A stretch of DNA of 64,000 nt from Paralichthys olivaceus (taxonomy: Eukaryota > Chordata > Actinopteri > Pleuronectiformes > Paralichthyidae), in contig NC_091102.1 of assembly GCF_024713975.1 (NCBI RefSeq), positions 26,385,001 through 26,449,000 on the forward strand, written 5' to 3'. Both the position numbers and the translations under genes were made by a program. The notes under the pieces were generated by a model. The model worked only from the letters and a program-made list of their open reading frames with translations. It was not told where the DNA came from and searched no databases. Shown in pieces: positions 1 to 64,000 of the stretch (the stretch's first letter is position 1; every line of letters starts with the position of its first letter).

Positions 1-234
1 CACACATAACACAGTCAGACTCCATCACATCATTAAAGTCCCAACTCAAAATCCAAATCTGTTTAAACTGGCATACTCCCTATAACCAGACACTGTGCAC
101 TTCACTTGTTTTTATGTTGTTTTCTTTTTAATGTTGTTTATGATCATTTAATCTTTTATTTTCGTTGTAAGGTGACCTTGGGTGACTTGAAAGGTGCCTC
201 CAAATAAAATGTATTATTATTATTATTATTATTA
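1..234 (+). mobile_element. 3' end of a non-LTR retrotransposon (LINE) with (ATT)n tail
   Basis: Bases 10-90 read like the extreme C-terminus of a fish LINE ORF2 (a serine/valine-rich stretch followed by a TSFKSQLK-type motif, partly degraded). They are followed by an AT-rich 3' UTR, an AATAAA at 203-208 and an (ATT)n tail at about 211-234. A 3' UTR ending in a simple repeat is usual for L2/CR1-like elements. The 5' part lies outside the window. The family assignment is from memory of motifs and is not certain. Confidence 0.5.
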
Positions 235-382
235 TGTCTTCTGGATCCTGCAGTCAGAGATACCTGCAGAATATGAGGGGGAGAGAGAGAGAGAGAGAGA
301 CTGGGGGAGGGAAAAACACAACGTTAGTGACATGTAGTAAAATAAATGAATGTGGGGGCAGAGAGACAGAGAGAGGGAGAAA

Positions 383-890
383 GAGAAGCGCTCAGTGCAT
401 GATGGGAGTTAGATGGGTAAGATGGGAGCAAATTTTAACTGTTTGAAAGCTACATTCAGATTCTCGGGGTGATCTGGTTTCAGCCTGGAACCAGTACAGA
501 CCAAACAAAACCAAGCACTGCCAGACAACAGAATGTTCCCTTCCTGAAGCAAAAAAAAAAACCCTGCTAACGCAGCTATAGTGATCGACTCTGGACTGTG
601 TCATAAAACACGTAAAATATATGAGATAGAGAAAATGTTTGCAAAGAAATGGGGAGTCACACCATCCCCAATTGCTGGATCTCCTGAAAAAGAAAAACAC
701 ATTGCACAGATATCAGTAAACAAAAAAAAGGATTTGATTATTTGTAAGCTTTAGTTATTTAAATTCTGGTTGCATGCTGACTAGATTGATAATTGATATG
801 CGAGAGCAATTATTCATTGAAATATTGTAATGTTCAAAATAGGTAACAAACCAATCGAAGGGGAGAAGTGCTCAGTGCATGATGGGAGTT
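383..890. mobile_element. Insertion bounded by 28-bp direct repeats, inside a LINE
   Basis: The 28 bases at 383-410 recur at 863-890 with one mismatch. The sequence following the second copy continues an L2-like LINE 3' region, and the GA-rich sequence before the first copy looks like the other side of the same element. The simplest reading is that 411-862 was inserted and duplicated its target. The insert has a poly-A run near 550 but no coding frame I recognise. Its first part (about 449-505) is shared with 27,637-27,692. A segmental duplication is the alternative. Confidence 0.45.
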
Positions 891-1640
891 CCCCCAGCAG
901 TCTAAACCTATAGCAGCATAACTAAGGGATGGTTCAGGACTCACCTGGTAACTGAATGCTCTACCTCCTGTTCTACTCTTACAGACTCCACAAGAGAGCC
1001 TGTGTTTTGTGAACGATCTTTTTGGATAATAAGGTGTTATCAGCTCTTTGATACATGAAGGGGCTTGGTTGTTAAGGGCTGTATATGTGAGGAGCAGGAT
1101 CTTGAATTCTATTCTGAATTTTACAGGGAGCCAATGTAGAGAGGCTAAGACAGGAGTGATATGATCTCTCCTTCTAGTTCCTGTCAGCACTCGTGCTGCA
1201 GCATTTTGGACCAACTGGAGACTTTTTACAGTCTTCATGGAGCATCCTGATAATAAAGAGTTACAGTAATCTAGTCCAGAGGTAACAAATGCGTGGACTA
1301 GTTTCTGAGTGTCCTTCTGAGACAGGATGTTTCTAATTTTCACGATTTTACACAGGCTGTCCTAGAGACTTGTTTTATATGTTGGTCAAATGGCATGGAC
1401 AAGGTAAGAAGTAAAAAGGTGTAGGTCATCCAGCCCTCAAGGTCTTCAAGATATTCCTGAAGTTGTACTAAGTGATTAGATTCATCAGGCTTCATAGATA
1501 TGTACAGCTGGGTGTCGTCTGCGTAACAATGGAAGTGTATGTGGTGCTTTCTGATGATGTTGCCAAAAGAAAGCATGTACAAAGTGAAAAGTAGTATTCA
1601 GTAGGAGTATCTACCAATAAATCATAATTTTTGTTCTTAC
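891..1640 (-). mobile_element. L2/CR1-like LINE fragment, reverse transcriptase and C-terminal part of ORF2, decayed
   Basis: On the minus strand, 1582-1430 encodes a reverse transcriptase palm segment containing the catalytic box [10 protein letters not shown]. After a frame change near 1345, 1343-900 encodes the downstream region with LDYCNSLLSG and SLQLVQNAAARVLTGTRRRD, followed by ASLHWLPV. These are hallmark motifs of the ORF2 C-terminus in abundant fish LINEs. The endonuclease half is missing and there is at least one frameshift, so this is a dead, 5'-truncated copy. It is interrupted on its 3' side by the insertion at 411-890. Confidence 0.75.
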
Positions 1641-1806
1641 CGGCAATGTGTAGAGTTTGAAGCAAAATCCATACAACTGAGGGTACTTTAATTATCTTAA
1701 GTGAGGTCACAAGTTTGGTAGTCAGTTAACTAAATACCTCATATGGTCCTTTGAGTCAGATCTGCAGTTTCCACAGCACAGTTTTATTCCCTGATATCAA
1801 CCACCC

Positions 1807-1855
1807 TTGCCATGATGTTCTTCCACCTCGCTATGGTGGAAGAACATCATGGCAA
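1807..1855. repeat. Perfect 21-bp inverted repeat (hairpin), 7-bp spacer
   Basis: Arms at 1807-1827 and 1835-1855 are exact reverse complements. The spacer is 1828-1834. A (TA)n run follows at about 1859-1876. There is no T-tract immediately after and no gene next to it, so a terminator role is not suggested. Confidence 0.85.
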
Positions 1856-1879
1856 CTTCATATATATATATATATACCA

Positions 1880-2720
1880 GGTCATCTAGCATAACCTCAC
1901 CCATTGGTTTGTGAACTTAGCCGCATCTTGGCTATTTGGAGCCAGGCTGAGGCGGACGTTACCATATTTAGATAAAAGGGTGGAGCTGGGTCTGACCTCC
2001 GACTTGAGGAGTGTAAACACACCCACCTACACTGGCTACTGACCACACCAAACTCCTGAACTAGCTGCTACAGTTAGCTTCATCATCTGAGGTAAAGTTA
2101 GTTAGGTAATTTGAAAAGCCAGTGGTGCACATGTGCACATATTTCATAAATGTAGCTGAAGTTAGTGTGGCAGCTAATGTTAAATAGTGTGTTATATTTT
2201 CTAACACTGTTTTAATCTGCAGAAGATGAAGATACCTGCGAAGAGATGTGAGCTGCTACATGAACAGTGTGACTCCTGAAACTACACACGTTTAACATTT
2301 TAAATGTACGAGCAGCTTGTGTTCCTGCAGTCCTTAGACTTTACTCTGCTGTAAATGATACTCTTTTCTGCTGTAAATTATACTCACTAAATATTAAGCA
2401 CTAAAGATGAATCTTTCTACACTGAAGATAATGTTTACCTTGATCCACAACAGTATAACATTTTTTGTCCCAGTCCCAGTTGCTTTGCTTACATCCCGGG
2501 CTTTCACTGGGGTGACGTCACAGAGGCGCGCAGCCGCAGCACAGCTGACGATTAGCTTTGTTTGTTTACACAGAGTTTGATGCTGCTAGTTTTGCGCATG
2601 GCAGAATACTTATCAGGTGCATTACAGTACATTACAGTAGTTTATGGGTGAGTAGATCTACATACCATATGCTGGAAATAAGGACCAGGTTGAAAAAAAT
2701 AGAACTTCTCCTTTAAGATA
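1880..2720. repeat. Probable decayed dispersed repeat, unclassified
   Basis: The block opens with CACCCATTGGTTTGTGAAC and then CATCTTGGC. Similar wording occurs at 40,375-40,447, and I associate it with a widespread teleost repeat. No protein-coding frame is apparent. The boundaries are guesses. Confidence 0.3.
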
Positions 2721-3226
2721 TGAGTTAATACTATGTCTTATGACAACATTTTATGACAATGAAAACATTAATTCACCAAAGTTTGATTTATTATAAGGAA
2801 AAGGGTAAATGTACAAAAACCAGGTAAGTCATCTGTAGTCAATGGAAAATGTATTCAGTACACTTTAATCATAAATATCAGAGGTTAAGTAAACACTTAA
2901 TCACACAGGCTCTCCGGACACAGTCGAAAGTTTAAAAATCAGGAGAAAGAACACTGCAAGTGTGATGCACTTGATGTCCCTAGTGCACAAAATGTCAGTA
3001 GATCAAAAACAAAATGAAAGAGAGTAAGAAAGAACAAAAAAGGAAGAAGTTAGAGAGAAAAAATGCTCAGAGTGAGCAAGACCTGCTGGTGGACAGATTG
3101 TGACAGAGGTTGGGGCAAGCGCAAGTTTATAAATCAGTGGTATTTTTTGGCATAATCTGGATTTTGACTGGGTCAGAATGGTGTTTAATAGAGGATGAGG
3201 ATATGTTCTTCAATGTGATTTAATGT
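2721..3226. other. No recognisable feature
   Basis: AT-rich sequence with short A-rich patches, directly before the I-clade LINE relic. It may be the degraded 5' region of that element. Nothing in it can be supported as coding. Confidence 0.3.
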
Positions 3227-6200
3227 TTGAAGAATTCAAGATCGTTCTCAGATTTAAAGCAGGACACGATATCTTATCTGAGTCTGATTGTGTTAACAAA
3301 TGGTTTGAGGAAAGCTGTGGGGGATATTGAAATGGCGAAAGTGGTGAGAGATGGCAGTCCGCTGGTTAAATGTAAGAACACAAAGCAGATAAGTAAAGTG
3401 CTTAAATTGCAAACAAAATGCAAAGAATAAATTCTAGAATGAAAAACAATAGAGGAGAGAAGTGGAGTTAGGCTGTCAGGAATCCCCATTGGAGAAGATT
3501 TGGAGGCATTAGAGGGAATACTGACAGGAGGAACCGTTACAGGAATTAAATGGTTGCAAGCACACAGAAATGGTGAAAGACATACTCTAACATATGCAAG
3601 GAGAGAGTTAATGGAAATGATGAATGATGGTGGGTGTGCAACATTTATAAGAAATGGAATACAATACAGACAAGTAGGGGCAGTACAGGAGTTGGAGGCA
3701 GTAGTTGTTGTAGTATGGAGGAAGGAAGTATTACAATAACTAATTTCTATTATCCATGCAAACAATTAGAGAAAACAAAGTTAGAGGCACAAGTGGAACA
3801 CTGGAAAGAGAATGTAATTATGGTGTGGAGACTTCAATAGACATAGTACACTGTGCGGCATTCAGGATGACTCAAATGGAGACATCATAGAGGAAATAAT
3901 GGATGAGAAGGGGTTGCTTTGTTTAAATGATGGGTCAGGGACAAGGATGAATTTGATAAAGGGTACAGAATCTGCATCAACCTCACACCGGTCTCACAAG
4001 CTTTGACAATATTAGTTAACGTAGAAATAGAAAGCCAAATTGAAAAAAGATAAAAGACAAGGGAGATGGAAATTTGAGGAGGCAGATTGAGTCAAATTCA
4101 AATCAGTAAGTGAGGGAAAACTGAAAGACGTTAATCTCAATGTATCCGTTGGGGGGAAAAAATGCTGGAATCATAATAGATGCAGCTAAAGAATCCAATA
4201 TATACCCATATATATCCTATACCCAGAAGTAGTGGCATAAGAAAGGAAAAAAGGAGTTCCATGGTGGACTCAAGAATATGCCAAAGCAATACAGAATAGA
4301 AATAAGGCTTTCAAGGTATTGAAAAAAACACTATGTTTTCTAAATATGATTGATTATAAAAGAAAACAGGCAATAGTGAGAATTTTAATGAAGAAGATGA
4401 AAAGGGAGTATTGGCAAAGATACCGTGACTCCTTAGGTCGAACTACGCCACTACAAAGAGTTTGGAGGATGATTTAAAAATGTCTGGTGATAGAAAAGAG
4501 TATGGCTATCCGATAAAGAAAGATGGAGAAATAATCATAAGCATTAATAAGAACAAAGCAGAATACAGTTCGGACATTTGTGAAAAAACATAGTAAAGGC
4601 AAAAAGAAACTCTAGCAAATAATATTCAAGCACCACGGAATGAAAGAGAATATCAGAATACATTTAATATGATGTTCACAAAAGAACTAAATAAAGTGCT
4701 GAGGAAAGCCAGAAAAACATATCTGTGAAAAGATCAAGTAAACTACTGTATGTTAAATTACCTCAGCAAAGGAAGTGAAGAAGTATTATTAAAACTATAT
4801 AATAAGGTGTGGGAAGAGGGATCCTTTCTGGTCCAGTGGAAAGAATCAATAACTGTTCCAGTGTGTAAACCAGGAAAAGATCCAGGCTTGGCAGAGATTT
4901 ATCAGCCTATAGCTTTAACATCTCATATATAGGAAATATGATGGAGAAGATGATTAATGAAAGATGAACCTATTATCTAGAAAAGAAAAGTGAGTTCAAT
5001 GTTATCAGAGCGTTTTTAGTAAAGGAAGAAGCAAAATTGATCTGGCACTATGTTTAGAGCATGAAATCAGTAAGGCATAATTTAAAAAAGAGAGTGTAGT
5101 GGCTGTATTTTTTTGACATTGGGAAGGCATATGACATGATGTGGAAAGAAGGCTTAATAATTAGATTGCACCAATAGGGAATAAGACGAAAAATGTATAG
5201 GTATATTAAAAGTTTTTTTAATCAGAGAATTATTACAACTAGAGTAGGGAAAGATCTTAGTGCATTATTATTTAGTGGGAAATGGAACACCTCAAAGCCA
5301 ATAAATGAAATAGTTAGTAAGGTAGACAGGTCAATTGGGGTGTCTCTATTTGCAGATCATGGAGTTATGTCGAAAAAGGGCCGAAATGTTGATTTTATTG
5401 TTAAAAAGATGCAACAAGCTAGACTAGGTAGGAACGTGGGCACAGGAATGAGGTTTTAGATTTTCAGTAGTTTTTTTTTTACAAATAAGAAAATGAGAAT
5501 AGCGAACAAGAAATTAAGTGCCACTGTGGCACTCTCTACAATCCCACCTTGGACTTTGAAAGAAGAAGTTGATTTGCACATATTGACAAAGAAGGATAAA
5601 GGAATACACCAAAACCAAGTAGGAAGTTATTTAGAAGGTATCCAGAATACACCAAAATATATACTGATGCATCAAAAACATAGGACAATAATTGCCAGGT
5701 GCCTAGCAGTGTATACTGGGGAACTGGCAGTGTATACTGGGGAACTGTTAATCCATAAATATAGCGTTAAATTGGATTGAGAAAGAAAAACCAAAAAAAG
5801 TATTGATATGCAGAGATTCCAGCAACGCCCTTGAAAGCATCTAAAAAAGTACCTCAGACACAAGACAAGACATCATTTTAAAGACAGCACATACTGTATT
5901 AGTAATAAAGAGAATAGGGATTGAAATCGAGCTTGAATGGATTCCTGCACACATCGGGGTGGAAAGAAACAAACTGGCTGATAAATACGCAAAAGAAGGA
6001 AAAGAACTGTAGATATGGCAGTAAATTATAGCAAGTCTCAGATCAAAAGTATAATCTAATCAGGACTGTGTTTAGCTTTTTTTTTAAAGAAAGTTGATGA
6101 AACAGCAACTTGAAGTTAATGAACAGGCATGATTCAGGCAGATGTGACAATTGTAATCAGCGGGAATCAATGCAGCATATATTTTTAGTCTGTCCACAGA

Positions 6201-6434
6201 CATCGACAGAGACAGACACTTAAAAACTCACTCAAAAGAATCAGTTTAACGTTAAGTCTCAGAAATCCTACAGAGGGACTCAGGTGATGCAGGATTTAGG
6301 GAGATGTTCGTGTTTCTAAAAAACACAGGACTCTATAAAAGAATTTAGGTAAATATCCATTCTGACTTACACTCCTTTACAGACGGTGGCGGTAATGCAC
6401 CAATAATCTGTTTGTCAGCCGCCATTCAACATCA
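3227..6434 (+). mobile_element. Degenerate I-clade (Nimb-like) LINE with ORF1, endonuclease, RT and RNase H remnants
   Basis: Remnants follow in the order expected of an I-clade LINE. An ORF1 RNA-binding-like segment lies at about 3227-3700 (MAKVVRDGSPLVKCKN). Endonuclease is at about 3815-3990 (GDFNRHSTLCG). Reverse transcriptase fingers are at about 4750-4930 (WKESITVPVCKPGKD), and further RT pieces reach 5460. RNase H follows at 5660-6010, with a YTDAS-like motif and then EWIPAHIGVERNKLADKYAK. The 3' UTR (about 6375-6434) leads into a (GAA)n tail. Stops and frameshifts break every domain, and ORF1 appears to be joined to endonuclease by a deletion near 3700. RNase H together with a GAA-type tail suits the I/Nimb group. 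The clade name is an inference. Confidence 0.7.
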
Positions 6435-6478
6435 GAAGAAGAAGAAGAAGAAGAAGAAGAAGAAGAAGAAGAAGAAGA
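6435..6478. repeat. (GAA)n microsatellite, tail of the I-clade LINE
   Basis: About 14 GAA units. On the minus strand this is (TTC)n, and the minus-strand Tx1-clade element starts immediately to the right. A second block at 11,946-11,961 borders that element on the other side. Confidence 0.9.
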
Positions 6479-6642
6479 CGACTTTTTTTTAACTTTTAAA
6501 TAACTTTATTTAAGACACATTGTCAAAAAATTCCTAATTTCTCAACAAATTTGGCAAAGACAAAGGGATAAAAACCATTATATTACGCACACATCAGACA
6601 CCAACCCTAAAAAGTTAAAACCAGAGCCTGGTTCTCCCCCAG

Positions 6643-9600
6643 TTAGCACAGGACCTGTCCCACCCCCCACACAGCCCTGAAACCCTCCAAATTGTTAGTC
6701 AGTGTAAAATACGCATGTTCAATACTCAGCCGAGCTGCCACCAAACCCCTCACACAGCGCAGCGGATTCGTCCAGCCTCTCCCAGCCATTTTGTTTTTCC
6801 GACTGATCCAGGTTGCCATCTTTGCATTAGAAAAAATAAAATTCATTAAAACCATGGTATGTTTTTTTCTTGCTGTGTATTTGGGTCCAAACACAAAAAG
6901 TGGCAAAGAGAAAACCTCTCCTAACCCCCCCACCCACTCCTGCAGCTGTCTGAACATGTCAGCTAACCTGGGACAGGACACCACTAAGTGCTCCAGGGTC
7001 TCAGGCAGTGAACAGAATGGACACCCCCCCTCAGTGCTTGGGTCCAGGTGAGCTCTGTATCTGTTTGTAGCTAGAGCTCCATGTATAATTCTCAACTGGA
7101 TGTCTGCCATCCGTCTCTCCAAAGGAGGTTTATACAGGACCCGCCAGCTACCACTAGGGGAATAGTCTGAGCCAAAAACCTCAGTCCACCTGGACTCCCT
7201 GACTCCTTCGAGAGAGTGACAGTTCAGGACCTTCACGCAGCTGTGGTACAGTTTTTTCCCTGCACAGGTGTTGAAAGTGCCCAGTGCTGGAGTCCTGAGG
7301 GTTAGCAGTCGGCCGTTCTCTTCTCTCCACTCCCCCACTGCAGGACTCACCTTCAGGATAGGGAAAACGTTTTCTTTTGTTCTGGTCCACTGGTCCGCCT
7401 GACTTTTGTTCTGGGCGAAGGTCTTCAGGGCTTGGGGCAGCGCCTGCCACACCTCGTCCACGAGGCTCTGCAGCACTCTGGTGGATCTAATTCCTGTCAC
7501 CTCCGCCAGCCTCTCAAGTGTCGTCCGGGTCAGGTGGCCCAGCTTTACTATTCCTGCCTCCCTGAACTTTTACTTTACCGTTGTGGATGTCAGGACTGAG
7601 GTAACTAGGAAACTATTGTCAAACAGTGGCTCCTCAAAGAGCCACATCCCAGGCGTGGGGTCAGGAGGCCTCTTGAAATTGAGCGTCCTCCATGCATCCA
7701 TCACCAAGGTATAAAACTCAGTGAGTCCAGTTATTTTGTGCTGTGGAGAGTTCAACAGGAACAGCTGTTTGTCATACCCAAGGCCCCCGGCTCTCCAAAG
7801 CAGCAGGCGTGCCACAGCCGACCAGCACAGTGTGGAGCCGTACAGGAGCCTCTGGGCGGCTTGCAGTCTAAAAGCAGCGGTCCTTGCAAAAGAAATCCAC
7901 CAGCAGCCTCTGTAGTTGTTCCATGAGTCCCGGTGGAGGAGTGAGCACCTGGAGTCTGTGCCACAGGGATGCTGCAACCAGGTTATTGACTATCAGACTT
8001 CTTCCCCTGTAGGACAACTGGGGTAGCAACCATTTCCATTTAGACAACTTGACCTGCACCTTCCCCAGCACTCCCTCCCAGTTCTGCCTCTCTATCTCTT
8101 CACTGCCAATATACAAGCCAAGGACTTTCAACCCTTTTACTTCCCATGTCAGGTTCCCAGGGAGACGGGGTACTCTCCCTGCGTCCCACTGACCAATCAC
8201 ACATGCCTCACTCTTTCCCCAGTTCACTTTTGCTGACGAAGCCTTCGCATACAATGAAAAAACTCCCTCTAACTCTTGTATGTCCTCCTGATCCTGGACA
8301 AAGATGTTCACGTCATCCGCATACGCTGACACTACTATCGGGGGGCTGTGAGCCAGCTCAGGCAGACGCAGGCCTTTCAGCCGAGTCCTGAGCCGCCACA
8401 GGAGAGGTTCGATGGCCACGCTGTACAGTTGGCCTGAGATGGGGCATCCCTGCCTGATCCCTCTTTCTACTGGTACCGGTCGGCTCAGCCCTCCCCCCAC
8501 CTTCACCACACAACACGTATCATTATACAATAATTTCACCCAGGACAGAAAGTGCTCCCCGACACCAAAAGCCTGCAGTGTGGCAAACAGGAATGAGCGA
8601 TCAACATGATCAAACACTTTTTCCTGGTCAATGGAAATAATGCCAATATTAATATTAAATGTTGTACACAAATCAAAAATGTCTCTCATTAAAAACAAAT
8701 TGTCCTGCATTGACCTACCTGGTACACAATAAGATTGGTCAGCATCAATAAGCACTTCCATAAAAACCTTGAATCTATTTGCTAAAACCTTAGATAAAAC
8801 CTTATAGTCACTACATAACAGAGAGACGGGTCTCCAGTTTTTCAGCAGGGTCAGATCCCCTTTCTTCGGCAGTAGTGATATTACAGCTCGTCTGCAGGAG
8901 GCTGGAAGAAGCCCCTTCCCAAACGACTCCTTCAAGACATCCAGCAGATCCTGTCCCATAATGCTCCAGAAATGTTTTAAAAAATCTGCCGGTAATCCAT
9001 CCAAACCTGGTGACTTGCCTGCAGCCATCTGCGAAACTGCAGTGGTCAGCTCCTCCAGCGTGATGTCCAAGCTCAGGATGTCTCTCTCACCTGGACTCAG
9101 CTGTGGGAGGTCCTGCAGCAGCTCGGCCACAGCTTCACCGTCACACTCCTCTGCCCCAAACAGGTCGGTATAAAACTCCACCGCGTGTCTCCTCATCTCG
9201 GCTGGTTCTGCTGTTATATTCCCATCCGGCAGCCGGAGACCCACCATCTGCTTCCCCTGGGCCACGGATCTCTCCAGATTAAAAAAGAAAGTGGTGGGTG
9301 CATCTGTCTTTTAATTTCTGGAACCGCGCTCGAACCAGAGCTCCCTTGGCCTTCTCCTGGAGAAAGGAGTTCAGTTGTTGTTTTTTAGCTTTTAATGTCT
9401 CCGTGTTGGTAGGTACACTTTCCAGCTCCTTTATGTCGGCCACTAGCTTCTCCATTGCTCTTTTAATGTTTCCTGAAGAGTAGGCAGTGTATTGCTGGCA
9501 GAACACCTTAATTTGGCCCTTGCCAACCTCCCACCACTGACTCAGGGAGGGAAACAATTCTTTCTTTGATTCCCAGTTGGCCCAGAACAGTTTAAAATTC

Positions 9601-10392
9601 CCACAGAAATTTAAGTCCTTTAAAAGTTTAACATTAAAATGCCAGAAGGATCCAGGCTTTTTAGCAGGAGATAAAAGTAGATCTACTAGAACTAACTGAT
9701 GGTCTGTGAATCCAACTGGGTGAATTTGACAGTTTGTCACACGAGTGATAAAAGGAGCGGATATGTAAAATCTGTCCAGCCGGGCACCATGGATCCTGCC
9801 GTCTGTTATCTTTATCCAGGTATACTGCCTGGCTGAAGGATGCTGCCTCCTCCAGGCGTCCACTAGATCTGCCTCCTTGACCGTCTGGCCCAGGAAAGAG
9901 GAGGACTGAGGATGGAGCTCCTGTCCTGTTCGGTCCAGATTGACATCTGTGCAGCAGTTCCAATCCCCCCCCATTATTATACACTCCCCTTGACCAACAC
10001 TACCCAACATGTTCTTTAATAATTTAAAAAGAGTAACCCGTTCAGGGCCTTGGTTGTGTGCATACACATTGATTTGATTAAAAATAATACTGTGTATTTC
10101 CACTCTTATAGTCAGAAACCTGCCTGCCACTTCTCTCTGTGCTGGATAGAATTGTCACGTTTAATGAGGGAGAAAATAAAACAGCGACTCCTGCGCTCAG
10201 GTTAGAGCCATGGCTGAGTACGTGCTGCCCCCCCCACCATACTCCCCAGTCTGTCTCATTCAGGCGATCACTGTGAGTCTCCTGTAAAAAAAGGACATCC
10301 AGCTTTTTTTCTTTAAAAAGTTCTGATACTAAAAACCTTTTCTGAGCACTTCTACCCCCGTTTATGTTTAATGAGGCTACCCTTAATGCCAT
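6643..10392 (-). pseudogene. LINE ORF2 (endonuclease / reverse transcriptase), frameshifted
   Basis: The likely start is the Met at 10,392, which opens MALRVASLNINGG, the usual N-terminal endonuclease motif. LQETHS follows. Then come GGDWNC and a TDHQLV motif (10,130-9,640 frame), completing an apurinic-like endonuclease. Reverse transcriptase occupies 9,265-7,868 with PVSLLCSDYK, RQGCPISGQLYS and the catalytic SAYADDV. The C-terminal part (7,500-6,643) has a zinc-knuckle-like CPFC...HLVVSC. The frame changes near 10,130, 9,280, 7,880 and 7,540. At about 7,880 the normal linker between RT and the FRLQAAQRLLYG motif is also shortened, suggesting a deletion of some tens of codons. In intact elements the protein nicks target DNA and reverse-transcribes the element RNA. 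This copy cannot make a full protein. Confidence 0.8.
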
Positions 10393-10482
10393 GATAGGAT
10401 AAAAAATACAGCGTGAAAAGACAAACAGGTATATACAGCAGAAAGAAAACACCCAGTGATGAATGGTCATAGTTAATTTATT

Positions 10483-11814
10483 CTACAACTTTTTCCTTCT
10501 CTTGGATCGTGTATTACATGGTAGACCTTTTTTAGCTGCAGTGACATGCTTCCTCAGCCTATATCTTCTTTTCTCATCCAGGACATCCGTCCCCACCACC
10601 TTCTGGAGGGTACTGGCTGTCTGGATGAACTTTTTTATGTCTGGGAAGAACTCCCCTACCTCCACTGCTTTACCAAACGATTCATCTAAAAACTCATTGA
10701 CCTCTTTTAATGAATATAAATCTGCGCTTAGTGAGACGCTGTCAGCTAGAGACACATTATCCGATTCATAATCTTCCTCCACGTCCATCTCACTAACCTG
10801 ACTGTTGACTACTTCAGCCTGTACCGGTTCTGCCTGCTGTACAGGACCACACTGCATCTCCTGCTTCGCAACAACCACCTTTTTTATTACCACCTGTTTC
10901 TCACATCTCGTCTTCACGGCGGTCACCGGCACTACCGCCACCGGTACCACCGCAACCTCCGTAACCGCCGACCTGTGAGCCGCAGCCACCGGAACTGCCT
11001 CCGCCGAACCGGGAGCCGCAGCCACCGGAACTGCCTCCGCCGCCCCGGGAGGCTCAGCCACCGGCACCACCGCAGCCGCCTCGGGCTCCGCTGGACCCGC
11101 TGCATCAGCAACATCAGCCGCAGAGGACGCAGCAGCACCAGCCGACCGGCCCCACGCAGGCCGAGTCACCACGGCGCTGCCCTCCCCTCCTTCCGCTCCA
11201 GTGGCCCCCCCAGCCCTTCTTCCGTTCGGGCACGTCACTTTTTTGTGTCCCACTTCTCCACACTGAAAACACTTCATGCTTCCCGAGCTCGCATACACCA
11301 TATAAAAACTTTCCTCGTAGCGAACCCGGAAAGACACGTCCAGTGTCTGAGACTCATTGTCCAGAAACATAAAAGCTTGTCTCCGCAGAGACTGGACGTG
11401 CTTCAGCTTCGTGTCTCTGCACCCCAGAGCCACCGCGCGGAACCCGCTCGCGAACTTCCCGAAGCGCCTCAGCTCTCGCTCCAGAGCTTCATTGGGGATG
11501 AACGGGGGGACGCCGGACACGGTGATCCGGGTGGAAGCTACCGCTAGCGGGGACACCTGAATGAACTCATCCTCTAGCGTTAGACCGCTTTCAATTAGCT
11601 TAGCGACCGTATCCGGATGTTTAAAAAAGATCACCAGCGCCTTGTTCATCCTGGAAGCGTAGGAGATGTTCTCATGACCCACCTGCTCCCCCACGGCCAA
11701 CAGCACCTGCTCCACCGTGGAGCTGAGCTGAGGCACCAGCCTGACGCCATGTCTCAGGGACATCGGCGGCGTCCCTGCGGACGCCATCCGCGCCACGAGA
11801 CCCGGCAAACACAC
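10483..11814 (-). CDS. LINE ORF1 protein, RNA-binding with CCHC zinc knuckle
   Basis: The open frame is 443 codons from 11,814. A second in-frame Met at 11,787 is more likely the true start because it opens the conserved region. The first 180 residues form an RRM-like/gag-like region. Next comes a CCHC knuckle (CFQCGEVGHKKVTC, spacing C-x2-C-x4-H-x4-C). An alanine/valine/proline-rich low-complexity tract follows, with short repeats of the type AEAVPVAAA. The C-terminus is basic (RSKRRKKL). This is the standard ORF1 layout of Tx1-clade LINEs, where the protein coats the element RNA. The frame is intact although ORF2 is broken. The stop lies about 90 bases before the ORF2 start. Expression is not shown. 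Confidence 0.75.
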   Translation of the reverse strand: MCLPGLVARMASAGTPPMSLRHGVRLVPQLSSTVEQVLLAVGEQVGHENISYASRMNKALVIFFKHPDTVAKLIESGLTLEDEFIQVSPLAVASTRITVSGVPPFIPNEALERELRRFGKFASGFRAVALGCRDTKLKHVQSLRRQAFMFLDNESQTLDVSFRVRYEESFYMVYASSGSMKCFQCGEVGHKKVTCPNGRRAGGATGAEGGEGSAVVTRPAWGRSAGAAASSAADVADAAGPAEPEAAAVVPVAEPPGAAEAVPVAAAPGSAEAVPVAAAHRSAVTEVAVVPVAVVPVTAVKTRCEKQVVIKKVVVAKQEMQCGPVQQAEPVQAEVVNSQVSEMDVEEDYESDNVSLADSVSLSADLYSLKEVNEFLDESFGKAVEVGEFFPDIKKFIQTASTLQKVVGTDVLDEKRRYRLRKHVTAAKKGLPCNTRSKRRKKL

Positions 11815-11945
11815 AGAAAAACTACACTAAATGTACAAAAACACTATACAACAGTACAACAACGAACACACAACAAGAAAACTGAATACATTTTTTACGC
11901 GCTTTCCTTCACCTCCTCTGTCTTCACAACTACACCTCCACCAAC

Positions 11946-11961
11946 GAAGAAGAAGAAGAAG
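11946..11961. repeat. Short (GAA)n block flanking the Tx1-clade LINE
   Basis: Five GAA units on the 5' side of the minus-strand element, matching the block at 6,435-6,478. Together they mark the interrupted microsatellite target. Confidence 0.8.
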
Positions 11962-12996
11962 GTGGAGTGAGTGACCAGCTTCAAGTTCCTGGTCAAGAAG
12001 GCTCACTAGCACCTCTTTTTCCTGAGGACCCTGAAGAAAAATCTTCAGACATCATAGTAAACTTTTACCGCTGTACCATCGAGAGCATCCTTACAAGCTG
12101 TATGATGGTTTGGTATGGGAACTGCTCTGTTGCGAACCAGAAAGCATCGCAGAGGGTAGTGAAAACTGGAGCCTCTCTTCCTGCTATCGAGGACATCTAC
12201 AGGAAGTGCTGTCTCAAGAGGGCAACAAACATTCAAAAAGACTGTTACCACCCAGCACATGGACTGTTTACCCTTCTGCCTTCTGGGAGGCGATTCAGGT
12301 GTCTCCGGACAAAAACATCCAGGTTCAAGAACAGTTTCTTTCCTTCAGCTGTCTCCCTTTTGAACTCTGCCCTCCGACACCGCATTGCCCCCTTCAAACA
12401 CACACACACTCCTTCACACACACACTGCCCCCCCACCCCTGCCCAGAAAGAACCCGACCCCTAAGCCCCACACAAACACACTGACCAACCCTTACTCCCC
12501 ATCTCAGAAATACACGCTATGGACTGAGTAATGTGAATTCCCACCGCCTGCACCCCTGAATTATTTCACTGAATAACGTGAATTCATATCACCTGCACTC
12601 CTGTTTATACTGTACACTGTACATACACTGTATATAACCTGTATATTGTGTCAATAGCAATATCTGGTAGAATCATATCACTCATACTGTATATATACCT
12701 ACCTACTGTAAGATATTTATTTAGCATTTACATATACTTTAGCATACTGTAAAATGTGCTTATTCACTGTTTAGCATATACATATACTTAAGCATACTGT
12801 ACAATATATTATTCACTGCTTAGCATATACATATACTTTAGCATCTGTAACATACATTTATTCACTGTTTAGCATATACACATACTTAAGCATATTGTAC
12901 CATATATTTATTCACTGTTGGTTGGATGCAAACTGCATTTCATTGCTTTGTACTTGTGACATGTGCAATGACAATAAAGTTGAATCTAAATCTAAA
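11962..12996 (+). mobile_element. LINE fragment: ORF2 C-terminus and 3' UTR
   Basis: 12,057-12,400 encodes NFYRCTIESILTSCMMVWYGN, then RVVKTGASLPAIEDIYRKC, then HPAHGLFTLLPSGRRFRCLR and RFKNSFFPSAVSLLN. This is the familiar C-terminal region of a common teleost LINE ORF2. Upstream (11,962-12,050) a shifted frame carries the preceding SFKFL and LVKKAH-type motifs, so a frameshift is present. The 3' UTR contains a minisatellite and AATAAA at 12,973-12,978, ending in an A/T-rich tail near 12,996. It is 5'-truncated and dead. The exact clade is not resolved by eye. Confidence 0.7.
12711..12920. repeat. Minisatellite of about 49-50 bp, roughly four units
   Basis: The phrase TTATTCACTG starts at 12,760, 12,809, 12,858 and 12,908, giving periods of 49, 49 and 50. 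Each unit contains TAGCATATACATATACTT with small changes. It lies in the 3' UTR of the LINE fragment. Confidence 0.8.
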
Positions 12997-13009
12997 AGAA
13001 GAAGAAGTA

Positions 13010-14101
13010 TGTCACATGATTGGAGCAGCGCAGCTCAAGTTGGTTGCCTGAACTAGCTCGCAAGCATCACTCCGTTTATAATAATATCTAATAATATTAT
13101 TTTAACTTTGATGACTGATTTTTTTTTACCAACATCAGTCCTGGTATAATTTTGGTGTTTATTGATGCAGTTAGATCCATTTGTAAAACAGTTATATGTT
13201 TGGCATGTTTGACATTCTAAAGATAAGCAGTTCTACAGTTAATTAGGACCAACAATAACTGCAGTCAGCCCTTTTTTTTGATTGGTCAAATTGTATAATA
13301 TGCTGTGTCTACTTCTTCGAGAATTTTGTTGGAGCTTTGGAGCTCTGGTAGGACATGAGAGTTCGCTGGACTTTTCCTAGATATTTGTTATGCTAGTGTG
13401 GGACTCTAGGTGACTGGCTCACATGCCGTGGTCACATGACCAGCCGGTAGTCAGGAAGCAATAAAAAGTCTACCAGTTCCAGAGAGCTTCTTGACTGTCT
13501 ACTGAATGATTTTATGTAAGGAGTCAGCTTTCTCTCCTCTCTGTAGCCATAGAGGACACTGTAAAAGGCCAGGTCCATGCTGACACACTGTCTCCATTCT
13601 GTGGTGAGGCTGCACTGGGTGACAATCTTTAAACTCAATACCGCATGAACTGTTATTATTAATATTTATTGTAAAGTGCATGTTGCTGTGTTAGGCTTGC
13701 TGTCTCTTCTCTTCTGTCTCCCACAGTTGTCCGGTAGGACGCCAGCAAAACCCGACCTTCACCACTTAACTAGTCTGTTATTTGGTTACTTACCTCATAC
13801 ATCTGGTATTTTAAATTATTTTTATACTGTTTGTAATAAAGTTCAATGAATCACAGTACTCCTCTTGCCAATCATTCCTGTTTGGTTAAGCCACATGGTC
13901 ATATGATTTACTGATAAGAATTAAGGGTATAAGGGTTCCTCCTGCCCCTAAGCAGGAGATGATGTTGTCAGAACAGAGTTTCTCTTACCCAAGGGAACCA
14001 CACTTGTAGAGTATGTTCAAAGTTCACTGTCATCATTTTTCATTTTGACTTCAAGAAGAATTTGGCAGGCTCTCTAGATCAGCCTCCTTGTCTCCATCCC
14101 T

Positions 14102-14105
<4 letters not shown>
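13010..14105. other. Unassigned sequence
   Basis: No frame resembles a known protein. There is an AATAAA-like site near 13,840 and small inverted motifs (CCTGC...GCAGG near 13,945). A decayed LTR-type or DNA element is possible but cannot be shown. Confidence 0.25.

Positions 14106-14159
<54 letters not shown>
14106..14159. repeat. (GT)n microsatellite
   Basis: About 25 GT units followed by a GCGCG end. Potentially Z-DNA forming and length-polymorphic. Confidence 0.95.
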
Positions 14160-14162
<3 letters not shown>

Positions 14163-16040
14163 ATGCGTGTGTGATTTCAGGAGGGGCATTAGGAGAGCAG
14201 TCACCCAGTCGCAGCTGTTCCCATTGCCAATCTACTCAGCTTAAAAAGTAGACTTCAGCTTCACTATGCCGTCAGAGCTTAGTCTCTGTTACACTCACCC
14301 CTCCTGTGCCCACTTATCTGTTTTTTGACTTGTCTGCAATCTCTGGATTTTGGAGTCTGGATAAGCCCTTGCTCACCTGGTCCTGTAGATTCCACTCTCT
14401 GAACCCCCACTCCCCACCCCTGACCCTACCACCTGCCTGAATGCCTGTCCTGAACACCAACTCTCTTTCTCAATAACATTTATTATTATTATTATTTATA
14501 TATTTACTTTAACATTTCTTCAAACTGTGTCTACATTTGGGCTTAGTCAAATCTTGTGCCTTAACAAAACATAGACTACAAAGTTTTGTTGAAGAACATG
14601 TCAACGTTATGCTTAGACTTTATTGGTTAACCCTTAGGGTACCTTGGGGAAATGTTGGGCTTTTTCATTATTTTTTTTTATAATTTAGGCTGTGTTTCAT
14701 TATTTTTTTTAATAATTTGGGCTGTGTTGATGCATATGGCAACATTTTCCAAAGATGTGTATTTAATTGTGGAATTTTAAAATTTTTGCCTAAAAAAAAA
14801 TCGAATCAAATTTAACAAGTAGCTAGTAACGACAATACAGGAGCAGTATGGAGGCTTTTTTTTCTTGGTGTTTTTTTACATTCCGAGATGTTGTCCCCAG
14901 TTACTTCAATTGTGTTGGATTTGGCTGCAACACTCTTTACCCCCGAGACCCCACAAGTATTTTGAAGACTTCACCCACTATCAGCATAATGTTGAGTAGA
15001 AAATGAGTGAATTTTCATTCTTGGTGAACTATCTCTTAAAGTATCCTGTACTTTTACAGATGATTTAAATGGGCTATTACATCAATTACTTATGCTGAGT
15101 ATTCGCTTGAGACAATCTTTTAGTAAGGGCTTGGTAGTATAAATGCCAACCCATACAAATAACCGACAGTGCAATCTTACTTTGAAATAATTTCTAACAG
15201 CACACGTGTTACTCTTGTTTATAAAAGACTTTATGTATGGATTATGATATCCAACATGCTGTTGAGATTGTGATATTATGACCTACTAAGTCCATCATTA
15301 TGTGACGCAGGCAGCAGTTTGTGATATTCAGATGGATTTGAGAAGTTGCCATTTCAGGGAAAAATGTTTTGATACTTAGTTTAATTTCCAAGGTTTTACA
15401 GATTGCTTTCTGAACCTTAAGCAGCATAAAGAGGATCAATTGGAGCTAAGAAGTACTAGGGCAGGCTTCCGGATGCTATGCCAATCAGAGGAAAGAGCAC
15501 TTTTGAGAAGATTTCTTAAGAAAGCATGATGTAAATATTGTCTGTTTTAGTCAGAGGCTCAAGGTTGCATAACAGGCAGTTTGTCATAGATAAGGATTTT
15601 CTTTAGTATGAATCCTGCATAGCTTTGCTAGTGGCATTCCACAATAAAATGGAAATGAAGTTTTAAGTGTGCTGGTTAATCTTGATTACAAAACTGACCT
15701 CCAGAGTTACACATTTGGGTATTACACTCCTTCAAAAAGACAAAGCCCCCACTGCACTTCAATCAAAGGCAATAATTACAACTGCAACATGTGTAATTGT
15801 ATTTCAGATTGAGTTTCTGTTATTCTGTTAGTCATATTGTTAGACTATATTACTTTTGTAAGGGTGAATGTAATGAACTACATGGGAGCTTCTTGTTTGC
15901 TACATATCACTCTGTGAGCATTTATGTATCTCCTCAACAGCAAAACCACTTGGTTTCATCAAAAACATCCGCTTTCAACCCACCCTGATGCTTCATTACC
16001 ATAAAAACCCCAGCTCCTTAAAGGAGCAGGCAACAGTGCA
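14160..16040. other. Unassigned intergenic sequence
   Basis: AT-rich with T-runs at 14,660-14,710 and 14,855-14,880. Short open frames look random. I see no repeat family or RNA gene that I can defend. Confidence 0.25.
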
Positions 16041-16043
16041 AAC

Positions 16044-16275
16044 CAATTCAATTCAATTTTATTTGTATAGCACCAAATCATAATATACTTTATCTCAAGG
16101 CACTTTACATAGAAGGTCAAGACCTTAAAATCTCATTAATATAGAGAACAGTTCCCAACAGTTCCCACAATGAGCAGCACTTTGCGACTGTGGAGGAAAA
16201 ACTCCCCCATTAACAGAAAGAAAAACCTCTAGAACCAGACTCAATGTGGGCAGTCATCTGCCTCAACCGCTTAAC
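16044..16275 (-). mobile_element. LINE/SINE 3' end, minus orientation
   Basis: It starts with ATTCAATTCAATTTTATTTG, then TATAGCACCAAATCAT and TCTCAAGGCACTTTACATAG. Further on are AACAGTTCCCACAATGAGCA and AACCTCTAGAACCAGACTCA. This is a very common teleost 3'-UTR repeat, in which the (ATTGA)n-type tail marks the 3' end on the minus strand. No coding part is present. Confidence 0.65.
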
Positions 16276-16973
16276 ATATAGTCAAGTATCCAAACATCCA
16301 ACCTTTCACCTTCATTTTAGGAGAGTATTTTAATATTCCTCTCACTTCTGCTTTTACTTATGCTAGTCAACTATCAATGAGCATATACTGTTCTCTGAAA
16401 TGTCAGCATGCACCAACAAAGTCCCAAATCTACAGGGAATATGCAGCTAATTCTAGTGTCTATGGTCTCATCACTTAATCATCTTAGTGGATCATATAAC
16501 AAAAGTCACACAGTGTGCATTGTGTTAAATCGAATAGAGCAAGGAAGTTTTATAATGCTTACTTTTATGATTAAACTTTTTTTAACCACAAACATTATTC
16601 TGAATTCAGATAATACTGTTTTTTTAACTAACTTCTGACTATAGAGTAAAAGCTTAAAAATGTAGCCATGTTGGTATTCTAACATTGTATTTAAGATAAA
16701 TTCAGTTCTAAAATTCTTGTAAGATCCTACCTTAAGAGCAGAAAGAAGGACCTCTAGGCCACTGGAGGTTCTTGGGGAGGTTGCCATTCTTCGTCGCCTT
16801 TGCTGTCAATCAGTTGGTCATGAAGACAGTCAGACAATGTAAAACTAACTGGCACACGGAAAAACAGACGGACAGAAAAGAGATAGGTGTACTCGCACAG
16901 CTCGAGATCCTCAATCAGGGGTAGACAGATGACAGTGTCATCTCTCCCTCTCTCTCTATATATCTCTCTCTCC

Positions 16974-17023
<50 letters not shown>

Positions 17024-17835
17024 TGAAACCAAAGCATCTGTCTCCAGTTCTCTCTGACACCAACACATATGTCCACATACAACATTGCTGCTGTGTCTAA
17101 TGAGTGAGAGAAAGGTGACACAGACTCCTAACTAAAATTGTCAGGACCATGCAGGGTATGTGTGTTTGTCTGGGAGACATATGCACAGGACGCTGTAGGT
17201 GTCCTCTTTTTCTTAAAGCATACTCAATGTTGATTGATTAATGTCTTTTAAAACCATCTTACTACATGCTGCAGGACAAATATATTACAGTTCTATATTC
17301 TTTAAGTGTTTCATGATGGATTAGTTTAGTATTTCATTAAAATCATGGGGCTTTGGTCTTTTGGAGAAGATTGGTCACATGAACATAAATAAAAGTGGTA
17401 AATATTTGTGTTCTTGTGTATGAGTGCATGCATATGCCTGTGCATGTGTAATTCTATCCCCCAGGATAAAGTGCTCCAGAAAACATTTGTGCTGTGGTGT
17501 TGAAAAGGCAGCCACTATAAAAAGGCCTGGACAAGACCAGCTGGTCAGCTGCAGGACACAGACTATTGAACGAGGCAGAGCTCAATGAGTAAGGGTTGAT
17601 GGCTGATTACCTTTAAAATGTGACAATTTTTTGGGGTAATCTAAAAACTCAGAAAACACAGAAAAATGGCAAGTATTGAGTAATTAATGTTAAAACCATT
17701 AGTCCAAAGTGTGGAACAAAGAACCAGCCTTAGCACCTGTGTTTACAAACAATAACTTACATTAAAATATATATATATGAACGACCAGGTATCTGTCCAT
17801 CATGTATGGCATTAGAAACATCTGTCTGTATTATG
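16276..17835. other. Mostly unassigned sequence with CT/CA simple repeats
   Basis: Simple-sequence DNA lies at about 16,939-17,022, (CT)n passing into (CA)n. The remainder contains short frames without homology I recognise. One promoter-like site is listed separately. Confidence 0.3.
17516..17588 (+). promoter_or_regulatory. TATA-box promoter and short first exon candidate
   Basis: TATAAAAAGG at 17,516-17,525 is a strong TATA box. About 30 bases downstream a start site near 17,546 would give a short exon ending at 17,588, directly before a GTAAGG splice donor. An ATG at 17,585 lies one base before that donor. No downstream exon could be identified, so the gene, if any, is unknown. A retroelement or hAT-derived promoter is also possible. 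Confidence 0.25.
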
Positions 17836-18700
17836 AAGGGGTGTAAGGGTCATGTATCTCGGTACGCACGTGTGTGGAATGCAGCGAGTCCACGTGCGGA
17901 ACTTATTTGTGTGCGTCTCAAATTTCCAGGGACAACTTTAGGGTAGGACCGGATGTGCTGTCGGATCGTCGTCATAGCGACGGCAGACAAACAGGAGTGG
18001 GCGGACACTCCTTCCTCATTTAAGTCTGTGTGAGAATACTTCAGTTTCGCAGTCAGTGCTGCTGCTACCGGACGTGTCGCTGGTAGCGCATTGAACATGC
18101 AACCTGAGAATAACACTAACGAGTTCAGTGCACAGCCACCTTCACCATCAAAGCCGCCGCTTGCACATGGCTCAGCCCGTGTCAAAGCACTAACGAGCGT
18201 CATAGGTGTTTATTATAGCAGCGGACATGCGACCATTCTCTGTTGGTGAGAACTCAGGGTCCCAACACACTGAAAGTAATCGAGCCCCGTTACAAAGTCC
18301 GCCTTTCAGCCAGCGAGTCATTTATAGACCGTTTTATAAACCTCTGTCCACGTGAGAGTGTTCCCCACAGTGGAGACACTGTTAGTGCCAGCAGGGCATC
18401 AAACCCTCTGCAAACTATCTGGACAAGTTCATTGTTTTAAATCAAATAGAAATAAAATACATATGTTTAATAATGATAATCATACAATACAATAACGGTG
18501 CAGTTTAAGTACAGTACATTTACGTTTTTTGAGTGAATGTTTATTTTGTTATTTTTCTTTTGTAATATGTACTTGGGTAAGAAAGACGCAGCCATAGTCT
18601 GCTCTGTTCCTCGTTTGTACTGTAGTGTACCGACAATGTACCAAACCGTGACCTTAAAACTGAGGTCCGTACTCAACTGTGATATTTGTGTACACCCCTA
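17836..18700. mobile_element. Non-autonomous hAT DNA transposon, 865 bp
   Basis: The left end reads AAGGGGTGTAAGGGTCATG. The right end, reverse-complemented, reads TAGGGGTGTACACAAATATC. The GGGGTGTA terminal motif is typical of vertebrate hAT elements. Flanking 8-mers GTATTATG (17,828-17,835) and GTATTACA (18,701-18,708) match at 6 of 8 positions, as expected for an old 8-bp target duplication. The interior is GC-richer on the left, with no intact transposase. Confidence 0.7.
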
Positions 18701-18719
18701 GTATTACATCATAAATCAA

Positions 18720-19885
18720 AGGGTGGTTAATGGGGCACGGCTGAGTCAGAGAGAGAGGGTACAGTCGTAAATTCAATGTAATCCAGTCATTGTTGAGATC
18801 TTTCGATAAAGAAAAGAAGGCCTAGTGGAAAAAAAAGTAGGAAAGAACATGATGCTGAGTATTCAGATGAAACTGATAATAAATCATATACTTGTGGTTT
18901 GGATAAATACCCCCCCCCCCCAAAAAAAAAAAAAACAAATAGAGAGAATACCATACCTAATATCCACGCCAGCAGAGAGTGTAAAAGAGAATATTTAGTA
19001 ATGGTGCCAGGGAAAAAGGCCGGCTTCGGAGAGGAAAAGACTAGTGCTACTACAAGCCATAGAGTGAGGAAAATAAAGGACTATCAGCAGTGGTGTAGGG
19101 AAAAGCCACTGGATGCAGGTGTGGCCAGAGGTGGTCTCCCTCCTGGCACACCGAAAACTGGGCGATGCTGTGCTCCCTTTCATATACAGGTGTGCTATAT
19201 GTCTCTTTCTCTCCTTCCGTTTCCACTCTCGTGGTGGCTGCAGACTGGCGTGGAAGAGCATGTTGTTTGGCGTGTCTTCCTTTCGAAGTGGTGAAGCCTT
19301 TGTTTAGCGTTGATTTTGTCATATTAATTTTGTTTGCATTTTGTGTTGTTATTTACTTCGGTTATTTTGTATTTTCCTGGATTTGTTTTATTTTGTTATT
19401 TCATTTTCAATATAGATTTTTGTCAGCACCAGTTATGTCTAGCCCTTTGGCGGGCAGTGCTAGTTTTTGTCATTGGTGTAATTGATCCTGCTGCATGACA
19501 TTTTTTAGTTTCTGTTGAATTAGTAATTACTTTGTTAAAAAAAGTTATTTTCCTTTGAAACTGAAAACCGTCCCTCGCCCTATTGTATTGGATGAACCTT
19601 TGTGACCTTGCTAATTCACAATTAAGCTCTAGTAATTTCGTGGGGGTTAAACTCCCCTAGGTGGCATTGTTGCAGCTAATTTTCACTCCAGTAGCTCAGC
19701 TGCCAGTAGTAGACACGCTGCACACAGCCGGAGCAACCGCAGTGTGTCCAGAATGTTACAGGGATCAACAGTGAAGGCTTTTGAGGGGGTTGATGACCTT
19801 TGCAGTAACATTGGTATTCATGTCGGAAAGAAACGACATCCAGATACGTCAGTTGGAGTCTAATAACATACAAGAATGTGCTCTG
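18720..19885. other. Unclassified block, possibly decayed retroelement
   Basis: It contains a C11A13 homopolymer pair near 18,911-18,934, then a T-rich stretch (19,310-19,420) and a purine-rich start. The frame at 19,165-19,485 is hydrophobic because it is T-rich, not because it resembles a protein. Identity unknown. Confidence 0.25.
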
Positions 19886-19887
19886 AA

Positions 19888-20130
19888 ATGCTAGATCCTC
19901 CTATTATTCAACATGAATAGAAGAAATAAGAACAACCCCAGGTTCCTCTTCAGCACTGTAGCCAGAGTCATAGCTATTCTTCTAACTCAGAGGAACAATG
20001 ATTTCATGAGCTTCTTTACAAATACAATTTTAACCATCAAGGAACATAATACCCAACCTCCTCCCCATGAATAGTACGGATACATTGTCCAGTTCAGAAA
20101 CCTTAGAACCAATTGTGGCACCAGATTTTT
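19888..20130 (+). mobile_element. Small LINE ORF2 fragment (region between endonuclease and RT)
   Basis: The forward frames read NNPRFLFSTVARV and then DFMSFFTNTI-type wording, typical of the linker before the reverse transcriptase in L2/CR1-like fish LINEs. It is heavily decayed and ends where the polypurine tract begins. Confidence 0.5.
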
Positions 20131-20150
20131 ATTTGGACCACTTTTTTCAG

Positions 20151-20375
20151 TCCATTAGTGATTGAGAGGAAGATGGGGAGAGGAAAAAAGAGGAGATAAG
20201 GAGAAGAAGAGGAGAGGAGGAGAGGAAGAGGAGTAGAAGACGATAGGGAGACAAGAGGAGGTAAGGAGAGGGAGAGAGGAAATGAGGAAAGGAAGAGAAA
20301 AGGAGACGAGGAGAGGAAGAGATGAAAAGATGACAGGAGAAAGAGAAAAGGAGATATGAGGAAGAGGAGGACAAA
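20151..20375. repeat. Polypurine tract (GGAGA-rich)
   Basis: About 225 bases almost entirely A and G on the plus strand, in irregular GAGGA/GGAGA units. This composition can form triplex (H-DNA) structures. The leucine/serine-rich frames on the other strand are composition artefacts. Confidence 0.85.
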
Positions 20376-22190
20376 ATAGCCAATAGCCAAAAACAGTAGA
20401 TAATCAAAGATTCTGTTAATTGCAAACCAATCCCAGGTGGAAAACCGTTTTTTATTTTAAAACTTTTCCTGGAATGTAATGATTGTGTGAACCCAGATGA
20501 TGTTAAAAAAAAATACTTGTTACCTTATTACACACAGTACTGTATACCGTGTACTATATATTATTATATTTATGATATAATATAATATATATTGACAAAT
20601 ACAATGGATCCAAACTTTTTGTTTTGTTTTTTTTAATGTGGTATGATTACTATCTGTTGCACACAAACACACAGCAGAACCTTTGCTTGATGGCTAATTC
20701 CATCAATGGCTAAGACCTAATTCCCCTTCTTTTCTTATCCTGCAACTTGTGGAGGTCCCGCTCTTGCACAGCAAACAGCTATGATGCATTTTGTTTCCAG
20801 TACTGTGACCCTTGGAAGTGGGGGTGTAAACCAGGAAAAAACATTAACACTTAAGAGGTTGGTCCAGTCAAGATTAATCATGTGCCATCTAATTTTCCAT
20901 CCAGAGAAAGTTAAGACTTAAAAATGAAACAAAATTAAAATGACCAACCTGTTGTTGGCATCTTGTACTTTCCGATGATTCCCTAAGGGGTAGCCCCACA
21001 TTCCAAAAACCAGACCACCACCATTCTGCTGGGACTCAACCTGCCACCACCCACCTCAGCAATGTACACTGAATAATATATATAAAAATAAGTTTTATCA
21101 CACACAGCATTCAAAATCCTAGCAATGGTTAATGATCTCTTTTATCAACACTCACTAGAAAATGTGCAAATGATACATTTTAACATGTATAATACTGTAC
21201 TTTGAATAATAGTTTGTGTCTAATATTGTTTTTCAATTCATTTGTCTTATTACTGTTGTGACTGCTCCTTCTACTTCATTAAAAATTCCAGAATCTATAA
21301 ATATGCAAATACATTTACTCTCAAAAGTGTAACTGTTGGACACAAAATGTCTCCACGGCTTCAGGTTTCCACATTACAGTTGTGTAAGTTAAATATTGGA
21401 CCAGAATTGACTTTTAAACTATTTGTGATGTCACAAATCATGCCTTTAGGCCCCCTTAAACTTGTTTTTTCAATAAGCACAGAGAAACTCTCCACCTTCA
21501 GCAGACTAATGTCAGAACAGCTCCGTATATACATTATTCTGCACAGTGAAGCTCTAACATCCAACTGTATGAACAAGAGGAAAAACAAGTGGAGGGGAAC
21601 TTATATAAATCTGATATGACAGATTTTCAAAGCATTTCATTTGATTTCTTAGGTTCTGCTCTTTAAAAGTTGAGGTTTATTTGTGAGTTTTTGGATGAAC
21701 TTTACTAGGAAAATTAAGTGAAAATTTGACGAGTCAGATTCAGGACTGTTGTTTGTCAGTTAGATTTTGTTCAGTGAGAGCAGCGGAATATCAAATGATC
21801 TATCTTTTCTCACTACATGAGCCTTTTCATACCCTCAGCTGTGCATCAACTACAGGCTATGTGTACTTCTTTTAAAAATACAAACATCTGAAATTTTCAT
21901 TTATCTTATCACATCGGCCATGGGAAGCAGATCATTATTGGGTATCAGCTGGAAAAAAATAGTCGTGCATAATCACTTTATATTCCTTCTTCTATCTTTG
22001 GTGATTGGCTTGGGAATGTAATAATTTCCTTGTTGACTCAAATTCATACATACATTTCATATCAATTTGCAGAACTTTTTGTGTCATCTTGCTGACAGAG
22101 ACACGGCAAAAAGTGGTGGAGGTGATGAAACATTTGCATAATAATGTAACTGCAAGGAATAAGACAAAGAATATGTTCAAATCAAGTGTT
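20376..22190. other. Unassigned AT-rich intergenic sequence
   Basis: Includes a TA-rich patch at 20,540-20,600. The open frames are short and resemble nothing I know. No supported repeat or gene. Confidence 0.25.
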
Positions 22191-22194
22191 AAAT

Positions 22195-22350
22195 AAGATT
22201 ACTTTTATTATCATGTTGCATGCAATCCACACAGTAAATTACACACAAATGAAATTTATTTTGCTCTCCCTCAGATCACACACACACACAGAGGGGAGCA
22301 GGGCAGCCATTATACGGCGCCCATAGAGCAGTTGGGGGTTTGGTGCCCCA
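22195..22350. repeat. Dispersed teleost repeat fragment
   Basis: It reads TTTATTATCATGTTGCATGC, then ACACACAAATGAAATTTATT, a short CA run, and CGGCGCCCATAGAGCAGTTG before GGGGTTTGGTGCC. I recognise this word order from a repeat common in fish genomes. The family name is not certain. Confidence 0.5.
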
Positions 22351-22789
22351 AAATAGGTGTTTTGCATGTATATAAATCTAATTATATTTTATTTCCCATC
22401 CTTTAACTAGTATATATAATATTATATATCATATCACCGTCTGAAAACTGGAATCAGGCAGAGGTAGAGATGTACTGGTTTTGTTTGCAGCTGGGATTCA
22501 CTTAAAGAACCAGACATTGTTTTATACTTTCCTTATCCTTCCCTCTAAGGCGAGTAGTGCAGTGTCATTTCGGTGAGGGCTGACTCACATTTTAGAGAAT
22601 GTCATTCATATTTTCCACATTAATGCTTTCAGTTCTTCAGATAATCTGTAAACCTGTTTCTGGAGTGAACATATGACACCTATTAAGCACAGTTGCATTC
22701 GTTGAAACTTGTAAACTCATACAATGGGAAAGATCCTTTGACAGCATGTTTTTGTTTGTTGTCTCTTTTGACTTTCCTCTTGCGCTTTT

Positions 22790-25165
22790 GGATGATCACA
22801 GTCCACGATTTATTTAGTCCATTGGAGGACAACGATCTGGATGCAACTGTGACCCAAATTCTGCAGCATCATCCCAACTCTGGATACAAAATGATGGTTG
22901 GGCACCTGAATGTACAAGGCATACACATACAAACTAAGTATTAGTAATTACCCATTTATTCAGTCTGGGATTATTCACCAATAAATTGTGAGTTGGCCTA
23001 CTTACTGATGTATTTAAAATGTTGAATAGAAGCTGTTTTATAGACTGCTATTTCGGATTTTCGGCTATTTGTGATTTTATTGCCAGGTTCCGGAATGGAT
23101 AACGTTTTTTGAGTACACCATATCTGTGCTTTGTTTTGAATATAGGACAACTTGTTCAGGAATCCATGAGGGACGTAGATCCTAATGGAGTTTTGATGCG
23201 CACCCTTCAGCTGAACCCACAAAGGCGCAGGAAGTACTTTGTCCCAGCACCAAACAGATTTTGGCATATCGACAGAAATCACAAACTGATAAGGTATGTA
23301 AAAAACATTAATCATCGATAGCATTGCTCAAATTTACTAGATAAACATCCACTTAACTGTAGGTTTTATTACTGTAGGATACTTATCAATCAATCAAATC
23401 TCAAATTTGAGTTGTATAGCCCATATTCACAAATCACTATTTGTCTCATAGGGCTTTAACAAGGTGTCCAAATCCTTGGTGACTGCATTGTATAGAACTG
23501 TGGTAAGAATATATCACATGGTAAAACTCTCTACAACACACAGCTGGTATCAAAGGCTATTTGCAATGTAAATCATATTGTGAACTTGAATTAAATGTGG
23601 TAACCTAATACATATCATTTTATTCATGTTTTCAGTGCTATGGAGGGAACATGTTCATTTATGTTTAAATAATTCCAATACAACAGCTCTTTTCAAACAT
23701 TAAATATGCCAAGGCGGAAACACATAAAGTGATGCATGATACAGGTAGTGGTACAGATCTTTAACTGTGCTCATACATATCTATTTCAGATGGCGTTTAC
23801 ATGCTAGTGTGCATGCTAGTATTGACAGCTTAGTCATTTAATCGTGTACTTGAGTTCTGCCACCAACAATCATAACAATCTTGCAGCAATAAGAAGCTTC
23901 CTGGAGGCTGTTAATGTCTGCAGTTTGCCAACACGTGTGAGCTGAGATAAGGCTGGGAAAATGTTCATGTTGCATGCTACATAGTGGCTAACAAGGGTGT
24001 CCATCATCAAAGGTACCATAATCTTTCTTTAAAACATTTATCAAAATAACACTTGCTTCACTTTTTTGGTATGGCTGAAGTTATTATCCATACATTGTGT
24101 CCAGTATCAGTTGATAGTATTTCAAGTCTTATCTTAATATAATTAAGTTCACAAATATATATATAAGTGCTTAGTCATTAACTGTTATTTGGACTGAATA
24201 TCAAAAACAGGACTTTAAATTAAATACATTCAGTTCTTATTTACTGTGCTAACCATTAATGACAGCGTTGCCATATTCCAACACTAGGTAAAAGATCAAA
24301 AGTTGTATTTTCCCTGTTCATCTGAATAGAGAGGCTCTGGAGAGATGTTTATGATTTCTTCTACACCATGTTTACTAACCTGGAGAGAGAAGGCCTTCTC
24401 AATCCTGACAATGAAATCCAACTCTATGCTCTGCACTGGTGCTTTCTGCCCCCCATACAGCAGCACCTTTAGTTTTTCCAGCGTGGCTGGAACTGCCACA
24501 GACTACATACTGAGAGAAAACAATCCCCGTTGCAACTGTGGACTCACCATTAACATGAGGCACAGCAGGACCCCATACAGACAATTCTATTTTTACTATA
24601 ACTGTCCTACATGGAACAATGTTAACATTCTCACAACCTTATCTGAAATTTAAAAAAACTGTTTCCTGTTGTAACAGCATGTAGCAATGGAGAATAATAA
24701 AGGAAAAGTCCATTCCAAAGTAAATGTAAACCTGTATCCGTAATCCAAATGAATTTATTGGCTCTTTGAGAATTGTAAACAATCTCTCTTTTGAACACAT
24801 AGTTCATCATTGGACATTTATCCAGAATCCCAAGAGATGATAAAACAAGTGATGTTTTAAACTAGGTCCAGTAAATGGAATGGACTGAAGGTGGCTTATA
24901 GTTCTGTAAGGATATGTTAACTGAGATTTTGTCTAAACTAACCCTTTAGCAACAGCTCCCCCAGTTGCAGTTTGACATGGAGTTTGGAATCGACTGGACT
25001 GGACCATGTGGTAACCGTGGGTGTTGTGATCCCTGAGGTTCAGCTGCAGAACTCACTGAAAGCTGAAAGTCTACCAGACCCCAAACGCCCTCTGTCCGAT
25101 GTTTTGGATGTCTATGTCCAAACTGTGATCTTATTATCAGAAATGTTGAATTGCAATATTTAAAT
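22790..25165 (+). pseudogene. Decayed multi-exon integrase-domain (DDE/rve-like) gene
   Basis: Four separated coding remnants fit, in order, a teleost integrase-catalytic-domain protein family. (A) 22,807-22,935 has QHHPNSGYKMMVGHLNVQGI, the N-terminal helix-turn-helix-like region. (B) 23,146-23,293 has VQESMRDVDPNGVLMR and then NRFWHIDRNHKLIR, bounded by an AG acceptor and a GTATGT donor. (C) 24,325-24,580 has IERLWRDVYDFFYT, LNPDNEIQLYALHWCFLPPI and QSPLQLWT. (D) 24,960-25,165 has FGIDWTGPCG and VVIPEVQLQ. Most of the catalytic core between B and C is missing or unrecognisable, though a possible piece follows an AG at about 23,636. Stops and frame changes lie in C and D. The family resembles transposase/integrase genes that are multicopy in fish. 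The name is inferred from motif memory. Confidence 0.6.
23385..23515 (-). mobile_element. Repeat 3' tail inserted in the integrase relic
   Basis: ATCAATCAATCAAAT is followed by TGTATAGCCCATATTCACAA, then TTGTCTCATAGGGCTTTAAC and AAGGTGT. The same sequence, in the opposite orientation and continuing further, is at 30,880-31,070. The (ATCA)n tail marks its 3' end on the minus strand. Confidence 0.65.
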
Positions 25166-25556
25166 ATATATTACATTTGTTTTATATGGAAGAGATGATT
25201 TTAAAATATACAAATAATCGTTATGACACAACTTACAGTATTTTTAACATATAACAAACAATTTATGTTAAATGAAGAAGAAAGAATAGAACACTGGAAT
25301 TGTTATTAACAACACAAGCATTATTTCAAATGTAGTGTTTACATCTAAACTTATTAGGTTAAATGAGCTGCAACATCTTTTTATAGAACAATATATAATA
25401 AAGAACAGCAACAGCTTTTAAACAATTTTACTTAGTGAACAGTGGGATTAAATGATAGAGGCATAATGAAGTCAATTACATATATGCTGTACTACATCAC
25501 AATAATGCTGGCTTTTTTATTCCACCACTGTTACACAGTGGCGAAACTATACTGTC

Positions 25557-27510
25557 TCATTGGACCATTCCAAACCCAGTGTCAGTGCTACATATAGCAG
25601 CGAGAATGTCTCTTTCAAAGTTACAGTACTCTTTGTAATGTCCTGGAATTGTCAGCAGGTGGAAGACCTGGGCTAAATTGCTCTCCACCACCTCAACATC
25701 CAAGTGTCTGGGAAGCACACTCCATCCTACCCAGAACCGCAAGGAAGTATGAAGATGCTACCAAAAACAGACCACTGTATTAAGACTAAGGCTATTGGAC
25801 ATGTTTTGTTATATTTTCCACAGATTAAAGTTTCCTCATGCAGAACAGCACAAATGAGACAACAGTGAAGCTCGATGATGGTTGATCCAAAGTGTATTTA
25901 GCCTTTGAACATAGTTCCCAGAACCATCTTCAGAGTGCACTATTACATCAGCAATGCTGTCAGTTCTCAATTATTGTGCGAAGGAATCCGGTGATCCTAC
26001 AAGTGTCCTCCAAAGAGACATCACTGGCTTCATCCACATCCTGTGTTGGCCACTTTATCTTGTCCAAGACCATCTGCAATCAGTTAACACTTGTTTCTTC
26101 AAGCTAGTCCAGAGTATATAGCACAATAAACTGCAGTACAGAAAACCAAAGAAGTTGTCAATTCTAATTATTAAAATTGTAATTTGATCAGTACGTGGCT
26201 GTAGACAGTCTTGAAGGGCCATCCTGTGGTTCTGCGTGTGTAAGATGACCATGATGAGTACTTTACATTCCTGTTGAGTTTTCAAAATCATCCAATATTT
26301 TTTGATTGATTTCCTTCCTTTCAGGCAGCCCATTGTTGTTACTATGAAACTTTACTCGCAGAGACTTCAGAACAACTATCTTTGCACAGAGCTTTATCCA
26401 ATGACAAAGTACGTTTGTAAGAGGGAGCAAACACTGACTGATTATTCATCTGCAAAAGATTTCAGATCTCTCCAGGTTATTTATGGTGTGATAAACTAAA
26501 ACTGATGGCTGCCAGAAGGTAGACAATAAAACACATTTTTAAGATAGTAACTTCTGAGTGAGTAGTGTTTTTGACAGAAGGATAGTGTGCAAATAGTAGC
26601 AGCCTGAGTTCACGTACCTGTGGTGTGCACTGTAAATCTGATGCTCTTGGAAAGGGAAGGAGAATTGTGTCTTCCCCTCAGTCAGCAAAGGCCACACCCG
26701 TGTCTCTTTTAAACCCTTTCGTAACTGTTTTGACTTGTCTAGAGGTTCTTCCTAGGACCTGCAAAATATCTGTATCACAACAGAAAAGCCATGCAGCCTT
26801 ACTAATCTTCAACTGATTGCCCAATAAGCTCCCATTAATAACTCATCAACAACCAGCTGTGAGGTATCTGACAAAAAAAGCCAAAATTCAGCCCTTCATC
26901 AAAACTCTTGATTAGTTAAGTACAGAATACTCACAGCATGGGCAGCATTTTGTCAAGCAGCCATCTCCTGTTCTCACATGTGACCGGAGGCAAATCCCAG
27001 GAGGGTGCCAACTCATTGATAATGTTCTTTTCTTCAGATGATAATTCTGCTGTGCCATCCAGCTAATTACAACTTGAATTAATTTGATTTCCCAAGATTA
27101 ATATTCCATACATACATCTTTAAAGTTGTCAAAGTCAAACCACATCAACCATTTCAATTGTATTTAAATTTCATGTGGTCAGCATGGTAGCAGTTTGTAA
27201 CATGGTAAAACTGGGTTGGTTTAGCACTCCCTGCTGGTGCAAATTTGAACTGTTTGAAGGGATTGTGGAAGTATCTGAACATTGACCTAATGAATTAACT
27301 TGATTTTAATTTAATGAATTGATATTTAAGCATTTGTTAATCATTTCTTCCTGATTTTGTATGTATCGTACCAACTTGGATATCATGGTCAGCACAGTCC
27401 TTAATATCTATAGTGGCTTCTTCTTGGGAGCCATCAAAGAAGTCCCTCTCCAAAAGGAGATAGGAAGTGGAGGGTTTCACCCTCAAAAAGAAGAGTTCCT
27501 CCTGGCACTT
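25557..27510 (-). pseudogene. Decayed multi-exon HECT-type E3 ubiquitin ligase-like gene
   Basis: Coding-like segments on the minus strand, 5' to 3'. (1) 27,510-27,371: CQEELFFLRVKPSTSYLLLE and RDFFDGSQEE. (2) 27,062-26,940: LSSEEKNIINELAPSWDLPP and ENRRWLLDKMLPML. (3) About 26,770-26,685: ILQVLGRTSRQVKTVTKGFK, after an AG acceptor. (4) 26,073-25,960: VLDKIKWPTQDVDEASDVSL and DTCRITGFLRTIIEN. (5) About 25,757-25,557: LRFWVGWSVLPRHLDVEVVE, then LTIPGHYKEY and DILAAICSTDTGFGMV before the stop. Segment 5 has the shape of a HECT C-lobe end (FW-GW-LP, LP-HY, GFG near the stop). The catalytic cysteine motif is not seen where expected and several connecting exons are missing, so this looks like a relic. 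It resembles the multicopy fish genes annotated G2/M-phase-specific E3 ligase-like. It converges on the integrase relic. Confidence 0.5.
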
Positions 27511-27636
27511 AAATTAAAATAGAAAAGTCAAATCACATAGATATTCAACTGTCATACAGCATTAGTAAATGGAATATCAATGAGCCACTGGAGACCCTGG
27601 CTGGCTTTATCCTGCAGAAACGTACAGGTTAAAAAA

Positions 27637-27692
27637 AGCTACATTCACTCTGGGTGATCTGGTTTCAGCCTGGAACCAGTACAAACTCCTTT
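27637..27692 (+). repeat. Dispersed repeat shared with 449-505
   Basis: AGCTACATTC followed by GGGTGATCTGGTTTCAGCCT and GGAACCAGTACA occurs at both places with a few differences. It opens the composite repeat that carries the rRNA fragment. Confidence 0.75.
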
Positions 27693-27837
27693 TACTCAAG
27701 TGAAAGTGAAAGTACAGGCTCTAAAATGTTCTTAACCTACCAAATTCCAGACAGAATAATAAAGACTGATGTGACCCGAGGTCCTGCATGAGCACCTGGA
27801 TACTGTTTTACAGGGAATAAATGAGAATGTGCTGGCC

Positions 27838-27883
<46 letters not shown>

Positions 27884-28075
27884 CATTGAACAGTTTAGTG
27901 AGCTCCTCGGATCGGCCCCACAGGAGTCGGTCACGGCCCTGTCTGGGCGACACAATTACAAGTTTTCCGTAGGTGAACATGCGGAAGGATAATTACCGGT
28001 ACAGCAGCCCGACCAACCTCCGGACGATTATGGTCTCGCGCTGCCCCCCCCCCCCCCCCGACGGCACACACACTG
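27838..28075 (+). pseudogene. 18S rRNA 3' end plus start of ITS1, truncated and degenerate
   Basis: 27,838-27,890 matches the nearly universal 3' domain of 18S rRNA (TTGATTAAGTCCCTGCCCTT, then TGTACACACCGCCCGTCGCT). TCCTCGGATCGGCCCC and GGTCGGTCACGGCCCTG follow. About 45-50 bases that normally precede the terminal hairpin are missing after 27,940. The very 3' end is then recognisable (TTTCCGTAGGTGAAC, GCGGAAGGAT, ATTACCGG) to about 27,998. GC-rich sequence with a C18-like run up to 28,075 looks like ITS1. Retention of ITS1 means the source was rDNA or precursor rRNA, not mature rRNA. Substitutions at invariant positions show it is non-functional. Confidence 0.8.
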
Positions 28076-28119
28076 CCGAGGCAGGGGGCAAGAGAGTGAG
28101 CGAGAGGTGCTCCATGCGT

Positions 28120-28292
28120 AAAAGTGTAAAAACAAGTTAAGATCCAGCTTTGAGAATGTAAGTAGAAAGTACAGATATTTGCGTTCAAATGTAGTGAAAA
28201 GTAAAAAGTCTTCAGGAAAATAAATACTCAAGTAATGTACAGATACCTGAAAAATCTACTTAAGTACAAATACTTCGTTACTTCCCACCTCT
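28120..28292. mobile_element. hAT-type element end (CCCACCTCTG terminus)
   Basis: The block runs GTAAGTAGAAAGTACAGATA, then AAAAAGTCTTCAGGAAAATA and CTCAAGTAATGTACAGATAC, then CTACTTAAGTACAAATACTT, and ends TTCGTTACTTCCCACCTCTG. Read from the right this is CAGAGGTGGGAAGTAACGAA, a well-known hAT terminus in fish. A related piece (TACTCAAGTGAAAG) lies at about 27,697-27,712. The rRNA fragment may therefore be cargo of one composite non-autonomous element. The left terminus is not clear. Confidence 0.65.
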
Positions 28293-28531
28293 GCTTATGA
28301 GTGTATGACTGGTCTAAAGTTAAGACAAAACAAGGAAGTGCATGGGGACATAGTTGTGTTCAGCAGTGAAGCAGTCAGTGTCTGTAGCTTCCTGCACAAG
28401 TGTTCACAGCACCGGGTGAAACCAGGACACGTCCCGCGCTCATGGGTCACGGTGTCATGTGGAGGGAGGTGAGACAACCAATCAAATCCCGCGCGTAATG
28501 TGCGCACACACGCACACGCACCCCCACCAAC

Positions 28532-28557
28532 CACACACACACACACACACACACACA
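28532..28557. repeat. (CA)n microsatellite upstream of cox8
   Basis: Thirteen CA units about 130 bases before the cox8 start codon. It may lie in or near the promoter. Confidence 0.9.
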
Positions 28558-28688
28558 TATTGATAAATGAAACCTGGAAGTCACCCAGCAGTGTGAGAAA
28601 CAGTGAAGCCGCCCGTCGTCACGGTTCTCCTCCGGTTGTCCTCCGGGTTTCTTTCGGTCCTTCGTGTCTGCAGCACCGAGCCTTCATA

Positions 28689-31527
28689 ATGTCTCTGCCC
28701 GCCGTGTCCCGTCTGTTCAGGAGCGCGCTGAGGACCCAGCTGGTGCCTATGGCTAACTGGACGTCCAAACCTGCCAAACACACTATCACTGCAGGGGTGA
28801 GTGAGTGCACTGCTCCACGGAACACACAACATGCGCCAAGACAACGGCTCCTGTCCCCGCACAGCAGCAACACACATCCCGCCACAGACTCCATCACCGG
28901 GGGCTACGATGACTGTGCGCCTCAGCCTGGCGTGACGCATGTGACTTTACATTAACGGAGCCAAACTTCACACCGTGGCTTCTCCCATTCTAATATTTCT
29001 AATATTCATGTGTATGAAATATTATTTTCCATATGCAGTGAAATACTGACCACTTTGGTGTCAGTGCTTTATCAGGCGACAGACAAATAGGTCATTACAT
29101 TCAACACGTCAGATAAGTGCGTCAGTATCTCGCCATGATTCCGCCTAATTCCAACACGTACACGTCTGCCTGCTCACGTATCAACAGCAAGTGACACACA
29201 ATGCCTCTCATACATGTTCTTCATTAACCACAGCACACAGATACAGAAGTTAGTATCAGTGAGCACAGCAGAAGTTTGATATTAGTGAGGGTTTAATGTG
29301 GGATCAGTGTGTAAACACGTTCAGCAGCAGCCAGGTCCCTGACCTTGAGACAGAGCAGGGCCAGACAGAGGAACACGACTTTATATGAAACCTGTGCTCA
29401 TATTGTCAGCCCGAGGAATTATCAAGTCACTTCCATGAAATGTCCAACTTCCCCAGACCTTGATTTTCCCTGTTTTTAAAAAGAGCATTCAAAAAACAAA
29501 TTAAGGTCTTCAAAAAAAACATGTATATATATATATATATTTAGTTTCGAGCATTGTTTTGCCCACCTCTACATTAACATAGTAATTCAGCAGTGAAATG
29601 GTGTTTGCTTTTTTTTACTTCATTGGACTTTAGACTTCTCATCTGATTATTTATCAGATACTTCCTGGTCTGGAATCCGACACCTCATACTATACTGGTT
29701 TTAGTTTTACATACACTCAGAGTCATACAGGGCATTTAAGGCTACATTAATATTCAAGAACAATAAAATAATAATACAATTCTAATTTGAACAATAATCG
29801 AATATGTATTTTTTTGACATTAACAAACATGTTAAAGTTCAAAATTGGCAATGTTATCTAATATGACAGTAAATGTTTTGCATAAATTAAGCAATGGAGA
29901 TATATATGTATATTTGACTTTATATATAAATCTATATAAATGTAAATACCTCTTTTAAAGTAGTTCTATATCTGTTTATATTCAGTGTTTCTCATTTTGT
30001 GTATCAAGGTCTAACAAACATGTTGAACTTTCACTTTCCCTTAAAGGTACAGTGTGTAAGATTTAGGTGAAAGGGAACTATTGGCAGAAATTTAATGTAG
30101 AATAATTCTCATGATGTTTTCACTAGTTCGTTTCATCTAAATTGTATGAATTGTAGTTTTCTTTAGCCCAGAAAAGTCCCTTTATATTTAAATACTTTAT
30201 ATTTACATCGAGGGGGTCCTCTCTATGGAGGCTGCCATGTCTTTTACATTAGTCCAGGCTGGACAAACTAAAACCCTTTTGAGTTTTTATGACAATTAAA
30301 GGTTTCCACAGGTTCTTTTTCATGTTTGGAAGGAGAGGGTGAGGTGAGGGGTGTTCAGCTGCAACATGCAACTTCAACACTAGATATCACAAAATTCTAC
30401 ATACTGTACCTTTAAACCTTTGCAGAGCAGATTTCCCAAGTCTATGTGTACAAAACTAAATGTGGACCTGCTCACCAAAGCATTGCTCTGTAACCACACT
30501 GGTGACTAAAAAGTCCAGTGTACCTGGAAACCCACAGCACATGACTTGAATGGCCCTGGGGACCAAGTGTACTGGATGGTGTAGAGCACTGTCTGAGAGA
30601 CTAGCTTTGTTTTCCTGGTTGCTATTCCCTCTGCACCAAGGACAGAGACAGACAGAGATTTTACCGAGTTAACAGATCTGTAAGAGCACCAGGGGTTTGA
30701 AACGTATTTATTCAGGACATGTGGACTCGGCTGAAACAACAGTGATGCATTAGATGCATAGAAAACAATAGTTTATGAGCAGCGGCGTGTAGTCAGAATT
30801 ACTGGAGGAATTCTGAAGTCCTGAATTTTTTGTTTGTTTTTGGATTGAATCCTTAGTGAGACGTCCTGGAAGAGGGATCCCTCAGTCACATGTGGCTCTG
30901 TCTGAGGTTTCTACATTACCACCCCCCACCCCGTTAATAGTGTTATTTTGGTAGTTTTTCCTCACTCTTGTTGAGGGTAAAGGACAGAGGATGTCACATC
31001 TTGTTAAGCCCAATGAGACAGATTGTGAGTTGTGCATGTGGGCTACACAACTAAAATTTGATTGATAGAAGTCATTTTGTGATATTTTCTGCAAAAGACA
31101 GCAGCACAGCAGCCACTCTCAACTTCACGACCAATATCGCAAATCTAGCAAGCAACCACTGTACTCAGTCACACAAAAAGCATCACAGATTATTTAATTC
31201 TTTCAGTTTGCCACGTGTCTGATCACAATCACACGTCTAATAACATGCTGGTGACCATCGTTAATCATCCAAATATAAAAGAGCAGATTCAATCAAGTGC
31301 TTTTTCTGTCATAGTAGACTTGACAACCTGAAATGCGAATATGGACAAATGGCACTAATATTTGAACGCTCAGTTGGAACAGTCATACCACTGTAGTATT
31401 AGTAATCAAACCCTTTGTGTGTGTCTTGCAGGAGCAGGCGATAGCTTTGACAGCCATGTTTGTGGCCATTCTGGGCCCCTCCGGCTGGATCCTGGCTCAC
31501 CTGGAGGACTACAAGAAGAAGCAGTAG
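28689..31527 (+). CDS. cox8: Cytochrome c oxidase subunit 8, mitochondrial (two exons)
   Basis: Exon 1 is 28,689-28,796 (36 codons). Its donor GTGAGT begins at 28,797, the intron ends in an AG at 31,430-31,431, and exon 2 is 31,432-31,527 with a TAG stop. The junction is in phase 0. The 67-residue product is close to the usual 65-70 of this subunit. Residues 1 to about 26 form an arginine-rich, acid-free mitochondrial presequence ([18 protein letters not shown]). The mature part has one membrane helix (about 40-60) ending in the family signature [17 protein letters not shown]. The protein is a small nuclear-encoded subunit of respiratory complex IV in the inner membrane. AATAAA lies at 31,650-31,655. 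The 2.6-kb intron carries a MITE and a LINE/SINE tail. Which paralogue (cox8a or cox8b) is unresolved. The frame is intact and typical. Confidence 0.93.
30041..30415. mobile_element. MITE with inverted TTAAAGGT ends, in cox8 intron
   Basis: It starts TTAAAGGTACAGTGTGTAAG and ends with the reverse complement of TTAAAGGTACAGTATGTAGA, giving terminal inverted repeats of about 20 bases. It is 375 bp long with no coding capacity. A second copy is at 33,783-34,268. TTAA at the tips would fit a piggyBac-type target but could also be part of the repeat. Confidence 0.75.
30880..31070 (+). mobile_element. LINE/SINE 3' tail in cox8 intron
   Basis: It contains GGTAGTTTTTCCTCACTC, TTGTTGAGGGTAAAGGACAG and AGGATGTCACATCTTGTTAA. 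It then reads GCCCAATGAGACAGATTGTG and ends AAATTTGATTGATAG. It is the same family as 23,385-23,515, here in plus orientation. Confidence 0.65.
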
Positions 31528-31649
31528 ATGTCCCAGCTGAAGATGCTCTCCCTCCACATCTCATTCTGCTGTGTCTTTCCTCAGCCGATGAGATGAACTT
31601 GTTCCTACCTTCTATGATAGTGTGCATGTGCACCTGTCAACCTCTCACT

Positions 31650-31655
31650 AATAAA
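31650..31655 (+). terminator. Polyadenylation signal of cox8
   Basis: AATAAA 123 bases after the cox8 stop, followed by a TG-rich region (TCAGTGTGTGTGATG) at 31,682-31,697 typical of the downstream element. Confidence 0.75.
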
Positions 31656-31877
31656 TACATGCTCAATATATAGACTACGGCTCAGTGTGTGTGATGTTTG
31701 ATTTGAGATTTTCTTTCTAATTATAATGTAGACCAAAGGTATAGATAGAATGACAGTTATAAGAAATACAGACCTACAACTACAGATTACCTTCACAGAT
31801 TTCTCTTATTTATTTTTATTGATAGATTAAATGTTTAGTTTACAATATACCAGAAAATAAGGAACTCAACAGAAGGT

Positions 31878-31950
31878 GGCTGTAGCTGGGGGGCTAGAGC
31901 TCTCATCTATATAACCAGAAGGTCGGTTGCTTGATTCCATTCCCCAATCC
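31878..31950 (+). repeat. tRNA-related SINE-like fragment
   Basis: TGGCTGTAGCTGGGGGGCTA followed by CCAGAAGGTCGGTTGCTTGA and TTCC has the layout of a degenerate pol III A box and B box. A relative lies at about 34,075-34,160 in the opposite orientation. Confidence 0.5.
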
Positions 31951-32039
31951 AATAAAACTCAGTTTGCATTGATTGAAATAAAAGAGCAGCAAATCCTCAG
32001 ATGGGACAAGCAGGAATAAATAAATGTTCGATTCTTAAA

Positions 32040-32041
<2 letters not shown>

Positions 32042-32082
<41 letters not shown>
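32042..32082. repeat. (TA)n microsatellite
   Basis: About 20 uninterrupted TA units. Self-complementary and unstable. Confidence 0.95.
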
Positions 32083-32086
<4 letters not shown>

Positions 32087-32099
32087 ACACATGATAACA

Positions 32100-33400
32100 T
32101 GCTGTTGAAGTGTAATATGAACACAGAGAAATGTCCTCCAAAGCTTCCGTCAGCCTCCTATAGGCACTGAATGCATATGATAACATATTCACTCTGCTCT
32201 TTCATTTTATAACTGTTCTACTGGCCATGCCGGAACCATTCCAGATTTTTCTCCTTGGTCAAGTTTGTTAAAGTTTAATAGATTCCCTGCAGCTTTTAAT
32301 GTTGACATTTTCATTAGACTGGTCTTTTTATTTTTGTTTAGCTTTTTCAGATCCAGAATGTGTAACATTAAAATGATCTGTGCTCTTATAATTTATAGTA
32401 TTTCTTGAAGAAAGACAATTTTGGAATTAAAATGTTTAACCTTCCAACCACCTGCATTACCTTGCAGACTTTCTGTAACCCTCTGAAGTTCCAAGATGTG
32501 AATTTAACTTCTGATTTACATAGAAATCAATCAGCAGCCATACAAAAGTAGAAATAATCTGCTTAAAACTTTTGAACAGAAATGGAATGACAATCTTACA
32601 TCTAAAAGCAGTTTTCTTCCAAGCAGCTCACTTTCACATTTATTGTCTATAAACTATATTGTACAGCTAGCTTAGACTATTGGGATTCAGCTAAAGTGCA
32701 TGTGGTTTCAGTGGTTTTTCTCAGGTATTTGCATTATCATTTACATTTCTGAAAGAGGATTAAGTCAGTGCTGTCGGTTTTATTGCACTCATTCATTCCC
32801 ACTCATTCCCACTAGAGGCAGACAAAGGACACAAAAAACACCACAACGTTCTAGTTGAAACATTTTTATTTCATGAAAATAATTACCAATGGCACTTAAT
32901 TTACTTCAGTAAAATTTACTTTAAACCATTTGTATCTGATAAAAATTTAACAAGACTGATCCAGGAATGAGGACCATAGGAATACATGGTTCAATTACAG
33001 CAGATACTCAGCATTACCTTGATATTTATAATTTGATTCACTTGTTTATTGTGTTTGTCCATCAGAGAAAATGACACTGATACATTTATTGTGTTTTCAG
33101 TAAAATCACATAGCTCCCAGTCTTCTGTGTACATTGCCCCCCATTACAATCCATGAAGGAACATCCCATGCAGCACTCAGGGATTTTCTGGATGAACTGT
33201 ACCAGTCTGTATTGACGGCTATTCTATGTTGAACAAATGTTTCCCAATATAATGCAACTAGGTTAAACAGCACCATGAACTACATCTTCTGAAGTAATCC
33301 AAAGTAATGAAGCAGAGGACTCACTTTCAGCTCAAACTGAACATTATAAACTTCATGAAGGAGAACGTCCTGAAAGGCTGCTGTTATCAACATGCTTTGA
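32100..33400. other. Unassigned intergenic sequence
   Basis: AT-rich DNA downstream of cox8 with no recognised protein. A TTTTTATTTCATG near 32,866 is a minus-strand AATAAA. It could be a distant poly(A) site for the minus-strand tmem170a transcript, but the distance (almost 5 kb) makes this speculative. Confidence 0.25.
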
Positions 33401-33404
33401 ATAA

Positions 33405-33490
33405 AGGTACTGTTCTTTACTGTAAAGAGCTTTGAGAGGTCATCAAGACGACGAGAAAGCTATATAAATACAGACCATCTAACATTTACT
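33405..33490 (+). repeat. Dispersed repeat tail
   Basis: TGTAAAGAGCTTTGAGAGGT, then CATCAAGACGACGAGAAAGC and TATATAAATACAGACCAT is a common teleost LINE/SINE 3'-end phrase. Confidence 0.55.
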
Positions 33491-33782
33491 TTATAAACTA
33501 TTGAGTAAAGTGGCTCATGACTAAAATAGTGAATCTCCCTGTTTGTCAAAATTGACTCCAGGACTCCACATCTCACCTCATTTGGAATTTGCATGAGTAT
33601 TTTTTACCAAACATCCCCAAGTTCTCATTAATTTCCCTTTTCTTTTACTGGTGGTAGCAGGCTTGACATATGCATCAAGCGAACAGCTACTTGTATTAGT
33701 TACTTGATCTTCTATTAGTCTTGTGGCTTAAAATTCTCTACATTCCTAGGCCTGTTTTAAGTAGGTGCAAGAACATGAACGT

Positions 33783-34268
33783 TTAAGGTCCAGTGTGTAG
33801 GATTTGACTTAAAGGGATCTGTTGGCAGAAATTTTATATAAAATAATCCTAGTAATGTTTCATCTAAATTGTACAAATTGTGGTTTTCTTTACCCTAGAA
33901 TTGGCCCTTTATATTTAAATACTTTATATTTACACGAGGAGTGGGTCCGCAGAGGCCACACAAGCCACACCAGGACAAACTACATTACATTACATGTCAT
34001 TTAGCTGACGCTTTTATACGAAGGAACTTACATTCTACATTTAGGAGGAGAATTTTTTTGGGAGTTCAGCATTTTGCACAAGGACACTTTGGCAAGGGCT
34101 GGGATTCAAGCAGCAAACCTTCTAGTTGGAGGACAACTGCTCAACCCCTCAGCCACATCCACAGTTGCCGAATTGATCACCTTTTAAGGAGAGGGTGAGG
34201 TGAGGGGTATTCAGCAACATGCAACTTCACCACTAGATGTCACTTAATTCTACACACTGAACCTTTAA
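33783..34268. mobile_element. Second copy of the TTAAAGGT MITE, interrupted by another repeat
   Basis: The left part (33,783-33,980) and right part (about 34,185-34,268) align with 30,041-30,415. They share TTGGCAGAAATTT, TATATTTAAATACTTTATAT, AGAGGGTGAGGTGAGGGGT and the inverted ends. About 200 bases at 33,981-34,184 are absent from the other copy and hold a different repeat. Confidence 0.75.
33981..34184 (-). mobile_element. Repeat nested in the MITE, with tRNA-like part
   Basis: It opens with ACATTACATGTCATTTAGCT and GACGCTTTTATACGAAGGAA, a phrase related to the tail of every coiled-coil array unit (for example 44,519-44,576). Its second half, reverse-complemented, resembles the tRNA-like segment at 31,878-31,950. 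The family name is uncertain. Confidence 0.55.
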
Positions 34269-37200
34269 GCTAGAGCAAGAGTTTGCCCTGAGACAGTTTA
34301 GTCTGTATGTATGGAAATGTTATGCTGTATCTAACAGTTCACATTAAAGCACTTGTTTAGAATTGTCTGCCAACACAAGAATGGAAAACACGTTTATTGT
34401 CTGTAAGGTCAGACAACAAAACAGTTGTATCAGTGTCACCTGTCCAGATAGATTAGTATTGATGCAAACTAGTTTAGACAGAAGTGAAAACATCGAGACT
34501 GAATTTATTAAGGTAACAGTGTAAGCTGCAGTAACAGAACCACAGAGAACTCCTGTCCTCAAGGAGCTAAATTACACAACCATAAAAAAATAAAAATTCT
34601 CCAAAATGTACAGCATTAACAGCAAGGCCAAGGGATTAACACAACTCCATTTATTCCTGCACCAGCCACATATTTCAATGGACTGCTTTGATTTTCCACT
34701 CCATCTTTGTAGTAACAAAAATTGATTCACTTTTCTCAGCTCAGGGGATTGTGCATATACAGAACATACAATATGTACAGTGCAATGAGCTGAGTTTCCT
34801 CCGTGGATAAAATCCAGTCTCAATGAAATTACATTTTAAGAAATGATGGTTTAGTGTCGAAGGCAATTATCTCATCTTGTTCCAAAATCTGAGGACACCC
34901 CATTAAAATGAATTAATGAAATAAGTTAGAGAAATAAATCATATTTCTCTAAATTCCTCAGGTAATGGTTATCATGGTCACTGTCCAGAAATTACTACTG
35001 TCCCATTGTAGTTCCTAATCGCACTGAATGTCTATAACCTGCTCTTAACAATCCAACTGTGCTGTCATTAGTGTCTACTCATTCTCTAATGATGGCATTT
35101 TCCTATTTTTAGACATTTTTAGATATCGTACTTCCCAGGATTAAACTAAAACCAGAAACTTCTTCATTCTAGCTTCAGTTTGATTTGCTGAATGTTTACA
35201 CGCATCATGGAATTTTCAGATGGAACTAAACTACTGAACTGAAGAGTAGCTAGTGAAGTACAAGGGGAAGAATACAAGCCATCTTTGGTTTTAGGGGTTT
35301 AAACGCATCATCGAGGAGATGAAGGTGAAGCTTGCTGTCTGCTCTCTTTGCCATCGCATGAGTTAAAAGGCTCCTAACGCTTAGTAAAAATCAATGACAG
35401 TTAATAGAACAAATGGTCCACTAGCTTTAAGCTAACTGGTTTTAATGAGTAGTGTAAGTTTCTGATCATGTACAGGCTCTATTACAAGATGGGATCTTTG
35501 TAGGAAAATGTGGGAAATAATAACAGTAACATTTGTAAAGAAAGAAGTTCTGGATCCATCAGAGCAAAAATGACTCAATCTTTGCTCCACAGATTCTACC
35601 TGGATTTTTACAAGCTGTCTTGTTTCTGTTCCATTACAGCTCAAAATCTGGTCCACTGGTGGCAGCTCCAGTTTGTTAATTCAATTAACTGCATATTGGT
35701 TTACTATTATTGTCATCAACACGAAGATACTGAGGTTAAATATCAAATCCAAACCAAAGTCAAATCAGGTGGAAAAGGGAATTGTGCTCACATTAACTAC
35801 AGGTCTGTTAGTGGTGCCAGCTGACAGAGCAAACTGCATCACATTTAACAAAGCATAATATTACACTTAGAGTTTGCCTGTATATGAAAGTTGTACATGT
35901 GTGATGTTAATTCAAAAGTATCTGTCCACTTCCAAAAGCAACAAATAGCATAACGACTGTGGGAGTCAATGAGCCGATAAAAATACAACAATAAAACCTG
36001 ATGGCGTGCACACACACTGTATACATGACCTGTCAGCATAAAAACCACTCACTGGTTTGAATGTTGTGACTGATGTACAAGGGAACACACTTCTATTAAA
36101 CCATCATCGAAACATCATATTCACACTTGAAAAATATGAGCAATCTGTATTTGGTCAAAAAGATTGAACAGCTAAAAGACTTGGGAATAATACGAAAAAA
36201 AATAAAATATCATTCAAAGAGATTGGAAAAGATCTAACAAAGGTGATCTTTGGGTTTGTCAAGAAAACTGACAACAGCCTGTAAGGAATTCGCTTTAAAC
36301 AAATAAACTGACAAACTAAGAAGATGAGCAGAGAAACTATGAAGACATTCTCTAGGCTGTGTGATCACAACTAAACATTTTCAACAGTGTCATGTAAAGG
36401 TGACAGGTGGCAGTAAGTGTGAATTGCTGATTTGGAACCTATAGCAGACAGGCAGTCCGACTTGAATTGATCTAAACAAAAACTATGAGAAAGAACAAAA
36501 GGGCAGCAATAGAAAGGGTGTTAAAGAAAGACAGCCCTGAAGAGAACACCACTTTGGATATTAGAAAATAGAAATTAAGGCCTCAAAGGAAAAGCCAGGA
36601 TCTTGCATAAAACCATCATCTTCCTGTATCAAAAGAGCATCTGTCAAAATGACTGTTATCCAGTCACTGCACGGAGTCCAACATTCACATACTGAGGTTG
36701 CAGCTGGTTTCACAGTATACCACGCTATGAAAAACAATGTTCATCATACCATGTACACTGTACATTTGCGCATTAACAGTGCAACTGAATGGAGAATGTC
36801 AGCTGTTCCCAAAAAGAGAAGCTAAAATTTAGCAGCATGCCATCGCTTTGGACATCACAAAGAAACACGGGGTTGTCCTTGAGAATGAAAATCCAGTTTG
36901 AAGAAGTTGTGAATTCAAAGTAGCTACCAAGAGAGGGGACACCTGTTCACCCATCTTTGACAACAGCATCCCTCAGCACAAATCAAATGTATCAAATCAA
37001 TGTACGTCCCATTATATATTATATTGATCCCCAATGAAAGAACATGAGTACATCTTTCAAATTAGACATTTGTACTTGGGCATTTGTCTCTGTGAGGACA
37101 CTTATTGACATTATACAGACCCTGACCTCAAGCACTTTAACTAAATGTCTAACCCAAACATTCGCCAAAGCTCTAACTAATTATAATTGAACCTCAGAGT

Positions 37201-37699
37201 CAAGTCATTACCCTCAAACAAATTGGTCCTCACAACTATAGAAGTACACAAACACAGAACCTAAGAGGTTAATGTCATTTGGATACTACTGCAGAACAGC
37301 ATCATGCTGCCTCTACATCACACATAAAACTGCATACATAATAATTAAGTGTCTAGTGATCATTTGTCATTTTTAAATACACTGTATTTGCTGTTGTGTA
37401 GTGTATACTTGCCCTGTGATCAGTAGTTTGCTGTCTTACAGTGACATCATAGAGATGTCTCGACAGCTAATCAGAAGGCTTAGTGCTGTATAACACTTGC
37501 TGCTTATTTTTTCATAGTAGACTAAAATCTGTTCTGTTCCTGGTCCATCAGCAGGTAGTGACATCCTGACCCACATCTGGCTGGTTTACATGTGGCCCAG
37601 GATTTGCCGGGATGTGGTGTATACCATGTAAAACTGTGGTGCTGCCTGTGTGAGAGTGACCCAGCAGCATCAGGTCCATCCAGACAAGCCTCAGCTCTG
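34269..37699 (-). other. Possible long 3' UTR of tmem170a, otherwise unassigned
   Basis: Few repeats are visible here compared with the rest of the window, and no protein-coding exon was found on either strand. Minus-strand AATAAA-type signals occur, for example TTTATT at about 34,391. A long 3' UTR of tmem170a would explain the low repeat density, but transcript evidence is needed. Confidence 0.25.
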
Positions 37700-40120
37700 C
37701 TAAAGGGTTGCGAGGACCCTGAGGAAAGAGATGATGAGGACACAAAAGGACTGTCCAACCCCAAAAACAAGAGCCTCCAAAGAGATCATCCTCTTCCCTG
37801 CCGCCTTGTAAACACCTGCGATGGCTGCACCTTAAAAACATGACAAAACATTACATAAGTATCCATTAACTGACCTGTTTTCTGATTTTAAGCCAAAATA
37901 TTTTCCATGAAATAGAGAAATAAAACTGAAATTTATATATATATATATATAAAGACGATAATTCTTCCAAACATGTCAGATTACAAAATAACAGTTCATT
38001 GATGTATGATAATGTAAAGTTGGTGGAATCTGGCCACGTTTTACTCGACTCTGGATTTTGTTTTGACATAAATCTGATGAAATGCAAATGCTTCCTTTAC
38101 TCGTAGAAGAGACGGGAGCAACTCCGGCAGATGGCCAGAAGCTGCCCAACGTCTTGGGTGTGATAGTTAAAAGGGCACTTTAATCAAGTAGTTTAACTAA
38201 TTAGTACTTCTTGAGAGAGTAGAAATATTTAATCATTTAGTCAACTAATAGTGCACATCCCCATTACTTACTGGTGAGGACTCCCCCACACACTGGTCCC
38301 ACGATGCCCATGAGGAGGATTGCAATGGGCATGAATCGGGCCATCCTGTGCTGACGCAGCGTGGCAAGGGAGAGGAGAGCTGCAGGCAGGTGGAAGACCA
38401 GGGAAGAAACCGCTGCCCACAGAAACACTCCATACCACATCTCTGCACAAACACAGTCATGTAGTCAATCATCACTTCATGCTAATCAAATAATGAATCA
38501 TAAACAGTTCCACATGACGCTGGACCAATTAAATCAGATCATTACATTTTTCATTAACATGATTCTTCATTCCACTCACTACATCTCGTCTGTGAAAAGG
38601 ATTTTGACAAATATGAGCGACCAATGAAAGGAAATACCTGAATACATAAATATGATACCACGCAGAGGGTTAGGGTTAGTGGCCAGTCTCCACATCTCAA
38701 CTGAACTGAACACCTATGGGAGACTTCAAAATGACAGTGCTCTCCAACCACCAGCATCAAGATACCAAAGAAAGGAATATCTTTTGGAAATTCCCTCTTC
38801 CTTCCGTCAGAAGAGTTTCACACATCAGTACAGTCTACAGGTTCATGGGGAACAAAGAAGATTGAGACTCAAGTCCGAGTCAGGACAGGGCCAAGTCCCA
38901 TACTTCAGCTTTTGAGTCCAAGACAAGTCACAATATTTTCTTAATCACATTAGCCACCACTTAAAGATGCACACATCATTACAGAAGCAGTTAATATATT
39001 ACATTTATATTACTGTTTTGTAATATAGGTGTATAATTCTTTCCCAAACTTAATCCATGGAAATGCATAGATTCTCTTGACTAAGATACATCAGTACACA
39101 ACACAAGGAGTCCACATATCTGTGCTATGGTGTCCACAGTATCTTAAAATGAAAATACATATTGGTCAGTACCATTATATTGTTCTCTTGATTCCATGAT
39201 TGTACATTTCTGGAATCCAGATGGTTCCATAAGTATTTGGACAGTGACACAATCAAGGGACTATGAATAACAGTCTTTAATTCCTTAATGTGTAATGTCA
39301 GTGTTTACACTCACCTCTACATGATATATTTGATCAAAACCTTTGAATTAAAGTTGAAAGATTACAGTCACCTCTATGATTTTGTTATAAACCGATTGGG
39401 GAGGTGTAAGGAGGGAAAACTGAAGAAAAAGTGTGACTTAATTGCATTGTTGTGAATGGAACAATGGCTTTAGGCTGAGGAACAAAGATTGGATTTTGCA
39501 TTAACTTGTTGCTCAATAATCAAATACAAGCAGGTGGATAGTCAGACACGTTCTGGCCTCAGCCTCCCCCACAATACTTAGGAGAGCACACAACTATAGC
39601 AGCGCACAGGGATGGAATTCAGCGTTACGTAACGTTATTAAACAGCTAACAACTCACGTTAGAGGTGGTGAATTGAGCTAACCCAAATAACATGGAAACT
39701 CCCAACAGCCTCTGTCCACCATCGCTTGGGACAAGTCAGAGTGTTATTTTAACAACAGCTGAGAGTTAGCAGGGAGCGAGCTCGCTTCGCTAATATACAG
39801 GAGATATCGAAATAATGCTAACAGTGCGTCCAGCTACTAACCTACAAGGAGACATTTACAAGAGGACTAAGCACATTATAGCACTGAACACGTTTGTAAA
39901 CAGGGGGAACGTGGAACACGCATTGTGATATTCCTCAACCTATAGTGTGTAAGTCAGCACTGTTTGCAGGTTTTGTAGCTAACAAGCTAGCAAACATTAG
40001 CCCACCTGAGAAGTCGCTGAGAGACGTGTCGTTTCCTCGGTGTGTGCCATTTTTCCTCGGCACTAAATTCAACCCGAGTATTTGCTGGACAAAGCCGACC
40101 TCACTGTATCTGTCCGTCAT
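37700..40120 (-). CDS. tmem170a: Transmembrane protein 170A (three exons)
   Basis: Exons on the minus strand are 40,120-40,006, 38,442-38,272 and 37,830-37,700 (TAG stop). All introns are GT-AG and the codon phases join cleanly to give 138 residues, near the usual length of about 144. The N-terminal part has VQQILGLNLVPR and two N-glycosylation sequons (N24, N30). The family core EMWYGVFLWAAVSSLVFHLP starts at 39, continues with FMPIAILLMGIVGPVCGGVL, and exon 3 gives AAIAGVYKAAGK and FLRVLATL at the C-terminus. There are three membrane helices (about 42-65, 75-97, 113-135). TMEM170A is an ER/nuclear-envelope protein implicated in ER sheet formation and nuclear pore assembly (family knowledge). 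Assignment to 170A over 170B rests on WYGVFLW and ILLMGIVGP. The gene is intact. Confidence 0.92.
38868..38945. repeat. Dispersed repeat fragment in tmem170a intron 1
   Basis: CAAGTCCGAGTCAGGACAGG, then GCCAAGTCCCATACTTCAGC and GAGTCCAAGACAAGTC is typical of a fish repeat built of AAGTCC-type words, which I associate with a hAT terminus. Confidence 0.45.
39215..39375. mobile_element. DNA-transposon-like repeat remnant in tmem170a intron 1
   Basis: CCATAAGTATTTGGACAGTG followed by ACACAATC is the start of a widespread fish repeat. ATTTGATCAAAACCTTTGAA and TTAAAGTTGAAAG follow as expected after a deletion. No coding part. Confidence 0.5.
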
Positions 40121-40343
40121 GTCTCACACCGACACTGGACGCTGCATGAGGGACAGATGGACAAGAGACGTGGGAAACCATCAGAGTGGTTGCTGTGGGA
40201 TTTCACAACACTCCATCTCGACGTAACACCAGCTAGCTGCAGGTTTTTACTTCTTCTTCTCTCGGTTTACTGGCGGATCGCAAACAACTTAAGGTGTACA
40301 CCGCCACCTACTGTACAAGAGTGTCCATCATGTCATTAAACCA

Positions 40344-40571
40344 TAGACTGTATATAAAGAAGGACGTAGTGTCCGTGACGCCACCCGTTGGTTTCTGAAG
40401 AGCGAAAATGAGGCTCGTAGTGGGCGTTTCACCCGGCGCCATCTTGCCGGGGCCTGACTCCTCCTAGTTCCTGGCTAACCCATAAATGGGCAAAAAGGAG
40501 GCGCGCTAACCGGTTTGCGCCGCAGTGTTGTTGCTCCGGGATGGTCGCGGTCGTAACATCGAACCGAACAG
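40344..40571 (+). repeat. Teleost dispersed repeat with promoter-like and exon-like sequence
   Basis: It starts CCATAGACTGTATATAAAGA, then GTAGTGTCCGTGACGCCACC and GTTGGTTTCTGAAGAG. A CGCCATCTTG motif (YY1-like) follows. The word order is that of a repeat I know to be common in fish. Near its end GAACAGAG precedes GTAAGT at 40,572, a perfect splice donor. It lies about 1 kb before the left edge of the coiled-coil array and about 220 bases upstream of tmem170a in the opposite direction. Confidence 0.45.
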
Positions 40572-41588
40572 AGGTAAGTTACCCTGAAACTTTACAACAA
40601 CAAAACCTATTGATTTATTTATTATCATAATTACATATACTTACAAGCCTCAAGTGGTTTTTGATGTTATTGAGGTAATTTACTGTTTATTTAACACGTC
40701 TAATGAAGTTTGAAGCAAGTTAACTAGCTTTAGTAAAGAGTTGTGTTTTGTCATTTGATTGTAATTTTAATAAGTTAATATTAATAAGCTGCATGTGATA
40801 CAGACTTGTATAACCACCATTACTATTACAACCTCTTTTTTTAGCCTGTTATAGAATTCACAGTGAATTAGACTCAGTGTAGATGTGATTATAATCTCTG
40901 CACACTACTGTTGTAAACAGTGCTCATATTTATTATATATGTATCTGTTTTAACACTGCGAGAAGTTGAGGGACTTGAAGTGGACTGTTATCAACAGCAC
41001 TGTGAGAGATTATCACCCTTGAATATTACATATGTGGTAGAAAGACATTATATATATTTGTACAATGTTTATTTCTTTTAGTACATCAGTTTGGCTGAAA
41101 TCTGTGGTGCTTCCACCTGCTGAACACAGAATAAACTGTAAGTACCCGTCTTGGCTGCTTAACACAGCTGATATTACATGTGTCAAAATTATTGTAATTA
41201 TTGTATTGTACAGTATCTGTAAATAATCGTGTTTCTCCTCTTTTCCTTAATATCTACAGATGTGACAATGATTTCAGCATAAAACATCCTTTAACATGAC
41301 TTTTTTCATTTCATGAAGCACTGCAACACCTGATGTCCTCAGAATCCACTGTGGCCGTAGCAACATGGTGGAGATCGGCAGCTTCAGGCTGGTCAACATG
41401 ATAATAATATTGAGTCAATTTCTATATCCATTGTGGTTGGTAAAATTAACACTATCACAACAATGTTCATCTTTTACTTTCAGATTTGATAAACCTTAGT
41501 TAAAAAGTGTTGTCTTTTCTTTTTTGCCATAAGAGACAGAACACGGTCAGCACAGCTATGTCCCTCAGGTTCGTCCGTCCCTAATAAA
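40572..41588 (+). other. Flank of the array with splice-like blocks
   Basis: After the donor at 40,572 there is an AG acceptor near 41,080 and a GTAAGT donor near 41,139. Another acceptor (TATCTACAG) lies at about 41,260, and an exon-like block contains ATGTCCTCAGAATCC at about 41,333. Together they could be small untranslated exons leading toward the truncated exon 3 at 41,590. This is a reading of consensus sites only. Confidence 0.25.
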
Positions 41589-41747
41589 ATGATGACCGAT
41601 AAGGACAAGGCAAGGATTCAAAAGGAGCAAAAGAAAGCAAAGAAAGAGGCAGAGAAGAGGCAAAAGAAGGAGCTGCAAGAGAAGAAGAGGCAGGAGCAGA
41701 GAGACAAACTAGACAGAGAGAAGGAGGAGAAGCGGCAAAGCAAATGA
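41589..41747 (+). pseudogene. Truncated first copy: exon 3 of the coiled-coil gene only
   Basis: Array homology begins at 41,590, inside exon 3, so exons 1 and 2 of this copy are absent. A different upstream sequence supplies two ATG codons in frame (41,589 and 41,592), leaving an open frame of 52 codons. It begins MMTDKDKARIQKEQKKAKKE and stops at the same place as the full copies. It alone has AGC (Ser) instead of AGG (Arg) before the last Lys. The usual acceptor is missing. It could be the last exon of a transcript from the flank, or simply the ragged array edge. Confidence 0.6.
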
Positions 41748-42190
41748 AGAAAATATTTACATTTAGGGCATTTAGCAGATGCTTTTGTCCAAAGCAACTT
41801 ACAATAAGTACATTTGTCACAAGAGAGAAACCATTCTTAAAAAAATAAAGACATTTGAAATTGAATCAATCATCTCTTGTTTCTTCCTCAATACACCCTG
41901 GTGTTCATTTTGTAAGTCATGGTTCCATATAGAGTCAAATATATGATGTGTATATGATGTGATTGAAAGCTAGTAATGTCCAATGGGTGCAGGTCGAGGA
42001 GGGCATGCAGTGTCCTCGAGCTCTCTGTCAGGCTCCACCCCTCGCTCCTACTAATGTGGTCACTTCTGATTTTAAAAAACGAGATGTATTTTCAGACTTT
42101 CATTCTTCACATTTTAGATTCACATCTAAAAAGAAATGATTGTAGGGCTCATATCATGGAAAACTGTTTGTTTAATATCACATTTAACTG

Positions 42191-42286
42191 ACAGTGTCTG
42201 TGATGTCCTATGTGACAGCTTCTGTGATGTCACATGTGACAGTGTCTATGATGTCAAATGTGACAGTGTCTATGATGTCATATTTG
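42191..42286 (+). promoter_or_regulatory. Four 24-bp direct repeats upstream of each coiled-coil gene
   Basis: Units at 42,191, 42,215, 42,239 and 42,263 share ACAGTGTCTATGATGTCAAA followed by TGTG with few changes. Each holds TGATGTC(A), close to a CRE/ATF-type half site. The block is about 200 bases before the start codon and recurs at the same place in all units (from 44,951, 47,711, 50,471, 53,231, 55,991, 58,751 and 61,511). One column (42,209) is T in copies 1-5 and C in copies 6-8. The regulatory role is inferred from position and repetition. Confidence 0.5.
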
Positions 42287-42347
42287 ACTTTGATTGTTTA
42301 ATGTAATTTATCTTTACTTCAAAGCCATCACTACCAGGTTCAGTGCC

Positions 42348-42353
42348 TATAAG
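42348..42353 (+). promoter_or_regulatory. TATA-like box of copy 1
   Basis: TATAAG at 42,348, 140 bases before the exon 1 ATG. A start site would fall near 42,378, giving a 5' UTR of about 110 bases. It is identical in every unit. Later TATATAATA (about 42,461) is closer to the ATG and would leave almost no UTR. Confidence 0.4.
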
Positions 42354-42487
42354 AGTTATGGAGGAGACCTTATGAGCACAACAGCTCCAAAACTAGACCA
42401 CAGATCCACAAATCTTCGATACACGAGACCGTCAGAAGACAGTATATACTTCAGTACACATATATAATACCCCTATATTTGGCCAAC

Positions 42488-44507
42488 ATGCCAAAGAACA
42501 AGTCAGGAAGGGTAAGGTTTCTAAGCAGGACACATCGACGATTTTATTTTATTTTTCCAATGTTTGTCTCAAACTCAAAAATATTTTTTCTGTGAGGGGA
42601 TGGACTTTAAATGAACCCATCACATTGGTGCTAATGCTAGAATGCTAGCAGTAGCATACTAGTGATTTTTTTTAATTTGTGTGTGCACTGCGTGGTGAAA
42701 TCTCTCGCAAGTCACGTAATTAAACGTAAACGTAATTGTTGACAATAATAATAAATATTGTAGTTAATTAGTTATATCATTAGCTATATATTGTTTGTTT
42801 TTCATTTAATCAATAATCGTGTAAATCCTGAAACCGTGATATTTCCTCTGGCTCTGCGCCAAAATTTCATATCGTGACATCCATAGTATGTAGAGACTGT
42901 ATTTAACAGAATTGAAGAAACTGTATTTAAATGTACTGGTGGTTAAATCAATGATTTGTTGGTCTGGTTCATCAACATTTAATTCAAAGTGAGTGTGGGA
43001 CTGTGTTTTTAACTGTTATATGTTTGTTCGTGTCTTTCAGGTGCCAGACCACGAGAAATTGTTTGAGGACCTCCTTGAGGAAAAGCAGAATTTGGATTCT
43101 AAGAATATGCATCTGGCTCATGAAAATGCCAGTCTGAAGATCGCCATGTCCTGCAAAGAAGCTTCATGGAAAAAGGAAAAGGAGAGCATGCAGAATGCAG
43201 ATTATGAAAAACTCAAGGAAGAACTACAGCTCGACCTTAAGGATGCCAAGAAAGAGTTGAGGCTCCAAGAGAAGGACTACAGGTCCTTGAGTACTCGTTG
43301 TCAAAGCCAGCAGGCAGAGATCCACAAGATCAGACGTGACCTCAAGCAAAGGTGCAACCACGTCAATGAGCTGGAGTACTCCATTAAACAGAGGGAACAG
43401 GTGATCGACAGGACAGTGCATGAGAAAATGGCACTGGAAGAGGAAATCAATGAGCTCACAACCAAGCTCAAAGCTATGGGGACAAAAGTTCTCCAGAACG
43501 AGCCTGACTGGCAGTCAGAAATCAAGGCTCTGAAGCGCGAGCTCAGCCGTGAGCAGGCAGAGAAGGAGGCTGGCTCCAGTAGAATCAAGGAGCTGGAGAG
43601 ACAGCTCAAGGTCACAGAAGAGAAGTGGGTGACCAAACATGAGGCCAGAATTGTCCAAACGGATCAGCTGATCAACAGTCTCACCAGTCAAAATAAGGCA
43701 CTGGAAGCCAGCAACAAGAAACTCCTGTCCATGCAGCAAGCCATGGAGGCAAGGATCCTCCAGAACAAGACTGAGTGGGAGACTAAAGTTAACACTCTGG
43801 AGGACCATCTCAGTAGTGAGCGGGTGGAGAAGGAGGCTGGCTCCAATCGAATCAAGGAGCTGGAGAGACAGCTCAAGGTCACAGAAGAGAAGTGGGTGAC
43901 CAAACGTGAGGCCAGAATTGTCTATACGGATCAGGTGATCAACAGTCTCAGCAGTCAGAATATGGCACTGGAAGCCAGCAACCAGAGGCTCATCTCCGTG
44001 CAGCAAGCCATCGAGGCAAGGATCCTCCAGAACAAGACTGAGTGGGAGACGAAAGTTAACACTCTGGAGGACCATCTCAGTAGTGAGCAGGCTGAGAAGG
44101 AGGCTGGCTTCACAAAAATCAAGGAGCTGGAGAAACTGGTCAGCAATACTGAGCAGATGTGGGCGGCCAAGCATGAGGCAGACATACTAAAGCTGCTCAT
44201 TCTGAAACAGATCAAGCTTCAGGTAAGTCACATCAGCTCTGTTTGATCTGAATAAGAACTTGTTGCACTTTAAGTTTGTTTCTTATTCAGACTTTTGAAA
44301 GAGAAAATATCTAAACACTTGTCGTCTCTGTCTTTTCAGGAACTGGCCTTGATGACCGATAAGGACAAGGCAAGGATTCAAAAGGAGCAAAAGAAAGCAA
44401 AGAAAGAGGCAGAGAAGAGGCAAAAGAAGGAGCTGCAAGAGAAGAAGAGGCAGGAGCAGAGAGACAAACTAGACAGAGAGAAGGAGGAGAAGCGGCAAAG
44501 GAAATGA
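42488..44507 (+). CDS. Array gene copy 1: 457-residue coiled-coil protein (three exons)
   Basis: Exons are 42,488-42,511, 43,041-44,222 and 44,340-44,507. All junctions are phase 0 with GT-AG introns of 529 and 117 bp. The start is chosen because MPKNKSGR has an A at -3 and ends at a GTAAGG donor. The alternative ATG at 42,993 lies inside intron 1. Residues 9-156 are heptad-rich coiled coil. Residues 157-245, 246-334 and 335-402 are 89-residue repeats (the last one partial) with LQN..EW...., KEAG..RIKELERQLK and TEEKWVTK. Exon 3 encodes a K/E/R-only helix (KKAKKEAEKRQKKELQEKKR) like a single alpha-helix domain or nuclear signal. There is no signal peptide or membrane segment. The family is not recognised; a structural or scaffold role is only a guess. 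This copy has K75, R82, W165, R174, T252 and R297. Confidence 0.8.
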
Positions 44508-44514
44508 AGAAAAT

Positions 44515-44609
44515 ATTTACATTTAGGGCATTTAGCAGATGCTTTTGTCCAAAGCAACTTACAATAAGTACATTTGTGACAAGAGAGAAACCATTCTTAA
44601 AAAAATAAA
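44515..44609 (+). terminator. 3' UTR of copy 1: transposon-derived segment and AATAAA
   Basis: Right after the stop, ACATTTAGGGCATTTAGCAG and ATGCTTTTGTCCAAAGCAAC, then TTACAATAAGTACATTTG, match a phrase common in fish transposable elements; a relative is at 33,984-34,040. AATAAA follows at 44,604-44,609. The same arrangement is found 2,760 bases apart in all units (AATAAA at 41,844, 47,364, 50,124, 52,884, 55,644, 58,404, 61,164 and 63,924). Confidence 0.65.
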
Positions 44610-45247
44610 GACATTTGAAATTGAATCAATCATCTCTTGTTTCTTCCTCAATACACCCTGGTGTTCATTTTGTAAGTCATGGTTCCATATAGAGTCAAAT
44701 ATATGATGTGTATATGATGTGATTGAAAGCTAGTAATGTCCAATGGGTGCAGGTCGAGGAGGGCATGCAGTGTCCTCGAGCTCTCAGTCAGGCTCCACCC
44801 CTCGCTCCTACTAATGTGGTCGCTTCTGATTTTAAAAAACGAGATGTATTTTCAGACTTTCATTCTTCACATTTTAGATTCACATCTAAAAAGAAATGAT
44901 TGTAGGGCTCATATCATGGAAAACTGTTTGTTTAATATCACATTTAACTGACAGTGTCTGTGATGTCCTATGTGACAGCTTCTGTGATGTCACATGTGAC
45001 AGTGTCTATGATGTCAAATGTGACAGTGTCTATGATGTCATATTTGACTTTGATTGTTTAATGTAATTTATCTTTACTTCAAAGCCATCACTACCAGGTT
45101 CAGTGCCTATAAGAGTTATGGAGGAGACCTTATGAGCACAACAGCTCCAAAACTAGACCACAGATCCACAAATCTTCGATACACGAGACCGTCAGAAGAC
45201 AGTATATACTTCAGTACACATATATAATACCCCTATATTTGGCCAAC

Positions 45248-47267
45248 ATGCCAAAGAACAAGTCAGGAAGGGTAAGGTTTCTAAGCAGGACACATCGACG
45301 ATTTTATTTTATTTTTCCAATGTTTGTCTCAAACTCAAAAATATTTTTTCTGTGAGGGGATGGACTTTAAATGAACCCATCACATTGGTGCTAATGCTAG
45401 AATGCTAGCAGTAGCATACTAGTGATTTTTTTTAATTTGTGTGTGCACTGCGTGGTGAAATCTCTCGCAAGTCACGTAATTAAACGTAAACGTAATTGTT
45501 GACAATAATAATAAATATTGTAGTTAATTAGTTATATCATTAGCTATATATTGTTTGTTTTTCATTTAATCAATAATCGTGTAAATCCTGAAACCGTGAC
45601 ATTTCCTCTGGCTCTGCGCCAAAATTTCATATCGTGACATCCATAGTATGTAGAGACTGTATTTAACAGAATTGAAGAAACTGTATTTAAATGTACTGGT
45701 GGTTAAATCAATGATTTGTTGGTCTGGTTCATCAACATTTAATTCAAAGTGAGTGTGGGACTGTGTTTTTAACTGTTATATGTTTGTTCGTGTCTTTCAG
45801 GTGCCAGACCACGAGAAATTGTTTGAGGACCTCCTTGAGGAAAAGCAGAATTTGGATTCTAAGAATATGCATCTGGCTCATGAAAATGCCAGTCTGAAGA
45901 TCGCCATGTCCTGCAAAGAAGCTTCATGGAAAAAGGAAAAGGAGAGCATGCAGAATGCAGATTATGAAAAACTCAAGGAAGAACTACAGCTCGACCTTAA
46001 GGATGCCAAGAAAGAGTTGAGGCTCCAAGAGAAGGACTACAGGTCCTTGAGTACTCGTTGTCAAAGCCAGCAGGCAGAGATCCACAAGATCAGACGTGAC
46101 CTCAAGCAAAGGTGCAACCACGTCAATGAGCTGGAGTACTCCATTAAACAGAGGGAACAGGTGATCGACAGGACAGTGCATGAGAAAATGGCACTGGAAG
46201 AGGAAATCAATGAGCTCACAACCAAGCTCAAAGCTATGGGGACAAAAGTTCTCCAGAACGAGCCTGACTGGCAGTCAGAAATCAAGGCTCTGAAGCGCGA
46301 GCTCAGCCGTGAGCAGGCAGAGAAGGAGGCTGGCTCCAGTAGAATCAAGGAGCTGGAGAGACAGCTCAAGGTCACAGAAGAGAAGTGGGTGACCAAACAT
46401 GAGGCCAGAATTGTCCAAACGGATCAGCTGATCAACAGTCTCACCAGTCAAAATAAGGCACTGGAAGCCAGCAACAAGAAACTCCTGTCCATGCAGCAAG
46501 CCATGGAGGCAAGGATCCTCCAGAACAAGACTGAGTGGGAGACTAAAGTTAACACTCTGGAGGACCATCTCAGTAGTGAGCGGGTGGAGAAGGAGGCTGG
46601 CTCCAATCGAATCAAGGAGCTGGAGAGACAGCTCAAGGTCACAGAAGAGAAGTGGGTGACCAAACGTGAGGCCAGAATTGTCTATACGGATCAGGTGATC
46701 AACAGTCTCAGCAGTCAGAATATGGCACTGGAAGCCAGCAACCAGAGGCTCATCTCCGTGCAGCAAGCCATCGAGGCAAGGATCCTCCAGAACAAGACTG
46801 AGTGGGAGACGAAAGTTAACACTCTGGAGGACCATCTCAGTAGTGAGCAGGCTGAGAAGGAGGCTGGCTTCACAAAAATCAAGGAGCTGGAGAAACTGGT
46901 CAGCAATACTGAGCAGATGTGGGCGGCCAAGCATGAGGCAGACATACTAAAGCTGCTCATTCTGAAACAGATCAAGCTTCAGGTAAGTCACATCAGCTCT
47001 GTTTGATCTGAATAAGAACTTGTTGCACTTTAAGTTTGTTTCTTATTCAGACTTTCGAAAGAGAAAATATCTAAACACTTGTCGTCTCTGTCTTTTCAGG
47101 AACTGGCCTTGATGACCGATAAGGACAAGGCAAGGATTCAAAAGGAGCAAAAGAAAGCAAAGAAAGAGGCAGAGAAGAGGCAAAAGAAGGAGCTGCAAGA
47201 GAAGAAGAGGCAGGAGCAGAGAGACAAACTAGACAGAGAGAAGGAGGAGAAGCGGCAAAGGAAATGA
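45248..47267 (+). CDS. Array gene copy 2: coiled-coil protein
   Basis: Exons are 45,248-45,271, 45,801-46,982 and 47,100-47,267. The predicted protein is identical to copy 1 at every residue. The unit differs from copy 1 only in non-coding columns: G at 44,822 in the intergenic part (shared with copy 7), C at 45,600 in intron 1, and C at 47,056 in intron 2. Its own 24-bp repeats, TATA-like box and AATAAA are present. Confidence 0.8.
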
Positions 47268-48007
47268 AGAAAATATTTACATTTAGGGCATTTAGCAGAT
47301 GCTTTTGTCCAAAGCAACTTACAATAAGTACATTTGTGACAAGAGAGAAACCATTCTTAAAAAAATAAAGACATTTGAAATTGAATCAATCATCTCTTGT
47401 TTCTTCCTCAATACACCCTGGTGTTCATTTTGTAAGTCATGGTTCCATATAGAGTCAAATATATGATGTGTATATGATGTGATTGAAAGCTAGTAATGTC
47501 CAATGGGTGCAGGTCGAGGAGGGCATGCAGTGTCCTCGAGCTCTCAGTCAGGCTCCACCCCTCGCTCCTACTAATGTGGTCACTTCTGATTTTAAAAAAC
47601 GAGATGTTTTTTCAGACTTTCATTCTTCACATTTTAGATTCACATCTAAAAAGAAATGATTGTAGGGCTCATATCATGGAAAACTGTTTGTTTAATATCA
47701 CATTTAACTGACAGTGTCTGTGATGTCCTATGTGACAGCTTCTGTGATGTCACATGTGACAGTGTCTATGATGTCAAATGTGACAGTGTCTATGATGTCA
47801 TATTTGACTTTGATTGTTTAATGTAATTTATCTTTACTTCAAAGCTATCACTACCAGGTTCAGTGCCTATAAGAGTTATGGAGGAGACCTTATGAGCACA
47901 ACAGCTCCAAAACTAGACCACAGATCCACAAATCTTCGATACACGAGACCGTCAGAAGACAGTATATACTTCAGTACACATATATAATACCCCTATATTT
48001 GGCCAAC

Positions 48008-50027
48008 ATGCCAAAGAACAAGTCAGGAAGGGTAAGGTTTCTAAGCAGGACACATCGACGATTTTATTTTATTTTTCCAATGTTTGTCTCAAACTCAAAA
48101 ATATTTTTTCTGTGAGGGGATGGACTTTAAATGAACCCATCACATTGGTGCTAATGCTAGAATGCTAGCAGTAGCATACTAGTGATTTTTTTAAATTTGT
48201 GTGTGCACTGCGTGGTGAAATCTCTCGCAAGTCACGTAATTAAACGTAAACGTAATTGTTGACAATAATAATAAATATTGTAGTTAATTAGTTATATCAT
48301 TAGCTATATATTGTTTGTTTTTCATTTAATCAATAATCGTGTAAATCCTGAAACCGTGACATTTCCTCTGGCTCTGCGCCAAAATTTCATATCGTGACAT
48401 CCATAGTATGTAGAGACTGTATTTAACAGAATTGAAGAAACTGTATTTAAATGTACTGGTGGTTAAATCAATGATTTGTTGGTCTGGTTCATCAACATTT
48501 AATTCAAAGTGAGTGTGGGACTGTGTTTTTAACTGTTATATGTTTGTTCGTGTCTTTCAGGTGCCAGACCACGAGAAATTGTTTGAGGACCTCCTTGAGG
48601 AAAAGCAGAATTTGGATTCTAAGAATATGCATCTGGCTCATGAAAATGCCAGTCTGAAGATCGCCATGTCCTGCAAAGAAGCTTCATGGAAAAAGGAAAA
48701 GGAGAGCATGCAGAATGCAGATTATGAAAAACTCAAGGAAGAACTACAGCTCGACCTTAAGGATGCCAAGAAAGAGTTGAGGCTCCAAGAGAAGGACTAC
48801 AGGTCCTTGAGTACTCGTTGTCAAAGCCAGCAGGCAGAGATCCACAAGATCAGACGTGACCTCAAGCAAAGGTGCAACCACGTCAATGAGCTGGAGTACT
48901 CCATTAAACAGAGGGAACAGGTGATCGACAGGACAGTGCATGAGAAAATGGCACTGGAAGAGGAAATCAATGAGCTCACAACCAAGCTCAAAGCTATGGG
49001 GACAAAAGTTCTCCAGAACGAGCCTGACTGGCAGTCAGAAATCAAGGCTCTGAAGCGCGAGCTCAGCCGTGAGCAGGCAGAGAAGGAGGCTGGCTCCAGT
49101 AGAATCAAGGAGCTGGAGAGACAGCTCAAGGTCACAGAAGAGAAGTGGGTGACCAAACATGAGGCCAGAATTGTCCAAACGGATCAGCTGATCAACAGTC
49201 TCACCAGTCAAAATAAGGCACTGGAAGCCAGCAACAAGAAACTCCTGTCCATGCAGCAAGCCATGGAGGCAAGGATCCTCCAGAACAAGACTGAGTGGGA
49301 GACTAAAGTTAACACTCTGGAGGACCATCTCAGTAGTGAGCGGGTGGAGAAGGAGGCTGGCTCCAATCGAATCAAGGAGCTGGAGAGACAGCTCAAGGTC
49401 ACAGAAGAGAAGTGGGTGACCAAACGTGAGGCCAGAATTGTCTATACGGATCAGGTGATCAACAGTCTCAGCAGTCAGAATATGGCACTGGAAGCCAGCA
49501 ACCAGAGGCTCATCTCCGTGCAGCAAGCCATCGAGGCAAGGATCCTCCAGAACAAGACTGAGTGGGAGACGAAAGTTAACACTCTGGAGGACCATCTCAG
49601 TAGTGAGCAGGCTGAGAAGGAGGCTGGCTTCACAAAAATCAAGGAGCTGGAGAAACTGGTCAGCAATACTGAGCAGATGTGGGCGGCCAAGCATGAGGCA
49701 GACATACTAAAGCTGCTCATTCTGAAACAGATCAAGCTTCAGGTAAGTCACATCAGCTCTGTTTGATCTGAATAAGAACTTGTTGCACTTTAAGTTTGTT
49801 TCTTATTCAGACTTTCGAAAGAGAAAATATCTAAACACTTGTCGTCTCTGTCTTTTCAGGAACTGGCCTTGATGACCGATAAGGACAAGGCAAGGATTCA
49901 AAAGGAGCAAAAGAAAGCAAAGAAAGAGGCAGAGAAGAGGCAAAAGAAGGAGCTGCAAGAGAAGAAGAGGCAGGAGCAGAGAGACAAACTAGACAGAGAG
50001 AAGGAGGAGAAGCGGCAAAGGAAATGA
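48008..50027 (+). CDS. Array gene copy 3: coiled-coil protein
   Basis: Exons are 48,008-48,031, 48,561-49,742 and 49,860-50,027. The protein equals copies 1 and 2 and is the last copy with Arg at 174. Its upstream half carries T at 47,608 and A at 48,193, a pair found again in copy 5 but not in copy 4. A private T lies at 47,846. No frame damage. Confidence 0.8.
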
Positions 50028-50767
50028 AGAAAATATTTACATTTAGGGCATTTAGCAGATGCTTTTGTCCAAAGCAACTTACAATAAGTACATTTGTGAC
50101 AAGAGAGAAACCATTCTTAAAAAAATAAAGACATTTGAAATTGAATCAATCATCTCTTGTTTCTTCCTCAATACACCCTGGTGTTCATTTTGTAAGTCAT
50201 GGTTCCATATAGAGTCAAATATATGATGTGTATATGATGTGATTGAAAGCTAGTAATGTCCAATGGGTGCAGGTCGAGGAGGGCATGCAGTGTCCTCGAG
50301 CTCTCAGTCAGGCTCCACCCCTCGCTCCTACTAATGTGGTCACTTCTGATTTTAAAAAACGAGATGTATTTTCAGACTTTCATTCTTCACATTTTAGATT
50401 CACATCTAAAAAGAAATGATTGTAGGGCTCATATCATGGAAAACTGTTTGTTTAATATCACATTTAACTGACAGTGTCTGTGATGTCCTATGTGACAGCT
50501 TCTGTGATGTCACATGTGACAGTGTCTATGATGTCAAATGTGACAGTGTCTATGATGTCATATTTGACTTTGATTGTTTAATGTAATTTATCTTTACTTC
50601 AAAGCCATCACTACCAGGTTCAGTGCCTATAAGAGTTATGGAGGAGACCTTATGAGCACAACAGCTCCAAAACTAGACCACAGATCCACAAATCTTCGAT
50701 ACACGAGACCGTCAGAAGACAGTATATACTTCAGTACACATATATAATACCCCTATATTTGGCCAAC

Positions 50768-52787
50768 ATGCCAAAGAACAAGTCAGGAAGGGTAAGGTTT
50801 CTAAGCAGGACACATCGACGATTTTATTTTATTTTTCCAATGTTTGTCTCAAACTCAAAAATATTTTTTCTGTGAGGGGATGGACTTTAAATGAACCCAT
50901 CACATTGGTGCTAATGCTAGAATGCTAGCAGTAGCATACTAGTGATTTTTTTTAATTTGTGTGTGCACTGCGTGGTGAAATCTCTCGCAAGTCACGTAAT
51001 TAAACGTAAACGTAATTGTTGACAATAATAATAAATATTGTAGTTAATTAGTTATATCATTAGCTATATATTGTTTGTTTTTCATTTAATCAATAATCGT
51101 GTAAATCCTGAAACCGTGATATTTCCTCTGGCTCTGCGCCAAAATTTCATATCGTGACATCCATAGTATGTAGAGACTGTATTTAACAGAATTGAAGAAA
51201 CTGTATTTAAATGTACTGGTGGTTAAATCAATGATTTGTTGGTCTGGTTCATCAACATTTAATTCAAAGTGAGTGTGGGACTGTGTTTTTAACTGTTATA
51301 TGTTTGTTCGTGTCTTTCAGGTGCCAGACCACGAGAAATTGTTTGAGGACCTCCTTGAGGAAAAGCAGAATTTGGATTCTAAGAATATGCATCTGGCTCA
51401 TGAAAATGCCAGTCTGAAGATCGCCATGTCCTGCAAAGAAGCTTCATGGAAAAAGGAAAAGGAGAGCATGCAGAATGCAGATTATGAAAAACTCAAGGAA
51501 GAACTACAGCTCGACCTTAAGGATGCCAAGAAAGAGTTGAGGCTCCAAGAGAAGGACTACAGGTCCTTGAGTACTCGTTGTCAAAGCCAGCAGGCAGAGA
51601 TCCACAAGATCAGACGTGACCTCAAGCAAAGGTGCAACCACGTCAATGAGCTGGAGTACTCCATTAAACAGAGGGAACAGGTGATCGACAGGACAGTGCA
51701 TGAGAAAATGGCACTGGAAGAGGAAATCAATGAGCTCACAACCAAGCTCAAAGCTATGGGGACAAAAGTTCTCCAGAACGAGCCTGACTGCCAGTCAGAA
51801 ATCAAGGCTCTGAAGCACGAGCTCAGCCGTGAGCAGGCAGAGAAGGAGGCTGGCTCCAGTAGAATCAAGGAGCTGGAGAGACAGCTCAAGGTCACAGAAG
51901 AGAAGTGGGTGACCAAACATGAGGCCAGAATTGTCCAAACGGATCAGCTGATCAACAGTCTCACCAGTCAAAATAAGGCACTGGAAGCCAGCAACAAGAA
52001 ACTCCTGTCCATGCAGCAAGCCATGGAGGCAAGGATCCTCCAGAACAAGACTGAGTGGGAGACTAAAGTTAACACTCTGGAGGACCATCTCAGTAGTGAG
52101 CGGGTGGAGAAGGAGGCTGGCTCCAATCGAATCAAGGAGCTGGAGAGACAGCTCAAGGTCACAGAAGAGAAGTGGGTGACCAAACGTGAGGCCAGAATTG
52201 TCTATACGGATCAGGTGATCAACAGTCTCAGCAGTCAGAATATGGCACTGGAAGCCAGCAACCAGAGGCTCATCTCCGTGCAGCAAGCCATCGAGGCAAG
52301 GATCCTCCAGAACAAGACTGAGTGGGAGACGAAAGTTAACACTCTGGAGGACCATCTCAGTAGTGAGCAGGCTGAGAAGGAGGCTGGCTTCACAAAAATC
52401 AAGGAGCTGGAGAAACTGGTCAGCAATACTGAGCAGATGTGGGCGGCCAAGCATGAGGCAGACATACTAAAGCTGCTCATTCTGAAACAGATCAAGCTTC
52501 AGGTAAGTCACATCAGCTCTGTTTGATCTGAATAAGAACTTGTTGCACTTTAAGTTTGTTTCTTATTCAGACTTTTGAAAGAGAAAATATCTAAACACTT
52601 GTCGTCTCTGTCTTTTCAGGAACTGGCCTTGATGACCGATAAGGACAAGGCAAGGATTCAAAAGGAGCAAAAGAAAGCAAAGAAAGAGGCAGAGAAGAGG
52701 CAAAAGAAGGAGCTGCAAGAGAAGAAGAGGCAGGAGCAGAGAGACAAACTAGACAGAGAGAAGGAGGAGAAGCGGCAAAGGAAATGA
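50768..52787 (+). CDS. Array gene copy 4: coiled-coil protein, W165C
   Basis: Exons are 50,768-50,791, 51,321-52,502 and 52,620-52,787. It is the first copy with His at 174 (CGC to CAC at 51,817), shared by all copies to the right. A private TGG to TGC change at 51,791 turns Trp165, at the start of the first 89-residue repeat, into Cys. This Trp is kept in all other copies and at the equivalent place of the other repeats (TEW), so the change may disturb a packing position. Confidence 0.8.
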
Positions 52788-53527
52788 AGAAAATATTTAC
52801 ATTTAGGGCATTTAGCAGATGCTTTTGTCCAAAGCAACTTACAATAAGTACATTTGTGACAAGAGAGAAACCATTCTTAAAAAAATAAAGACATTTGAAA
52901 TTGAATCAATCATCTCTTGTTTCTTCCTCAATACACCCTGGTGTTCATTTTGTAAGTCATGGTTCCATATAGAGTCAAATATATGATGTGTATATGATGT
53001 GATTGAAAGCTAGTAATGTCCAATGGGTGCAGGTCGAGGAGGGCATGCAGTGTCCTCGAGCTCTCAGTCAGGCTCCACCCCTCGCTCCTACTAATGTGGT
53101 CACTTCTGATTTTAAAAAACGAGATGTTTTTTCAGACTTTCATTCTTCACATTTTAGATTCACATCTAAAAAGAAATGATTGTAGGGCTCATATCATGGA
53201 AAACTGTTTGTTTAATATCACATTTAACTGACAGTGTCTGTGATGTCCTATGTGACAGCTTCTGTGATGTCACATGTGACAGTGTCTATGATGTCAAATG
53301 TGACAGTGTCTATGATGTCATATTTGACTTTGATTGTTTAATGTAATTTATCTTTACTTCAAAGCCATCACTACCAGGTTCAGTGCCTATAAGAGTTATG
53401 GAGGAGACCTTATGAGCACAACAGCTCCAAAACTAGACCACAGATCCACAAATCTTCGATACACGAGACCGTCAGAAGACAGTATATACTTCAGTACACA
53501 TATATAATACCCCTATATTTGGCCAAC

Positions 53528-55547
53528 ATGCCAAAGAACAAGTCAGGAAGGGTAAGGTTTCTAAGCAGGACACATCGACGATTTTATTTTATTTTTCCAA
53601 TGTTTGTCTCAAACTCAAAAATATTTTTTCTGTGAGGGGATGGACTTTAAATGAACCCATCACATTGGTGCTAATGCTAGAATGCTAGCAGTAGCATACT
53701 AGTGATTTTTTTAAATTTGTGTGTGCACTGCGTGGTGAAATCTCTCGCAAGTCACGTAATTAAACGTAAACGTAATTGTTGACAATAATAATAAATATTG
53801 TAGTTAATTAGTTATATCATTAGCTATATATTGTTTGTTTTTCATTTAATCAATAATCGTGTAAATCCTGAAACCGTGACATTTCCTCTGGCTCTGCGCC
53901 AAAATTTCATATCGTGACATCCATAGTATGTAGAGACTGTATTTAACAGAATTGAAGAAACTGTATTTAAATGTACTGGTGGTTAAATCAATGATTTGTT
54001 GGTCTGGTTCATCAACATTTAATTCAAAGTGAGTGTGGGACTGTGTTTTTAACTGTTATATGTTTGTTCGTGTCTTTCAGGTGCCAGACCACGAGAAATT
54101 GTTTGAGGACCTCCTTGAGGAAAAGCAGAATTTGGATTCTAAGAATATGCATCTGGCTCATGAAAATGCCAGTCTGAAGATCGCCATGTCCTGCAAAGAA
54201 GCTTCATGGAAAAAGGAAAAGGAGAGCATGCAGAATGCAGATTATGAAAAACTCAAGGAAGAACTACAGCTCGACCTTAAGGATGCCAAGAAAGAGTTGA
54301 GGCTCCAAGAGAAGGACTACAGGTCCTTGAGTACTCGTTGTCAAAGCCAGCAGGCAGAGATCCACAAGATCAGACGTGACCTCAAGCAAAGGTGCAACCA
54401 CGTCAATGAGCTGGAGTACTCCATTAAACAGAGGGAACAGGTGATCGACAGGACAGTGCATGAGAAAATGGCACTGGAAGAGGAAATCAATGAGCTCACA
54501 ACCAAGCTCAAAGCTATGGGGACAAAAGTTCTCCAGAACGAGCCTGACTGGCAGTCAGAAATCAAGGCTCTGAAGCACGAGCTCAGCCGTGAGCAGGCAG
54601 AGAAGGAGGCTGGCTCCAGTAGAATCAAGGAGCTGGAGAGACAGCTCAAGGTCACAGAAGAGAAGTGGGTGACCAAACATGAGGCCAGAATTGTCCAAAC
54701 GGATCAGCTGATCAACAGTCTCACCAGTCAAAATAAGGCACTGGAAGCCAGCAACAAGAAACTCCTGTCCATGCAGCAAGCCATGGAGGCAAGGATCCTC
54801 CAGAACAAGACTGAGTGGGAGACTAAAGTTAACACTCTGGAGGACCATCTCAGTAGTGAGCGGGTGGAGAAGGAGGCTGGCTCCAATCGAATCAAGGAGC
54901 TGGAGAGACAGCTCAAGGTCACAGAAGAGAAGTGGGTGACCAAACGTGAGGCCAGAATTGTCTATACGGATCAGGTGATCAACAGTCTCAGCAGTCAGAA
55001 TATGGCACTGGAAGCCAGCAACCAGAGGCTCATCTCCGTGCAGCAAGCCATCGAGGCAAGGATCCTCCAGAACAAGACTGAGTGGGAGACGAAAGTTAAC
55101 ACTCTGGAGGACCATCTCAGTAGTGAGCAGGCTGAGAAGGAGGCTGGCTTCACAAAAATCAAGGAGCTGGAGAAACTGGTCAGCAATACTGAGCAGATGT
55201 GGGCGGCCAAGCATGAGGCAGACATACTAAAGCTGCTCATTCTGAAACAGATCAAGCTTCAGGTAAGTCACATCAGCTCTGTTTGATCTGAATAAGAACT
55301 TGTTGCACTTTAAGTTTGTTTCTTATTCAGACTTTTGAAAGAGAAAATATCTAAACACTTGTCGTCTCTGTCTTTTCAGGAACTGGCCTTGATGACCGAT
55401 AAGGACAAGGCAAGGATTCAAAAGGAGCAAAAGAAAGCAAAGAAAGAGGCAGAGAAGAGGCAAAAGAAGGAGCTGCAAGAGAAGAAGAGGCAGGAGCAGA
55501 GAGACAAACTAGACAGAGAGAAGGAGGAGAAGCGGCAAAGGAAATGA
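53528..55547 (+). CDS. Array gene copy 5: coiled-coil protein
   Basis: Exons are 53,528-53,551, 54,081-55,262 and 55,380-55,547. The protein has His174 and is otherwise like copy 1. Upstream and intron 1 columns match copy 3 (T at 53,128, A at 53,713, C at 53,880), while exon 2 and intron 2 (T at 55,336) match copy 4. The unit is therefore a mosaic with its switch between 53,880 and 54,577. Confidence 0.8.
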
Positions 55548-56287
55548 AGAAAATATTTACATTTAGGGCATTTAGCAGATGCTTTTGTCCAAAGCAACTT
55601 ACAATAAGTACATTTGTCACAAGAGAGAAACCATTCTTAAAAAAATAAAGACATTTGAAATTGAATCAATCATCTCTTGTTTCTTCCTCAATACACCCTG
55701 GTGTTCATTTTGTAAGTCATGGTTCCATATAGAGTCAAATATATGATGTGTATATGATGTGATTGAAAGCTAGTAATGTCCAATGGGTGCAGGTCGAGGA
55801 GGGCATGCAGTGTCCTCGAGCTCTCAGTCAGGCTCCACCCCTCGCTCCTACTAATGTGGTCACTTCTGATTTTAAAAAACGAGATGTATTTTCAGACTTT
55901 CATTCTTCACATTTTAGATTCACATCTAAAAAGAAATGATTGTAGGGCTCATATCATGGAAAACTGTTTGTTTAATATCACATTTAACTGACAGTGTCTG
56001 TGATGTCCCATGTGACAGCTTCTGTGATGTCACATGTGACAGTGTCTATGATGTCAAATGTGACAGTGTCTATGATGTCATATTTGACTTTGATTGTTTA
56101 ATGTAATTTATCTTTACTTCAAAGCCATCACTACCAGGTTCAGTGCCTATAAGAGTTATGGAGGAGACCTTATGAGCACAACAGCTCCAAAACTAGACCA
56201 CAGATCCACAAATCTTCGATACACGAGACCGTCAGAAGACAGTATATACTTCAGTACACATATATAATACCCCTATATTTGGCCAAC

Positions 56288-58307
56288 ATGCCAAAGAACA
56301 AGTCAGGAAGGGTAAGGTTTCTAAGCAGGACACATCGACGATTTTATTTTATTTTTCCAATGTTTGTCTCAAACTCAAAAATATTTTTTCTGTGAGGGGA
56401 TGGACTTTAAATGAACCCATCACATTGGTGCTAATGCTAGAATGCTAGCAGTAGCATACTAGTGATTTTTTTTAATTTGTGTGTGCACTGCGTGGTGAAA
56501 TCTCTCGCAAGTCACGTAATTAAACGTAAACGTAATTGTTGACAATAATAATAAATATTGTAGTTAATTAGTTATATCATTAGCTATATATTGTTTGTTT
56601 TTCATTTAATCAATAATCGTGTAAATCCTGAAACCGTGATATTTCCTCTGGCTCTGCGCCAAAATTTCATATCGTGACATCCATAGTATGTAGAGACTGT
56701 ATTTAACAGAATTGAAGAAACTGTATTTAAATGTACTGGTGGTTAAATCAATGATTTGTTGGTCTGGTTCATCAACATTTAATTCAAAGTGAGTGTGGGA
56801 CTGTGTTTTTAACTGTTATATGTTTGTTCGTGTCTTTCAGGTGCCAGACCACGAGAAATTGTTTGAGGACCTCCTTGAGGAAAAGCAGAATTTGGATTCT
56901 AAGAATATGCATCTGGCTCATGAAAATGCCAGTCTGAAGATCGCCATGTCCTGCAAAGAAGCTTCATGGAAAAAGGAAAAGGAGAGCATGCAGAATGCAG
57001 ATTATGAAAAACTCAAGGAAGAACTACAGCTCGACCTTAAGGATGCCAAGAAAGAGTTGAGGCTCCAAGAGAAGGACTACAGGTCCTTGAGTACTCGTTG
57101 TCAAAGCCAGCAGGCAGAGATCCACAAGATCAGACGTGACCTCAAGCAAAGGTGCAACCACGTCAATGAGCTGGAGTACTCCATTAAACAGAGGGAACAG
57201 GTGATCGACAGGACAGTGCATGAGAAAATGGCACTGGAAGAGGAAATCAATGAGCTCACAACCAAGCTCAAAGCTATGGGGACAAAAGTTCTCCAGAACG
57301 AGCCTGACTGGCAGTCAGAAATCAAGGCTCTGAAGCACGAGCTCAGCCGTGAGCAGGCAGAGAAGGAGGCTGGCTCCAGTAGAATCAAGGAGCTGGAGAG
57401 ACAGCTCAAGGTCACAGAAGAGAAGTGGGTGACCAAACATGAGGCCAGAATTGTCCAAACGGATCAGCTGATCAACAGTCTCACCAGTCAAAATAAGGCA
57501 CTGGAAGCCAGCAACAAGAAACTCCTGTCCATGCAGCAAGCCATGGAGGCAAGGATCCTCCAGAACAAGACTGAGTGGGAGACTAAAGTTAACACTCTGG
57601 AGGACCATCTCAGTAGTGAGCGGGTGGAGAAGGAGGCTGGCTCCAATCGAATCAAGGAGCTGGAGAGACAGCTCAAGGTCACAGAAGAGAAGTGGGTGAC
57701 CAAACATGAGGCCAGAATTGTCTATACGGATCAGGTGATCAACAGTCTCAGCAGTCAGAATATGGCACTGGAAGCCAGCAACCAGAGGCTCATCTCCGTG
57801 CAGCAAGCCATCGAGGCAAGGATCCTCCAGAACAAGACTGAGTGGGAGACGAAAGTTAACACTCTGGAGGACCATCTCAGTAGTGAGCAGGCTGAGAAGG
57901 AGGCTGGCTTCACAAAAATCAAGGAGCTGGAGAAACTGGTCAGCAATACTGAGCAGATGTGGGCGGCCAAGCATGAGGCAGACATACTAAAGCTGCTCAT
58001 TCTGAAACAGATCAAGCTTCAGGTAAGTCACATCAGCTCTGTTTGATCTGAATAAGAACTTGTTGCACTTTAAGTTTGTTTCTTATTCAGACTTTCGAAA
58101 GAGAAAATATCTAAACACTTGTCGTCTCTGTCTTTTCAGGAACTGGCCTTGATGACCGATAAGGACAAGGCAAGGATTCAAAAGGAGCAAAAGAAAGCAA
58201 AGAAAGAGGCAGAGAAGAGGCAAAAGAAGGAGCTGCAAGAGAAGAAGAGGCAGGAGCAGAGAGACAAACTAGACAGAGAGAAGGAGGAGAAGCGGCAAAG
58301 GAAATGA
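56288..58307 (+). CDS. Array gene copy 6: coiled-coil protein, R297H
   Basis: Exons are 56,288-56,311, 56,841-58,022 and 58,140-58,307. It has His174 plus a private CGT to CAT change at 57,706. That turns Arg297 into His in the second 89-residue repeat and makes it match the same position of repeat 1 (TKHEAR). This could be a point mutation at a CpG or a conversion between repeats. The intron 1 columns (T at 56,473 and 56,640) match copies 1 and 4. Confidence 0.8.
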
Positions 58308-59047
58308 AGAAAATATTTACATTTAGGGCATTTAGCAGATGCTTTTGTCCAAAGCAACTTACAATAAGTACATTTGTGACAAGAGAGAAACCATTCTTAA
58401 AAAAATAAAGACATTTGAAATTGAATCAATCATCTCTTGTTTCTTCCTCAATACACCCTGGTGTTCATTTTGTAAGTCATGGTTCCATATAGAGTCAAAT
58501 ATATGATGTGTATATGATGTGATTGAAAGCTAGTAATGTCCAATGGGTGCAGGTCGAGGAGGGCATGCAGTGTCCTCGAGCTCTCAGTCAGGCTCCACCC
58601 CTCGCTCCTACTAATGTGGTCGCTTCTGATTTTAAAAAACGAGATGTATTTTCAGACTTTCATTCTTCACATTTTAGATTCACATCTAAAAAGAAATGAT
58701 TGTAGGGCTCATATCATGGAAAACTGTTTGTTTAATATCACATTTAACTGACAGTGTCTGTGATGTCCCATGTGACAGCTTCTGTGATGTCACATGTGAC
58801 AGTGTCTATGATGTCAAATGTGACAGTGTCTATGATGTCATATTTGACTTTGATTGTTTAATGTAATTTATCTTTACTTCAAAGCCATCACTACCAGGTT
58901 CAGTGCCTATAAGAGTTATGGAGGAGACCTTATGAGCACAACAGCTCCAAAACTAGACCACAGATCCACAAATCTTCGATACACGAGACCGTCAGAAGAC
59001 AGTATATACTTCAGTACACATATATAATACCCCTATATTTAGCCAAC

Positions 59048-61067
59048 ATGCCAAAGAACAAGTCAGGAAGGGTAAGGTTTCTAAGCAGGACACATCGACG
59101 ATTTTATTTTATTTTTCCAATGTTTGTCTCAAACTCAAAAATATTTTTTCTGTGAGGGGATGGACTTTAAATGAACCCATCACATTGGTGCTAATGCTAG
59201 AATGCTAGCAGTAGCATACTAGTGATTTTTTTAAATTTGTGTGTGCACTGCGTGGTGAAATCTCTCGCAAGTCACGTAATTAAACGTAAACGTAATTGTT
59301 GACAATAATAATAAATATTGTAGTTAATTAGTTATATCATTAGCTATATATTGTTTGTTTTTCATTTGATCAATAATCGTGTAAATCCTGAAACCGTGAC
59401 ATTTCCTCTGGCTCTGCGCCAAAATTTCATATCGTGACATCCATAGTATGTAGAGACTGTATTTAACAGAATTGAAGAAACTGTATTTAAATGTACTGGT
59501 GGTTAAATCAATGATTTGTTGGTCTGGTTCATCAACATTTAATTCAAAGTGAGTGTGGGACTGTGTTTTTAACTGTTATATGTTTGTTCGTGTCTTTCAG
59601 GTGCCAGACCACGAGAAATTGTTTGAGGACCTCCTTGAGGAAAAGCAGAATTTGGATTCTAAGAATATGCATCTGGCTCATGAAAATGCCAGTCTGAAGA
59701 TCGCCATGTCCTGCAAAGAAGCTTCATGGAAAAAAGAAAAGGAGAGCATGCAGAATGCAGATTATGAAAAACTCAAGGAAGAACTACAGCTCGACCTTCA
59801 GGATGCCAAGAAAGAGTTGAGGCTCCAAGAGAAGGACTACAGGTCCTTGAGTACTCGTTGTCAAAGCCAGCAGGCAGAGATCCACAAGATCAGACGTGAC
59901 CTCAAGCAAAGGTGCAACCACGTCAATGAGCTGGAGTACTCCATTAAACAGAGGGAACAGGTGATCGACAGGACAGTGCATGAGAAAATGGCACTGGAAG
60001 AGGAAATCAATGAGCTCACAACCAAGCTCAAAGCTATGGGGACAAAAGTTCTCCAGAACGAGCCTGACTGGCAGTCAGAAATCAAGGCTCTGAAGCACGA
60101 GCTCAGCCGTGAGCAGGCAGAGAAGGAGGCTGGCTCCAGTAGAATCAAGGAGCTGGAGAGACAGCTCAAGGTCACAGAAGAGAAGTGGGTGACCAAACAT
60201 GAGGCCAGAATTGTCCAAACGGATCAGCTGATCAACAGTCTCACCAGTCAAAATAAGGCACTGGAAGCCAGCAACAAGAAACTCCTGTCCATGCAGCAAG
60301 CCATGGAGGCAAGGATCCTCCAGAACAAGTCTGAGTGGGAGACTAAAGTTAACACTCTGGAGGACCATCTCAGTAGTGAGCGGGTGGAGAAGGAGGCTGG
60401 CTCCAATCGAATCAAGGAGCTGGAGAGACAGCTCAAGGTCACAGAAGAGAAGTGGGTGACCAAACGTGAGGCCAGAATTGTCTATACGGATCAGGTGATC
60501 AACAGTCTCAGCAGTCAGAATATGGCACTGGAAGCCAGCAACCAGAGGCTCATCTCCGTGCAGCAAGCCATCGAGGCAAGGATCCTCCAGAACAAGACTG
60601 AGTGGGAGACGAAAGTTAACACTCTGGAGGACCATCTCAGTAGTGAGCAGGCTGAGAAGGAGGCTGGCTTCACAAAAATCAAGGAGCTGGAGAAACTGGT
60701 CAGCAATACTGAGCAGATGTGGGCGGCCAAGCATGAGGCAGACATACTAAAGCTGCTCATTCTGAAACAGATCAAGCTTCAGGTAAGTCACATCAGCTCT
60801 GTTTGATCTGAATAAGAACTTGTTGCACTTTAAGTTTGTTTCTTATTCAGACTTTCGAAAGAGAAAATATCTAAACACTTGTCGTCTCTGTCTTTTCAGG
60901 AACTGGCCTTGATGACCGATAAGGACAAGGCAAGGATTCAAAAGGAGCAAAAGAAAGCAAAGAAAGAGGCAGAGAAGAGGCAAAAGAAGGAGCTGCAAGA
61001 GAAGAAGAGGCAGGAGCAGAGAGACAAACTAGACAGAGAGAAGGAGGAGAAGCGGCAAAGGAAATGA
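59048..61067 (+). CDS. Array gene copy 7: coiled-coil protein, K75Q and T252S
   Basis: Exons are 59,048-59,071, 59,601-60,782 and 60,900-61,067. Differences from copy 1 are Lys75 to Gln (shared with copy 8), His174, a private Thr252 to Ser at 60,330, and one silent change in the codon for Lys53. The base before the start region at 59,041 is A and intron 1 has G at 59,368, both shared only with copy 8. This marks copies 7 and 8 as the closest pair. Confidence 0.8.
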
Positions 61068-61807
61068 AGAAAATATTTACATTTAGGGCATTTAGCAGAT
61101 GCTTTTGTCCAAAGCAACTTACAATAAGTACATTTGTCACAAGAGAGAAACCATTCTTAAAAAAATAAAGACATTTGAAATTGAATCAATCATCTCTTGT
61201 TTCTTCCTCAATACACCCTGGTGTTCATTTTGTAAGTCATGGTTCCATATAGAGTCAAATATATGATGTGTATATGATGTGATTGAAAGCTAGTAATGTC
61301 CAATGGGTGCAGGTCGAGGAGGGCATGCAGTGTCCTCGAGCTCTCAGTCAGGCTCCACCCCTCGCTCCTACTAATGTGGTCACTTCTGATTTTAAAAAAC
61401 GAGATGTATTTTCAGACTTTCATTCTTCACATTTTAGATTCACATCTAAAAAGAAATGATTGTAGGGCTCATATCATGGAAAACTGTTTGTTTAATATCA
61501 CATTTAACTGACAGTGTCTGTGATGTCCCATGTGACAGCTTCTGTGATGTCACATGTGACAGTGTCTATGATGTCAAATGTGACAGTGTCTATGATGTCA
61601 TATTTGACTTTGATTGTTTAATGTAATTTATCTTTACTTCAAAGCCATCACTACCAGGTTCAGTGCCTATAAGAGTTATGGAGGAGACCTTATGAGCACA
61701 ACAGCTCCAAAACTAGACCACAGATCCACAAATCTTCGATACACGAGACCGTCAGAAGACAGTATATACTTCAGTACACATATATAATACCCCTATATTT
61801 AGCCAAC

Positions 61808-63827
61808 ATGCCAAAGAACAAGTCAGGAAGGGTAAGGTTTCTAAGCAGGACACATCGACGATTTTATTTTATTTTTCCAATGTTTGTCTCAAACTCAAAA
61901 ATATTTTTTCTGTGAGGGGATGGACTTTAAATGAACCCATCACATTGGTGCTAATGCTAGAATGCTAGCAGTAGCATACTAGTGATTTTTTTAAATTTGT
62001 GTGTGCACTGCGTGGTGAAATCTCTCGCAAGTCACGTAATTAAACGTAAACGTAATTGTTGACAATAATAATAAATATTGTAGTTAATTAGTTATATCAT
62101 TAGCTATATATTGTTTGTTTTTCATTTGATCAATAATCGTGTAAATCCTGAAACCGTGACATTTCCTCTGGCTCTGCGCCAAAATTTCATATCGTGACAT
62201 CCATAGTATGTAGAGACTGTATTTAACAGAATTGAAGAAACTGTATTTAAATGTACTGGTGGTTAAATCAATGATTTGTTGGTCTGGTTCATCAACATTT
62301 AATTCAAAGTGAGTGTGGGACTGTGTTTTTAACTGTTATATGTTTGTTCGTGTCTTTCAGGTGCCAGACCACGAGAAATTGTTTGAGGACCTCCTTGAGG
62401 AAAAGCAGAATTTGGATTCTAAGAATATGCATCTGGCTCATGAAAATGCCAGTCTGAAGATCGCCATGTCCTGCAAAGAAGCTTCATGGAAAAAGGAAAA
62501 GGAGAGCATGCAGAATGCAGATTATGAAAAACTCAAGGAAGAACTACAGCTCGACCTTCAGGATGCCAAGAAAGAGTTGTGGCTCCAAGAGAAGGACTAC
62601 AGGTCCTTGAGTACTCGTTGTCAAAGCCAGCAGGCAGAGATCCACAAGATCAGACGTGACCTCAAGCAAAGGTGCAACCACGTCAATGAGCTGGAGTACT
62701 CCATTAAACAGAGGGAACAGGTGATCGACAGGACAGTGCATGAGAAAATGGCACTGGAAGAGGAAATCAATGAGCTCACAACCAAGCTCAAAGCTATGGG
62801 GACAAAAGTTCTCCAGAACGAGCCTGACTGGCAGTCAGAAATCAAGGCTCTGAAGCACGAGCTCAGCCGTGAGCAGGCAGAGAAGGAGGCTGGCTCCAGT
62901 AGAATCAAGGAGCTGGAGAGACAGCTCAAGGTCACAGAAGAGAAGTGGGTGACCAAACATGAGGCCAGAATTGTCCAAACGGATCAGCTGATCAACAGTC
63001 TCACCAGTCAAAATAAGGCACTGGAAGCCAGCAACAAGAAACTCCTGTCCATGCAGCAAGCCATGGAGGCAAGGATCCTCCAGAACAAGACTGAGTGGGA
63101 GACGAAAGTTAACACTCTGGAGGACCATCTCAGTAGTGAGCGGGTGGAGAAGGAGGCTGGCTCCAATCGAATCAAGGAGCTGGAGAGACAGCTCAAGGTC
63201 ACAGAAGAGAAGTGGGTGACCAAACGTGAGGCCAGAATTGTCTATACGGATCAGGTGATCAACAGTCTCAGCAGTCAGAATATGGCACTGGAAGCCAGCA
63301 ACCAGAGGCTCATCTCCGTGCAGCAAGCCATCGAGGCAAGGATCCTCCAGAACAAGACTGAGTGGGAGACGAAAGTTAACACTCTGGAGGACCATCTCAG
63401 TAGTGAGCAGGCTGAGAAGGAGGCTGGCTTCACAAAAATCAAGGAGCTGGAGAAACTGGTCAGCAATACTGAGCAGATGTGGGCGGCCAAGCATGAGGCA
63501 GACATACTAAAGCTGCTCATTCTGAAACAGATCAAGCTTCAGGTAAGTCACATCAGCTCTGTTTGATTTGAATAAGAACTTGTTGCACTTTAAGTTTGTT
63601 TCTTATTCAGACTTTCGAAAGAGAAAATATCTAAACACTTGTCGTCTCTGTCTTTTCAGGAACTGGCCTTGATGACCGATAAGGACAAGGCAAGGATTCA
63701 AAAGGAGCAAAAGAAAGCAAAGAAAGAGGCAGAGAAGAGGCAAAAGAAGGAGCTGCAAGAGAAGAAGAGGCAGGAGCAGAGAGACAAACTAGACAGAGAG
63801 AAGGAGGAGAAGCGGCAAAGGAAATGA
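61808..63827 (+). CDS. Array gene copy 8: coiled-coil protein, K75Q and R82W
   Basis: Exons are 61,808-61,831, 62,361-63,542 and 63,660-63,827. It carries Gln75 and His174. A private AGG to TGG change at 62,580 makes Arg82 a Trp in the first coiled-coil segment. There is one silent change at codon 256 (63,104) that makes repeat 2 match repeat 3 at that base, and a private T at 63,568 in intron 2. The 3' flank after its stop runs to the end of the window with the AATAAA at 63,924, so the gene is complete. Confidence 0.8.
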
Positions 63828-64000
63828 AGAAAATATTTACATTTAGGGCATTTAGCAGATGCTTTTGTCCAAAGCAACTTACAATAAGTACATTTGTCAC
63901 AAGAGAGAAACCATTCTTAAAAAAATAAAGACATTTGAAATTGAATCAATCATCTCTTGTTTCTTCCTCAATACACCCTGGTGTTCATTTTGTAAGTCAT

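Follow-up and report, generated by a model that had tools for sequence, protein, structure and literature searches.

Gene-bearing macrosatellites are best known from mammals. The D4Z4 array on human 4q has a 3.3-kb unit with one gene (DUX4) per repeat and comprises 8 to >100 units in a chromosome-end position, and the same reports call DUX4 a retrogene that encodes a germline transcription factor (PMC13138017, PMC3616921). The human TAF11-Like, PRR20 and ZAV macrosatellites are described as gene-bearing tandem units expressed mainly in testis (PMC3018141). The flounder (Paralichthys olivaceus) array analyzed here resembles D4Z4 in its kilobase-scale unit, the gene in each unit, the length of the tandem array and the apparent chromosome-end position. 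Unlike DUX4, the gene in the flounder unit has three exons, and its product is a predicted coiled-coil protein without a homeodomain. Tandem gene-bearing units are also shared with TAF11-Like, PRR20 and ZAV; the proteins differ, and testis expression is known for the human ones. Mouse Speer, TSPY and Drosophila Stellate are testis-amplified coiled-coil or multicopy families with lineage-limited tandem amplification. The flounder array shares this mode of amplification, a likeness drawn by description and usable as a lead only.

The window, that is, the whole stretch of 64,000 nucleotides that was analyzed, was localized by a whole-genome search to C10:26385001-26449000 of a 588-Mb P. olivaceus assembly in 25 contigs. 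Comparison of the window with itself at a shift of 2,760 bp revealed an identity of about 0.25 per 250-bp block up to position 41,500 and of 0.992 to 1.000 in every 250-bp block from 41,751 to the window end. A head-to-tail array of 2,760-bp units fills positions 41588 to 64000 on the forward strand. Because the array opens in the middle of exon 3, it starts with a 160-bp remnant. The elements of the array and of its first complete unit are as follows.

41588..64000, forward strand: tandem array with a 2,760-bp unit, running past the window to the end of C10
41588..41747, forward strand: truncated exon-3 remnant at the array start
42189..42288, forward strand: 24-bp repeat present 4.2 times, with three TGATGTCA inside, about 200 to 300 bp upstream of the ATG, in every unit
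42348..42353, forward strand: TATAAG (TATA-like), recurring with the unit, 140 bp before the ATG
43491..44222, forward strand: three in-frame 89-codon internal repeats in exon 2, the third partial (66 codons)
44522..44575, reverse strand: antisense 3' end of an UnaL2 LINE (Rfam), 15 bp past the stop codon
44604: AATAAA, about 100 bp past the stop codon, recurring with the unit

Eight complete genes lie in the window. In all of them, the exons measure 24, 1182 and 168 bp (stop codon included), the introns are GT-AG and the product has 457 residues, at most three of which differ from gene 1.

42488..44507, forward strand: gene 1, 457 aa (exons 42488-42511, 43041-44222, 44340-44507)
45248..47267, forward strand: gene 2, 457 aa (exons 45248-45271, 45801-46982, 47100-47267)
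48008..50027, forward strand: gene 3, 457 aa (exons 48008-48031, 48561-49742, 49860-50027)
50768..52787, forward strand: gene 4, 457 aa, W165C R174H (exons 50768-50791, 51321-52502, 52620-52787)
53528..55547, forward strand: gene 5, 457 aa, R174H (exons 53528-53551, 54081-55262, 55380-55547)
56288..58307, forward strand: gene 6, 457 aa, R174H R297H (exons 56288-56311, 56841-58022, 58140-58307)
59048..61067, forward strand: gene 7, 457 aa, K75Q R174H T252S (exons 59048-59071, 59601-60782, 60900-61067)
61808..63827, forward strand: gene 8, 457 aa, K75Q R82W R174H (exons 61808-61831, 62361-63542, 63660-63827)

Exon 2 contains no stop codon in the coding frame, compared with 11 and 29 in the alternative frames. 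Three-base periodicity reached 9.6 and 19.1 in its two parts, one unique and one repeated; intron 1 and the intergenic part gave 0.5 and 1.3. The open frame and the strong period-3 signal of exon 2 thus mark the unit as the descendant of a real gene. An ncRNA or tRNA origin of the array was rejected: ARAGORN predicted no tRNA, and Rfam detected only the UnaL2 LINE tail, once in each of nine units of the window (41762 to 63895). A transposon was also rejected, as the unit is devoid of transposase and reverse transcriptase and the LINE of the window (6.6 to 11.8 kb) lies 30 kb away.

Past the window, the array extends for a further 52,863 bp, up to the final base of contig C10. In total, 26 complete units stand in a row on C10, followed by a 27th that is truncated by the contig end; the inner edge of the array adjoins single-copy-like genes, 75 kb before the C10 sequence stops. 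The 26 complete genes all keep their frame and splice sites, and they encode 12 distinct proteins. The original prediction had described eight intact copies in one orientation at an identical spacing of 2,760 bp, and the self-comparison and the gene models agree with it; the three exons, upstream repeats, TATA-like box and AATAAA that it assigned to each unit all recur with the unit. Eight is the number of copies in the window but not the size of the array, which counts 26 complete units on C10 and occupies at least four chromosome-scale ends. Likewise, the claim that no indel or frame break occurs holds for the eight genes and array units of the window but not elsewhere. On C10, 11 bp of intron 1 are missing from unit 9, and a 1-bp deletion in exon 2 shifts the frame of unit 27 at the contig end; on contig C7, three of the six complete genes sampled are interrupted.

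The ends of the 24 large contigs were read for 1,500 bases (17 contigs), for 300 bases (six contigs) or, for C10, separately. At four of the 24 chromosome-scale "ends" (C10, C3, C7 and C20) the sequence breaks off within the array, which is on the forward strand at C10 and C20 and on the reverse strand at C3 and C7. Of the 24 contig starts, 12 read N and 12 are without the array. At the three ends with at least 1.5 kb read, the terminal arrays were 98.3 to 100% identical over long stretches and 95 to 96% identical in short pieces. The C3 and C7 end units resemble the C10 units at 95 to 99%, the one at the C7 end being shorter by one 89-codon repeat. A search with exon 2, in which 40 of 812 first-look candidates were scored, divided those 40 equally between C10 (20) and C7 (20, spread over 26.37 to 27.64 Mb on both strands). 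Two 10-kb samples of C7 contained six complete genes, of which three were intact and three interrupted (420, 124 and 124 aa). These results establish a tandem, coding, near-identical array that, in the assembly, lies terminally on four or more chromosomes. In the end bases read, no run of telomere motifs closes C10, C3, C7 or C20; C6 and C19 finish in such runs. In no case did a telomere appear beyond an array, and the term "chromosome end" therefore relies on the point at which the assembly stops. Array-end stops can have other causes: assemblies also break off at repeats on technical grounds, and a flounder chromosome arm might terminate in a centromere. Since four contigs stop inside the array, the assembled copy number is a lower bound, and the true copy number is higher.

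The array protein has 457 residues, a mass of 54 kDa and a pI of 8.9, with a tail of pI 10. A heptad-like hydrophobic period of 3.56 was detected in residues 1 to 400 (reached by 0 of 300 shuffles) and is missing from the tail. The AlphaFold model of a close relative, P0001, has helices at residues 12-160, 163-201 and 233-454 (mean pLDDT, 76; pTM, 0.26). The protein is therefore predicted to be almost entirely helical, a coiled-coil with a basic tail. No Pfam family, the homeodomain included, scored above its cut-off (best, DUF3584 with 16.1 bits versus a cut-off of 31), and no sequence relative was found in the PDB at an E value of ≤0.01.

Protein searches scored the best 7,999 (single-sequence) and 8,000 (profile) candidates with a 100-word scheme, and for this reason the absence of other fishes among the matches is weak evidence. 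The single-sequence search returned at least 21 clusters, 20 from P. olivaceus (40 member sequences) plus P0021, which comes from a 16.7-kb ENA contig. The 25 clusters among the matches listed in the profile search comprised 22 from P. olivaceus, P0021 and two from Thunnus thynnus (P0024 and P0025, of 329 and 273 aa, with profile E values of 4e-6 and 2e-5). As a bridge to other species P0021 was rejected, because a search with it returned only P0021 itself and P0009. Among the P. olivaceus RefSeq proteins listed, P0001 and P0016 are 95% and 98% identical to the array protein. The P. olivaceus family has two branches, an array type with 89-residue repeats and a type resembling "flagellar attachment zone protein 1-like" (FAZ1-like), in which runs of 21-residue repeats replace the 89-residue repeats and the tail is shorter; the FAZ1-like branch is located on C16 and C21. 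The P. olivaceus proteins named "flagellar attachment zone protein 1-like," "calponin homology domain-containing protein DDB_G0272472-like," "DNA ligase 1-like" and "trichohyalin-like" have the same N- and C-terminal parts as the array protein. None of the Pfam domains of these four namesakes was found in the array protein, and an identity with any of them was rejected. The RefSeq names reflect a chance coiled-coil likeness and are misleading. The N- and C-terminal parts are kept among the P. olivaceus paralogues and leave traces in Thunnus. P0024 and P0025 share with the array protein a C-terminal run like LLILKxIxLQELALxTD and a basic tail, but their identity is 44% over 23% of the query only. 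The RefSeq relatives carry splice isoforms X1 to X3. By custom, such X isoforms reflect transcript support, here for those relatives and not for the window copies. Members of the family lie on seven contigs among the matches listed (C3, C6, C7, C12, C16 and C21 among them), with none of the 25 listed relatives on C10 or C20. The Thunnus relatives indicate that the family predates the flounder and that the lineage-limited part is the expansion; this limitation would hold, as far as the search can tell, within the best 8,000 candidates scored. The protein, previously considered unrecognized, thus has relatives in P. olivaceus and T. thynnus, and the suggestion of an undescribed, possibly lineage-specific family survives in that the family is apparently undescribed and its expansion lineage specific, but not for the family itself.

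We consider it likely that the array is a chromosome-end gene-bearing macrosatellite, with the window at its inner edge, that is kept uniform by unequal exchange and in which most copies are not individually selected. The array has the features of a macrosatellite, namely, a kilobase-scale head-to-tail unit, many hard-to-assemble units, an open reading frame with gene signals and homogenization up to lag 11. Unequal crossing over and gene conversion would create, delete and equalize copies, both between units and between chromosome ends, and this homogenization would outpace the mutational separation of units. Turnover, rather than selection on individual copies, would preserve most of them, the gene riding in the satellite, and past selection would have shaped the protein family itself. 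Some units at least may be transcribed, with the germline as the likeliest site by analogy with the human macrosatellite genes; the testis expression of TAF11-Like, PRR20 and ZAV makes the germline the first place to look. The protein may form filament- or scaffold-like oligomers.

Variation among the units was consistent with such turnover. The window array has 23 variable columns, or 20 without the three in the exon-3 remnant, and 8 of these 20 are coding. The 26 C10 units differ at 12 coding and 16 noncoding substitution sites, with a mean pairwise difference of 6.9 of 2,760 positions (0.25%). Inter-unit distance climbs with lag, from 4.3 substitutions (lag 1) up to 8.2 (lag 11), and drops back to 6 to 7.6 at lags of ≥19, so that the lag trend is not clean. 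The four-gamete test failed in 55 of 120 informative site pairs, as expected from unequal exchange or conversion. Fish genomes accumulate 5 to 10 x 10^-9 substitutions per site per year. The divergence of the C10 units is accordingly of the order of 125,000 to 250,000 years, a rough figure that ignores conversion.

The best-surviving alternative is a functional cluster selected for dosage, as in histones and some testis arrays, which would require many copies and maintain every one of them by purifying selection. The intact frames and splice sites of all 26 complete C10 genes speak for such a cluster and count against a macrosatellite of individually unselected copies. Intactness is little informative, however, since the units are only about 0.25% diverged: about 5% of random coding substitutions create a stop at this divergence, so a dozen changes without a stop are expected by chance. 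The preservation of the N- and C-terminal parts among paralogues, with traces in Thunnus, also favors dosage selection. The 26 C10 genes carry nine nonsynonymous and three synonymous changes, a neutral ratio (expected synonymous share, 0.28; p = 1.0), and coding and noncoding sites are equally variable (p = 0.57). The internal 89-codon repeats gave dN/dS values of 1.02, 0.72 and 0.70. Among ten units of C10, C3 and C7, dN/dS ranged from 0.12 to 1.42 and was defined in 43 of 45 pairs; values below 1 in 35 of the 43 favor purifying selection, with the pairs being nonindependent and having at most six synonymous changes each. Weak constraint on the copies may be compatible with these values between arrays. 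The neutral C10 ratio and the three broken genes among six sampled on C7 disfavor strong dosage selection; selection on every copy is not supported, and we regard the dosage cluster as unlikely. From the original prediction of a very recent expansion or of strong homogenization with selection for dosage, recency and homogenization stand and dosage selection is not supported.

A further alternative is a selfish array, in which the gene or repeat favors its own transmission by meiotic or centromere-like drive and spreads in an explosive, terminal and lineage-limited manner. The terminal position on four chromosomes, the recent spread and the predicted coiled-coil product with a basic tail would fit this idea, but neutral unequal exchange accounts for the same pattern, and we judge drive to be very unlikely. 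In a specific form, which we hold to be quite improbable, the coiled-coil product would act in cis on chromosome ends (in bouquet attachment, end clustering or transmission bias) and spread with the satellite, a self-promoting element derived from an ordinary percomorph gene. Should the product turn out to function in meiosis or at the ends of chromosomes, this would make it a selfish or structural element of a new kind.

The neutral ratio on C10 and the broken C7 units would also suit a noncoding satellite with a dead or silent gene fossil inside, but the intact frames of the 26 complete C10 units, the strong codon periodicity and the RefSeq relatives with splice isoforms make it a very improbable reading. 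An assembly artefact, in which one or two real copies were multiplied by misassembly, is recommended by the contig end inside the array and by the near identity of the last ten C10 units, the final one of which carries an indel, but is extremely improbable, because private and shared variants distinguish the units in a position-dependent manner, which speaks against the erroneous repetition of a single copy, because three further chromosome ends and the C7 stretch hold diverged versions with other repeat numbers, because RefSeq family members lie on seven contigs and because any assembly errors would more probably conceal copies than create extra ones.

The macrosatellite reading thus assigns the array to a known kind of element, of which the flounder member, its protein and its chromosome-end spread are apparently undescribed; none of the three was found in searches of open-licence PMC papers. 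PMC12731029, which mentions P. olivaceus, was rejected as a prior account, because the satellite in the part consulted is a 187-bp Sparidae satellite. The portion of PMC11535246 consulted holds no statement on telomeres or tandem arrays, and the P. olivaceus sex locus is placed on linkage group 9 (PMC9523440). The flounder array offers a fish case with a one-gene unit and near-identical copies at several chromosome ends, in which intact and broken copies and a diverged sister branch occur in one genome, and would let the rise, interchromosome spread and decay of a coding satellite be watched. It also exposes an annotation blind spot, with no listed relative on C10 or C20 and misleading names on the listed ones.

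In the rest of the window, tblastn detected no further family copies, and blastn gave only a 60-bp match to the LINE tail at 33985. The flank before the array is ordinary in content and contains the following features.

6643-11826, reverse strand: non-LTR retrotransposon
31429-31521, forward strand: COX8 exon
about 38267-38446, reverse strand: TMEM170 match

In the alignment, the 457-residue products of the array genes on C10, the contig that carries the window, have the sequence DILKLL around residues 390-391. The L at this position is missing from the aligned RefSeq relatives and from the array copy at the stop of contig C3; it is present in the copy at the stop of contig C7. Since the RefSeq relatives lack the L and the C7 end unit carries it, C7 appears, from the aligned sequences, to hold both forms. 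At the starts of 12 contigs of the P. olivaceus assembly (C3, C4, C7-C11, C13, C15, C16, C21 and C23) the first 300-600 bases read N, either as withheld sequence or as assembly gaps, and could conceal further arrays. The RefSeq proteins P0004-P0020 make up a sister branch; they carry a repeat of 21 residues, equal to three heptads, in runs whose copy number differs among them. They are positioned on contigs corresponding to C3, C16 and C21 and on one further contig whose length matched none of those compared.

The following features were annotated in the window:
6643-11826, minus strand: non-LTR retrotransposon (Pfam domain matches and open frames)
31429-31521, plus strand: COX8 exon
38267-38446, minus strand: TMEM170 domain match
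41762-63895, minus strand: UnaL2 LINE tail antisense to the genes, one per unit in the 3' region (nine in all)
42189-42288, recurring in each unit: 24-bp repeats upstream of the gene, with three TGATGTCA inside

The UnaL2 tail scored 58.3 bits, above the gathering threshold of 55. The TGATGTCA of the upstream repeats differs by one base from the CRE TGACGTCA; TGACGTCA itself was not found within these repeats.

Outside the array, the retrotransposon gave a reverse transcriptase match (RVT_1, 2e-33), and its coding part is broken up over several open frames. Its CCHC zinc-knuckle ORF (a weak match), endonuclease-like stretch and zf-RVT match were under the Pfam cut-off. An ORF at 28473-28955 looks like the first exon of this COX8 gene.
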